Of a DNA stretch of 64,000 nucleotides, positions 1 to 64,000 are shown piece by piece. Numbering within the stretch: position 1 is the first letter of the stretch; each line of letters opens with the position of its first letter. The stretch is from Diphasiastrum complanatum (lineage: Eukaryota; Streptophyta; Lycopodiopsida; Lycopodiales; Lycopodiaceae), in the NCBI GenBank assembly GCA_029204225.1, contig CM055102.1, positions 28,820,969 to 28,884,968 on the forward strand. Direction: 5' to 3'. The notes beneath the pieces were generated by a model. That model searched no databases, was not told where the DNA came from, and saw nothing but the letters and a program-made list of their open reading frames with translations. Position numbers and translations under genes: made by a program.

Positions 1-607
1 AAACAACAGTGTCAGCTTTTTGCAAGGTGACAGTCATAAAATCTCATTTCCTTAATATTGGGGTAGCCCCACACTTTGCCAGAGTCATTTCCTTAACATT
101 TGAGACACTATGAAAAATGCAAAAAATATGACTCTGCATTTTTACTCGTAATTCTTGATAGGCAAAAAATGTGAAAAAGGTAACATTGCATTTTTACACG
201 TAATTTCTGACAGGCGACACAGTTTGGATTGTAGAGAGAGAAAATGTGACACTGTTGTCAAACTCCGTGTATTTTTGCAGACTGTGTAAAAACACTTGTA
301 AATCTGCAGACTGTGTAAAGACACGGGAAAATCCGCAGAACTGGATAAACAATGGATGAGGATTAAAACCGATTAGTCGATTAGTAAGAAGGAGAAGAAT
401 CCAACACAGTCTTCTTCCCTTGAGAATCCATGTGGAACTTAGTCTAAGTGATAGTGATAATTATCAATGAATCAAAAATAAAATCTAGTGCTATTTATCA
501 GAACAAGAAGACAATTATTCTATCGGTTGATAGAATTAGATTATAAAGGAAGCTTTTAATTTCAAGCAATGTTGAAGTAAGATATCAAGATTAGATATAT
601 TATAGAA
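1..607. other. no gene recognised
   Basis: AT-rich sequence with short direct repeats (for example two similar stretches around the words ctgcagactgtgtaaa near 277-320). No open frame looks like a gene. Because it abuts a minus-strand primer-binding site, it is probably the internal leader of a decayed LTR element. Confidence 0.4.
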
Positions 608-1300
608 GCTTTGATACCATGTTGGGAGAAGTCGTGTGATATTCTCCTCGCTGCATGTGTTATGCCTATTGAATCAAAACATGATGGTGAGTCAAACGAC
701 TCGACTGTTTCTACTTGATTTTGGCTTTGAAGTCATCAGAATCAATGGGGTCAATTACGTAGACAAACACAAAGTATGTAGACTTTTAAATGCAAAAGCT
801 GCAGAAAGTTTAGACAGTTCTATAAGAGGGCAATATTAGATAGAACAATAAATTAGAGCGGTATAACATTTACACTGACATAAATCTAAACGCAATAAGC
901 CAATGAATTCAGAAAGTAAACAAGTCAAGTGAAATGACGAGCACAAGACTTAATTGCAGTAATAACCTCATACTTGAAACTTGCTTTTCTGTAACAGCTT
1001 CGATGATGCGAAGATCAGTCGATAGCTTATTCTAACTCTTAGTCTAAATCCAATCGATGTGATAACATCTAGTGTGTCTGCTTATTGATTACAATGATCA
1101 TATTATTCGGAGTGCTTGTTGATCAATTGAATAATCTAATGCTTCATGTTTGCTTGATATGTATCAACTTACTTTAAGCTGTACATTTAATTAGATTTAT
1201 ACAAATGCATAGAGACATAATCAAATGAGGTATGTGGTCAATCTTTACGTGGAGATTTTGTGATTTCATTTAGATAGATGGTTTGTTATATTTCAATGTT
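608..1300 (-). mobile_element. relic of an LTR retrotransposon: primer-binding site and start of LTR
   Basis: The reverse complement of 608-619 is TGGTATCAAAGC, the usual initiator-tRNA-Met-type primer-binding site of plant LTR elements. The next bases on the plus strand begin TGTTGGG, as expected where the LTR starts. The far LTR edge cannot be placed and the right limit given is a guess. No gag or pol coding sequence is visible beside it. Confidence 0.4.
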
Positions 1301-1531
1301 AATTTCATAGTACATGTTTTGTTCTTGATACTAGATTACACAAACATTGACATTAAAGGAAAAAAGAACTATATGTGAGTTACTTTAAAACAATGAACAT
1401 TCTTATAACAAAAACAAGATCATAATGCAATCATAGATGGTGAACAATAGATGAAATATAAATGAGTAAAAGTTAAAACAAACAATGCAATTATAGACAA
1501 TAATTAAAATGTACAACATAGATGGTGAAAC

Positions 1532-1534
<3 letters not shown>

Positions 1535-1573
<39 letters not shown>
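1535..1573. repeat. (AC)n microsatellite
   Basis: About 19-20 uninterrupted AC units. On the minus strand it encodes a meaningless Cys-Val run. Confidence 0.97.
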
Positions 1574-1576
<3 letters not shown>

Positions 1577-1696
1577 TGATCCTTTAAAAAAGTACATGGA
1601 GTTTTATTTGTAAGAAAGGGCTTGAAACAAACTTCCTTCTTTCCTACTTGCTACATCAAAGCTAAAACGTAAACATGAAACAAGCAAAGACTTCTT

Positions 1697-2870
1697 AATT
1701 GTCATCGTCCGAATCCAATTTTTGTGAGGAAGCTTGCCCTTCATCACTCTCACTTTCTGACATCTCTTCTTCCACTTCCGTTTCACCGGCTTCTTCCCCT
1801 CCTCTACATAAGACGCTGAACTTCTCTACACATAGTAGAAGATAACAAAGGTCAATAGCAAATAAGTAAAGTAAATGAAGCTCATTAACAAGCAAGAAAA
1901 AGTAATAAAAGTGATTACTAAATAATAGAATCTAATGAGATTAACGTAGCAAGAATTTACCATAGGATGAATGCCTTGTTGAGCAAGATGGTCAAGCAAA
2001 GCATTGTAACCTTGTTGATACCCAATCTTGTACTCTGCATTCATGTATATTCGCCCAAAGTCTTCTTGCTATACAAACATGATTGCAATCATTTAGATAT
2101 GAAAAATGATTAGTAATTAAAAACATAACTATTTACTATAATAAAATTAAACTAAAAAAGCAAAACTTACAAATTGGCCTTGTAAATTGGCTTTTCCACC
2201 TGAGCCAAAGTGAGATTGGCCCAAGAGATTAATTCCTGATTTGGCTTCCCGTTGTTGTTTGAAGCGATTGGGATTCGGATGCTTGGCCTCGTGTACCACC
2301 TTTGGCCAATCTTTCTTTGAAGCCCACCTCGGTCTCTTTTTGTCATTTTTCACTTATCTTTGTAACGATTGGTGCTTATAATGAATATGCGTACACTGTA
2401 CTCGTCAATGCCCATATCGTATTGAATCTATTTGATTGAGGAATATCATTATTCAAAATCTCAATTACCTTATTTTTGTTTCCTTGATCTTGTTGCTTCC
2501 AAGGAGTAAATAAGTGTGGCCACAATGTTTGAGAGCAAGGTTGTGCATCCTATTGATCACGATATTGCCCTTACTATCTTTGATGATGGAGCCATCATCA
2601 TCTAGATTATAAAACATATTGCATGATCTCCGATGAGATATCCATCAAAGGAATGTCATGTACTTCTAGTACATCAGTGCTTATCAGTGTATTAGAAGAA
2701 CTTTTCAATTCCAAGTCATCTTGCTCTCTTAAGTTCTTTTCCATTCCTTGTAGTTCAAGCCCACGTAGAAGTCCCAAGGTGAGTTTTCTTGCTCTCTTCC
2801 GCAAGTTGCCGGCATAATACAGAATACAGTAGCCTCCGGTCCATACGAGTAAGTATGTCAAAGTTTGATC
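1697..2870 (-). pseudogene. decayed multi-exon transposon-type gene, possibly CACTA/En-Spm related
   Basis: At least four blocks on the minus strand read as one broken protein: a Lys/Arg/Glu-rich block (2607-2861), a block with DGSIIKDSKGNIVINRMHN (about 2480-2600), a basic block with KKDWPKVVHEAKHPNPNRFK (2147-2353), then EYKIGYQQGYNALLDHLAQ (1963-2044), and an acidic tail ending in SDDDN (1695-1830). The layout of a WxxVV segment followed by NR...G recalls the plant Ptta/En-Spm transposase-associated region, but the match is weak. Intron borders were not resolved. It could equally be another repeat-encoded protein; only its coding character is reasonably sure. Confidence 0.35.
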
Positions 2871-3627
2871 TACTAGATAGCTATCTCAATAGCACATATC
2901 TATCTCTCAACCATCCAGCGTAGATGACTGCAGACTCCAAGATAGATCTCCAGCATATTGCTTTAACTGAACACGTTCAGAACGCGTTCCATTTCGGAAT
3001 GGGCACAAGGTTTAGACTGTCATGAGACAAGTTAATTTTATCCTATTGTTGCCAAGTGCCACAATGAGATTCAACTTAGTACGAGAAGAACTGTTGATTC
3101 ACATAATGAATCATTGAGCACATGTCCCACATCTTTGTACATAGTTAGGAGCTAATTAAATATAAAAGATGATTTATATTCATTTACATGCTTAGGAGGT
3201 TCTGAATTGAGCCCATAAATCAATGTCCCACACTATAGGCTTAATTTGAGAAAATTTAGTGACTAGGCACATGTTTCGCCTTATCCACCTACCAAATGGG
3301 AACGATTCCTAGATTAGGGATTAAATGACAGGGTTAGGTCTATACCTAACCATGGACATAACCATGGACAACCCTAGATCTCATATCTGAGCTAATCTAT
3401 TTGTATTTTTATGAGGATATTTTTGTACATTAATTGATGAGATGCAATTTGAATGTTTGAGTACACATTGTTCTTCTAAGGCCGAGTTGAAGCATCTATG
3501 TTTGAGTGATTTTGATGATCTACATAGTTAATGGAATGATATGAAGTGATTTGCTATCCTACAAACATTTAAGGTTGCTTTGATTGCTTGATCATAGTAA
3601 TTCTAGGAGCAATTGCCACGTAGTCAA
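2871..3627. other. no gene recognised
   Basis: AT-rich filler without a convincing frame, RNA gene or terminal repeat. Confidence 0.5.
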
Positions 3628-4184
3628 TTTAGATGCACTTAATATAACCTAAATCCGAAGCTAGTCTAATTGATTTGTTATTTTGGAAACTCTAGTACTT
3701 GATTGGTCTTGTTAGAAGTCTAAACCATTAAGATCCATCATTATTATCAAATAAATGTATTGTGTTGAATGCACAAGTGCTAGGAGGTCACTCAACTCAA
3801 GATTCAAGTCAAAGAAATATTGGATGATGTTGTTTATTTAAAGAAAGTGAGCATCAATTATTGAAGATTTAGATAATATTCTCTTTGTTCATTGTTACTA
3901 GGTCATTGTTCATTTAGATGCACTTAATATAGCTTGAGTTTGAAACTAGTCTTGATTAATTTGGTTATTCTTGATTGGTCTTGTTAGAAGTCTAAACCAT
4001 TAAAATCCATCATTATTAACAAATGAATGTATTGTGTTGAATGCACAAGTGCTAGGAGGTCACTCAACTCAAGATTCAAGTTGAAGAAATATTGGATGAT
4101 GTTGTTTATTTTAAGAAAGTGAACATCAATCAATGAAGATTTTTAACATATTCACTTTGTTCATCGTTAGTAGGTCATCAATGT
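3628..4184. repeat. tandem duplication, two units of about 285 bp
   Basis: Unit 1 contains agatgcacttaatata at 3631 and unit 2 contains it at 3916. Both continue with the same order of words, including gtcttgttagaagtctaaac, the segment around tgtgttgaatgcacaagtgc, and aaatattggatgatgttgtt. The units differ by scattered substitutions and small indels, so the duplication is not recent. No coding sequence is seen. Confidence 0.9.
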
Positions 4185-5112
4185 TGATCTATCCAAACCT
4201 TCTATGCCCATAAGGTAATGGTCATGAGACACTTGCAACCTTTGGTCTGAATCTCAAAAACTCTAAGCTTGCTTTTGTCTTGGCACCATTTGAACAATAT
4301 CATTAGGAGATACTGGAACTCAAAATGGGCCCTTTGTGAAGATGTTTTTTTTTTACTTCGCATGCTTTCAATGTCCATGTGGTTCAATAAAGTACATCCA
4401 CCTATGAGAAACTATAACAATGCTTGACAGACTGAATTTTTTTCTTTCCTGGCCAAAATTTAATCGTTTTCAAAAATCTTGCCAGGTAGTACAAACTAAT
4501 GTGATCGATAGTTGATGCCTGAAAACATTTTTGTTGCCCGCATTTGGGAACTTGAGGTCAATTTGGAATTGATACTCACAAACTATAGTAAAGTAACCAT
4601 TGTAGGAACATTCTTGTCATTCTCAAATATACTTCCCATTTTCTTCATTCTCTTTATATGTTTGAGCTCAGTGTCCACAGAAAAAGATGGTGACATATAG
4701 TAAAGAACCAAGAGGAACCATTGACGCTATCAATATTTTCAACGAAAGAAATTCAATGGGTCAATGGAAGCCCAAAATATATTGCAAGTCTCAATGGATT
4801 TTGATGCGTCCATATTCCAAAGGCATGTTCCGAAAAAGAAAGCGATCAGATAACATATATAGAAGCTCTTGGAAGAGAAGGATAATGGATTTTAAAGTTC
4901 ATCTCCTAGTCAATCTATCACGGAAGTTCTAGTTCAGCACATGTACCTTCACAACATGCACGTGTACCTTTACAACAAACTAAACATTCAAGATTTGAAT
5001 CCGAATGATAGAAAAAAAAAATGCAATTGTAAGTCATGAGATTTACGTGCATATTTGAATGAATTTTCTTTCTTTAAACATAACTAACTATCATATTTGT
5101 TGATTTTGTAGA
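4185..5112. other. no gene recognised; left flank of element copy C
   Basis: Short open frames on the plus strand (4512-4932) have no recognisable domain and do not match the other copies of the neighbouring element. The true left end of copy C may lie here, but no terminal inverted repeat was found. Confidence 0.35.
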
Positions 5113-5990
5113 TTTATACCCATCCGACATCTTTAAATGGAAATCGGTTCAATCTCTTGCAAGAATAAGAGATGTCATACATTCTAATAATGGTTTACTT
5201 CAATATAAGGGATGGTCTACCATGTATATTTCTAATAAAAAAAGTTTTGTGGGTAGATTAGAGGCATACCCTCTACCAAATTTTACAAGCGAGGAATGGA
5301 TTTCTCCATATTCAAGAATATCAGAAAGTTTTCGATTGAGATTATACATGGATATTCAGAGCATATCAAAATATAGCACTTGTTCAAAGAATAATATATT
5401 GATTGGTATCTACCTTTTAGTATTTTTGTTGATTTTTTTTCATAATGCAATGTACGTCGAACAAAAACAATGTTTATTTGTAAGGACTTAAGTGATGAAA
5501 TGTTCGTTGAGATGTTGGATGATCATTGGGATACAAAACAAAATGAGCAAGTCGAGTGCCGAGTTTGTAAATTATCAATGACATTTGGATATCACATAGA
5601 AAAACAAATGATCACTTTGCTGTTATATTATAGAAGGTGGATAAAATGCAAAAATGAGTGGAAGCCACTAGATCAAGATTATGCAGTAAATCATCAAGAG
5701 CAACTTCAAATAATAATAAAAAGAAATGACATTCTTGCGATGATTGAGTCTGAGGAATATTGGAGTCTCAATCACATTCGATTAGAACTAGACATGTTGC
5801 AGTTTGATCTACCTCAGTATTATCAATTTCGATTGAATGGTGTTAAGGTATGTTATGCCATATGAAAATTTTGGTTTTTTTGTTTGCTAGTGATTCCATT
5901 TTGCAAGATAGGCTATACATCATTAATTAATTGAACATAAATAATTTCTCATAAGAGCAAGGTAGGAAGAGCATATAAAATGCAAAGACA
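5113..5990 (+). pseudogene. copy C, gene 3 (unknown family), fragment
   Basis: Two exons are visible. The first follows a ttgattttgtag acceptor and reads YPSDIFKWKSVQSLARIRDV onwards. The second (5485-5847) starts DLSDEMFVEMLDDHWDTKQN, contains YHIEKQM and KPLDQDY, and ends FRLNGVK before a GTATGT donor. The second exon aligns along its whole length with copy A (14154-14504): FGYHIEKQM against FRYHIEKQM, WKPLDQDY against WLPLDQDF, LPQYYQFRLNG against LPTYFTFIING. A short last exon may begin with ATG at about 5979. The family is not recognised; the protein looks beta-rich and soluble. It lies left of where the H3-peptidase gene should be, a gene replaced here by a copia insertion. Confidence 0.55.
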
Positions 5991-6084
5991 TAAGTACAAC
6001 CATCAAAATTGAAGATTCGTAGAATTTGAAAAACGCAATTTTCTATAATGTCGTACAATTTTTTGTATACATCATGTTCGAACA

Positions 6085-6570
6085 TATCTTATTAGAGTCA
6101 TGAGGTACATTCGAGATACAACGGACCTGTGCATCTGCAATGGAGAAGTCAACAATGACAACCTTCATCACCTAAGTGGATATTTAAATGCAAGCTAGGG
6201 AGGAGATGTAGATATTTGTAAATCCACATCTGGATTTACATTCTTCTTCAACATCAATCCTATCTCTTGGAATAGTCATAAAAAAACCTCTACTGCTCTT
6301 TCCTCTATAGAAGCAGAATACATTGTTGTTTCTCAAGCTATTAAAAAAACAATTTGGTTGAGAACTTTATTGTCAAATATTATTGTCAGAGTGCCATTTC
6401 CTTATCGGCCAACCCTAGATTTCCCTCTAGGAATAAGCACATTGAGATTCGATAGCAAAACATGATAGCAGATGTGTTTACCAAGGCTTTGAGCATTGAT
6501 GCACACAACAAATTTTGTGCACTGCTTAGTCGAAAGATCAAGGCATTCACGGATCCAGATTAAGCGGGGG
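6085..6570 (+). mobile_element. Ty1/copia RNase H fragment and polypurine tract
   Basis: Broken frames read the copia RNase H signature: RYIRDTTDL, then STSGFTFFFNINPISWNSHK, then SSIEAEYIVVSQAIKKTIWL, then the C-terminal IADVFTKALS-type stretch (shifted frames). It ends with the polypurine tract aagcgggggtg directly before an LTR. Only the 3' end of the element is present. It sits between gene 3 and the acidic gene of copy C, where copies A and B carry the H3-peptidase gene. Confidence 0.85.
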
Positions 6571-7610
6571 TGTTGAATTTATTTTTCTACTTTCCTAAAT
6601 CCCATGTTAATCTAGTTCCATTCATATTGTTGTAGTTTTACATGCATTGTCGCATAGTCTATAGAAATATGCAAGAGAATGGCAGTCTGACTTGTCGGAG
6701 TTGGTCGACTTATTGGAAAAAGACTTGGTCAACTTATCGAGGAGTCCGACTTATCAACTCAACCAACCATCATTAGGAACCATCATACGACTATTCTAAC
6801 TCCATTGACTATCGACAACAACATGCTCGACTCCGAATAGTTGAAGCCTTCTCACATCCACTTCCTGTACTATGCAACTACTTGGACAATGACAGCGACA
6901 ACCACAATCTACTCTAGACGGCGTAACAGCTCCATGCCATCTTCTTGTACATACATATGGACAAATGTAAATTATATATAATTGATTATTGTAATCAATT
7001 AACATATGTCATAAAATGTCAATTATAATGCCAGACAAGATAAGCTGATTCCACATATTCTCAAGCACCCATAGACGGCGAGACGACAGCTTATCAGAGA
7101 CAGACATAGTAGATACTGTCAAATATTGATTCTTCCTTCTCAAACTGATTGTCAAAATAAGCTCATAGCTATTACAGATTGTAGTTAGCTTTGTGAGCAT
7201 GCGGTTTCGCCCGCTATTGTTTTGTGCTCACCAGCATCATCTGACTTGTATTTATATACATTCAATCTGAATAAATTACTATCTGGTTTTGCGTTGAGAT
7301 TTTGTCAATGTTGCATGCTTTCGCTCTCTATCTGACTCTCTAATTGATTTGTCTGCTGTCTACTCTTCTGGTTCCTCATAATCGCAATTAAGCTCTATTT
7401 TGTGTTTGCCTACTATTGTAGTAGTGCACACACTGAGGGATTCAGTCGACCATTGCCTTCGTGCAGTAGTAGGATAGTTCTGATCCAATTGTTCGACCTG
7501 TGTGATCACCACGGTCATGTTTTGATATCGATAAGCTTGTTTCAATCGAAGTAGATGATCTAGATACTGATATAGGTGTTGAAGCTGAAGCATCTATGGC
7601 TTCAGAGTTT
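6571..7610 (+). mobile_element. Ty1/copia 3' LTR
   Basis: Starts TGTTGAATTT immediately after a polypurine tract. A TATA-like tttatatac lies near 7249. The right edge is uncertain because no clear CA end with a target duplication was found; coding sequence of copy C resumes by about 7615. Confidence 0.6.
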
Positions 7611-7614
7611 GTGA

Positions 7615-8636
7615 GCAAACTATCTCTTGTTCTATAATCCTATCTAATTCTTTTCCAACTTCAACTCCTATTAATATAAAAACTATACTTGATGTTTCTG
7701 TATACTTTATAGATAATCACAATTATATTTTTTTTTATGATATAGAAGATGTTTTTAATATGAGAGAAGATGAAGTCTTCTCTATTTTTGCAAAACAATT
7801 CTTAGAATTTTTTGACATTATTGATTTTAGTTATAATGATCTCAAAAGTGAGATAGATTTTCATAAAGATGGCAATTGGAAATCTGGCAAGAAGGCATTG
7901 AAGCCCATAATTGAAAAATCAAAAGCATATGAGAAAAGTTTGCCAAACGAGAAAGAAATTTTGGAATTCCAAAAAAAGTATACTCCAAGAACTTAGTATA
8001 TCCCCTCGAGCAATGTAGAAGCTATTGGAGGACATTGCATTAGTAGAAAAAACGTTGTTGAATCCGATGATTATGATCTGGTAAGCTGATATTATATTGG
8101 TTTTGATGTTGTACTATTTTCTTTCAATCAAAAGTTTAAGTTTGAGATGGTATTGTTTTCTTTCATTCTAAATATATTACCTTTACTTGTTACCAGATGC
8201 TATTGAACTAGATAACTTTGGTATGAGACATGGAGGCCTTCGAGATATATTATATGGGAGAAAGGATGCATCTCTTTCCCATTATTCAAAAAAACTTTGA
8301 AAATAATGAGATCTGTATACATCATGGGTCTTTAAATCCATATGTTGCCACTATCATTATGGCTATTAAGGCATTATCTGTTAGTTTAGGAGGCCATACT
8401 TACTCTAGAGGAAATTCCAAAATAGTTTTTGTTAAGAGGGATCTGGCCATTAAAATATTGGGTTATATCCCTAAAGATACTACAAAAAGATACTTTGCAA
8501 TGGCCATTTATTCGGGTTATATAGATATGACCAAAAGAAAAAATTTAGAATTTTTGGATCCATATGAAAGGAGATTATTCCTTTATGACAATACCATCCG
8601 CCTGAATCTTGGAGAGGATGATGATAAAAATTAAAC
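7615..8636 (+). pseudogene. copy C, acidic gene with possible histone-fold C-terminus
   Basis: Exon 1 (about 7615-8080, N-terminus lost to the copia LTR) reads an acidic block with NMREDEVFSIFAKQFLEFFD. It is broken by a stop at 7994-7996. A GTAAGC donor follows at 8081 and the intron ends ttaccag at 8196. Exon 2 begins AIELDNFGMRHGGLRD and, after a one-base frameshift near 8290, continues with IIMAIKALSVSLGGH, KIVFVKRDLAIKILGYIP and a C-terminal LYDNTIRLNLGEDDD. The same intron and the same motif order occur in copies A (17393-18906) and B (49012-50335). For the last-exon domain see copy A. Confidence 0.6.
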
Positions 8637-8734
8637 AATGTTCTGTAACAGATTATCGTTATATTACAAAGATCAATATTTTGTTATGAATTTGAATGCC
8701 ATTATTAAAGATCATAAGGTTTGGTGAGCTTTTA

Positions 8735-8885
8735 GCTTGATATCTAAATTGTGCTCTTCTATAAAACCACTGAAAAGTTGAACTAGATATTTATTTTTTG
8801 CATTATGTCCACCATGATTTGTAGCTCAATGAAACGCTCCTCTGGCTTGCCAATGCAATTTTTCCATTCCTTGAGAGATGCGGAT
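8735..8885 (-). pseudogene. copy C, C-terminal remnant of the transposase-like gene
   Basis: The minus strand reads KEWKNCIGKPEERFIELQIM. It matches the C-termini in copy A (HHKGWRSHIGKREQHFIEIH) and copy B (HRKEWKNLIGKQW). It is tail to tail with the acidic gene, as in the other copies. The rest of the gene is missing; Ty3/gypsy sequence begins immediately beyond. Confidence 0.5.
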
Positions 8886-8949
8886 ATGGGCATTGCTACA
8901 AGAATTGCCCAATTTAACTTGGAACAAGCGCACCCTTGAATTTAATTTT

Positions 8950-9440
8950 TGTGTAACTGACAGCAGTTCTAGGAAGGACGCCACAGGGAAAGCAAAACCC
9001 CCAAGTTCAAGTGCTAGTCGTTACGCGAGCACAAAAAGGGAAGGGAGTGGCTACATCACCAACATCATCAGTATCAATGGCCGATGATCAACCCATAGCT
9101 GCAGGACCATATCCTAATGTGAGGGAGGAAGGAAGACAATACCATAAGATATGCCATTGGATACAAGATGCACAGGCAGAGGAAGCAGCGCGAGCAAGGG
9201 AACAACTAGCAGCACCTCTACCATTAGAAGTACCAGCACCACTAGTCGACTCTCCATTGTGAACATTTCACCATCATGAAGTACCATTTCGTGTAGCATG
9301 AGTTAGGTTCACAATCAGGAGTGCTCGCAAGATTTCTAACTAGCCGCATGGACATATCTTTTGGGGAACTCTTGCGGATGGCACCACAAGCTAAAAGCAT
9401 TCTACCAGATTGGCTCAATTTAGAGTCGGAACCAACCACA
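8950..9440 (+). mobile_element. Ty3/gypsy gag-like remnant
   Basis: Short frames with VVTRAQKGKGV and an acidic/Ala-rich segment precede a gypsy protease in the same orientation. No zinc knuckle is visible. Assignment rests mainly on position. Confidence 0.4.
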
Positions 9441-9544
9441 ATGGAGCCCTTATACTGAGCAGGCTACGAAGGAACAAGCAATGGGCAGCATGGGAAAGTG
9501 AAGAGCAGAACATCACCCTGCCAATCAAGCACAAGTGATTTGAA

Positions 9545-9783
9545 GACAAAGCAACAGTGGTAGATGGAGGATCAGGTGTAAATTTGATCTCCACTACCTT
9601 GTATCAGAAATGGGGTTTGCAAGGATTGAAACCAGCAAAATTTGCCATGAAATTAGCATATCAATCCTGTGTAAAACCAAAGGGTCTAGTTGACGACATT
9701 CCGGTAAAAATAGCAGGAATGCAATTCGTAATCACCTTCGTGGTGATGGACATAAGACTTGTCAAAGACAAGGGTCATTGTTG
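9545..9783 (+). mobile_element. Ty3/gypsy protease fragment
   Basis: Reads VVDGGSGVNLIST, the D-[ST/G]-G signature of retropepsins with Gly in place of Thr/Ser at the second position, followed by KPAKFAMKLAYQ and IAGMQFVITFVVMD, typical of plant gypsy protease domains. The downstream reverse transcriptase palm is missing: the frame passes within a few bases to connection/RNase H sequence, so an internal deletion of more than 1 kb is inferred from the usual pol length. Confidence 0.75.
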
Positions 9784-10160
9784 ATCTGCCACCTCTAGAG
9801 ACGATTCGTGGAGTCTACGTGTTTATGGGTCATGCCGACTACTACCGGATTTTCATTCTAGATTTTGCGGAGTTAGCACGACTAATATACAAGCTCACAA
9901 CGAAACCACATTGGACGGAGGAGGCCCTGCAAGATTTCCATAAGCTTAAGGATGCATTGGTCTTAGCGCCAATATTAAGACCACCCAATTGGTCCGTAGA
10001 GTTTCATGTTCATATAGACGCATCAAAGTATGTAGTGAGAGCAGTCTTAACTCAGCCAGTTTGCTAGCCGACAACTCAGTGATTCAGAGATGAACTAGTC
10101 GACCACAAAGTGGAAGGCACTGGCTATGATTTATGCGTTCAAAGATTTTTGACGTTATTT
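9759..10160 (+). mobile_element. Ty3/gypsy RT connection and RNase H fragment
   Basis: Contains GVYVFMGHADYYRIFILDFA (the family's FLGH.GYYRRFI.DFA block), KPHWTEEALQDFHKLKDAL and VEFHVHIDASKYVVRAVLTQ, the start of RNase H with its Asp. The frame breaks at the stop near 10065 and RNase H then continues in pieces. Confidence 0.85.
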
Positions 10161-10439
10161 GATGGCCACCCATTTTGCTTTTTATATGGACCATCAACCC
10201 TTGCTTTATCTTGTTGATAAAACTTGCAACACATGGAGAATCACTCATTGGTTACTTTTGTTGTTTAAGTTTGATTTTCGATTCGTGTGCGCAAGGGAAA
10301 GCAACATTATATGATAGATCATGTGTCGCAAATCAAGAGGAAGGAGACTGCAGCCCTACATGGGTGGTGGTCATTTCGCATCTGACAGTTCACAAGGTCT
10401 TGTAGTCAAGATGCTGGTGGCCAATGATTCATAAGGACA

Positions 10440-11320
10440 CGGATGAGTACTTGAGGAAATGCGACGTGTGCTAGAGAGCCAGAAGACCGACAAGATTGAA
10501 CTATGATCTTCTACATCCAGTCCTAGCTCAAGCACCATTCGAGAAATGGGGATTGGACTATATTGGTCCTATTCATCCTGGTGCAAGAAGTTCACAAGCC
10601 CGATATATTATCATGGCTACGGATTATCTCACCAAGTGGGTAGAAGCCAAGGCAGTGCGAACAGTTGACCCTCAAGCAACTGCCAAGTTCCTATACGAAA
10701 ATATCATTGTGCGCTTCGGATGCCTGGTGGAGATAGTCATCAGCGATCGCAGAAGCCATTTCGTCAATGAGACCATTAAAGTCCTGTTGGAGGAATCTTT
10801 CGTGATCCATCAGCACACCTTATTATCCTCGCGGTAATGGGCAGGCAGAGTCATCCAATAAGATCTTGTGTAGCGTGATCACGAAAACATTGAAGCTAGC
10901 AGATTTAATTGGGAGCACAAGCTACATGTTGCCCTTTGGGCATTCAGGACAGTGTATAAGAAAAGCACCAACCACACACCATTCCAATTGGTTTATGGTC
11001 AGGATGCAGTAATGCCAACAGAGTTTTTGGTGCCATCATTAAGGGTTGTCATGACACAACGCCTGGATGAATGCAAATTTCTACAACTATGCCATGAAGC
11101 CTTACACAAACTTTGCGAGACACGCATCTTGGCAGTACATGCAATAACAGCCGAGAAATCATGGTGCAAGGCATGGCACGATTGTCAGTTACACAAGAAG
11201 GATCTTTGATCTACAGCCTAGTCCTAATATATAAAACCCAAGCAATCAAGGAAAAATTGAAGTTCACAGGCAAAGGCCCGTATCGTGTCAAGAAAATCTT
11301 AAGCCATGGAGCTATGTAAC
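10440..11320 (+). mobile_element. Ty3/gypsy integrase, broken into several frames
   Basis: Zinc-binding remnants (CDVC near 10460) precede the core: FEKWGLDYIGPIHPGARSSQ with the first catalytic Asp, MATDYLTKWVEAKA, then FGCLVEIVISDRRSHFVNET with the second Asp (the usual NG is RS). The third-acidic-residue region is frame-shifted (10840-10950). Then NHTPFQLVYGQDAVMPTEF and, at about 11255-11310, the C-terminal GKGPYRVKKI block. Several stops and shifts make it inactive. Confidence 0.88.
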
Positions 11321-11380
11321 CTTGAACAATTTGATGGGACACCCTTTATCAAGCCTATCGGAAGTCACCACAACCAGATC

Positions 11381-11506
11381 TAATGAAAATAAGTCAGATC
11401 TAAGTAGATCTAGTCAGATAAAGCAGAATCCATCAAGATTCAAAAAGATCGGGCAAGATCTAGGCAGATCAAGCAAGATCCAACATGATTCAAATAGGAT
11501 CTAGAT
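11381..11506. repeat. degenerate AGATC-rich tandem repeat
   Basis: The word agatc recurs about every 8-20 bases (agatctaagtagatctagtcagat and similar). It lies just after the gypsy pol remnant, where such elements often carry repetitive non-coding sequence before the 3' LTR. Confidence 0.7.
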
Positions 11507-12376
11507 CCAAATGGGACCAAAAGAGTAGCATATCATCATCAGAAACTACTTAGCCTCAAAAAATTCATATTTGAGACACATATCTCAAGAAAAAGTACCA
11601 AAAATAGGGGTGAAAATCACTTAAACTGATGGATCGGTAACCAAATCTTCAAAAGAACCTTCACAATAGCTTCCATATTTAGATCTACCCCAGTTGGACC
11701 CACAAAAATCTCTGCAAAGATTACCTATGAAGAATCAATCTAAATTGAGTGTTTGCGAAGGTTTAGAGAAGTTGTATCTAAGGAACCTTCGTAGGGCATC
11801 AAAACCTTCAAACTAACCTTCGTAGACAGCATTTTTGAAATCAAGACAGTGAAATTGACCTACCTACATGGTCAAATCATGAAAATCTATTATACAGAGC
11901 ATGTTGTGCGAGAGTTCAACCTTCGTAGAGCTGAAGAACCTTCGGAGAACCTTCACAGGGCATCCAAAACACCTTCTGAACCTTTGCAGACTTCTTTGAG
12001 ACCTTATAATTATGAGAAACAGGCCCTTGCAAAAATTTGGTTGGAAATGAGCTGGGGAAAGTGTACTTTCCTAATATGCACTCAATTCTTGCCTATATAA
12101 GGACAAAATTTGAGTCATTTGGCACTTCATTCAATGAAGCTCTGCCAAAATTTACATTGAATTTTTGATATTTTTTTATTGCGACAAAAATTGTCACACG
12201 TCTTCATCAGCCTCACAACCACCTATTACACACTCCTTACCAACTTTTCCATCTTTGTTCTCACAAATTTCACCTTCTTTAGTTTTTAAAGCCTTTGCCT
12301 CCATTTTTAACATCTTTTTCTTAAAGGTCTTTTCACTTTTTTCCATCTCCGTCATTACTGAATCCCATCTAACATC
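11507..12376 (+). mobile_element. probable LTR or leader of an LTR element
   Basis: A TATA box (ctatataagg at 12093-12102) lies here, and the region is placed between a gypsy pol in the same orientation and a new coding relic. Repeated words such as aaccttcgtag/aaccttcg (11760-11980) occur. LTR ends were not defined. Confidence 0.4.
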
Positions 12377-13613
12377 ATGGCATCCTCGTCTTCTTTTGAC
12401 GATACTTGCACCAAATAGGTTATCCAATGGGAGATACGTACGACCACCAAGATTTGGCCTCTGCCATCTCTGACACCTTGGTCGCACCATGGATTCAGGT
12501 AGCTGGGCCCCTTCTCTTGAAGCAATGGGCATTTACCAAGTGCTTTTTACCTCTACCATTGACATGAACCTTGCCTTACACGCCTATGCATTGTGGGATG
12601 GGAAGAGTTCTCGTTTCCACATCATGTACCAGGTACCACGTACAAGGTATGCATAAATGCTAACTCCATGGTCACCGTCGAAATTGTTTCTGGTGATCGA
12701 CAACCAATCTCCAACCGCCAAGCCAAAAACCTCATCAATCCCTTTGTGACCCGTCTCTCCCCTAGCATCCCAATGAAAACTAACAACGGGTATATGACCG
12801 CATTCAATCCACTCTCTTGAGCCAAATCGTGAAATCCTTTATTGAATTCCTAAGCTCCTCAGTTGTGCCATATGACTGGCATAACCTCCTTCTTTATGAG
12901 CTTTCCATCACCATCAAGCCTAACACACACGATCGCATCGTCGTCGGCCCCCTGCTCTGTAACTTTGCCTGCGCATTCTTTGAATAGAAGGTTCGGGGTT
13001 TCAATTAATCTGTCATCCTCTCCTCCACTGTTCCATACACTAACCTTTATCCCCCTTACAATACATCCACCTCTGCTCATACAGCTATTACTAACACAAC
13101 GACCAGCAAACATATGTGTGGCGCCGCCTCCACCTCCGCTAGCCCTCCTAACACAAGACAATGCATTAACCCTCAACCACGTCCTGATACCACCTCTTCT
13201 ACTTCCACTACTACCATTTCCGCACAACCATCCACTGTTGTCATCAGTTATGTTTCTATCGTTCCAGTTTCGGCTCCATCATCCATCACGATCGCTTCTT
13301 CCATCCCTCCTGCCATCTCTATCCCATCCACCCAGATTAACCCAGATGACGCCCAAATCTCGCCTAACACCCTCCAATGGATGAATATTTTTAACTCCTT
13401 ACACACTCATGTCTCTAGTCTCAACACCACCCTACAATTTCCTTCCATCCCTCTTGTTCCATCCTTTGAGAAATCAGTTCTCCAACCCTTTTCCACCACT
13501 GCCACTCCTCTCACACCACCTACACAAACTGCTGAGGGTGACAAACCATTGTCTAATGAAGCATTTATTCAAACAATGTATATAAGATTCTCTCAGCACG
13601 TTGATCCTAAATA
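12377..13613 (+). pseudogene. unrecognised Ser/Thr/Pro-rich coding relic
   Basis: Compositional bias and long overlapping frames suggest a former protein. It starts around MASSSSFDDTCT, then passes through frameshifts to ALWDGKSSRFHIMYQ and VCINANSMVTVEIVSGDRQP. The long Ser/Thr/Pro-rich segment follows (13114-13613). It lies directly downstream of an LTR-like TATA region, so a gag-like gene of an LTR element is the likeliest explanation. No known domain was recognised. Confidence 0.35.
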
Positions 13614-13744
13614 GCCAAAGGATCTGGTCAAGCAAGAAGAGCTCGTTGAAGACAATGTAGCTGCCGATGTTCAAATAATTTCACCACCGCAGCAGCAAGT
13701 ACCAACACAACAACCCTTATCGGTCATGCCAACGGATATTCACT

Positions 13745-14140
13745 CGGCGTGTTTCATCATCTTCTCCATTTTCTTCAATAATATTGCCTTGCTACTTCAC
13801 TTTCCCTTGCTTGATATCAGCTTTCTTTTTGTAGCACTCTCTATCCCAATGACTTGGCTTGTGGTAGTAGTAGTACTTGTCTTTCTTCTTATTTGGCAAT
13901 GATGACGACTCTCTCTCATCCTCATCATCCTTTACCTTTCTTGGAATGCATTTCTAGCCCTTTTGCTTACATTTGGCCACCAATGCCTGATCTTCTTGAG
14001 TGGTATGTCTCGACTTGACCAGTTCACGCCTTTGCTCTTCCTACAGCAAGATCCCATGAAGGTCCTCAAAAGTGGGCAATTTATCCCTTGATGTGATACC
14101 ACTCATAAACATTTGCAAGCTATTCGCCATGCCACTCATT
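13745..14140 (-). mobile_element. Ty1/copia gag fragment with decayed zinc knuckle
   Basis: The minus strand reads TFEDLHGILL, EEQRRELVKS, then KKKDKYYYYHKPSHWDRECY, a CCHC zinc knuckle (C-x2-C-x4-H-x4-C) in which the first two Cys are replaced by Tyr. Premature stops are present. It truncates the left end of element copy A. Confidence 0.7.
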
Positions 14141-14153
14141 ATCAGATGAGACT

Positions 14154-14678
14154 TTGTCAGATCTCATGGATCAAGGCTGGGATAGTAAAACAAATAGTGA
14201 CATAGAATGTAGGATTAAAAAGTCCTCAATGATCTTTCGTTATCATATCGAAAAGCAAATGCTCAGTCTCACATTTAGCTACCAGAGGTACAAGAAAATT
14301 GAAGGTACATGGCTACCACTGGATCAAGACTTTAAACTAAATGGTCACACAAACCGAATGGAGATAAGCATTATCTACAATGAGGAATATTTGACTATGG
14401 TTGAGGTGGAAGAGCATTGGAAGCTTGATTTTATCAGAGCAGAGCTCATGCTATTACAAACCAATCTACCAACATATTTCACATTTATCATCAACGGAAG
14501 ACTCGTAAGTACTTTATGTTTATTGCCATTTCAAAATAGAACAAAATAATAGAAAATGTCATCATTTACAATTGCACATTCACTAATATTTGCCTTGTCA
14601 CAGATGCGAAAAAGACAAGAGCTAATAACGTGCTGCAAAGATCTACCTGCAACAATCACCATTGTGGGAGAACAATAG
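14154..14678 (+). pseudogene. copy A, gene 3 (unknown family), 3' part
   Basis: Exon one (to 14504, donor GTAAGT) reads DQGWDSKTNSDIECRI, FRYHIEKQMLSLTFSYQRY, WLPLDQDFKLNG, IIYNEEYLTMVEVEEHWKLD, and ends LPTYFTFIINGRL. Exon two (14604-14678, after ttgtcacag) reads MRKRQELITCCKDLPATITI and ends in a stop. Copy B keeps the same two-exon end (45672-45902) and copy C the long exon. It faces the 3' end of the H3-peptidase gene. The family is unknown. The end of exon one (NEEY, then LDF, then a Phe-x-Ile-Asn near the end) loosely recalls the C-terminal core of the H3-H4 chaperone ASF1, but too weakly for a call. Confidence 0.5.
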
Positions 14679-14844
14679 TTTCAAATAAACTTTAGTAAAA
14701 ATCTGTGTATTCAATAAATGAAAGCCCAAGTTGGACATCAGTACATGTATTTTGTGCTCCCAAATTCATAAACTGGAGCAGCATTTGATATATCAATGTA
14801 TATTTTTCTATGAATTCTATACATGTATTTTTGTTCTATGTTAT

Positions 14845-16560
14845 CTATATTTGTTCTGATCTTAATTTAGTATAACTACATATACTCAAGATAATTTCTT
14901 GTCTAAATTTGTACACCTGGCTTGATGTGTACTCAGGAAGTGTAAACTGCAAAATAGAACATTCATGTATTAGTAATGGCCCAAAACATCAACAAAATAG
15001 AAAACTAATCATGATTCCAAAATAAGAATAAACAGAATTTATTATCTTAGAAATATCAACATCTTGCTGAAGGTTGAACCACTCAAAAAATAACTTTGCA
15101 TTGTATAATGTGTAACACCCACAGTTGAATGAATCATTTTGCTAGGGTGACTGCAAAATAATTCAGCACACAAGAAATCAATTATGAAACATAATGAATT
15201 AGAATGAAACAATTACATTAGAATACTGATTTCAAAATGCTATTATGAAAGACAGAGTTACCTCCAAACTGACAATCTGCCAGTCCACGAAATGGGGAAT
15301 ATCTGTAGGAATATATTTACTTAGATATGGAAGGTATATATCTACATTTTTATGCGTATTTCTCGCCGAATTCATCTTGACACAAAAACCTTTAATAATA
15401 TTATCAATAGATCTCTTGATAGAGATCAGGTTTAAACTCCAGTGGTCACTGCAAAATAAGATTGAAATTTTCTTAGCTGCAATTCTGAGAACTATTGCCA
15501 TTGACAATGCCAATGTTAATGCATAAAACAGCAAGAAGCATTTAATATATCTTACTTCGTATGATAAGGGATGAGCAGATACTTTGTTGCTAGTGTGAAT
15601 CCACTTGTCAGACACTGTGACAATGTGTCATTATTCTCCTTGAAGGCCTAAAAAAAAAAGCTACTCAGCATTAGCAACTCATTGGATGAATCTCTTGCAA
15701 TGTCATATTGCAAGAGTGTAATCTCGGACTCTATCATAGGATCACTGATAGAAGCCCGTCTGTCTTTGAGATCCAAGCAATCTAGAGCTCTAAAATTAAT
15801 ACTAAAATTAAGTTCATCTAGTCTAAAACAAAAAGGAGTACCTATTGTATCTATAGCATCGGATATGTCTTTCTCAAATTTAAGATAATCATTCGAATCT
15901 ATATATGTATAAAAATTTGGAGGAGGAGGAGGAGGTGGATGTGTAGTATCTACAGGAATTAAAGGGGTATCCAAAACAGATGTAGCTATATATACAACAT
16001 TATCAACAACAACGTTATCTACAATGGATTCCAGGTTAGGCTTCACAGAATCTGTGGTGTCTACCCTGCTTACTTTCTTCGGAGCTCTCTTGGGGGTTGT
16101 CTGCTTCCTAGGATGCTTCATAGGAAGATCGGTCATATCAGAGGAGCTGGTCTAGGAACAACAGGCTGAGATACGAGTAACCTACAATACCTATCCCTCA
16201 TTCATATCAGGAGCGAAAATCCTTCGGCATTATGGTGACTCTCTTGGAGTGGATTGCAAGCAAAAAAGAATCCTAAAAAAAAAGGCTAATGTAATCTTCA
16301 ACAGCCTCCTGAAGTCACTGAAGAGCACTGGGTGTGAATCTAACTAGCTGTCCGAGATCATTTCTTGTTATGTTTCGGACAGCACGGTAGAATGGAGCTC
16401 TTGGGATCAATAGAGCTATTGATCTTTGATACTTGCATATCTCAGAGAGCCACCTACTGCGGTTGCGCGTTCTAGGTCTAGTGGGTGGTGTAATGGCTGT
16501 AGGGGCTGAGGATGAGCCAGGAGAGAAGAAGTCCCTCCTTGTCTGCTTTCTCCTATCCAT
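14845..16560 (-). pseudogene. copy A: histone H3 domain fused to Ulp1/C48-like cysteine peptidase
   Basis: Four exons: 15556-16560, 15262-15448, 15046-15141, 14845-14946. The N-terminus MDRRKQT resembles the H3 tail start. SEICKYQRSIALLIPRAPF matches the H3 alpha-N/alpha-1 region. SALQ, EAVEDYISLFF and AIHSKRVTIMPKDF match alpha-2 to the end of H3, with KRVTIMPKD identical to canonical H3. A Lys/Arg-rich linker (KQTTPKRAPKKVSR) follows. The peptidase part has YLLIPYHT, HWSLNLI (His at 15442-15444), QNDSFNCGCYTLYN (Cys at 15121-15123, Gln six residues before Cys as in Ulp1) and a final exon FTLPEYTSSQVYKFRQEI resembling the Ulp1 C-terminal helix. Breaks: TGA at 16315-16317, a stop near 16270, a frameshift near 16220, a poly-T shift near 15650 and an AT in place of the GT donor after 15046. 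Confidence 0.8.
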
Positions 16561-16577
16561 GGATGTGTACTATGGGA

Positions 16578-16827
16578 TAGCGGACTTGTGCGTGACGATT
16601 AGAATGAGCAGGGAGGGATGATAAAGACCTCGTAGAGGACCGATATGTATGGACAGAATGTACGGTATATCGGACCTGTGCGAGCCGAATATAAGAGAGA
16701 GCGATTAGTTTTGAAGAAAGATGCACAAGTGTGATATGGAGAGACACGTAGGCAGATGTATCGGACCTATGCGCATGGAAGGCGATAGGAGGAATATTGA
16801 TTGTGAAGGACGTGCACAAGTGCGATA
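16578..16827. repeat. left array of alternating GCGC-N8-GATA motifs (copy A)
   Basis: Six 16-bp motifs begin at 16578 (R), 16630 (F), 16668 (R), 16721 (F), 16759 (R) and 16812 (F). F means GCGC-N8-GATA on the plus strand and R its reverse complement. The spacings are 52, 38, 53, 38 and 53. The one at 16759 is perfect; the others carry one or two changes in the GCGC or GATA half. The N8 is usually ACAAGTGT-like. Confidence 0.9.
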
Positions 16828-16887
16828 TGCGGAGCGAAAATAAAAGTGAAAACAATTCATCAAAGTTTGTGATTTTATATCGCGGTT

Positions 16888-17149
16888 CGCACATGTGAAA
16901 GAACGTCCTGTCACACGTGTGGGAGTTGTACGGACAAATGCGATAGCGACATGTGTCACCCTGTCACATTACACGTGTGGGATTTGTATAAGCAAATGCG
17001 AGAGCGACACGTGTTGTCGAGCAAACGAATGAACACACGACATGTGTCCATGTGTCATTTCACACGTGTCCAGGTGTCACTTCACACGTGCCAGTGCCTG
17101 TAGTCCAATTGAAAGTAGACACGTGTCCTTTGGCCGTTGACCACACGTG
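16888..17149. promoter_or_regulatory. G-box cluster (copy A)
   Basis: CACGTG occurs at 16914, 16972, 17008, 17063, 17085, 17119 and 17144, mostly within ACACGTGT, with CATGTG variants near 16891, 16950 and 17042. Part of the cluster is a tandem duplication of about 55-60 bp (16908 and 16961 starts). In plants CACGTG is the core site of bZIP and bHLH factors; binding here is inference. Confidence 0.85.
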
Positions 17150-17219
17150 CAAAAATTTAGTATAAATGGCACGAAAACAGAATAATTTTTTACCTTTTCT
17201 GTTCTCAAAATTTGTGGCA

Positions 17220-17378
17220 TATCGCTCTTGTGCGCACGCATTGTTGTCTGTTTGCTTGCAACGATACCTACTTGCGCACAAGTGTGATATTCGGTATCTG
17301 CCTGTCGTACATATCCCTCTTGTGCGCCATCTTGATAGTTAGTTTTGTTTCAGTTCTCCCTCGCGCACAAGTGTGATA
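17220..17378. repeat. right array of alternating GCGC-N8-GATA motifs (copy A)
   Basis: Four perfect motifs begin at 17220 (R), 17274 (F), 17312 (R) and 17363 (F), spaced 54, 38 and 51. They lie between the plus-gene TATA and its first ATG. Confidence 0.93.
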
Positions 17379-17392
17379 TTCACGTTACTGCC

Positions 17393-18906
17393 ATGGCCTC
17401 TTCCTCAGGATCCTCACGAGATTCAGGCTTGAGTTCATTTCTTAGTGAATTTGGGATTCTGAAAACCTAGACTACTTCCACAGCCTATTCAGGCCATATC
17501 TACATGTTTTCAGGACTGCACAACCAAATTCTGACGTATTTTATGAACATTATGTTAGATTTAGAGATATACTTAGTAAGCCTATTTTCTCCATAGGTCC
17601 ACTCCAGTAGATGCATTATAGTGATCTTGTTATTTCTTCCCAGCTTTCAGACATAGGCTGGATAGAATGTTCACCAAATTGTTTGATCTTATAGAAAGTA
17701 GTCAATGTGTTCGTATTGCAACAAGAAATGTCAATTGGTTGAATATCAGAGTGGTTTCGTACTTTTCCTGTTAGTTCAGATCCCAGATGATGAGGAAGTT
17801 TCTATTGCTGACCCTCCTTTTGCATCATCCTCTGTTCAATCAACTATTAAAGATATCAGTCACTTTCTTATCGACAATCCTGATAAGGAAAGTGACTTTA
17901 TTGATGTAAATACTGATGTTCTCCGAGATTCTTTTATTGGCCAAAATACATCTGATGATGAATCCAACCCTATAGAGGAGTCGAAATGTCTTTTCAATTT
18001 TCCAGTATATTATGTTAATGACGATGTATATTTCACTACTGCTGATTTATGTAAATTTTTTGACTATTGTGAAGATGAGGTTCTATGTTTATTATCTGGC
18101 ACAATTTTTGAATTCTCCGACTTTGTAGATCTTGAAATAGATGACCTTGTTGCTGGTATTGATTTTGATGATGAGGAGAGACTTATGACCGGTGAAGAAT
18201 GCCTGACTAAGACTTTATCAAATATAGCTAAGGATGGGCGAGGCAGAGCATCTGATGAAGAATTCATGGCATTTCAATCCCAGATGGACTTCCCTTGTCC
18301 ATCATTAATGCATTTCACTAATGATTCCACTTTAGTACGTGGTCATTATATTGATCATCCTAATCTAGTTGCTATTGATGATGAAGAATGTGTAAGTGTT
18401 TAAACTTCTTTGCATTAGAATGTTTTCAATCAATGAATGTGTTTTTGCTAACACATTTCCTATTGCAGGATGCTCTCATAATAGATGATTTTGCTGCGAG
18501 ACGAGGTGGTTTCAGACAACACGCATCCTCGTTCCAGAGGGACAGTGGACTGGGCCACTATCTTAGGCATTTCCTGAAGAATGAGATCTATATTGCTCAT
18601 TGCAAGCTGAGCCTAGTCGGGGAGAATCTTATAATGGCAGTTAAAGCTTTATCATTTTACCTAGGAGGACATAAAATTGTTAAGACAAATAAGATCATTT
18701 TTGTCAGAAGATCTTATGTTTTGAACATTTTAAGCTTTATTGATGGGAATGTTCCTTTAAGGAGCTCCCATTATTCATTGTATTCCACTTATATTGAGCT
18801 TAGTGGAAATAAGGATAATGCACATCTATTAGATGCATACGCTAGCAAAGAATTTCTTCATGACAATACTGCCATAGAATCTGACACAAGATCTGATGAT
18901 GAATAG
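17393..18906 (+). pseudogene. copy A, acidic gene with possible histone-fold last exon
   Basis: The start MASSSGSSRDSGLSSFLSEF is followed by a broken segment aligning with copy B (YFHSLF, VRFRDILSK, RLDRMFTKL). A long open acidic frame then runs 17705-18391 (CNKKCQLVEYQ, ADLCKFFDYCEDEVLCLL). The intron (18392-18468, GTAAGT...TTGCAG) precedes an intact exon 18469-18906: DDFAARRGGFRQH, GLGHYLRHFLKNE, ENLIMAVKALSFYLGGHKI, KIIFVRRSYVLNILSFIDG, acidic tail. The long helix, short basic loop with a beta-like IIFV, and short helix suggest a histone fold. In copy C the segment after the loop can be laid gaplessly on the H2B alpha-3/alpha-C boundary. This remains tentative. It is transcribed divergently from the H3-peptidase gene. 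Confidence 0.6.
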
Positions 18907-19104
18907 TTGACACTTTGTATTTTGGTATACTACAATCAATACATTTATATTGAGTATTTCTCCTCTCTTGTTCAATGAATTTGCAAAGCAATTCTGAACA
19001 TGTCATGATTTGATGACAATGATGATCTTCTACTCAACAAACATCTAACTTTCTCTTCCTGTATGAACTTGTGTGCTTTTCTAAACTTGTTGTATCATGT
19101 GGAC

Positions 19105-19842
19105 TTTGTTATATGTCGAATCTGAACTTTGCGGTAGAACCACTGAAAAAATTGACAAATGTAGTTTCATTTTTCATTGGTTCCTCCATGTTGTGTATTT
19201 CAATGAAATGCTGCTCGCGCTTGCCAATGTGACTTCTCCATCCCTTGTGATGACCATACACTCAAGCTTCCATATGTATTTGCAAAAACTGTTGTATGAT
19301 CTCTTAGTATGTGCTGCATATGTCAAAATCATAATGTTAGTCTTATGTTTGGATCTAGATATATATAAAAATTTGAAAGCATTTTGAAAATTTTATACTA
19401 ATTATGTGATGAGTGATGTGATCTCCTCCCCATGCTTTTGATACTGCATTAACAAACTTGACACAAGTCCTTTGGATAGCTTTCTTATCGATATCAGAGT
19501 ATTTTTTTTTCTTAAAATAGCAATCATACTGTCAAGATTTTTCCATACATCAACAACTTTTAGTACTCTGGTTTTGCCGTCTTTCTCGAAGTCCTGAGTG
19601 GCAGCAATAATATCTGTCCAGACTGAGTGTTGAATATTAGAAGCCTTATCAGTATGATTTGATAGGAAACGACATGCTTTTTCTCCTCCTATGCTTGACT
19701 TAGTTGGCATGTTCCCATTCTTTCCTGAAAGCTTTTTATCTTTTTGAATTTTGACATGTCCTTTATGGAGTCCTGCTTTTGATAAAACATCTTCTAATCG
19801 AGAGATAGCTTCCTTTGCTATTGCGTTGTCTAGTGTATTCAA
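19105..19842 (-). pseudogene. copy A, C-terminal half of the transposase-like gene
   Basis: The exon 19402-19842 reads KEAISRLEDVLSKAGLHKGH, KSSIGGEKACRFLSNHTDKA, WTDIIAATQDFEKDGKTRVL and RKLSKGLVSSLLMQY. A further block down to about 19105 reads YGHHKGWRSHIGKREQHFIE, matching copies B and C. Sequence upstream of 19842 is a copia fragment. The missing upstream part of this gene is on the opposite strand at 20780-21918, which a single inversion explains. Confidence 0.7.
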
Positions 19843-20199
19843 GATGGTAGATCTAGGACTTCTTAAGTTTATACTTGGAATAGAAGCTTCTAGAGGCAGT
19901 CATTTTACCTTTATTTGTCAATCAAAGTATGCTACTTCCATTCTTGAAAGATTTGGAATGAAAGATTGTAAAGGGATTGACACCCCTATGGAGCATGTTG
20001 TAAAAGTTTCTAATGATGGTGATGAAGCATTCTTTGAGGACATCACACTCTTTAAAAAGCTTATAGGCTCTTTAATCTATTTGACAGTCACTAGACCAGA
20101 TTTGACTTATTGTGTAAGTAAGTTGAGTCAACATATGCAAGGTCTTTTAGTACATCATTGGAAAAGTGCCAAAAGAGTGCTTAGATATATCTCACATTA
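19838..20199 (+). mobile_element. Ty1/copia reverse transcriptase (3' part) fragment
   Basis: Reads FKMVDLGLLKFILGIEASRG, YATSILERFGMKDCKGIDTP, KKLIGSLIYLTVTRPDLTYC and SAKRVLRYISH, the copia RT thumb to RNase H connection. It continues exactly where the minus-strand copia pol at 21919 stops (after YVDDIIL and GIRKEL), and is its inverted downstream part. Confidence 0.9.
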
Positions 20200-20779
20200 G
20201 AGGAGTTCTCAATATCAAAAAGACCCTTTAAGGAATGCCATGTAGGATATAGAAAAATATCAAAAGAAAAAAAAACAATATTGTTTATTTGCTTGCCCAC
20301 ACCACTCCCAAGGCCTCCCCAACTCCCAATGATATAACCACAACGTCTATAGTCACAGTTAAGAACTGTTAATAGTTCGCAGTATAACTTGACTAAATTC
20401 AAAAATATTCCCTCCATTGGTTACGAAAAGGGCAATATCTTCATTGGATCTAGAATATGACCGCCAACCCCAAATTCGAATCAGGAAAAATTGCAAAATG
20501 TTTACATATGCATTCCTTCCACAAGAATGGAAATGTGAGCACCAACTACCTATTGGAATGAAAAAATGAGCGTCATTTCCAAATTTGAATCAAGTATACA
20601 AGCATGGAGATTGGATTGATCGTACATAGTATATAATATAATCAAAGATGAGTATTTTGTTTTGCTTCATAGAATCTGGTCATAGTACTTTGATGCAACT
20701 GATTACTCTATTATTTTTTTGATGATGACATTGTATCATCTACATGTGGATATCCCTATTGATTTGGCACCTTTGCAGG
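20200..20779. other. no gene recognised
   Basis: AT-rich filler between the copia fragment and the inverted transposase segment. No terminal repeats or coherent frames were seen. Confidence 0.5.
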
Positions 20780-21918
20780 GAAGATGAGGCAAAGGAATTC
20801 AAATATCTGCTAAAGATCGTCCTCGTTACAGGGCAGAAGGAAAGAAACACTTGGATTTGTAGATAGATGGAACATTATATCCACAAGATCCAAGCACTTT
20901 GACACATCCCACATTCTCTTCAATAACCCATTTAGCTACATGGATATGCAATGGGCATAGTGGATTACTAGGATATTGTGAAAGATTGCAGAACCATGGA
21001 AAACAACTCTATATGAATAAAGTTCACTTTTTAGAAGGTGAGTTAATTTGGATATCCTCTTATTGTCAGAATAAAAATTGTCATCTCCAGAAGAAAATGA
21101 ACAACTTAAAAAAAATAATGAATAATTACAGAAGATAACAATCAATATCAAATCAGAACTAGAGCAAATGCAATCAGTCTTACAGTCTATTCGTATTGAA
21201 GACTTGCAAATCCACTGAGCGTATCATGATGAGCAATAAGATTTCAAATGTAAAGTGTAAAATAGCAGAGTCTTTGATGGTGAACATTCAAAAAATTTTA
21301 GATAAGACTATAGTTCAGGGTGCTTGTGATTTTGCAGGTATTAGCAGGGAAGCATATGCAATAATATTTAAACTAATTAGAGAAGCTTTTAACCAAGTTC
21401 AGATTAGAAAAGTCCCAATCCCTGGGACATATGACTTGAAGAAAGAGAGGGATACATTAAACACAGGTATGCATAAGATCACTGGAACTCCATTTCATAT
21501 TGAGGAGGTGTATGAAACTGATGGAAGATCATACATTGTAAACTAAGTCTGATTAATTCTTTGGATAGGTGCTGAAAGAGGATCACGATATATTATCATG
21601 GATATTCTCAAAGACATCTTATCCTAGGATCATCAAGGACCATATGGATGGAGGACTTCTCAACGTTCCAGGAGTTGGAGACTTCAATGTTAAATAGCAC
21701 TTAGCAGTGATTTGAAAACATTGAAATGTATGTATAATATCTCTCACGGTGCTACATCAAAACACCCTTGTTTGTACTGCATGAAAATGGCAGAATATGT
21801 AACTAGGAGTACATGAATTACTAGAGAATATGTAGATCCAAACTGGAAGCCTTGTGCTGCCTATCCCCTTAAAAAATGTGCATGTTTGCACTCTTCATGC
21901 AGATGTTAGATTAATAGA
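20780..21918 (+). pseudogene. copy A, N-terminal and middle part of the transposase-like gene (inverted segment)
   Basis: Pieces in order: EDEAKEFKYLLKIVLVTGQK; a coiled-coil-like stretch NEQLKKNNEQLQKITINIKS; IVQGACDFAGISREAYAIIF with FNQVQIRKVPIPGTYDLKKE; then FHIEEVYETDGRSYIVN. After an intron-like gap comes KDHMDGGLLNVPGVGDFNVK (shifts and stops), a degraded Cys block, and VLPIPLKNVHVCTLHADVRL. The second half aligns with copy B (50945-51340, minus strand). Orientation is opposite to its own C-terminus at 19105-19842. Confidence 0.6.
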
Positions 21919-22510
21919 AAAGCTCCTTTCTTATGCCTTTATGATCATTTCATGTCAATATGATATCATCAACATAAAGAACCAAGATGATGACCTTTCC
22001 ATCATTGCATTTGATATACAAAGAAGGTCCATAAGAACTTATCATAAAATTCATAGAGTAGAGGAAGGTATGCAACCTAGAGTACCAAGCTCTAGGTTCT
22101 TTCTTAAGACCATATAAGATTTTCTTCAAGTGGAAAACTTTATCTTTATCTCCATCTTTGATGAAGCCCTCGGGTTGCAACATGTAGATCTCCTCCTCAA
22201 GTAGCCATTAAGAAATGCATTTGTCACATCCATTTGGAAAAGATCCCATTTGAATCCAGTAGCAATACAAATGATCAGCCTTATAGGTACAAGCTTTGCT
22301 ATAGGTGCAAAAGTTTCATCATAATCTATACATTTAGTTTGAAAAAAACCTTTTGCAACAAGTCTAGCTGTGTACTTGTTTATAGATCCATCTTGATTGT
22401 ACTGTAATCTATAAATCTTACAAGAAAGTGGCTTCTTCCCATGTGGAAGGTATACAAGATCCCAAGTTTGATTATCTAGCAAAGCATCAAACTCTACTTG
22501 CATTGCATCT
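21919..22510 (-). mobile_element. Ty1/copia reverse transcriptase (5' part)
   Basis: MQVEFDALLDNQTWDLVYLP, YTARLVAKGFFQTKCIDYDE, TFAPIAKLVPIRLIICIA, FQMDVTNAFLNG (first catalytic Asp) and, after a frameshift, VFHLKKILYGLKKEPRAWYS and VLYVDDIIL (catalytic YVDD). The frame ends after GIRKEL at the inversion breakpoint. A frameshift around 22185 and a stop after YVDDIILT make it inactive. Confidence 0.95.
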
Positions 22511-22519
22511 CTCCAAAAT

Positions 22520-23850
22520 TGTCACTTACTAGCATCTTCAAAACTAGATGGCTCTTCAAGCATTGTGGCTAAGAAAGAGTAAGAAGTAGTAGGATTTGAA
22601 TCTTCCCTTTGCTTTCCCTTCTCAAAGTAGGTAAGCCTCGGCCTTGTGCCTTGTAGATCTCCTTGGACCTCTTGGATCTTGAGGTAGATCCTCCAAAACT
22701 TCATCACATTGAAGCTCCTCCTCGGGCCTTGCATGATTTTGGACACATTGTGAATTAGATGCACTTTCATACATCTTGGAACTTTGAGATTCATCAAACA
22801 AAACATCCTTACTCACTTTTACTTTCTTTGAGATAGGATAAAAAGTCCTATATCCTTTGCTATGTTCACTATAGCCAGCAAAAATTCCTTTGAAAGAAGT
22901 TGCGTCCTCTTTCTTTCTTGTTTAAAGAATATGGACATAACAAATACATCCAATTTTTTTAAAATCTTTTACACTTGGCTTATTGCCATACAAAGCAGAT
23001 ATGGTGAGATCCCACCAATGGCATTGCTTGGAAGCCTATTACACAAAAAGTTAGCACATGTAGCTTCTCCCCAAAAAGAAATGGGTAGAGATGCATCTAA
23101 TCTCAAAGATTTAGCACATTCACATAGAGATCTATTTTTCCTCTCGGCCACCCCATTTTGTTGGGGGGTGTAGGAACATGTGAACTCTCTTCTTATGCCA
23201 TTACTAGCAAAAAAATCTCTCATTCTATTGGAGATATATTCTCCTCCATTATCACATCTTAGTACTTTGATGTTAGAACTAAGTTGCTCCTCAACAAGAA
23301 ATTTAAACTTAACAAAAGCTTCACATCATACAAAACTCTTCTTTGGAAATAGATCTATCCAAGTAAATCTAGTACAATCATCTATGAAGGTCACATACAT
23401 TAAAGCACCTACATTACTTTCATGTGAAAAGAATGTACATTAGAATGTATAAGATCTAAAGGAGAGGTAGATCTTGTCAATGATGCCTTGTGAGTCCTTG
23501 AAAGTTCACAAGCCTCAAATATCTTGCCACATCTTGAGAATGATTTGGGGAGGGCGAGAGAAAGCTCCTTGGGGACCATGGATTCCATTACTTGAAGATT
23601 AGGATGACATAATCTTTTATGCCATAACTCCACTTGTGTCATTTCCTCCCTAACCATGTTCACACTTTCAATGGCCACATTAGAATCCAATTTAAAAAGT
23701 CTTCCTTGCTTAATGCCACTAGCTATGCACTTATCATTTTTCAAGATGGAACAAACTCCATTCTTGAAATGTACATCTAGTCCATTATCCATCAATTGTC
23801 CCAACACTAAGCAAATTTTTTGTAATAGATGGAACATACAAGACATTATC
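22520..23850 (-). mobile_element. Ty1/copia integrase region
   Basis: Minus-strand blocks in order: GAG-pre-integrase with ELWHKRLCHPNLQ; the core with NGIRREFTCSYTPQQNGVAE and RKNRSLCECAKSLRLDASLP, FWGEATCANFLCNRLPS; and the acidic/Pro-rich linker toward RT (22520-22820). The first catalytic Asp region is frame-shifted (23220-23440). Same element as the RT. Confidence 0.92.
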
Positions 23851-23989
23851 TAGATCTACCCTCTTAGATGATCCTAAGCACAATGGAATAGATCCAATAC
23901 CGTCTATTTTACATTTTTGATTACTAGCAGTGAATATAGATTTCTTAGAATCATTACAAGAAAGTAAAGTAGAGAAAAAGTCCTTGTTG

Positions 23990-24890
23990 AATGATTGTGA
24001 GAACTAGCCCCACTATCAAACCACCATATGTCTTTGCTTGAAGTTGGATTTGATGCTACCATCAAGGATGTGTTGAAACCATCCTCTTCCTCCTCCCCTC
24101 ATGTGCAAGATTGCCATGATCTTCATTCCCTTGAGCATTCTTCTTTTTAAAGCACTCGGAAGCAAAGTGTCCTTTCTGTATGCTTTCCTTTGGAGGTAGA
24201 TCCACCATCTTTGCCCTTGGCCTCCTTGCCTTGGTGCTTCTTGAATGGTTGGAACTTTTTCTTGCCTTTGGATGTGAATTTTGCTTTCTGATCACCACCT
24301 TGTAGTGACATAGGACCCCATCCTTGCTTTGAGATGTAGCATCCTACTCTCCTCGGCCACAAGTACATTATGTAACTTGTCAATTGTTGGAAGTTGGTCT
24401 TGAATGGCAAATTTTTGAACAAGATTGGTGAACTCATCACCAAGTCCATTCAAAATGACTTGTACCAATTCATTATCTTGGATTTTATCTCCAATCGAAG
24501 CCAATTATTTGTTTAAAGATTTAATCTTTAGCACATATCCTTGTGCACTCTCTACACTTCCCTTCATGCTTTGGAGCACTTGATTACTTAGCATGAGTAT
24601 CCTAGAAGTGTTGTTGGATTCATAAACGCCTTTTAATGAATCCCAAGCCTCTCTCCTTCAAGAGATCATTGTTGACATTCCTTTTTAAACAATGCAAGGC
24701 CAATCTAGCCTTCTTCTTGTATTTTACTTGTTCTTGACCTCCTTGAGGTTCTACATCCTCTCCAAGAACTATATCATAGAGGTCATAGATCACCATTGGT
24801 GATTCCATCCTCACTTTCCATATGGAATAATTTGTGGATGTTAGTCTCTCACAAGATTCTAACAAGAGTCCACCCATGGATGACATAATG
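23990..24890 (-). mobile_element. Ty1/copia gag and protease
   Basis: Starts MSSMGGLLLESCERLTSTNY and SIWKVRMESPM (the copia gag N-terminal block). It continues in shifted frames with LVQVILNGLGDEFTNLVQKF, then zinc-knuckle remnants GHFASECFKKKN. The protease reads WWFDSGASSH near 24010-24040. Frameshifts near 24620, 24500 and 24290 break it. The leader on its 5' side shares sequence with the non-autonomous element at 39.7 kb. Confidence 0.9.
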
Positions 24891-25423
24891 AATGATTTGA
24901 TTATGAAATGTACAAAGATTTTTTGAAAATAAATAATCTAAGATAGACTTCTAGTTCACTAAGAAGCTTCTAGTCTCGGCCCAATCAAACTAGCCTAAGC
25001 TTGGATGCTGGTATAATAGATTCACTCAAAATTCCTAGCAATTCACTCCCTCAAAGGTTGATTTTAGCACTTTCTTGCTTGAATTAACTTCACTCTCTCA
25101 ATGATTCAAACCTCTACTAGATCATTAGCATTTGATATATTGAACCTAGATCTAGACGATACACTAAAAAGCTTGAAATTTGGACAAGTATGCAAGATTT
25201 TGGACAAAAACAAAGATGGAGCTCCTTCACACAGGATATGTACGGCCTCACACGTGTGGATAGTACACCTGCAACCCACAACTCGATTTGAACCAAAACT
25301 AATGATGCTATCACTCTCTTTAAGCTTGCCCACTCAAGATTAGATCAAAAAACACAAAATTCCAATAATTTTGATATGATCAATGCTTCATTTACATCCC
25401 TCTTATACCAAGCTCTGATACCA
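24891..25423 (-). mobile_element. copia 5' leader with primer-binding site
   Basis: The reverse complement of 25412-25423 is TGGTATCAGAGC, the initiator-Met-tRNA-type primer-binding site. The leader includes a cacacgtgtgg word (25249) within a stretch shared with 39750-39800, which marks the two elements as relatives. Confidence 0.9.
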
Positions 25424-26270
25424 TGTTGATTTTCTGATTTTTGGACAATGATTGATTAGTACAATCAATCTTCAAGAGGTGTTGATTGCCAAATCAAGTG
25501 ATCTAACAAGTACTATTGATTAGATCAAGATCTACATGTAAATCTTTAACTATTTAGCAAGATCAACTCATGTAAACTTCAAGAAACATCAAGGGCGGCC
25601 TCACACGTGTGGAATACAGTCCCTGTATGGACTTTTATCAGAGAACAAAGTACAATACTTAATGATAGCTTACAAAGCATAAAATCACAATTGGTGAAAT
25701 CACAAGCAATACGCATATAATCACAATGTCTCATCAACTTCTCATTGAAATGGGTGATCTACTTATAGATCAAGTACAAGCACGACCTGTATGCTGATTC
25801 AACAGGTCTTACATGTGTGGAGTGTGCCACATCATTTAGATCCACCCATGGGAGCAAGTTAGTCCCATACAACAAAGTTGACTTATGCTACTAGTTAGAA
25901 TCCAACTACTAGTCTCCTTGAAAATAGGAATCTTTCCTAAAAAATAGGATCTAGGAGAATATGTACATCTTATCTAGCACAACAAGCTTCACTCGTGTGA
26001 ACATCTAGCATGTGGGAGCATTTACTCATTCACATGGAAGTGCTAGCTACATACAAGGAAATAGTGCCAAATGGCAATTTTATAGATTCTAGTCAAAAAA
26101 CTAGTTCACACTTGTGTAGATTGATCCATCTTAAATCCAAACTATATACAACTACTCTTTTGACTTCCATTCACACGTGGGAATAGGCTCTACATGTGTG
26201 AGATCATAATGTGAACATTAACCATGAGATCAACATGTTTGATTTACAGGTTAGAAGTGACATTTTAACA
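25424..26270 (-). mobile_element. copia 5' LTR
   Basis: Bounded by TGTTGATT at the primer-binding-site side and ATTTTAACA at the far side. Read on the minus strand it begins TGTTAAAATG, like the plus-strand LTR at 43038 (TGTTAAAATT). Both carry several CACGTG/CATGTG words at comparable places. The far edge was chosen by that similarity. Confidence 0.75.
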
Positions 26271-27528
26271 TTAACAACATGAACCCTTCAACTTAGCAAT
26301 CTACTCACTCAATGAATGTGTCATGGGAAGGTTGCTAACATAGATGCATGTTGTTGATTTGAAAAACTCAAGCCTGAGTTTGAAATCAAGGTAGCCAGAG
26401 ATTACCTGAATAGAAATAAGCTTAGATTGCAACAATCAAGAGCCACTGTTAAGCACATTCTAAAGGCAGCTTTTGTTTTGTGAGTTTATGGATGGCAAAC
26501 AAGGTCTGTAACATTCTATCATTGTTGTTGAAGAAGATGAGGACTTCTTTTTCCAACAGACAATAAATAGACCGTTCTTATCTTTTTCCTTTAGGCTTTG
26601 ACAATGACTGAATGCTAAGGATGTAAAATCTGTATCTGATGTGCTATATTTGGATGCAACACGATCTATTCCTCTCAAAAGTGAGGTAGCAAGTCATCAG
26701 TTCATGCCTCTATTATTATTCTGATATTTATATTTTTAGCCTAACCAAAATAGAGGATTTGCAACTCGACTTATGCCTCTGACATTGAAAGTGATGATAT
26801 AGCAGTAATTCCATCTCTCTGCAACAATTATTCACTCTACTGTCTCAACTATCTGATACAAACTTAAAAAATTAGCACCATTCAAAAATTTTGTTGAGCA
26901 GCCACGGAAGCCAAACCTTACAGCTCAATGCCAAGATTCAATCTCCTGGAAATTGGATCACTTACAGTATTGATAGCAGCAACTTAGTTTTGTAATCAGA
27001 AGTGGGGTGAAGATGTATCAGCAACCAAAAATAATAAGAAGCCATAGACTCCCATGATTCATTCATCCATTTATAATGCAATCATAAATGATAACATCAT
27101 TAGATAACTCAGCCAGAGCCTTTATGCATCTGCAAGTTTGCAGTGTACATTGAAAGTGTGAAAATTTGTGATATTTCAAATCAACTGAACACTCTGCAGC
27201 ATTCTGTTAGCTTATAAAAGTAATAATCATAAGGAAATGAGTTCTTAGGAGCTCGGTTTTCAGCATTTTGCATCCGTGCATCACACATGTTATAGATTCA
27301 ATGAGTAGTTATACTAACTTTCAATTATCTTGAGATAGGTCATCTGCATCACTACTTGCTTCTGCTGCTGCATCTTACAGATTAAGCATTGCTTTAGCAG
27401 TCCCAAGGTGCTTTCTCGGGCTGTTATCTGATCGAGACATTTCTAGACAGTGTGTATCTGTTTGAAAGCTTAATGAGCTACATTCTTTCTCCTTTTTCTA
27501 GCTGTTGTCAAATAATGTAACACTCCAG
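26271..27528. other. intergenic, 3' side of the PLD gene
   Basis: No coding frame recognised. The part next to 27528 should hold the 3' UTR of the phospholipase gene, but no poly(A) signal could be assigned with confidence. Confidence 0.5.
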
Positions 27529-30500
27529 CTAAGAAGAAGAAACTGGCACAGAAACTGCATATGGAGAGTTCCAGTCAGCATCAAAGACAGCTTGAAGTTG
27601 TGTAATGATATCGGGATTATAAGATCCAAAGCTAATGCCAGAAGTTACATAGAAGTAATCCCAAATCAAATTACTTGTGCCAATATGAGCCCGGACATCA
27701 CTGACAGCATACTTGGCATGGTTTACTCTCGTGAAATCTGGATAAGCATTTCCTGTTGACACATTCTTTTTTATAGCTGGTCCTGTTGACTCGAAGCCTG
27801 GGACTTCATAGAGCTTGACCTCTACCTTCCCAGAACACTTGTTAAATGTTGATGAGGAGCACAGTGTATTCGTAGAGGCAACAAACCTCAGATAATCATC
27901 TCCTCCAGAAAGACTATGATTCCAGTGAGCCACCAAAAGTTTGACAGTTGCATGTTTTGAAAATACAACCTGAAAATTTTCAAATGATCAATAGTGCAAA
28001 GGACAATTTTGCAAGGTAAAAAGTATCTTCATGGATAGTTTTCTATTGTCATGGAGAGAGAGGGAGAGAGAATTGGCAAGGGTAGCAGTGGTAATCTCAT
28101 CTGTTTTGAAGAGGCCTAATTAAGAACTGAACCAGTATACTTCAACTTTGAGAAAATGATAAACATGTAGAGACTGAACATTACTCAATTAATTAATAAA
28201 ATTAAGTGTCTACAGAAATTTGTTCAAAACACACCTATTTGTAAGAAAGGGCTGATGGAAATAAATGAGAAAGGAGAAATCCGTAAAGGGAGTACAGCAC
28301 AATATATGTAGGATTCAGGAATCAAAAAAGGCCCCCCCATACATGACAACAGAACGTAATAGAGGAAGATGTAAATGCGCTGATAGAGCTTTACATTAAA
28401 CTAAGAACAAGACAGCTTTCAGAGGATCAATGCATAGATATACCTTCATAGAATCTTCTCTCCTCAACTTTGTGGCATCTACATGGATGAAACTAAATGC
28501 TAACCAGCATAATCATCATAAATCAGTATCAAGTATTACCAATTTACTTTAATGAATGGATATATAGAGGTTTATTCTTTGAAGCGCCTTTCAAAACCAT
28601 TCATAAGTTTCACATAATGGATGTCCGTAGAGAAGATTTAATCAAGTGGATTTCTAAATCCCACGGCCTTTAAAAGTACACCCTATCGGTGAAACATTCT
28701 CTACAAGAAGGATAAAGGTTTGAGAGAAAGCATTGCAGGAGCTAAGCTCAAAAGAGTTTATGGCAGATCTATAAGGTGATCTGGAAATGACATTAAGTAG
28801 GATCCCACTTGCCGTTAGCAACACTCAGTGAGTGATAAGTAGCACCAACTGAGTTGATGTGACACCCCAAGTTTACATTTTCAGTTAGCACTACCTAAAT
28901 AGAGTACTTTGTTGTGCAAGCAAGAAAGAGCCACAGTCCACATATTGAACATAGGAAATGGATGTTAAAATGGATGATGGAAGCATAAAGTACAAGTATC
29001 ACATGCAAAAAATTGATGATGGAAGCACAAGTATCACATGCACAACAATTAACGTAAATTTGAAGATGATAATTTTCTTGAAATGATATTGACCTAGCCT
29101 AACGGCAGCAAGAACTTCCCCCTAAGGCATTTATATTTGCATAGTGAAGAAAGCAGGAATAAGGTGACAAGAAGTGCGGAATGAGCAGTTTCTTTGCCAT
29201 TATAAGAGTTTGTAGGAAAAAGCTCTCTTTTTAGTGTAATTCTGGTATATAAGCTCGAAACAGAACTGCTCTACTCATGTCAAAATCAGAATCTACATAC
29301 CATATAGATTCCATTACATTGGATTTAAATATGACCTATCAAGGTCTAGGATGTTTTAATGGACATAGTAAAGACAGTTCATTGCTACATACATATTCTA
29401 TTCAGAATGTACATTCCAGAACACTGGGGAGTTTGAAATGATGTTCCAATACAACTTAGATTAAATAGGCTCTTTGTTAAAGAGTAGTAAACCTGCATTC
29501 CTTGAACTAAACGAATTCAAATTGAGTCAACCTTCTTCTTGCGTAGCACAAAAAGAGACAAAATTTGATGTAGACCTGCAAATCATATTTAAAGGCATTA
29601 GAGCTTTCAACATCAAGACAGTTCTATACCTCCGAGATTGCAGAACTTAAGACACTCCAGTAGACAGGCGGATTGACGAATTGTGACTGGCCCAGCCAAT
29701 CCATAGTACTCATTCTCACTGTTCCGTTAACTGGAACAGAGCGTATCGTTTGTACCCAGCCTTGTTCATCAGATTGATAATCACAAGCCAAAATCTGTAT
29801 CATCGAAAAATTTCGTCTTATGAGCATAGAGCCAGAAAACGGCACACCGTTGTTTTGTGATCTTTAAAGTAAGCAACTGAAACTACTTAGAACTGTCATT
29901 TGTATCGAATGAGGACATATCAGCTGTGGGCATTACTATTGACACAAGAAGATAGCCTTCACCTGCAACTTGTCTTTTATCACTTTTATTAAGACTAGTT
30001 AAGGTTTCAATCTATGGACAGGTTTTTTCTATTCTTGCATGTATGCTCGTTGAAAACCTTATAGCTGCAAACTGGTAGTAGACAGGAAATTGACTTGCAA
30101 TGAAGGGTCTATCTAGTACTGATCCACCAATTCTATGTTGTAGAAAAAGTTTTAGAATTAAACCTCTGGTGGAGCAAATGAGATGTAAGTTGTTGAAGGG
30201 GTTGGGCCTCCACTTGAGCCGCCAGGTGTCTGCAGCTGTATATTGAACAGGAATGGGTCTGCAAGATAAGGGTAACCTGATATCTGAGGTGTCTCCACAT
30301 AGGCAGGTAAAGGTGACCTAAAACATCAGATGAGAGATAAGAGAACATCACTTTATAGCACACAAAAGTAGGACTGGCTGAAATGTTCATAAGTTGATGA
30401 ACTGGCTCAAGACAAGTTAAACCTCCCTTCATGGACATCAACTAAATGCAATAAAAAATACATGTAACGGTAAACAACAGATTCAAGTCCGTCATAAATA

Positions 30501-31289
30501 GTAGGAAACTTGATGGAAACATTCATCATGCTACCCTACTCTCGCTGGAGAACGTGAAGCTTTTTAGCTTTTCTCCAAAGAATTCTAAACCATCCACAAA
30601 AATTGCACTGCCATGAAGCCTGTGGTTACTACCGACTAGCAGTCCTGCTACTAGTCCTTGATAAATGCTGCAAAATTTGAAAAAGATTCCTGCTCTTATT
30701 CAGAAAACTTTAGCCTATAAGTGTACCTATACGAATGTAACTACTTCAAAAATAAATCAGGGACAGAGAGCTCAGAGGATGGAAAGAAGCTGCAACACTC
30801 AATAGAGAAGGTAATGCTTGATTGTGTAGTGGCTGGTCCCATAGGCAATTTTAAGTGCAATCAGAGAAGGTAATGCTTGATCTTGTAGTGGCTGGTCCTA
30901 TTGGCAATTTTGAGTGCAATCAAGTCTTTGTTGCAAAAACAACATTTACTTGGTTTGTCATTATTCATAGAATCCTAGAATTATGAAGCTGGTAAAGAGT
31001 TTCTATTTTACATTGTCCTCAAATCAAGAAGGGGATCTGGTCCGATAGGCAATTCAAAGCGCAATTAAGTACTTGATGCAAAAACGGCCTTTTTACTTGG
31101 GTGTTAAACAGATAAAATCCCAAATTCCTTGCAAGTAATTGAGGAAAATAAAATTTTCATCACTCTGGCTTGCTCAAAGCCTAGAAGAAGAAGCAAAAGT
31201 GGTTTGTTTTATTGATGTCTTTTGTACCAAAACAGGTATGTAAGACATTATCAATTACAATGTATGTACCCCTGATAAGAAGAATTAGT

Positions 31290-31343
<54 letters not shown>

Positions 31344-33302
31344 CAAAACTTTATGGGCCCAATTGAGCAAAATATAATATACAATCTCAGTGTAGTGGTT
31401 TAACGGGGAAATTATCCTTTAAATTGAAAAACCAGTAAAAAAGTTTGTGAGCATGACGAAGTTCCCAAGCATGTGTAAATCCTCTTGCTGAAGAAAGATG
31501 TGAACGCACAAAGGCTCATGAGTACAGCAAAGAGCTGGAGCACATAAGGAAGCATACAGCTAGAACAGACTGCAGGAAAGTCCATTGCAAATTCATGAAC
31601 ATATGAAGAATAAAATTTAGAAGTTAGCCAGCTGTAGAAGGCAATACGGAAAGAACGAAAGCAATGCATGGAAATGGCAATCATGCCATGGCACCTTCTA
31701 TCATGTAAAATGGATGAGGGATGCAAGATGCTCATGAGTGTTTGAAAGAGACACCAAGGGTCTTTCACTTAACATAGCGATGTTTAAGTTAATTGATCCT
31801 ACTGGCTCAAGAAGGATATTAGAAACTAACAGACAATAAAAGAGATCAGGCATTTGCAGACAATAAGTGATTTGCCACACTTGAATCTTATGAATGTGCA
31901 AAGAAAAGGTATTTGAAGTTATCTGGGAGAGATATTAAAGAGAAGCAAGGTTGTGTGCCATACGTGCAGCGATTGTCTGGGCTCACAAAGTAGGACCAAC
32001 AAGGAACTTGTCGATTTATTTGCCATTGTTCGTCGAATATGTTTGTGATGTATGAACTTGCATTTAAGAATGACAGTGCCCATAGATTGTCCAGAAAAAT
32101 CTCCACTTTCTCTCCGACTTCTGGACAATCCGTTAAGAAAATACCTAATTCCTTCACCTGCCAAACTAACAGATTGTTAACGCATCGTCAAGGACTGTCA
32201 AGATAAGGAATCAAGTAAAATCTACACAACGGAAAACTTCAGAATCAAAAAAATTATCCTTCGTGACTTATAAGCTTGGGAGAGGTCTATACAAAATGTT
32301 CTCAAGAGATAGTAATTGTTTATGTAGAAAGGAAGATAATAACCAATAGATTTCTATTGATAGAATGAAAGATAAGTCTACAAACTGGCGCATTGACTAA
32401 CTCCTTCATAACATTTCAAGATTGTGAGCTACCAAACAAGCAAATGTTCAACATCATGCCACGCATAATTGGTTGCTGTTGACATAGCAAAAGACAAAAA
32501 GAACTCGCCTGCGTGAGCGATTTCCAATCGTTATTTGCAGACCCAATGTAGATGTGTTTTTTGTCTGCTACCCAGACTTTTGAGTGTACAATGCCAGAAC
32601 CGTACCATTGTCCCAGCAACAGAGTCCTGTTTTGTACGTTTGGTCTTCCAGCAGCAATAGCAGCCGACTCTGTGTTGAAATCAGGGAAGAAGCCTGAGTG
32701 CTGGATGATCCTGTCAACATTATAAAGGAAAACTCAAAAGACATTTAGTAATGTTTAGGAAGCCAAACATCGGTTGAAAAAGATAGTTGGTGTTAATCGG
32801 CCTCTAGCTAAAATTAATAACTGCAATCAAAATTACACGAAACCATTACTCAGAAAGAGCTTTTTTGAGATTCAATTTGTTTTCTGGCATGCCTGATTGG
32901 TATCCCTCGTGCGGCTGCTGCATCCAGTGCATCAAATACCGCCTTTCCCACTGGAGCCCCAAAGTGGTTCATTTTTGCTTGTCCAAACCCATAGTCACCA
33001 GAAACAGGATTGTCTGGTTGAGCTAACAGCTGCCAATACTGGGAGGAGATATCCAATCCTTCAGTAGCATTTGCAGCTAGCCATTGCAGTACATCCCCTG
33101 TGGCAAGAACTCCAGGAACAAGAGGCAGATCTGGCATGTCAGTGGGTATAGACTGCACGAGCCATGCTTTACATTGCCCACCGTATTGCTCTTTTTTTTT
33201 CCAATCATGTCCAGAAAAAGGCTGTCGATCCTCAAAGCATAGGGCCGTGAATGCTAGGTGTTGTACAATCATCGCAGCCACAACTCTTCTGAAGGAACCC
33301 AT
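27529..33302 (-). CDS. phospholipase D3-type (HKD) protein, six exons, exon 1 frameshifted
   Basis: Exons: 32850-33302, 32509-32710, 31964-32157, 30164-30317, 29630-29794, 27529-27970. The start MGSFRRVVAAMIVQHLAFTA gives a signal-like hydrophobic N-terminus. Both PLD motifs are present: GIVHSKVWVADKKHIYIGSA and NHAKYAVSDVRAHIGTSN (H-x-K-x4-D each). SLTQVKELG across the exon 2/3 join and the C-terminal domain match animal PLD3/PLD4, now known mainly as lysosomal 5' exonucleases of single-stranded nucleic acid; the plant role is unknown. Intron 2 has a GC donor (CAG|GCGAGT). The frame that opens exon 1 and the frame needed at its end (QSGMPENKLNLKKALSE) differ by one; the switch lies near 32905, so this copy may be inactive. 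Splice joins of all other exons keep the frame. Confidence 0.88.
30804..31110. repeat. tandem repeat of about 59 bp within PLD intron 3
   Basis: agagaaggtaatgcttgat begins at 30804 and 30863, with the rest of the unit (gtagtggctggtcc, ggcaatttt, gtgcaatca) repeated. A third, diverged half-copy starts near 31036 (ctggtccgataggcaatt). Confidence 0.85.
31291..31341. repeat. (AG)n microsatellite in PLD intron 3
   Basis: About 25 uninterrupted AG units. Confidence 0.97.
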
Positions 33303-34100
33303 ATTGAAAACTACCAGCTTGCTACAAAAGGAAGCTTTCTTGTACAAAAGCATGATCTACATCACGAGTTTCCATATCATTCTTTTTTAAACGTCTCAAG
33401 CGCAGGACCTCCGACCAGCTATCATTCATGGGTTTGATGAAAGAAAGCACATTCTTCCAGAATACGAATCTTCCCTCTGTCATATGGTTTTGCCAATAAT
33501 TATCTATTGCCAAGTAGATCATCAAATTACTTGTAAGTTACTTGCTTCTAGTGCTGCCCATTATGTATTTTACTTTTGTAATTTGTGACAAGGAGGTTTG
33601 CTGTTGCTATTGGAGGCAAAAGTCAAGTTAGATGTGTCTTTCTTTGCTCAAAAGTCTTTTCATTTTACCCAGTTATATTCCCAAGTTCACAGTGGAGTGA
33701 AATCCCAAGACCTCTCCCTTTGAAGATCTCAAAGTCTAGCTGCTCAAGATTTCTACTTTTCCGACAAAGGAAAGCAAAAAAGTATTATAATGATGACTAT
33801 GAAATCCTTTATGTGACTTGTTTGATCACATGGGGATGGTTATTGGTAATTTGCAAATGGTTAAAAACTTAAAAGACTCCAGACTCAATCAATCAAGAGT
33901 CAAGACAATGATGATCAAATGTACTTTGCAGCCATCAAACAACAGGTGGGACCTACAGACTTCTCATCACCAATCTTTAATTCCGAAAATCCGAGGGAAT
34001 GGAAGGAATCACTGATCAGAATCACTGAATCAGGATCATACAAAACTCTGGATTCGCATCCTTTGGCAGTGATGCTATCTATGTCTTGTGACTTGTCCTA
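33303..34100. other. upstream flank of the PLD gene
   Basis: The 5' UTR and promoter of the minus-strand PLD gene should lie here. An in-frame upstream ATG at 33353 would add 17 residues, but the ATG at 33302 directly opens the hydrophobic N-terminus. No clear TATA box was assigned. Confidence 0.4.
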
Positions 34101-34169
34101 CTTTGTGGCATGTGCAGGCATGTCTTTGTGGCAAGTGCAGGCATGTCTTTGTGGCAAGTGCAGGCATGT
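34101..34169. repeat. minisatellite, three 23-bp units
   Basis: ctttgtggcaagtgcaggca plus tgt, repeated three times. The first unit differs by one base (catgtg for caagtg). Confidence 0.97.
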
Positions 34170-35670
34170 CTTTTGTCTTGAACTAGCTCGAAACCTGCGG
34201 AAGCAACAAGTTAAAATTAAAGCAACAACGTGGGTCCTACATGGTTGCCTCGAGGCTTAGATAATAAAATAAATAATCCAAAAAAATAAGGTCTTTTATA
34301 TCCCCAAGTTGGATCCCAACCTATAACTTTCATCCAAATTGTAAGCCATTTCCAAGGAGAGGAAATGTCTTACAATTTGGATTTTGTTATACTGTTGTGG
34401 ACAGAATCCGAGAACCGATCCAATATCGAATTTAGTTGTAGATCGAGCTTTCCGAATCGATTTCAAAGCCTTTTGAAATCTATCAAACTTTGCTAGGATA
34501 TTGGCCTTGTTAGTCACCGCTTGCTTGCTCTGCTGGTTGCTGGAGGTCGCCTTTGGATACACTTGGGCTTCGTCGGATATCGCCGGTCCTCCTTTCTGAA
34601 GAACCTCTTTTGAAAACAAAAACAAAAATTGCGCTCCAAGTGGAACGTGCATGCTATTATGAAGCAAAAACTGCAGTAAATCAGATAAAGTATGAAGGCT
34701 AGCGATTAAAGAACGTTTTCCTTCAAGGAGCCAGCTTTCATAGAGAGAGATTGACAAAAGCTCAAGAAATTTGGATTTCTTGGAGGCAAGGGTTTACAGG
34801 TGCAAAATCCCTGATTTTTCACTATAGAAGATGGTTTTTGGTGTTGTAAAGCATTGCAGTTGGACGCTCCAGTAGGCCAAAGGTATTTGCAGACAACAAT
34901 GGGCGACCGTGGATTGGCTGGCAGCAGGATTAAACAGGAATTTGCAGCCATAGCTAAAGGCTTGAAGAAAAGGATTGGAAAAACCAAGTGAACTACCGTA
35001 GGCAGCAGGCAAATCGTTGTCAAGAGTAGGTGCGTAGACAGATCGATCACTGGTTGGAAAGGTGTAGGCAGCTGTCAGAAGTTTGCAGGTCAACCACTGG
35101 ACAGCTCGCACAGAGGAGGGACTGGTGGGCAGATTTCTCATTGCAGGCAGGTCACGGCAGATGGTGGTGGGCAGAAATCGTTGTAGCAGCAGCAATTCAG
35201 CCGCAAGCAGACAGGAGGTCAGCACAGAGGAGTGTTCAAGTTCAAGAAACCTTTTTCATGAATACAGATTCCTGCAGCAGACGCAACAAATATGCATATC
35301 TTTCGGTGCATGCAGCTCATAGGTGATGATTTGAGGCAATAGGGCTCCCGGAATCTCCAACTCTTCAATAGAAATCAGCACACTTTTCTGCCATACCCGT
35401 GTTTGTCTGATTCACTATCAGTTTAGGGCAAAGGAGCAGCGGTGGAGCTTTCAAAACTTTTTCTATTGTGGTCTTTCAAAGTTTTGGTGGGTGCTTTTAT
35501 TTGGGCAAGTTCTCCGGAATCTATTGCAAAAGGTTTACAACGGCCGACAGCTCCATCGAGGTTAACGGCGTCCCGTGGAAAGAAAAATTCAAAAAAAAAA
35601 AATGTAAAAAAGATCTCGGTTCAGTTGGTGAGGTGGTCCATCACAGGGTTCCCTTTGTACAGTTGTTCTC
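34170..35670. other. no gene recognised
   Basis: Several short frames on both strands, none with a recognisable domain. A purine-rich run (aaaaattcaaaaaaaaaaaa, 35584-35603) sits just before the plus-strand LINE fragment. Confidence 0.45.
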
Positions 35671-35935
35671 ATGGCTTCGGACATCTCCCTGCTTCGTCCT
35701 CTCAGTCTCAAACGACCTGTTTCAACTGTATCTCCCCCTCCTGACTCCCCTCCTCATTTGCGTCAGGCTGTGCTGGGTTCCTCGCTTGCCACAACCCCCT
35801 CTGTTCCTCCTTCGCCCACCTCTTCCCATGGCATTGTTGCCCCCTCGCTTGGTTGTGAACCTCCTTCAACCCCAACCCCCTGTACGGGTTCATTGCCATG
35901 CTTGTGGTCATTTCTTCTCTCCTAGAGGAGCTCTT
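35671..35935 (+). mobile_element. non-LTR retrotransposon: N-terminal (5') fragment
   Basis: The start MASDISLLRPLSLKRPVST is Pro/Ser-rich. After a frame change it ends in RVHCHACGHFFSPRGALAR, a C2H2-like finger of the kind that opens many plant LINE polyproteins. It meets the minus-strand RT fragment head-on at about 35935. Confidence 0.6.
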
Positions 35936-37540
35936 GCCCGAGGGCGAAAGCCAAAAAGGAACCGAGAAGACAAAGCAGGGGCGACAAGAGCCCAGCTCCA
36001 AAGAAAAGCTGCAGGAGCAGAAGAAATTGTAGAGAGAAGACCCACACCACCACAAGAAATGGGTAACCGAGCCTGGTTCCGAGCTGAAAGGGTCTCCACA
36101 CCATCCAAAGAACCAGGGCCCAAAAGGCGGCCAAAAACATCCATAAGAGAGCTGTCAAAGGACGAGAGGAGATGCAAAAAGTCCGAAGTAGGGGGGAAAG
36201 TCCGCAGCAGATAAGAAGGACGCTGGATAAAGCAAGACGCCAAGATGCCAAACGCGACTTGAGTGTCGCCCGACCGGGGAAGCAGATCTGAATGAGCAAC
36301 ATCCTCTTGGAGAGCCTCACCAAGAAAAGCAGAGCTGAAGGAAGCAGACCTGAAAGGAACGCCCAAAATGCGAATGCCATCTGAAGAACAAGGAGACCTT
36401 GAGGAGGAACAAAGTCCGGGGGAATACCTGCTGGAGACCACACTGAACACTTGCGAGGTTGAATAGACAAACCAAGAGAAGCTAGCTGCTCAGAGAAATG
36501 ATGAAATGTGAGGAGCACCGTAGGAGCAGGACCAACAATATGAGTGTCATCAACAACCAAAGGAAATAAGCAGGAGGGAAAGGCCTCTGCAGAAGCTCGA
36601 AGTGCACGGAAATGAGCCAGAGCGAAAAGAGGACCAGCCAAAGGATCACCTTGACGAGTACCTGCTGCAGACTGGATAGTAGAAAGATCCCCAGAGCGCA
36701 CATGGTGACTGTAAAAGAGAGGAGTCTCAGTAGCATAAAACAACAGCACAAACGGGATAAGCTGAGCCAACTCACCACCAGCCGCGCGCAGCTCCTGAAA
36801 GATCGCAGCTCTAGAAACATAGTTAAAAGCATTGGAAACATCCACTTGGAGAACAACCTAGTCAGGATGAAGATCAAGGGTGGCACGCAAACCATGATTG
36901 ACAGCTTCACAGCCGCCAGGAGTAGGGACGCCAAACTGATGAGAGGAGAGAAAAGAGACGAAAATCTGTTGGAACTGAAAATAGATAGAGCGACTAACAA
37001 GACGAAGGAGGACTTTGCCAATAGCGATGGGACGGACGCCACCCAAGGCTTTAGACATGGCGATCAAACGAGACGCAGACAAAAGACGTGCGACAGAAGA
37101 AGGAATGTGACCAGAGGCGATAAAAGAGTAGACCTGAAAGAGTTGAATGAAGCCACTAGCAAAGTCCTCATGTGGAAAGCAATCACGAAGGTGTTCATAG
37201 ACCAAACCAGAGGGACCACCAACAGCAAGATGAGGACTACGATGGAAGGCACGAGAGAAAGAATCACGATCAAGCACCAAGTCGACATAAGACACAAAGT
37301 CCTCCACAAACAAGGGAAGAATGCCTTCAGAAGCATGATGCAGAGCTTGGAGAGCAACAACAGTATCAGCAGAAGAGGGAGCGGGTGTGAGACGAGCTAA
37401 AGCTCGAGCTGCACGAGAATATTCACCAACTTGCCCAAGAAGTAGAGTGCGACGAAGGTGACGGTGGAGAGGTGGGGCGCCTTGAGGTTGAGAGTCCTGC
37501 GAGTTGCGAGCAACAAGTGCCTATATAATTTTTGGAGCAA
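35936..37540 (-). mobile_element. non-LTR retrotransposon: reverse transcriptase
   Basis: A nearly continuous frame: AFHRSPHLAVGGPSGLVYEH, RLIAMSKALGGVRPIAIGKV, SSHQFGVPTPGGCEAVNHGL, then a single TAG (36857-36859), VVLQVDVSNAFNYVSRAAIF (catalytic Asp), AAGTRQGDPLAGPLFALAHF, and FPLVVDDTHIVGP, the second catalytic pair with VVDD in place of the usual FADD. The domain then runs to the inversion point near 35935. No poly(A) tail was found because the 3' side is occupied by the inverted 5' fragment. Confidence 0.92.
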
Positions 37541-38253
37541 GGGTTTAGCATGTTATAAGTGAACTCCCGAAGCTCTATAATAAATCCATTTGATTCTATT
37601 GAAAGCCTACAGAGAGGAGAATGTGGTCAAATATCCCCAAGCTTGAGCAACTACGTTTTGATCACATAGTACTTGGTCAAAATCACTTTGGGACATTAGT
37701 TCGCGACCTAAGGCTAGAATAACAAGCGCCACCTAGAATATCATCCTTAGGCCACCTCCAAGAGCTATATCATCATCTAATATTGATTTATGGACTCACC
37801 ATCAACTTGCAGAACCATTAGAGCTCTTTCTACCTATACCACATATTTGGCCATAATAAGACTAGAAAATTTGTATAGATTGGACCTATTTTTGGTCACA
37901 ATACAAATTGGTGTACATAGGGTAAAAGAGCTCTAATTTCAAAGCAATTTGTTCTAGCTATTGCACAAGGTGAGAAAAACTTGGCCGACATCCCTTAGGC
38001 TTCCACTGTGCCAAACAAGACTAGAAAAACGATTTAGAAAAAATGAGCCCTAAGCAAGCTCCTACTCTAAAACACCAATGTGGAGATTATCTAGTATGGT
38101 ATCCTAATACAGTATTCATCAATACAACATCAACAAGTTAGACATTTCTTTAGAAAAGGCTAGTTGGACAACTATGTTATAGCCATTACAATACCTAACT
38201 AATGAATTTGGTTCAAGAGTTAGTAGTTCTTGCCATAAGTACAAGAGGGTATC
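37541..38253. other. no gene recognised
   Basis: No coherent frames or repeats identified. Confidence 0.45.
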
Positions 38254-38758
38254 TGTTATGGCCATATCCAGCTTAGAGGATTTGGAATAGTCCTGATATG
38301 GTAGACTTGCTCTCTAGTCTTTGAGATTGTTGGTTATGCATTGATTTAATTCCATGTCAAGGCCAGTTTGTAACTAATAACCTTGAGAGGACCCAGACAC
38401 TCCTATTGAGACATGTGGAGTAGTGCTTGGCTTGTGATGGTCATATGCTCACATGAGGATAGCATGGGATATGTGACCTATGTTTAGATGGACTGCATGG
38501 GAGGTTGCATGGATGCATGCACATGCTTCTTACCCTTATGTATACGAGTAGGGACACGCACTCCTTTATTCTAAGTTTTTGGCTCTAGGTTGCCCGTTTC
38601 ACTCCTCTCTTCAGGTATTCACTTGCCATGGCTCGGGGGTGAGGTGTTTGGATACATCTCAATTGGATGGGTGGTTTGGCTCCCACTAGTCTCTATGTGT
38701 GTTGATCATGTCCTCATCATAGTAGTATTCTTGGTGGTTTTTACATTGGTATCAGAGC
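38254..38758 (+). mobile_element. LTR (about 492 bp) and primer-binding site
   Basis: TGTTATGGCC at the start and TTTTTACA at 38745, directly followed by TGGTATCAGAGC at 38747-38758. No gag or pol of this element follows in an obvious frame. A second primer-binding-like TGGTATCAAAGC at 39033-39044 suggests another nested fragment. Confidence 0.7.
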
Positions 38759-39649
38759 TCGGCTAAGGTGAGTTGAAATGTAAATAATTAACGTGTAAGA
38801 ATATGACAAACACTTGCCATTTTTTATGACAACTTTCTCTTTCCAGCTTTATAGACTGTGGGCCGATCTTTTGTGCCTCTAAGTTGCTATTTAGCTAGTC
38901 CTTTTTGAACTTGATATTAACATAGTGTGAATATATAGATTTGGAATTTGTGAAAAATATTGTGTTTCTTGTATTGAAGAATTTGTTAAAATGTTCTGGT
39001 AATTGCATCGATTAGTAATGTTGTTGTCAACTTGGTATCAAAGCCTAGTGAATGGAATCACTGGACAAGGATGGGAGTTAGATTCCTGAGGAATCTAAGG
39101 TGAATTTGTGTTGAGTTGAGTGGGATTTGTAGAAGTGAGAAATACCATTTGGAAGTCGTGGAGGATAAAAACTGACCAAAGGGAAAAGATTTTTCATCAC
39201 ATTGACAAGAGAGAATTCGTGCCAAAATTCTAAGCTTCAGCTGACATAAATTTGTCCTTCCATAGAAGGGGTTTTCATGGCACTCAATTTAACACCGATT
39301 GACAAATGGGTTGAAGCAAATCCTTCTTTACTGTTGAAATGACCTTAGAGGAGTGGTGATTTGCCACATAAATCATAGGAATCTAGAGTTATTGTTCCGA
39401 AAGGTAAAAAAATTAATCCAATCCAGGGTTTTTACTGACAAAAGCTTAGTTCTTGAGCCACACTAGCTATGTGTATGAGCGCCCTCGTGAGGCCAAGCTG
39501 TAGCCTGGTGGCTGTTGATAGTCACACAGAGATGGAGATCGAGGAGCCAATCTAACTAAGCCATAGTCATAAACCCTAGGTGAAGCAAGGAGAAGGTTTC
39601 TTCAAGAGATAATGAGAGGCACTCATGCCTTGTTTGTGCGCCCAACCCA
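38759..39649. other. non-coding LTR-element leader sequence
   Basis: Downstream of one primer-binding site and containing another (39033-39044). No protein-coding stretch recognised. Confidence 0.4.
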
Positions 39650-41071
39650 CTGATCTAAACTATACCCAAATTTGCAGGTTTTTGGAAACAAGCTAATATT
39701 GAGGTAGCAAGGTTGAATGGATAGCTAGAACCATCATATTTGTACCAAATCTTGATGTGGGCTGCAGGTGTACTTTCCACACGTGTGGGGCCGTACAAGA
39801 CCTGTTTTGGACAGTAAAATTCAGTTTGGTGCATTTTGAGCTTCATACACCCAATTTTGAGTCAATTTAGTGCATTTTTCAAGCTTTCACTTGCATTGTT
39901 TCTATTCCATTGATTTGTTCTTGGTTTAGAACAATCATATAGATGGATTAAAGCTTGTTTACAGTACATTAAAGTTGATTCTCTGATTTTTTGAGTGTAC
40001 ATTGAAGTTGAGAGAGAAAGAGTGCTATAAACCAAAGATTAAGGAGTGATTTGCAAGGGGAGAGATTGAAATCCATTATACCTTCATTCTAGATTTGTTC
40101 AAGAGTGAAAGGGCTGAGTCTAGAAGCATCTAAATGCTAGAAGACACTCTTGGATCAGTCCTCCAAGTGAAATCTTAGTGAATTTCTAAAGCACAAACAC
40201 TCATAAAGGCAAAATCTACCAATACAAGGCGATAAGAATTGTTGGCAAGTACTAGGAGAAAAATTTGAGATCCAAGTCACATTGTTCATCCCTACTCAAG
40301 TGTGTGAGTGTGTTTTTGACTTTAATTAAATTCATAAATGTGAGTGAGGCATATGTGTTGTGGTTGATCCAAAATTTTCAAGAGATCCTTCCTTTGTAGA
40401 GGGCAAGAACTAGTAACTCAATTCTTGACTTTGGTGGAAAAATTGTCTTAATCATTGTGATCAAATCTTGCTAAGTGGAATTAGCTCTTTGTAAGCACAT
40501 ATCTTAGTGAGAGAGAAGCATCACATTTCTGAAAATTTGAATTTCATTCCAACTCTAAAGAGGTAGAGTCATTGGTACTTGGTGGAGTCCAATAGGAGTG
40601 AATGAATTCAATTTTTTGAGCAAAACTTTGACATTATATGTATGAAACTCAAATAAGTTCTATTCAACTTTCTTTGTGAGAGTGTGAGGGTCAAGTTGTG
40701 ATCCCATTGGGAGTCTAGAACAGGGAGGAGTCCATATTTGAGTGTTTATACATGATTGGGATCTTTGTGAATCTCTAGATGTCTAATTTTTAAGCTTGGT
40801 GAAAAATTATTGACATAGATTGTTATCAAACCATTCCATGTCCATTCTAGTGTTTGGATCTGATTTTTGTGATTTGATAGAGTGCTTTTGTCTTAGTGAT
40901 CAAAGCAAAGATTAGTTTCCAATTGACTAGGTTGAAAGAGATATGATTCAAAATTTGTGGTCTAGATCTTGTGTAGATCCTTCTAGATTGTTGAATGTGT
41001 TCAAATCTAGTTCCTTGAGAGTCACAAATTACATTTTGAAAAGTCATATCACTAGGTTTTACTTCCTCATC
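39650..41071 (+). mobile_element. long leader of a non-autonomous copia derivative
   Basis: 39690-39800 matches the leader of the copia element at 25.1-25.3 kb (reverse strand), including gcaggtgtact and ccacacgtgtgg followed by ccgtaca. It leads into an ORF whose first residues resemble the copia gag start. Confidence 0.65.
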
Positions 41072-42097
41072 ATGGCATCAATAGGTGGCAACCTATTGGA
41101 GGCAAGTAAGGATCCTAAATGCAACCTTCGTGGCAAGAGAGATCATTTTGTCTCAAGATGCTACAAAATGAGGACCAATCCATCCAAGGAGAACCAAAGC
41201 AAGGGGGCCGAGGTGAAGGATGGAGCTTCAACTTCAAAGTGCAAAGAAAAGAAGGACAAATCCAAGGAAAGGTGTTTCCTTTGTGGAAAGATGCATGAGA
41301 ATTGGAGTCTCACAAGGACTTACAAAATTTGTCTTCAAAAGTCCATCATCACACATTTCAAACCTTTAGAAGTTTTTCATTTGGAAGTGCATTGTTTGGA
41401 TCAAGATGCAGAGATAAATGTCACTTGGATTTATTTCATGTCCTTCGAAAGCATTTTGTTTAGAACTTTAGAAAAGTTCAAATTTATTGTTATGATCCAA
41501 GAGAAACCAAGAAAGATTGAGGAGCAATCACAAAATGAAAATAGTTCCATTTATGCTCTCATGACATCTTATGAAGAACTATTTTGCTTTGAAGAGATTT
41601 TTGTATCTCAAAGCTGGATTAAGGCAATACTAGTTAAGTGTGATGCCTTAATAGATAGCAAAGCACATTTTCCTTGTAAAATTACATTGAATATGAAGTC
41701 AAGGAAATGGAAATGTCTTCATAATGTATTTTTTGTTGGTTTCAATAAGATCATGAATGATGTGTTCATTCATAATGTTGAAGATTGTAAATTTTCAATT
41801 CTAAAGGCAAGTTGTAAACTTCTTATGAGAATAAGTGAAGCATCCAAAGTGGACACTTATATCCATAAGCAAGTAGTTAGCCTTATTGAGATAGAAATAC
41901 TTCTTGATTTCAATATTAGAAAAATCATGCCAATTTGTGGTGATTTTTGGACTTATGTTTCTAGCATAAGTAATGTTGATGATCACATGAAGCACACATT
42001 ATATGATCATGTTTGTTGTGATCATTTTGAGACATGGAGGTCTCGGATTTCCATCAAGGAGGAGCACCAAGAAGTTGATCTTGAGGAGTCATCTTGA
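41072..42097 (+). mobile_element. ORF 1 of a non-autonomous copia derivative
   Basis: MASIGGNLLEASKDPKCNLR is gag-like (compare MSSMGG at 24886), followed by zinc-knuckle remnants GKRDHFVSRCYK and RCFLCGKMHE. After that the protein departs from gag: SYEELFCFEEIFVSQSWIKA, ILKASCKLLMRISEASKVDT. No protease, integrase or RT is present. The second part is duplicated in the next ORF. Function unknown; the open frame of 342 residues is long for a decayed element. Confidence 0.7.
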
Positions 42098-42106
42098 GGT
42101 TCAAGT

Positions 42107-42751
42107 GTGCCAAGGATTGAGGAGGAGAGTCCTTCTCAAGTTATGATTCCAAGAAGAATATCAAGAGACATGGTTGAGCTCATATGGCTCACATTTCAAG
42201 GGAAAGAGGAGCACATTTCAAGTAGTATACATCTCATGGTTGCTTCTCTTATGTCATTTGGTGAATCAATTTGCTTTAGTGAGACTTTTGCATTTCAAAG
42301 TTGGAGTAAAGCAATACTAGTTGAGTATAGTGTCTCCCTTGAGAACATAGTTGATGTTCTTAATGATATGAAATTGATTTTAGATCAATTAGAAAACAAA
42401 TGGTTATTTCATCAAATGTATGCTCTGGAGTCTTGCAAGAGCATGAGTGAGTTGTTCACTCATAGTGTGAAAATTTGTCTTTTTTCATGTATTGAGGCAA
42501 ATTGTAAACTCTTTATGAGAGAAAGTGAATCATCCTCTAAGGAAACTTATCTCCATAATGAAGTATTTAGCCTCATTAGATCTGATATTAGCATGGTAAC
42601 CAAGCATGAAGATATGATACAAACTCTTTGTTATTATAGCATGCATAGTCTTGCCAATGTTGATGAGCCTAATCCTCGAGATCTTGGTAACATGATGTTG
42701 GATCTTTGTGATCCTCATGAGTCAAGAAGGAATCTTTATTTTATCATGTAG
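42107..42751 (+). mobile_element. ORF 2 of the same element, a diverged repeat of ORF 1
   Basis: SFGESICFSETFAFQSWSKA matches ORF 1 SYEELFCFEEIFVSQSWIKA, and CIEANCKLFMRESESSSKET matches ILKASCKLLMRISEASKVDT, each in the same order. The pair probably arose by tandem duplication of about 0.65 kb followed by divergence. No known domain. Confidence 0.7.
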
Positions 42752-43029
42752 TTGCAGCTATTTTCAAGGAGGAGGAGCTTTTGGATCAACCATATGCTTC
42801 AAGGATGGAACAAATCAATGAAAGAGGTGCTAGGATGGTGCAAAGCTCTCAAGTTCATCAAAAAAGTCAACATCAAAGAGGCACTATCATGGATATGGTG
42901 ATTTCGGATCGACATCAAGCTCATTGGCTGATCTTCACACCTTTGAACTAGCAAGGATCCATATTAGAAGACCAATTCAGCCCACGGAGTCAATCTCAAT
43001 ATCATCATGTTTTTTTCAAGTTAGTTTTG

Positions 43030-43840
43030 AGGAGGAGTGTTAAAATTGGCAAAAGCTAACTTGATCATATCTTGTGAATACCATTACGAGTAGTACATAT
43101 CATCATAAGACATGTGTGGATCCTGTTCCCACATGTGAAATAAATGCATTTATCATTTAGATGAGTCATACAGGTTGTACATACAATTTCATTTGAGATC
43201 TAGTGGCTAAAATAGCCAAAATCTAGTTTTCTAGCTATATGCCACTTGGCATCATTTTATTGGTAGGAAAAGCTATTTCACATGGATAGGAGTGATCTCA
43301 CACGTGCTCAGGACTGCTCACATGTGTGAAAACATCAGTAGTAGGTGAGATCCAACTTGTAGTAGATATTTGTGCAAGTCCCTATAAATTAGAAAAATTG
43401 CCTAAAATCAAGGGAGGTGGCTATAAGTTAGGAAACTTGGTCCATGTGCCATATTGATGATTATTGGTGGATCCTTTGATGAGTAGGCACTATCACACGT
43501 GCCAAATCAGCTGAGTAAGCATCAGCTCTTGTGTATATATGGTGGCTCATTTGGCCATAATTGACAAGAAAGCTAAATCTTGGTTTTGGAGCAATTCTAG
43601 TCTATTCTCTCTATTTGTCTTGTGTTTTTATGCATTGATTAGGTTCTAAGCTTAGTATACTTTATTCTCAGCCTAATTTCTGTACTTTGACAGGTTTTCA
43701 CACGTGTGAAACCAGAAAGTACAAGTTTTGATCAGACTACGGCCATCATGGCCTACATCCTTGCACTACAGAAGATACGTTACTCTGTACTTCTCCTTCT
43801 TCACGACGCTCCAATAACGGATCTACGGATCTTGTTTAAA
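43030..43840 (+). mobile_element. polypurine tract and 3' LTR of the non-autonomous copia element
   Basis: gaggaggag (43029-43037) is followed by TGTTAAAATTGG at 43038. CACGTG/CATGTG words occur (for example 43107, 43132, 43304, 43497 and 43703), with a TATA-like gtatatatgg near 43533. The LTR appears truncated by the next LTR on its right. Confidence 0.7.
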
Positions 43841-43844
43841 CAAC

Positions 43845-44222
43845 TGTTAATCATCTTGTAAACTATATTTACAGTAAATAAAAAAGACTCTAACAGTTAG
43901 AAACATGTATCTGAACAAAGAGAAAGAGGGAAAGGTGTTGTTGAGTTGAACAATCTGTATACACAGAGTGATCAAATGACCAAAAAGGTCTTAAGTAACT
44001 AGCTCCTTAGAGTTAGTGATTTATACACAGAGAAAGAGAGATTTAGAACTGTAGCTATTGTTTTGAGTCTGTAATTAGGAGCACACGCTTATCAGTGCTA
44101 TTGTATTGTGTTCCGATTCTCTTTTATATATAGATAGATTCGCTACTATTCAATCTTTACGTTCTTGATTGAGTGAAATTGTCTCTCTCACTCTCTTGCA
44201 CACAAACACGGTTATCAGAGAC
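43845..44222 (+). mobile_element. short LTR (about 364 bp) and primer-binding site
   Basis: TGTTAATC opens it and ACAAACA closes it at 44208. GGTTATCAGAG (44210-44220) is a primer-binding-like site with one insertion relative to TGGTATCAGAG. A TATA-like ttttatatatag lies near 44122. Confidence 0.55.
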
Positions 44223-44810
44223 AGAGAATCGCATGGCTATCCAAGACGCCTAATGCTTCGCAATCCTACTGTTACGACAGTCTCAGACTCCTACTCTGAT
44301 AATCCAAAAGGGATAACAAGCTTTTGATTCCGTTCCCTAGTCAATCCACATTCCTGAAATCGCAGTTACTATTGTGTTCATTATTTTCTTACTGTTGGTA
44401 GAGGCATCATTTTATATCATAATTACCTCTCGTGTCCTACTTCCTTCACATCCACTGCAATCGTAATCAATCGTAGACCAAGCATTTCACATCATACACC
44501 AATACTAACCACCATCGATTTCATTATTCTTTGATCCTACAATCGTTATCAACAAAAATGAGATAAACCAACTTCGGTGAACAATTTTTGAGCCTTTGCT
44601 TGATGATCGCATGGGGATTCTACAGCAGTTGATTCCAAATAGTGAAAAGTGAGAAATGCTTTTTATTCAAGTCAAAGCAACTAAGAATATCTAGCTTTGC
44701 GTCTTCAAAGGCCATAGAAACAACTAAGTAATAGTATGCTAAGTAACGATGTATCTGAATTTTGAAGCACATTAGATTTTTATCATTCATTGAGGATCTA
44801 TGATTGCGCT
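44223..44810. other. decayed internal sequence of an LTR element
   Basis: Follows a primer-binding site but has no readable gag. No other feature recognised. Confidence 0.4.
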
Positions 44811-45412
44811 GTTAAATCCTACTCATAATTAAAGACGTGTTTTTCTTAAAAACTTTGGCAATCTCTTAGATTGTGAGGCGTCTACAAAAACTACCGTGTT
44901 TTTTATTCGAAACCAACTCAAGTAGATTGACCTTTCTTAAATGCTCCATTTATGTGCAACTAGATAGAGAAGAAATGTTGGCAGTTGCAATCGATTATGT
45001 GCAACTTATTAAAACCCTAAAACAGCTGGATCGTTAAATATCCCAAGGGTAGTTACCCACTTTGTACATATACAAAGACTGGCATAAATAGCATTCAATA
45101 CTTGAAAGATATTTTTTGAAGACACTTGTAAATATATACTACTAGCTGAATCAAGCAATGTAAGTGTTGTTTTAACATTATAATCAGAGTCCTTTTGTAG
45201 CCAGCGTTATCATGCTCAACAAGCTGAAGTTATTACTTCAAGCCATTGTACTCACTGTTGATATTAATCAGAGTGCAATTTTTTGTCTCACTACTGTATT
45301 GTTCATTTGCGCAATTTGTATGAATGATTCATCTTGAATATTTCTATTGCTAACTTTTGCATTTCCGATCCTACATGCCTACGCTCACGTTTTGTGACAT
45401 GGTATCGGAACA
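44811..45412 (+). mobile_element. copia LTR (about 589 bp, start uncertain) and primer-binding site
   Basis: A candidate start TGTTAAATCC, an end TTTGTGACA at 45399, then TGGTATCGGAACA as primer-binding site (one change from the consensus). A copia gag start follows 130 bases later in the same orientation. Confidence 0.6.
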
Positions 45413-45541
45413 GACATTTCAATAATCTATATTCTACTACGGATTATCAGTCTTGTTTCTACCAAGATGTCTCTCTAGCAAACGCGCAGCCAACAGTATT
45501 CCGACAATCGTTGTTTCTACCAACGATCTCGTTCAACCAGA

Positions 45542-45671
45542 ATGGATACATCATCTAGTTTATCTCTCGTTGACAAACTCAATGGAGAAGATAACTACCA
45601 TCTCTGAAAATTCAAGATGAAGGTTATACTACTAGTCAAAGAACTGTGGGACATCGTTGATGGCACAGAGC
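45542..45671 (+). mobile_element. Ty1/copia gag N-terminal fragment
   Basis: MDTSSSLSLVDKLNGEDNYH, one stop in place of the usual Trp, then KFKMKVILLVKELWDIVDGT: the start of copia gag. It breaks off at the junction with gene 3 of element copy B. Confidence 0.88.
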
Positions 45672-45902
45672 TCTTCAAGATGATGTACTTTCAGACTTCA
45701 GATTCATTTTCAATGGTAAACTCATAAGTAACTGTAAATACTCGATCTTTTATGAATAGTTTCAATCAAATCTTTCTAATACAAAATGTGTACTAAATCT
45801 AACTAACTTTGTATTAGTTTTATACAAGTATGCAAAAAACATGAGCTCGAGATCAAATGCAGAGATATTGGCGAAACAATCCAACTTATGGAAGAACATT
45901 GA
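45672..45902 (+). pseudogene. copy B, gene 3 (unknown family), 3' end
   Basis: The remaining exon end reads LQDDVLSDFRFIFNGKL (copy A: LQTNLPTYFTFIINGRL). The splice donor is mutated from GTAAGT to ATAAGT. The last exon starts at ATG 45830 and reads ELEIKCRDIGETIQLMEEH after one stop (copy A: ELITCCKDLPATITIVGEQ). The upstream part was lost to the copia fragment. It faces the 3' end of the H3-peptidase gene, as in copy A. Confidence 0.6.
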
Positions 45903-46088
45903 GATTCACTATCAGCAAATACATGCCAATGTCTTTTTATCATTATAGAAAAATTGCATTCCATTATTAGACTATGGACACAAGATGATTGTAAGAATCT
46001 ATTGTGATATCACCCATAAACGGGTTGTTTACAAGTAAAATGATTGTATCTTTTTTTTTTTTATGTCTCTCTATTTACAAATAGTTCT

Positions 46089-48171
46089 CTATTCAATCAA
46101 TTTTTCTATATTTTCTATATCAGTATTAGGACTTGATAAAGCAACAGCTCCTTCTATAATCTTGTCCTCCTCTGTTTCGGGAAGGGCCTCAATGCCTTTT
46201 AAGACAAGAGGAATATCTGCTACAAAATTGCCTTCCTCTGTATTAGGAAGGACTTTTATTCCTTTTTTATCATATAAAATAAGATCTGCATCTTGAACAA
46301 CCTGAAAGACTGTTAAGACAGGAGCAGCTTTCTTTTAAGGGCCCTCGATTGCAGGTGCAACGCTTACACCGTACTGGGCAAAGGTTCTGATCAACTCTTG
46401 CCGAAATCTATATACATCATCAAGAGTATACGGCTCAAGAGTGAACTGTCATCACAAAACACGAGAATTGGCAAATTACAAACAATGATAGTAATAAAAT
46501 ATGAATAAGAATCAAATGAACTACAAATGAATAGAATATTACCTTTTCAATATCTACATCCGTTTGTAAATTATACCATTCAAAAAATAGCTTCGTATTG
46601 TACAAGACGAACCATGCACAACTAAAAACGTCATTTTGTTGTACACACTGCATATATAGAACAAAAATTAGTAAAATTATGATAGAAATTTTATTTATGC
46701 TATGACGATACATTTGAATTAAAAAAGGAATACATGCATATCAGAGATAAATTGAATATACCTTGAGAGATTTAATGGTTATATCTCCAATTGAAGTTGC
46801 CGTTGTCGGTATTTCTCGAACGACATCATGAAGTAGAGAATCAAATTCTCTATGTGTATTTGCAGCTGAGTTTAATTTTACACAGAGAAAATTTGATACT
46901 TCCTTCTTATTTATCTTTACAAAAAGAATGTTGAGGCTCTAATGCTGACTGCAACAACCAAGGTACAAATATCGTTAAATTCATATTTATGAAAAAATTT
47001 CATTCTTATTAAAGCAATGAGGCATGCAACAATTTAAAGCAACAAAAACAAAAGAGCAATTCTTACTTATTTTCATATGGAATCAAATAGAATTTCGCCA
47101 TAGGACTGCACTTCATAAAATAGACAGCCTTCTCAAAATTGGCTTCTTTTGCCTTTACCGCTCTCATGAAAAATGGACTAACTACAAAAACTATACCATG
47201 GGCATCGAAACTAATATTATTCTGCAAAAAAGAAACTCCAGCCTTTACTATTGCATCTGAAATTTGTGAGGTCTTATCTTTTAGCTCGGCACAAAATTTG
47301 GGACCTAATCTAAAGCTTCTACGTGTATTTGGAAGAAAAAAATCAAAAAAGTTGTCGAAAAGATCAATTTTGTTAGCTAGGTATGTCTCGTATTGATTAT
47401 AATGGTCAAAATAAAAAAAAATCTAGGCTAGATCATATGGAATTCTCACAAAAACATTATGTACAGGAACAAAAACAGAAGTGGAAAGAATATTTACAAA
47501 TTTCTCTGTTATTCTATCTAGCTCCTCTTGGGTAATCAACACTTTTGGTGATGAAACCTGCTGAGGAGCTGGACGAATAACAAGAGGAGGACTAGGTGAA
47601 GATTCTCAATCTGAGTTAGATTCTCCAGCATCTGACTCAGAGCTCAGGAAGACACGGGGTCTCTTGGTCGGGATACATCTAGGAAGAAGGGAACCAACTG
47701 GCCTTCGAGATCTAGCCTTCTTGGGGACAGCCTGCTTTCTCTTCGTCCTAGAGGTAATAGGCACGTTGGTTCTATCCAGAGGCAGGTCTTTGGAGGTGCT
47801 GGCATTATCAACATGCAGACCAGAATATCTGTCCCGAAGCCTTTTGAGAATGACGAAATCCTTTGGCATGATGGTGACACGCTTACCATGCATTGCCAAA
47901 AAACAAGTATTCTCAAGAAACTGGGACAAAAAATCTTCTGTAGCACCTTGCAAGGCCTGCATGGCTGTCACGGCAAAACAAACATCCAGCCCAAGTGACA
48001 GAGTGACATTCCGTAAAGATCGGCCAAAAGGAGCTCTAGGGATCAACAATTCAGTTGATCTCTAGAGTTTTCTGATCTCCCTCAACCAGACCTACTTCCT
48101 GCCACGCCTACGGCCAGTACCAACTGTACAATGGTGATGGCACAGACGATGGATTTGGTCCTGGCCATCAT
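46089..48171 (-). pseudogene. copy B: histone H3 domain fused to Ulp1/C48-like cysteine peptidase
   Basis: Exons 47067-48171, 46762-46948 (187 bases, as in copy A), 46543-46647, 46089-46445. The start MMARTKS carries the ARTK of the canonical H3 tail. After a frameshift come LREIRKL, RSTELLIPRAPFGRSLRNVT, QALQGATEDFLSQFLENT and MHGKRVTIMPKDFVI, covering the whole H3 fold. Next is a basic linker (TKRKQAVPKKARSRRP), an acidic patch, then the peptidase part: AKFYLIPYEN, QH-stop-SLNILF (TAG where copy A has the Trp of HWSL), QQNDVFSCAWFVLYNTKLFF (catalytic Cys followed by Ala instead of Gly) and FTLEPYTLDDVYRFRQEL. A TAA at 46335-46337 precedes an extra tail with two KGI..LP.TEE repeats. Further stops at 47606 and near 47425. 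Confidence 0.82.
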
Positions 48172-48249
48172 TCTCGGAAGAAGAAAACTAACAAAAAGAA
48201 GTTTGAACAAAACAAAAGTGGATCAAAACAAAAAATTTGCGATGAAAGG

Positions 48250-48428
48250 GCGCTTGAGATCAATACCAGCACTGAATATCAATTTTGAGCGCAAGATCTA
48301 CAAAGATTATTTGCAGAAAAGAGATGCGCGCTCGAAAGCGATATTTCACAGCAGGCGGTATCGGACTCGAGCGCACTGTGAGAGAGGGCGGAAGCTTGAA
48401 AGATGAAAGAGCGCGCTTGAGAGTGATA
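48250..48428. repeat. left array of alternating GCGC-N8-GATA motifs (copy B)
   Basis: Motifs start at 48250 (F, AATA variant), 48277 (R), 48328 (F), 48359 (R) and 48413 (F), spaced 27, 51, 31 and 54. Four are perfect. Confidence 0.93.
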
Positions 48429-48497
48429 TCGGAAGCTAAAAGCAAAAAAATTTGTGAAAAAATTGAAAATTTCGAGGACTTATATATACAAAATTTT

Positions 48498-48745
48498 TGC
48501 ACGTGTGAAAAGACGGCCAAGACACGTGCTGTTAGATGATTAGACCATGTAGAATGTCGATACTGACAATGATGACCCAATTATGAGGCCACGTGGGCTG
48601 AGACATGTGCGCGAATCCCTAATCGACGTGTGTCATTCTCGCACATGACAGATGTCAGATCAATCATACTAGGTACAACGCATTTAATTTGGCCAATCAC
48701 AAGTCGACACGTGTTCCTTCACCACTCCTCCACACGTGCAATTTT
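48498..48745. promoter_or_regulatory. G-box cluster (copy B)
   Basis: Five CACGTG words, within gcacgtgtg, gacacgtgct, gccacgtggg, gacacgtgtt and cacacgtgca, plus acatgtg and cgacgtgtg variants. It occupies the same place relative to both TATA boxes as in copy A. Confidence 0.8.
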
Positions 48746-48801
48746 TTTTTTATAAATATGTCTTTTTGGGCTTGGATTTTCACCGTCTCGTTGACTATTA
48801 T

Positions 48802-48978
48802 GCGCCTAGATCCGATACTGCATCCTCCGGTATCGCATTCAAGCGCGTTTCGTGTCCCTTTTCTTTCCTGCTCGTTCTTCTTGCGCTCGGATCCGATACT
48901 CTAGCTTCCAATATCTCTCTCGAACACACGTTGCCTTGACGTGCTTGTCTAACCTGGGGTTTGCGCCTGATAGCGATA
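48802..48978. repeat. right array of alternating GCGC-N8-GATA motifs (copy B)
   Basis: Motifs start at 48802 (F), 48831 (R), 48883 (F), 48912 (R, ACAC variant) and 48963 (F), spaced 29, 52, 29 and 51. Four are perfect. Confidence 0.93.
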
Positions 48979-49011
48979 TTTGGAACTTCAGTTCTATTAT
49001 TTTTGTTTAAA

Positions 49012-50335
49012 ATGTCTAATTTTGAATCTAGTTTGTTTTCTTTTTTTTTAATAAATTTGGTATTATTGATAGGTTGGACTATTTCAAATCTCTTTTTTCT
49101 TCTATTCTTTTTATTCTACCTTCTATAACTGAGGGCCTTGGTGTGGAGGCATTTTCTGAGATATATCTCAGATTTAAGTCCCTGCTCAATACTCTGTTAT
49201 TCAAGTCTCAGAATAAAGACATGATTCATTATCAGGACCTGGTGGCCCTCGACAAGCATATCTACAAAGCTAAGCTTGACAGAATGTTTACCAAGTTACA
49301 TAATGATTTCAAGTCTGTAGATGAGTGTCCAATTCATAATAAGAAATGTAGATTTGTTGATTTTCAGTTTGTTTTTTTTTTTTTCCTTTTGTTAAATATT
49401 TTTGATAATTCGGACTCTGTGCCCTCCACTTCTGAAGCAGTTTCTTCTAGTGGTACAAAGTCTGAAAAGTCAAAGATTGTAGATATATATCTTTTTGATT
49501 GACACAAGAGTTAATTTAGATGATTTGATTTTGATCCTACTCAAAGTAGGGCTACTTTTATAGGCCCTAGAACACCCACTACCCTTTCTCCTTCTGATAA
49601 ATCTTTGATCACTTTGCCTACTTATAATATAGATAATAATTCCTTTTTGACAATATCGGATTTTTTTTATTTCACTGAAGCTAAGACTCTTTGCATTTTG
49701 AGCAAAGAGCTTGATGAATTTCCGAATATAATTTCTTTTGATGCTGATGATCTTCTCCCTGATGTTGACGATGTACATAATGATAAGTTTTATTCAGGGA
49801 AAGATTGCTTGAAAATGGTTGTGGAGGAACTGCGCAACAAAGAAGATGATCTACTTTCTGAGGAGGAGTTTCAAAGTCAACTTGGTTTTCCACAGCCAAC
49901 TGACTATTCACCAACAATATTGACATCGAAAGGTGGACATAATATTGATGGAGAGACAATAGTTAGAGAAGACAAAGCCGAATGTGTAAGTTTTTGTCTC
50001 TTATCAAGTACTAGTAGATTTGTTATGTCAGATTATATACTGGAGCTTACTTTGTTTTTTATCATTTCAGGAAACAATTTTTCTTGATGATTTTGCAATT
50101 CGTCGAGGAGGGCAGAGATCTTTTGTGGGAGAATTTTCAAGAGATCATGCACTCGGGCACCATCTAAAGTCCTTCAAGAATAATGCCCATTCAAAGTTTC
50201 ATCAGTATGATTATGGCAATCAAGGCACTGTCTCGTTTTTTTGGAGGACATAATTTTAATAAGGTGTATAAAATAATTTTTGTAAAGAAAACTATTGCGG
50301 TTAAAATTTTAGGATATGGACCAGTAAATTCCATT
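49012..50335 (+). pseudogene. copy B, acidic gene with possible histone-fold last exon
   Basis: Starts MSNFESSLF. After a frame change it reads DYFKSLFSSILFI, EAFSEIYLRFKSLLNTLLF, HYQDLVALDKHIYKAKLDRM and CPIHNKKCRFVDFQ, then the acidic block SFLTISDFFYFTEAKTLCIL and DDLLSEEEFQSQLGFPQPTD. The intron (49986-50070, GTAAGT...TTTCAG) is at the same place as in copy A. The last exon reads ETIFLDDFAIRRGGQRSF, then after a one-base shift near 50195 IMAIKALSRFFGGH and KIIFVKKTIAVKILGYGP. It then fuses to the transposase C-terminus, so the true C-terminus is lost. Stops and shifts near 49500 and 50195 break it. Confidence 0.6.
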
Positions 50336-51775
50336 GCTTGCCAATGAGATTTTTCCATTCCTTGCGATGACCATATGCTAAGACTTCCACTATTTCTTGC
50401 AAAGAATGTCGAATGATGTCGTAATATGTGCTGCATATCATAAAAACATCATCTAAATCAGTACCAAAAGTATCTAATTTAATTGCACATATTTGTCTAT
50501 CGTAGTGTAAAATCAAAATCTTACCATATAATGTGTTATATGATCAACACCCCATGCACTCTGAACTGCATCCACAAATTCATTGGTTGTTTTCTGTATC
50601 ATTTGAACATCAGTATTTGAAAATTTATCCTTTCTCAAGTATTTCACCATGTTGTCTAACGTTTTTCAAACTTCTACTTTGTGTATACGAGTAGAACATT
50701 CTTCTTCGAAATCTTGAGTTGCTGCAATAATTTCTTTCCAAACCGTGTATTGAACCTTAGATTGTTTGCCAGAATAATTTGATAAAAATCTTCGAGCTTT
50801 AGATCCTCCAATGCTCGACTTGCATGGAATATTTCCTGTTTTACTTGATAGCTTGTCATCTTTTTTTATTATAACGTGGCCTTTATGTAAGCCCGCTTTG
50901 GACAACACATCCTCTAATCTAGAAATAGCTTCCTTCGCAGAGGATTATGACTCGGAATTCCATGCAAACAAGATGTGAAGATATATTATTTTTTCTATAA
51001 TACGCACCTCCGCATGCAATGTACAGATATGAACATTTCGTAGAGGAATCGGTAGTACAGGTTTCCAATTAGGATCTTCTTGATCTCTTGATATTCTTGT
51101 ACTCCTTGTCATGTCTTTTGTTGTTTTCATGCAGTACAAACAGGGGTGTTTAGAGTTAGCACCATGAGATACATTGAACATACATTTTAATGTCTTGAAA
51201 TCTCCTGCTAAATGCCATTCAATATTGAAAGTGCCAATTCCAGGAATATTGAGTGGAACTCCCTCCATGTGATTTTTTATGGTGACAGGATATGATCTTT
51301 CAGCACCTATAAGAGAATACAAAAACGTGATTAGCCTCATAATATTAACACAGAGAAGATTTTAGATATGAAATCCATATTCAAATGATTATCCCTATTT
51401 ATTATGCAAAGGAACTGCTATACTTGAAATGCTGCCAACCACCAGATATCATTTTTTGATTGAACATTGAAATTGAGGTCTTCTGAGTCTTTTGAATTTG
51501 AAAGTGCTCCATTCATCATCGTGAGACTGACTCTTTCCATTTTTTGTCCTTTTATAATTTCAGACTCATCTAACTTGAGAACAACTATCAACTTGTTATT
51601 GACATGCTCATTTGTAATACCATAAAAATTTATGATGAATGTTAATAACTGATTAATGTCAATAAACAAATTGTTGGAATTGTTATATGCTAGACTTTCT
51701 CCTTTCAAGCAATACACTTCATTGATATGAGATGGAGCACAAGCCTTCGACAAACAATTTGTAGGTCTGATAGCT
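50301..51775 (-). pseudogene. copy B, transposase-like gene
   Basis: Most complete copy of this gene. Blocks on the minus strand: SKACAPSHINEVYCLKGESL, KLIVVLKLDESEIIKGQKME (a conserved Asp in a beta strand), GTFNIEWHLAGDFKTLKCMF, SHGANSKHPCLYC, VHICTLHAEVRIIEKIIYL, KEAISRLEDVLSKAGLHKGH, ARRFLSNYSGKQSKVQYTVW and YGHRKEWKNLIGKQW. The order LDES, then GDFK, then a CxxC finger resembles an uncharacterised eukaryotic transposase-like family that I recall from glomeromycete fungi and cnidarians (G/C-D-[WF]-K ... CLYC). That link is from memory and uncertain. Broken by stops at 50938 and 50668; the 5' end is cut at about 51775. Confidence 0.6.
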
Positions 51776-54016
51776 TGTTGGGAAGGTCAAGATGGATACT
51801 AATCAGGCTGGACCATCCATGATCCTCTTGTGGATATGTGGCACTAAATCTCCCAAGAAGATTAATAAAGACAATTTTCAATCCTTTTTAGCCTTCTACA
51901 TCCTCTAATGTCCGAAATCTTTGTTCTAACCTCTTGGAAAGCTTCAAAAGACTTTGATAAACCCTCATTCAAGGTCTACAAGGTGATTTACATCAATATG
52001 TAATCAAATCTATGAAAAAACTTGCAAAACTCATCATATTTGGCAATATTTCCAATTTTTTTACATTATATAAAGCCGATTTCTACCTCATGCATCTACA
52101 TACTGCTCACATATAACTCAAATTAGTTATCAAAAGCCATCTAATGATCTAATTTTGTTGGATTATGGTTCTTACTACACCTTTAAAAAAAAGTAATTCT
52201 TGACCAAAATCATAGTCTAGAACCGTAAATTTTGTAAATTATCAGCACGCATCATTAATTCAACAATTAATGAATTCACAAACGAAAGTAATTTGCTGGA
52301 AATTTAGATCTACCATTATTTTTGAGCTACACAAGCAAAACCTTGAAAAATTGTCACAGTGAAAAACTTGAGATATCATCCACTTGGAAGCTTTCTCCAT
52401 CAAGAAGAAAAATTCGATCGATCCACTACCTAAGATCCAATGAAAAGCTTTAGAACTCCAGGTTCCCTTAAGCCTTGGCTTTGATACCACAAGCTCCTCA
52501 AGATCCTGCTTAATATAAAACAAACACAAAGAGAACATTGTGGAGCAAGACCACCCAACCAATGAGAAGCCATCGATCAATCTCCAATAGCATCACCCCC
52601 GAGCCACAAAATAGGATGCAGGTGTCGAAAGAGAAAATTGGTAATGAAAACTACACTACGGAATGGTAGGATGGCGAGTTCCTGCTAGGATATATAGGCC
52701 CCAGTCCCACCTATGCATGTGCCCATATAAGCTAGGTAAATCCCCAAAAGCACTTTTCACTACTATTGATACTCTACATACCTATAGTCATCCTAATCCG
52801 TGCACTAGCTCCACTAATGTAACTGGGCCTTCACAAGGTTATTGATTACATTTTTGGCCTAGACTGAAATAATGAGGCATAAGCAATAATCTCGCCTACT
52901 GAGATTATAAACGATTCATGTGGATTAAGGCACATGAGACCAAGACACACACATCTCCAAGGTTCACATCGACAAAGACGAGTGAAGGTTCTCTCACTAA
53001 GCAAATGAGCCAGAAGATACCTTTCCATGATAGAATAGGCTACTTATGACTAGACGAATTCAAACCTTAACCAAATTCAATTGTCTTTGTGAAATCTGTA
53101 ACTCTTCTAATTACTTGTTGGGCCTTATTTGGCCAATACTCCTTATTTGACTTGTCTTTGAGGGGTTTAAAGAGGGATCACATTTGTTTTTATCAAGGTT
53201 GAGAGATCTTTTGGGCCCAAAAGAGTTTAAATTGGATACCCACAATTATGAAGTACATGACACATTACAACTCCAAAATGAGCTCAAACTAGAGCATCAC
53301 GAATGTCATCATGAACAAAATATACAAATGTCATCAATAAGCAACATCACAGTTCAGTTGCATAAACATGAATGAAAAAAATATAAGAAAGACTTGTTGA
53401 GAGTTGGGGTTTAGGACATTGTTTGAGTTCTACTCAAAGGTGCCAATACCTCAAATTGGGCCTATAATGTGATTGAAAAACGTTGGAACACCTAGTTCAA
53501 GGTCAAGAAACAATAATGAACTCAAACAAATTTTCTTAGCTTGAATGATGTCTTTGTTTGAGGACCTCAAACAAGGTTACAAAAGCTTGATCAAGGTTTG
53601 TTGTGGAACACACATTGAACTGAGTAAAAGATATGAAGGACATTCACATAAGCATTTGAGGAGTGTCCAACATGTTGGATACACAAAGATGAAATGCATC
53701 GAGCTTCTTTAATTGTTGGATAAGGGTGGGGCCATGCATGCATGCTAAGGTTATGGAATACGCTCATCTCCTCATTCAACGATCAAGAAGCGTTGATTAT
53801 GATGGATACATAACGATGAAATGCATCAAGCTTTCTCAATCGTAAAGCACTACACTGCTAAAAAAAAGCTCAGTCTATTTTGAAGAATGCTTAATAACCA
53901 CTTTTAAAAATAGATCCGAGCAAACAAATCTTAAAGATTCATTATTATGATGGAAAGCATAATTTCCTAGAAATAGTTATTTTTGTCTCTATTTTAAGCA
54001 AATTACTTTTATGATG
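51776..54016. other. LTR-element debris, no gene recognised
   Basis: The reverse complement of 52478-52489 is TGGTATCAAAGC, a primer-binding site for a minus-strand element. A TATA-like gatatatagg lies near 52687. No gag or pol frame could be read. The remainder up to 54016 is unassigned. Confidence 0.4.
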
Positions 54017-54436
54017 GGTTTACGTATGGGCTAGGCAGGCCTTCCCCTATAGGTTTAATGAGAGTAGGGCCATGCAATACATTAAGCAAAGTTGAGAAAT
54101 ACGTTGACCCCACAAGATCCCACATGTTAAAACCTAATATACAAAGCAGCGAGGTGGTTTTACGAAGTAAGAAAGAGTAGATATAGATGTTTGTGAGGGT
54201 TTTCTTAGTTGCGCAATTTGTTTTAGCACTGGTTTGACGTACGTACAAGAAGGCCTGAGGTTGGTCTTTCCCTATACTTAAACTTACACCAAGGCCATGC
54301 TATTATAGCTTAAGCAAAGTTGAGAAATATCTGACCTTACAACATCAAGTGATCACCCCAAATGTTAAAACCTAATATACAGGCCAGCCAGGTAAGAAGG
54401 AGTAGATTAGGTATATAGGTATTGATGAGGGTTTCT
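54017..54436 (+). promoter_or_regulatory. ALY promoter region with an imperfect tandem duplication
   Basis: Two units of about 230 bp share taagcaaagttgagaaata (54082 and 54313), atgttaaaacctaatataca (54125 and 54361), a gtagat-a-tata stretch and a terminal AGGGTTT (54196 and 54428). AGGGTTT is the reverse of the telo-box common in promoters of plant housekeeping genes. The second unit carries gtatatagg at 54411. The coding start is about 330 bases further on. Which unit is used is not known. Confidence 0.6.
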
Positions 54437-54766
54437 CATACTTTTGTGCTTTTTTCTCTTGCCTCGCCGGCTAAACCATTCTCCTTGTTCCTGCCACTGC
54501 CATTCTCTCGCCCCTGCGTCTTCGATCTGAGCTATTTTCCTTCCGATCAGCGTCCTTTGCACCTCTTTTCCTTGGATTTGATCGCCGCTCGCCTTTTTGC
54601 TCTCTCATATTGGAAAGATCAAAACCGCTTTATTCATAAAATACATCATCCATCCTGAAGATCCACGTTTTTGGATTCTGAAGCTCAAGCTAGCTTTTGC
54701 CCTAATCGGACTTCTCGTGCATAGCCGTTCGTTGTGCGTCACATATCTTTATAGTGCAGAAATAAG

Positions 54767-57700
54767 ATGTCGAGCTCGCTTGACATGTCACTGGATGATA
54801 TTATCAAGAATAACAAACAGGTTGGCGGCGGCCGGGGAGCAGGCCTCCGAAGAGGGGCATCCAATGGCGGGGGTTATGGCAGCGGCAGATCATCAGGACC
54901 GATCCGCAGAGCTAATAGCCGGGCCACTGCTCGTCCTTCGCCTTACTCCACGGCTAAGGCAAGCAAGCAACATCTTCTTGTGCATAAAAATCATATTGGA
55001 AATTGCAGGCGACAATGAGTAGTGTTTAATGGATAAGTTCTTGTGTAAATGCTTTGAAATAGCTATTTACTCCTCTAAGGATTACAGTCTCTCAGAATCC
55101 ATTGCTTTGTAAGAGCCTCTAGTACACGCGGGATAGTAAGGAAAGAAAATATCGGAGCAGTGATAGCACTTCCGTCTATTTCGGATGGAATAGAAGATGG
55201 TTGGATTGGGGCATTGGAGGGCCGTGTTTCCGGGCAAACCCTTCTCACGGCTCTTTTAGGTCATCTTCAGCTGTACCTTTTGTATCTAGTTTGGGTTTGG
55301 GCCACCATTTCTCCACGCTGGGCGTTGCTGTTTATCAAATATGACCGGTCTTACTTTTCTATGCAAGTTCTGGAGGTGGTATTTCCAGTTTTAGCTTCTT
55401 GGTCTGTAGCATGCTATGTGAACCAAGATCAAACCCTAGTGGCATGCTATATGAACAACGATGAAGCCCTAGTGGCATGTTATGTGAACAATGATAAAAG
55501 CCTAGTTTGAATGCATGTGATCATCTCTTTACAGGATGACAAGACTTGTGTAAGTTCATAAGAGTTGTGGTTGCTGAAACTCTAGCCGTGCATGCATCTG
55601 CTATTACACAACGCTTACTCTCTGTTGAATGTTTAAGCAGCCTGCTCAGCGCGACACAGATGGAGTCTGGCAGCACGACTTGTTTGAGGAAGGGGGAAAT
55701 GCACCCGGTAAAGCCGTTGGAATAGAGACTGGTACCAAGCTGTATGTGTCCAATTTGGACTATGGAGTTTCAAATGAAGATATTAAGGTATTTTTCTTTT
55801 CCTGAAAATGCTAGCAAACTGCTTAGTTTGGACTCGCTGGAACAACTCAATCATGTGATTGCTAATATCATGCCAGTGTTAAATTACATATTTCTAGCAC
55901 AGTTACTTGATTTGTATCCTTCTAACACACTTTGTAGCTGTATGTGGGTGTATGGTGATTCATCATTGTTGCTTTGTATCACGTATTATTAGTTTACGCG
56001 TTTGGAAACTTGGAAAGTGCTGATAAGCATATGAGCATTGAGCATCAGCAAGTTCTTTGAGATTCTTCAGGAATTTACAAAGTATGGATTTAATATTATC
56101 AATGCCATATAAAATATTTGTCATCAATGTTCAAAATTTTGGCCTTGGTGCAAGTTATGTTTATATAATTGTTGGGACTTCTTACTAGTCGTTTCAAGTG
56201 TTGTGCTGGGGTTTTTATTTTGCTTTGTGATTTATATCAATCATAGAATCTGAGAGTCCCGTGAACGGTTCACCGCGGTTCTCAGAACAGTGAACCATAT
56301 GGTTCACAAAGATTTTGCTGGTGAACCGTGGTGAACCGTACAGCAATTAATTAATTATTTTTTATATATTATTGTGCGGAAAGTTAGCGGAAAGTCATGC
56401 AGCGGAATCCTTTCTCTGATGGCCTCATTTGCACTGCCCGTAAGCGTGGTTGGGCATCGCGCCCTCTGCAATGCAGAGCATAAGTGGTCTTCTAGATATG
56501 AGGTTGATCTTGGCGACCTCACCTCCATTGTTTAGATCGATAAAGAACGGAAGCTCATGAAATGTGAGCCTATGGTGACGATGTCGCAGCTGAGGGCTGC
56601 CACTATTCCATATGGTTTTGCTCCTGAGGTTCTGCCTGAGCTCGATGACCTCACCATTGGGGGGCTTATCAACGGCTATGGCATCGAAGGCAGCAGACAG
56701 AGAGGATTAGAGAGTATTAATAATTAATTAATTAATTACAAGAACTGTACCACGGTTCATGAACTGTGGTACGGTTCACCCAACGGTTCTTGGGACCCAC
56801 GGTTCCAAGAACCGTTGGTTCTATGCTATCAATATTTGCTTTTATCGGTAGTAGGAAGGTTGTTGCTTTAATCTCTTTGTAATTACATCATTGAGTTGAG
56901 AACACAATTGCATGAAAGGACTGTGTACAAGGTGGTATACAAGTGAACACAAATATATCTTCATGAAATCTACCAATGCTATATAATCAACTCATTGGTC
57001 AACTTGATGTAGGTGTTGTCTAGTTCTTGTCAAGCTGTAACTGGTGCCAAGCGCTGACCTCGTAGTATGCAATGTGGTGGATTGGTGGTCACAAAAACAG
57101 ATAATTACCGGTGTTTAACATGGGTGGTGATTGGACCACTTTATGTCCATTTGATCCTTGATCTCTATCTTGGTCCATAATTTCTCTTAGTTGCTAATCT
57201 TCAACGAAATATTGTGGAATCTATACTTGTGTTAAGGATGAACTTGCATGTCATGTTGAGGGTAAGTCGAGCTTTGTTTTTTCCTTGTATATAAGGCATG
57301 CTCCTTACTTTCAGATCATGCGTCTTCTCTAGTTATCTCATGGAATCTGCCAGCCTCAAACTCAAGATGATGTGAAAGTATTATAGGCCAGCTCCTTGTG
57401 AATTGAAGCTAAGTTGCATTGGAACGACGTTTCAGAGGCATAAGGTTCCGGAACGAGTTTTCTAGAACGTCGGAACCCTAAAAATTAAAAACTTCCTACA
57501 TTTTAGTTTGTACTAGATGTTTTCTTTATTATAGTTTTGGAGACGTTTTATACGCTCCCATGGTTACCACATACTTGACATGTACTTCATTAGTCTTATA
57601 TGCCCTTTGGCATGGAAAAGACATTAATAAAGCTTTCTTTCTTTCTTACAACTATGCGGCTGGTTCGCGAACTATGTCCATGTTCTTTTACCAAATTAAT

Positions 57701-60700
57701 CATTAAAATTTAGATGGTTTAGAATCTATAATATGTATAACCGTGGGGTGAACCGTACCATGGTTCACGAATCGTGGTACGGTTCATCATAAATAAATAA
57801 ATAAATTATTAATTAATTAATGCTTGATAAAAATGAACGAAAAAAATAAAAAAAAAGTTAATTAATTAATCAATAACTACACTGTTCACCACGGTTTTGG
57901 CCAAAAAAGTTAGAGAACCGTACGGTTCTCAGAACCGTGGTGAACTGCCTACGGTTCATTAATTCTATGATTATGTTGGCAAGGTCGTCACTCACTAGTT
58001 TATCCTAAAAGAGATGAAAACTGGTTCTAGAATGTGCTGTTACTGTAGTAGTTTGTTTGTTCATATGCACAACTCCACAATGACTCACTTTAGCAACTTA
58101 CAAGAATTGAATTCTTAGCCAAATTTGTTCTCAATGTTATCTTCGAGGCAGGAAATATTTTCCAAGTGACTTCTAAGGTTTAATGGTCCTACGTGATGCA
58201 AGGTTCGGGCAATCGCTGATTGGCCTGTTCCCACAGATGTCCACCATGTTCGTATGTTTCTTGGTCTCGCTACTCACCTTCGTCGTCTTGTTCCTCACTT
58301 TGCCACTGTGGCTGCCCCTCTTCATGCCCTTTTGAAGAAGTCTAGTGCTTTTGTTTGGACTTCTGATTGTCAGTTCGCCTTTGACACTCTTCGTCGTGCT
58401 GTTGTGGAGGCCTCTGTCCTGTGTTTACCACAGTTTGATCAGAAATTTATTGTTGAGACCGATGCTAGTAATGTTGGTTTGGGTGCCTTGCTTCGTCAGT
58501 CTCAGTGTATTATTGCTTATGAGTCGTGTCGTTTACGCTCTTATGAGCAACGTTATTCTATCCATGAGAAAGAGCTTCTTGCCATTATCTATGCTCTTAA
58601 GAAGTGGCGCCATTACCTGTACCGTGTTCCTTTTGATATCGTTGCTGATCATCAGTCCTTACGTTATCTCTTCTCCTAGCGTGATCTTAGTGATCGTCAG
58701 TTTCGTTGGTTGCAGTTTTTACAATCTTTTGATTTTTCTATTTTGTATCGTCCTGGTCGTGCTAACACTGCTGCTGACGCATTGTCTAGACTTCCTGCTT
58801 TATTGAATACCCTTGTTGCCACGATCCCTTCCTGGTTTGATGATCTTCCATCTGCTTATCTTACATGTTCTGATTTTCGTGATGTTTATAGTTCAGCTCC
58901 ACCTATGTCGTCTTCACCTCATCAGGCTTATTCCATTGTTGACCACCGTCTTTATCATTATGGTTCTCTTTGTATTCCTAGTTCTTTGGGTATCCGTTCT
59001 CAGTTGTTGTCGGATGCTCATTCGTCCCCAGTTGGGGGTCATTTTGGTTTTCAGAAGTCTTATGCTCGTCTTAAGGATCATTTCTATTGGCCATCCCTTA
59101 GGAAAGAGCTTGTTGTACTTATTCGTATCTGTCCTTTCTGCTTACGTAATAAGTACTCCCGTGCTAAGTCCGCTGGTTTGCTTCAGAGTTGGCCTATTCC
59201 TCACTGCCAGTGGACTGATATTTCTATGGACTTCATCATTGGCCTTCCCCGCACCCGTCGTGGTCACGATTCATGTATGGTGGTAGTTGACAGGTTCTCA
59301 AAACAGGCACATTTCATACCCGTCCGCAGTACTATCACAGCAGAGCAGCTTTTTTTAACTAAAAAACTTGGGGAGGAGGATGCATGTATGGGGAATGTGC
59401 ATATCCCCATACATTTGCACATATTGTGTGCATTGAGGGGTGGACCCCAAAAAGATTCCTCACCCCCATTCTTTTAGTTTCTTTCCTTTAGCTAACTGTC
59501 ACTGCTTTGAGACTCTTATAGTATTCCTTATTCTAATATGGTGTTCCACAAGTGTATTGTTTAGATGAAAAGCCTTAAAGTAGCTTTGTCCTTTTTTATT
59601 ACTCGTCTTCAGTTGTGCCAGACTTTGTAGTATGTTGATAACTTGTCTAGGTGCCCTATCCATGTTCTGTAACCTAATAATGACCATTTGTAACTTTCTG
59701 TGGTTTCACAGGAACTTTTCTCTGAGGTTGGTGATTTAAAGCGATGCTCCATCCACTATGACAGAAGTGGCCGTTCAAAGGTAACTCCTTGCTTTATAAT
59801 TCATAGTTGCACAGAATCGCATTTCTGGGAGGAGACGTTTCGGAAACCGCGTTTCTCCTCCCATAATCGCAAATTTTTTCTTTTGTTTTTTTTGTTGGAA
59901 AAATAGCTTATGGCTGAAAATTTTTTAGGGGATCAATGGTCAAATGAGCGTTTTGCCTCTCAAAAGTGCAGTAGATGGGGCACAAACAGATCTTATTTTC
60001 AATAGCTACTTGGTTGTTATTTGCTCTGGATTTCAATAAATGCTCAGGGGGTTCGGGGGGCGGTAGCCCCCCGAGAAACGGGGGGTCTGGGGGGCGGTAG
60101 CCCCCCGGTGGGGGGTTTGGGGGGCAACGCTTCCCAATGGCAGGGTCCGGGGGCTGCCGGTAGACCTCGGCCCCGACGGTAAGGCCTCTTCATGACTTGG
60201 CCTTCCAACTCTCTGAGCGAAAACACACTCTGGGACCATTTGTGATCGTAACAAACACGCTAGAGGTTAACTTTTGAATTTTTATCCTTGACAAAACCCA
60301 ACATGGATTAATGCACCTGAACTGGACCATCCTGCACCCGAAACAGTCGGCAAATTACACAGTAATTATGCTCTTAATTAGAGCTTTCACCTGATATCCA
60401 TATTGCACAAAAAAAAACCAAACAAAAAATTAAAAAAAAAACGTTTCTGAAAGAATTCCATATTTCCGAAATGTGTTTATCATTTGCTTTCTAAACTATT
60501 GTAGTAGTTTGCTATGCGTGAGTTTATGTTTCAAATTGGTGATGTGAAGGGTTTGATTTTCATGTTCATTCCAGGGTACAGCTGAGGTAGTATTTACCAG
60601 AAAACCAGATGCTTTGGCTGCTATGAAAAGGTACAACAATGTGCAACTGGATGGAAAGCCCATGAAGATAGAGCTGATTGGCACCAATTTGATGACTGGT

Positions 60701-61120
60701 GTGGCACAAATTGCTAATGGGAGCACAGCAGCTGCAGGAAGAGCCCGTTCTGGTTTGACAACGTATGCTTCTGCCTATTGTTAATTGGTGGAGTATATGA
60801 TGAACATTATTCATGTCGGAGAAATTTTTCCTTTCAATTTTTTATATTGGTTATTTATATCAAGCTTGAATTGATTATTCTAATCTGTTTGAAATGAGGA
60901 GGGTAGATCTATGACCCTTGCTCCGGATAGCCTCACTTATAATTTTTTGTTGCATTAAACCAGAGTTTCAACACGTGGACGTGGTGGTCTTGGGCCCAGA
61001 CGATTAAGTCGTGGGCGTGGCAGAGGGCGAGGGCGCAGGGGCCCTGCTTTACAGAAGTCAACAGAGGATCTAGATGCAGACCTTGAAAATTACCATGCCG
61101 AGGCTATGCAGACATCTTAA
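54767..61120 (+). CDS. ALY: ALY/REF mRNA-export adaptor (THO complex subunit 4 type)
   Basis: Exons 54767-54958, 55641-55787, 59712-59780, 60575-60762 and 60964-61120 join in frame to 250 residues plus stop. The N-terminal [13 protein letters not shown] is the UAP56-binding motif of REF proteins, followed by Gly/Arg-rich sequence. One RRM follows: [18 protein letters not shown] (RNP2), [37 protein letters not shown] (RNP1), [16 protein letters not shown]. The C-terminus has an RG-rich stretch and [17 protein letters not shown], the second REF motif. It would recruit the export factor NXF1/MEX67-type receptor to spliced nuclear mRNA. Intron 1 has a GC donor (AAG|GCAAGC). Intron 2 (3.9 kb) contains a gypsy fragment and two foldback elements; intron 3 holds a G-rich repeat. 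No break in the coding sequence is seen. Confidence 0.95.
55409..55507. repeat. three 33-bp tandem units in ALY intron 1
   Basis: Each unit begins gcatgctat (third gcatgttat), continues with gaac and ends ccctagtg or a variant. Units start at 55409, 55442 and 55475. Confidence 0.92.
56240..56829. mobile_element. foldback/MITE-like element with captured gene fragment, in ALY intron 2
   Basis: The ends are inverted (atcatagaat at the left, ggttctatg at the right). Subterminal arms are rich in inverted gaaccgtggtac / gtaccacggttc words and ttaattaatt stretches. Between the arms lies GC-richer sequence that reads as part of a DWF1-type gene. The arms can fold on each other. A second related element without the captured part lies at about 57720-57972. 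Confidence 0.75.
56395..56696 (+). pseudogene. captured fragment of a DWF1/DIMINUTO-type delta-24 sterol reductase gene
   Basis: Reads in shifting frames [16 protein letters not shown], then [15 protein letters not shown], one stop, [53 protein letters not shown]. The last part ([18 protein letters not shown]) is the signature of the FAD-binding domain of DWF1/DHCR24 enzymes, which reduce the sterol side chain on the way to phytosterols and brassinosteroids. Only about 100 codons with no flanking exons are present, so it is a transposon passenger, not a gene. Confidence 0.85.
57720..57972. mobile_element. second foldback/MITE-like element in ALY intron 2
   Basis: Shares gaaccgtaccatggttc / gtggtacggttca arms, ttaattaatta tracts and the terminal aattctatgatt with the element at 56240. 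Its ends are inverted relative to each other. No coding content. Confidence 0.7.
58203..59365 (+). mobile_element. Ty3/gypsy RNase H and integrase fragment in ALY intron 2
   Basis: Continuous frame with one TAG (58678-58680). It contains the RT connection ([20 protein letters not shown]), RNase H ([39 protein letters not shown]), the linker [20 protein letters not shown], the H2C2 zinc-binding domain ([20 protein letters not shown] ... CPFCLRNK) and the start of the integrase core ([35 protein letters not shown]). It stops before the second catalytic Asp. Both LTRs are absent. It lies in the same orientation as the ALY gene. The good frame preservation suggests a fairly young insertion. Confidence 0.96.
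59795..60470. repeat. G-rich repeat element in ALY intron 3
   Basis: The block 60048-60175 has two copies of GGGGGGCGGTAGCCCCCC, a perfect hairpin except for its loop, joined by further runs of five to eight G, and then gcttcccaatggcag and gtccgggggctgccgg. Flanking words gaggagacgtttcgg / aaacgtttctgaaa suggest the arms of a decayed transposon. The G-runs could also form quadruplexes. Confidence 0.7.
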
Positions 61121-63080
61121 ATTTGTGGCGTACTAGCTTGATAGAGTGCAGATCTGAAATTTTATGTAGAAGTTAATCTGGTTAATGGACCAGCTAAATT
61201 TGGGTTCTATTTGAGCAGGCTTTGTTTAGGTATCCCATGATTTAGGCTTCATACTCAATTGGGGTATGTTTCCTCTAATTCTGTTTAGATGTATGCCCAT
61301 TGCTCAAAAGTTTTAGATAAAAGGTATCAGAAATAGTTTGACCGTCAGTCCAGTTCTATTTGTGTGAGGTATCTCTCCTTAAAAAGTGTTCAATTGTTGA
61401 AATGGTATGAAATATGAACATAACAAGGAAGCTGGATGATTTTAACAGTGGATGGACTGAAAACTTTGAATGCTTTTCAGAAAGAGCTGCCTATTATAGA
61501 ATGTTGTATTATTACATTGTTTGCTGAGTAGTTTTCAGCTCTGCAGTATTTCATGGCATGATCTCTGTGTCAATTTGGACAATAGCTTTCTCCACGATGG
61601 TTTGGATAATGCTTTTCAGCAATTAACTGCAGGATGTAGCTGAATTTTGAAGAGTTTGTTAGCCCTTTTTGCAGTTCACTGATGAACATGATTATTTCAC
61701 TGCTTTCAGATGATGGATTACGCAGTGAAAATATTTGTGTTCTTGGAATACTTCGTTCCTTCATGATTGGCCCTAATGCGAACAGCTGGAAAAGGATGTT
61801 TTAGGAGAAGGCTACATAAAGTATTAATATATTAAATGTTTTTGTTGGCAAAGCATAGTGATGAGGGAATGGGAGCAGAGAATGGGGACAAATCATTTCT
61901 AACAAATTGGACGGGGAAAGCCACATCATCATACCTGTGGAGCATTTATGTATGTTATAAGAACTAAAAATGCTCATTTTGAAAGCACATAAACAGAATC
62001 AAAGGATCAGTACTTCATTTATTTAGGGGGCACTCCTATAATGTAAGGTACCATTTTAAGTCTTGGGTCTGTGCAGAAGCTGTTACCATAGGGAACCACT
62101 TTGAATGTGGGAATTTGTGCTTCCAGACCTGAGAGCTTGAGGAACGTGTGGAAATGCCTAAGATGCCACTTCCCTGGTCACGCCGTGGAAAAGTCATTCT
62201 CAATGAGATTTGTTTTACATGAAAGAGTATGCATCAGGTGAATTAAAATTCCACCCATTTAGCCATTGTCGGTGAGCCCATATATGAGAAATGTGGACAC
62301 ACACTAGCTAAATTGTAATGTTGAGTTCAGACGTGCTATGAGAACTCGACCTATCTATATCCAAGTTTTAGTGCAAACTTGTAGACATAAAAGTCAAAGA
62401 AGTGGCTAAATACTTCTCTGAAGTTTAGAAACTTGTTCCTACCAAATCTGCTTGGAACGTACTGTATGTTCTGGTACAGTACATTTTGGAATGTAATGCT
62501 CGATAACGCATCAAAAAATTGACTGGAAAATACTTAAATACTGTCCGTAAAAATTCATTCAAGCCCGTAAAGTTGGAACATACCACTTTCACGGATCTCT
62601 GCAGGTCGCTGCAAACACCAAGTTTCTTTCTTGGATACATACCTTTGGTTCCTTGTAGTCCTTTCCTAGTTTTCTTGATAATTAGTATTTGTTGAGCTTC
62701 AAGTTCATGCAAAAACAAACTCACAGGCTGATTTCGATCAAATTCCCAGAGAGTAGTTACGTGGCACCTCGCTCAATGGTCAATTGGTTGAAGTGGTATG
62801 ATGCATATCCGGCCACAATTATCCAGGTTAGAACTTCAAAATTGATTTGGGAAGTGTTGCTTTTTTATTATGCAACTACTTTCAATTGATAGATTTAAGT
62901 ATATTTTCATGTAGTTCAACTGCCAAACAGTATTCTGACTCTCTTTAACAAAGTGAAAGTGAATTTGCTGAGCACCTTAAGTCTTAGCTATTCTAGAGGT
63001 AAATTTTTTCGAGTGTTTTTTTTGTGCTTATTTTTTTGTGGGTCGTTCTTAAATTGCATGTGTTTTTTCTATCCCTAAAA
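61121..63080. other. 3' flank of ALY, no gene recognised
   Basis: The 3' UTR of ALY must occupy the first part. Short frames further on have no recognisable domain and no coherent exon set. Confidence 0.5.
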
Positions 63081-63082
63081 GC

Positions 63083-63994
63083 ATCACTTTGAATACACTA
63101 AATCCCCAAATCTCATTTTGTGCAAATCATTGAATTCCTGCCTAAATTCATTATAGGCTTCAAACTCCGTAGTGTTCTCACTGGGTATATTCATGACATT
63201 TATGTTAAGCTTTTTTTATCATTGTAGCAAATGAATTTATTATGAAAACATAAGTAAACTTTAAAATTAGAATTCTTCATTATTGAATTAAGTTCATGTT
63301 TAGAATAAGGATTAACATTTTTAGTGTTAACACTTAAACTAGCCTTGATCTTAATCAAAGAATTCTCATGCATAAAAGATAAAGATTTTTCAGCAAAATC
63401 AATTCTGAATGACTTATTCTTATCAAAATGCCATTGTTGCCCGAGAAAAATATCTACATTAGCTAATGCAACAACATAGAATTCTAGTTTTTCAGAGTAA
63501 TCCTCTATGTGTAACTCTACATCAGGAATAACATAATCCATAAACTTGGAATTGCTTTCCGATGCCATTGTCACACAATATTTTTTCTCATGACTTTTTT
63601 GGGTAGGAAGGTTTAGCGTCTGCACCAAATTTACATTAATATAGTTATGAGTGGATCCTGTGTCAAAAAGAACATTAACAACTTGAACTTTAACTTTACC
63701 TTTAATGCAAATAAGGTCATTAGGTCCAAAAACTAAAGAACTAAGGAAACATACATCCATCTCATTACTTCGAGACAAATTACCTGAGGTAGAAACTGGT
63801 TTTTTTACGCATGTTAGTTGATGCCATGTCCCATGGTGTCGATGATGGATGAGTTTACACCGCCCAATCATCCAAATGATGAGAACAAACCCTATCGGCT
63901 TAGATCTCAGGTAAATCAAGATTCTGGACCATCCAAGTGGAGACCCAATCAGTCTAAAATTTATGATGATCAACTTGTTTACAATGCTCATCAT
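63083..63994 (-). mobile_element. Ty3/gypsy retropepsin fragment
   Basis: VNVLFDTGSTHNYINVNLVQ carries the catalytic DTGS with the usual THNYI continuation, followed by VELHIEDYSEKLEFYVVALA and DIFLGQQWHFDKNKSFRIDF (the ILG...W block). The reading frame also runs into NINVMNIPSENTTEFEAYNE toward 63083. Upstream gag with a decayed knuckle probably lies beyond the window edge. No RT follows within the window. Confidence 0.88.
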
Positions 63995-64000
63995 ACTATC

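Follow-up and report, generated by a model that had tools for sequence, protein, structure and literature searches.

A histone H3 domain fused to a Ulp1/C48-like peptidase in recurrent transposon copies of Diphasiastrum complanatum

A gene in which a histone H3 domain is fused to a Ulp1/C48 peptidase recurs in many copies in the genome of Diphasiastrum complanatum. Two of these copies lie in the window, by which we mean the whole stretch of 64,000 nucleotides of contig CM055102.1 that was analysed, and in diverged copies the H3 and Ulp halves are both under purifying selection. We know of no earlier transposon that encodes a selectively maintained histone domain linked to a SUMO-protease-like enzyme; this would be the first such case known. 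The reading that we favour, and put forward tentatively, is that the product would be an accessory anti-silencing protein, composed of histone fold, linker and Ulp1/C48 peptidase, that acts at nucleosomes.

Copy 1 (14845-16560) and copy 2 (46335-48171), both on the minus strand, are decayed four-exon genes that run in the order H3 domain, basic linker, Ulp1/C48 peptidase (Table 1). The initial annotation had read an H3 fold in both, and this is borne out: profile PF00125 matches the H3 half at 4.9e-20 (copy 2) and 8.3e-22 (copy 1), the best PDB sequence for that half is histone H3 (1.5e-14 and 3.5e-17, respectively), and the block KRVTIMPKD, legible in both copies, is the same as in the PDB H3 rows. 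A C48 peptidase had been proposed for the C-terminal part, and the corresponding profile, PF02902, also matches the translations, at 4.9e-7 in copy 1 (30.2 bits, above the cut-off of 20.7) and at 4.8e-4 in copy 2 (20.5 bits, just under it); the best PDB sequence for the Ulp half is SENP2 (9.3e-4). The peptidase motifs IPY, H-W-S-L and Q-x5-C are all present as described, but not undamaged, because TGG has become TAG in the HWSL of copy 2 and a stop codon stands immediately before the Gln of Q-x5-C in copy 1. The exon plan is shared as had been noted, exon 2 having 187 bases in both copies, and exon 3 is also equal (105). Two details had to be revised. The gene had been taken to end at 46089, and its coding sequence actually stops at 46335. 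The copies had also been regarded as independent; they represent two subfamilies within a single family, with a protein identity of 39% and changes mostly at third codon positions, and are thus diverged descendants of one fusion. Exon 1 of copy 2 carries four in-frame stops as well as a frameshift within its N-tail, exon 1 of copy 1 carries stops and a frameshift near 16213, and exon 3 of copy 1 has lost its splice donor (AT in place of GT). With these in-frame stops and frameshifts, neither copy is able to make protein.

Table 1. Positions of fusion-gene exons, partner genes and associated features in the window (first position is 1), with examples from the sister family
Feature	Position	Strand	Content
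Copy 1, exon 1	15556..16560	-	MDRRKQTRRD tail, H3 fold, linker, N-terminal Ulp part
Copy 1, exon 2	15262..15448	-	187 bases; DHWSL, VKMNS
Copy 1, exon 3	15046..15150	-	105 bases; stop, then QNDSFNCG
Copy 1, exon 4	14845..14946	-	
Copy 2, exon 1	47067..48171	-	N-tail from MMARTKS, H3 fold, basic linker, N-terminal Ulp part
Copy 2, exon 2	46762..46948	-	187 bases; HWSL with catalytic His (stop in place of W), V-K-L-N-S
Copy 2, exon 3	46543..46647	-	105 bases; catalytic Gln and Cys in QQNDVFSC
Copy 2, exon 4	46335..46445	-	terminal YRFRQE, then stop codon
Gene C, copy-1 element	14109..14546	+	unknown family
Gene B, copy-1 element	17393..18903	+	DDFAxRRGG protein, unknown family; divergent from fusion gene
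Gene B, copy-2 element	49012..50344	+	
Gene T (transposase-like), copy-2 element	50335..51301	-	LAGDFKTLKCM...CLYCM, QGMEKSHW
Gene T, C-terminal part, copy-1 element	19110..19839	-	
Gene T, another part, copy-1 element	21617..21928	+	strand now opposite to remainder
Terminal inverted repeat	20195..20226	+	0 mismatches of 32; beside inverted T piece of copy-1 element
Fusion-to-B interval, copy 1	16561..17392	.	7 CACGTG vs 0.59 expected
Fusion-to-B interval, copy 2	48172..49010	.	5 CACGTG vs 0.14 expected
Sister family, H3-bearing gene	L006:4817-5812		
Sister family, gene T	L006:8065-10000		

The genome, of about 1.745 Gb in 5176 contigs, was searched with the Histone profile, which gave 6325 first-look candidates; only 150 of these were scored, and the locus counts that follow are therefore lower bounds. 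Thirteen of the listed rows score 163.7-165 bits, and the one that was opened (L020) is canonical H3. All except three of the remaining rows score 95-110 bits. From this latter class 27 loci were opened, 19 of them picked mainly for long open frames and the other 8 for a fused-type profile start and frame length, and since this choice was not random, the proportions of fused and sister loci are no estimate for the genome. The two halves are adjacent in other copies, as the initial annotation would have them be: the fused gene is present in 14 of the 27 transposon-type H3 loci, and the search for Ulp in the other 13, a sister family, found none. Five of the first 19 loci (L004, L005, L014, L015 and L017) are closely related to copy 1. 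L007 holds two genes. One is related to copy 2, with 76% over residues 2-267, and stays open across H3 and linker before it breaks off; the other is a third fused gene, more distant and decayed. Exon 1 runs from H3 into the Ulp region in all eight loci selected as fused-type, seven of which also have the catalytic exons. Across the 17 fused genes (14 loci, L007 with two, and the two window copies), H3 is joined to the linker in every case and the catalytic exons were at least partly found in 15, a partial match in L035 being left out of this count; the two genes without them are that of L030 and the first of L007. In L014 and L015 the gene itself, as distinct from the whole element, is open across its four exons, so that tests of the protein are possible. 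We infer splice sites from GT/AG and conserved exon lengths, and the spliced L014 model so obtained has 470 amino acids and no stops, with matches to PF00125 at 1e-27 (residues 27-123) and to PF02902 at 1.1e-10 (residues 316-442; 42.2 bits against the cut-off of 20.7). The fusion survives in three divergent subfamilies. Chance, or mere adjacency of H3 and Ulp sequences, was also considered and is ruled out by the profile E-values, the shared exon plan and this recurrence.

The proposal that the gene belongs to a mobile element has held up, with terminal inverted repeats (TIRs), dispersed copies and partner genes all found. The stretch shared between copies measures 8.7 kb in L014 and 9.3 kb in L015, for an element of about 9 kb, and at the limits of copy similarity lie 35-bp TIRs, CATTAGAGGAGTTCTCAATATCAAAAAGACCCTTT and its reverse complement. 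Both ends of L014 are exact over 32 bases, those of L015 have 3 and 2 mismatches, and no target-site duplication was evident by eye in these two, which have both ends. When the element is read so that H3 lies on the plus strand, the layout is T(+), B(-), fusion gene(+), C(-) in L004, L005, L014 and L015; L017 has no B between T and the fusion gene. Gene T has the conserved blocks KLDE(S/A)EIVKG, WHLA-x-DLKTLKCM with C-x2-C, and QGMEKSH, and from its conserved D, C-x2-C and E-like motifs it is a putative transposase of the DDE type, possibly from an undescribed transposase superfamily. Joined from frames and exons, T had no Pfam match at E<=1 and no PDB match, and a peptide-pattern scan of viral contigs found no relatives of it; its predicted structure (pLDDT 38.5) was too poor for use. 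Neither T nor B nor C had a Pfam match above cut-off, the best for C being DUF4292 at 0.023, below it. The fusion-to-B interval is dense in CACGTG in both window copies (Table 1), and four other copies have 5-7 of these hexamers between B and the fusion gene; the window has 21 in total, nine of them outside both intervals. Jointly with the mechanism set out below, and at the same tentative strength, we read the fusion gene as an accessory one, separate from the transposase, within a multi-gene DNA transposon that is bounded by TIRs.

Several other features of the DNA were recorded. A ATATCGCACTTGTGCG-like motif recurs between B and the fusion gene in L014, L015, L005 and L004 and is a candidate protein-binding array. 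The window contains a third decayed element copy at 5446-8876, with C, B and a T piece, between which no sign of the fusion gene is seen, and with 0 CACGTG in the corresponding interval. At 19110-22114 the end of the copy-1 element (the TIR at 20195 and a T piece) is inverted, and coding sequence lies nearby that we take, from its look, to be copia-like. Two adjoining paralogous open frames of 388 and 217 amino acids (33% identical over 170 amino acids) occupy 40931-42751. The G+C content at 34001-38000 (0.46-0.47) is above that of the remainder, with long overlapping open frames there and a strong AT skew of 0.35 at 36001-38000, and a short segment at 25083-25340 is repeated in opposite orientation at 39658-39861. 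No Rfam family at gathering score and no tRNA was found in the window.

The sister family comprises 13 of the first 19 loci (L001-L003, L006, L008-L013, L016, L018 and L019), which are alike at the DNA level and most of which have distant relatives of B, C and T, the T of L006 being 42% identical. Its protein is proline-rich with the H3 fold at the end (in L001, Histone at 4.4e-30 over residues 193-302 of 306), and a stop follows after the fold in all eight sister rows that were extracted. Searched by tblastn at E<10, with the Ulp half of L014 as query, the 13 loci gave no Ulp, though their 10-kb stretches may hold only part of an element. It follows, as far as this search reaches, that not every H3-bearing relative needs the protease, that H3-bearing proteins are common to related transposons, and that the Ulp fusion marks one branch of them. 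In the H3 tree, the fused domains (window copies and relatives) group together at 99/96 and the sister family at 100/99, with copy 2 flagged as a long branch.

Selection was judged from pairs of copies. In the four pairs that set L014 or L015 against L004 or L005, with dS of 0.45-0.53, dN/dS of the H3 domain is 0.11, 0.07, 0.19 and 0.13 and that of the linker 0.44-0.62; L004-L005 gives 0.21 for H3, and since a frameshift lies towards the end of exon 1 in L004, the L004 ratios for that part were left out. For Ulp exons 2-4, dN/dS is 0.15-0.38 in 13 of the 15 pairs among L004, L005, L014, L015, L017 and copy 1, the two exceptions (0.65 and 1.80) being close pairs with L005, the catalytic Cys region of which is lost. 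The divergence of copy 2 was too great for this comparison; between copies 1 and 2, pN/pS is 0.40 for H3, 0.49 for Ulp and 0.80 for the linker. The closest pair, L014-L015, has an H3 dN/dS of 1.38 on 12 changes. As read from these ratios, the pattern is one of constraint while copies are active and of drift once they have inserted. A passive capture, in which the transposon merely carries functionless host fragments, might be argued from the two dead window copies, from the lack of H3 constraint in that closest pair and from the H3 transduplication described for fungal hAT elements in the available part of a published study (PMC6710886), but it is very improbable and already contradicted by two open gene copies, by the low dN/dS that diverged pairs show in both halves and by the persistence of the fusion across the three divergent subfamilies. 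That the H3-Ulp gene is under selection suggests that a transposon makes its own chromatin-acting enzyme.

In the anti-silencing mechanism that we propose, the H3-derived histone fold would pair with host H4 or with histone chaperones and so set the fusion protein in or beside nucleosomes, where the peptidase would take SUMO, or a related modifier, off chromatin-bound silencing proteins. Silencing would thereby be relieved, and the transposon could be expressed and move. SUMO as the substrate, nucleosome entry and the anti-silencing benefit are inferred. The reading is favoured by the H3 residues that are kept, the conserved His, Gln and Cys, the selection on both halves and the analogy with the VANC and KIU proteins discussed below.

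The catalytic His, Gln and Cys, in the blocks HWSL and QQN(D/N)SF(N/S)CG, are kept in L014, L015 and L017; L005 has lost the Cys, and L004 has stops in that region. Both window copies, like L004, L005, L014, L015 and L017, have Asn (VK-M/L-N-S) in the place of the expected catalytic Asp, in a part where the alignment is loose, and peptidase activity is on this account not assured. Such an Asn would suit a poison histone, which would act as an antagonist by obstructing the chaperones of the host or its silencing nucleosomes and whose Ulp part would bind without cleaving, as would the replacement of R63 by Pro (in 4/4 transposon rows: L014, L004, copy 2 and L001) and the one extra loop-1 residue of copy-1-type rows. 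We consider this distinctly unlikely, given that His, Gln and Cys are conserved with their surroundings in exons under purifying selection, and that Asn serves in the papain triad.

The histone half keeps H113, R116 and D123, which are presumably residues of the H3 bundle, in the same four rows. At ten positions that we take to be DNA-contact sites, L014 is the same as host H3 at 6 and L004 at 7; R72 is Gln in L014, which, like the change of R63, counts against the anti-silencing reading. From the conserved H3 residues it is plausible that the protein enters or alters nucleosomes (the structure predicted for the H3 exon, at pLDDT 50.2, was too poor for use). Retention of H3-specific residues, beyond the fold, also speaks against a role confined to the transposition complex, in which the protein would remove SUMO from transposase or repair proteins during transposition and the histone fold would serve as a dimerization module only. 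That role has a precedent in the Ulp1 domains of unrelated transposons and in what their authors propose, so far as the source was accessible (PMC2836005), and yet it seems to us a doubtful one, much on a level with the poison histone.

Identity to host H3 (L020) is 50/88 for L004, 48/88 for L014, 48/88 for L001 and 40/87 for copy 2. The block LLIPRAPF, to our eye, resembles CENH3, and at three positions, those of P, A and T in the motifs LLIP-x-A and R-x-x-T, both window copies match three plant CENH3 sequences and not H3. A targeting device is therefore conceivable, in which the histone half would direct the transposition complex to chromatin such as CENH3 nucleosomes and the protease would act either on that complex or on local factors; retrotransposons are reported to integrate centrophilically by way of CENH3 chromatin. 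Against these three positions, the window copies agree elsewhere with H3, overall identity to H3 and CENH3 is about equal, and the H3/CENH3 tree, with copy 2 flagged as a long branch, gave no decision. The proteins moreover start with MARTESTARAT (L007 relative of copy 2) or MDRRKQTRR (copy-1-type genes), both of which we take to resemble the MARTKQTARK of canonical H3. The 111 listed transposon-type H3 hits on contigs of known length, from both families and most of them unopened, are distributed as 14, 22, 25, 30 and 20 over fifths of the contigs, and their clustering was as high in 721 of 2000 simulations, no more than chance; judged by place along the contig and not relative to centromeres, this spread counts only against strong centromere targeting. 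On the whole we regard targeting as unlikely.

Returning to the anti-silencing reading, its boldest form is that a transposon superfamily with an undescribed transposase has made host H3 its own nucleosomal subunit, equipped with a deSUMOylase, and would rewrite chromatin against silencing; we think this rather unlikely as a whole. The fusion offers a testable, nucleosome-level route by which mobile DNA might counter silencing, and also a possible tool in the form of a natural histone-tethered peptidase. No transposon with an H3-Ulp1 fusion was found among the literature matches listed, in a search that left most subscription papers out of reach. Peptide-pattern scans of viral contigs and of prokaryote genome contigs found no relatives of the fusion, and window positions 14845-15700 had no match in phage records.

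The components of the fusion can be compared with their nearest counterparts. To plant H3 and CENH3 the histone half is allied by its identity to host H3 (50/88 in L004, 48/88 in L014) and by a tail start that is partly kept; it differs in the rest of the tail, in R63P, in the extra loop-1 residue of copy-1-type rows and in the peptidase at its C terminus. With SENP2 (PDB 1tgz), the HWSL and Gln/Cys blocks of the peptidase half align, whereas overall similarity is weak (9.3e-4) and Asn stands at the expected place of the catalytic Asp.

That transposons can carry Ulp1, and those of fungi an unfused H3, is already known, as far as the available parts of the sources go (PMC13317346, PMC2836005, PMC6710886). 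Ginger1 transposons carry Ulp1 or OTU domains, for which SUMO removal during transposition has been proposed, and thus also place Ulp1 within a DNA transposon; there, however, Ulp1 forms the C-terminal end of the transposase, in the listed animals, and histones have 0 occurrences in the accessible text (PMC2836005). Closer in organization are the VANDAL/Kaonashi (KIU) Mutator-like elements. Transposon-encoded VANC proteins remove silencing marks (PMC5735166), some of them carry Ulp1 (PMC13317346), and the present element is like VANDAL/KIU, from what these partly available sources describe, in being a multi-gene plant DNA transposon with a Ulp1 accessory gene and clustered short non-coding motifs (PMC13317346, PMC5735166). 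VANDAL and KIU are, however, non-TIR MULEs, and histones have 0 occurrences in the main text of the review (PMC13317346); the present element is bounded by TIRs of 35 bp and has both an H3 fold and a gene T that is transposase-like but lacks a Pfam match. Fungal transposons with histone H3 have been described (PMC6710886, PMC3538342), and in the hAT elements among them, as in the present case, a DNA transposon captured and amplified H3 (PMC6710886). According to the portion of that account available, the fungal H3 is transcript-derived, no Ulp fusion is described, and the copies are inactivated in one species, with several maybe active in another (PMC6710886). Unlike it, the H3 of the present element is fused and under purifying selection.
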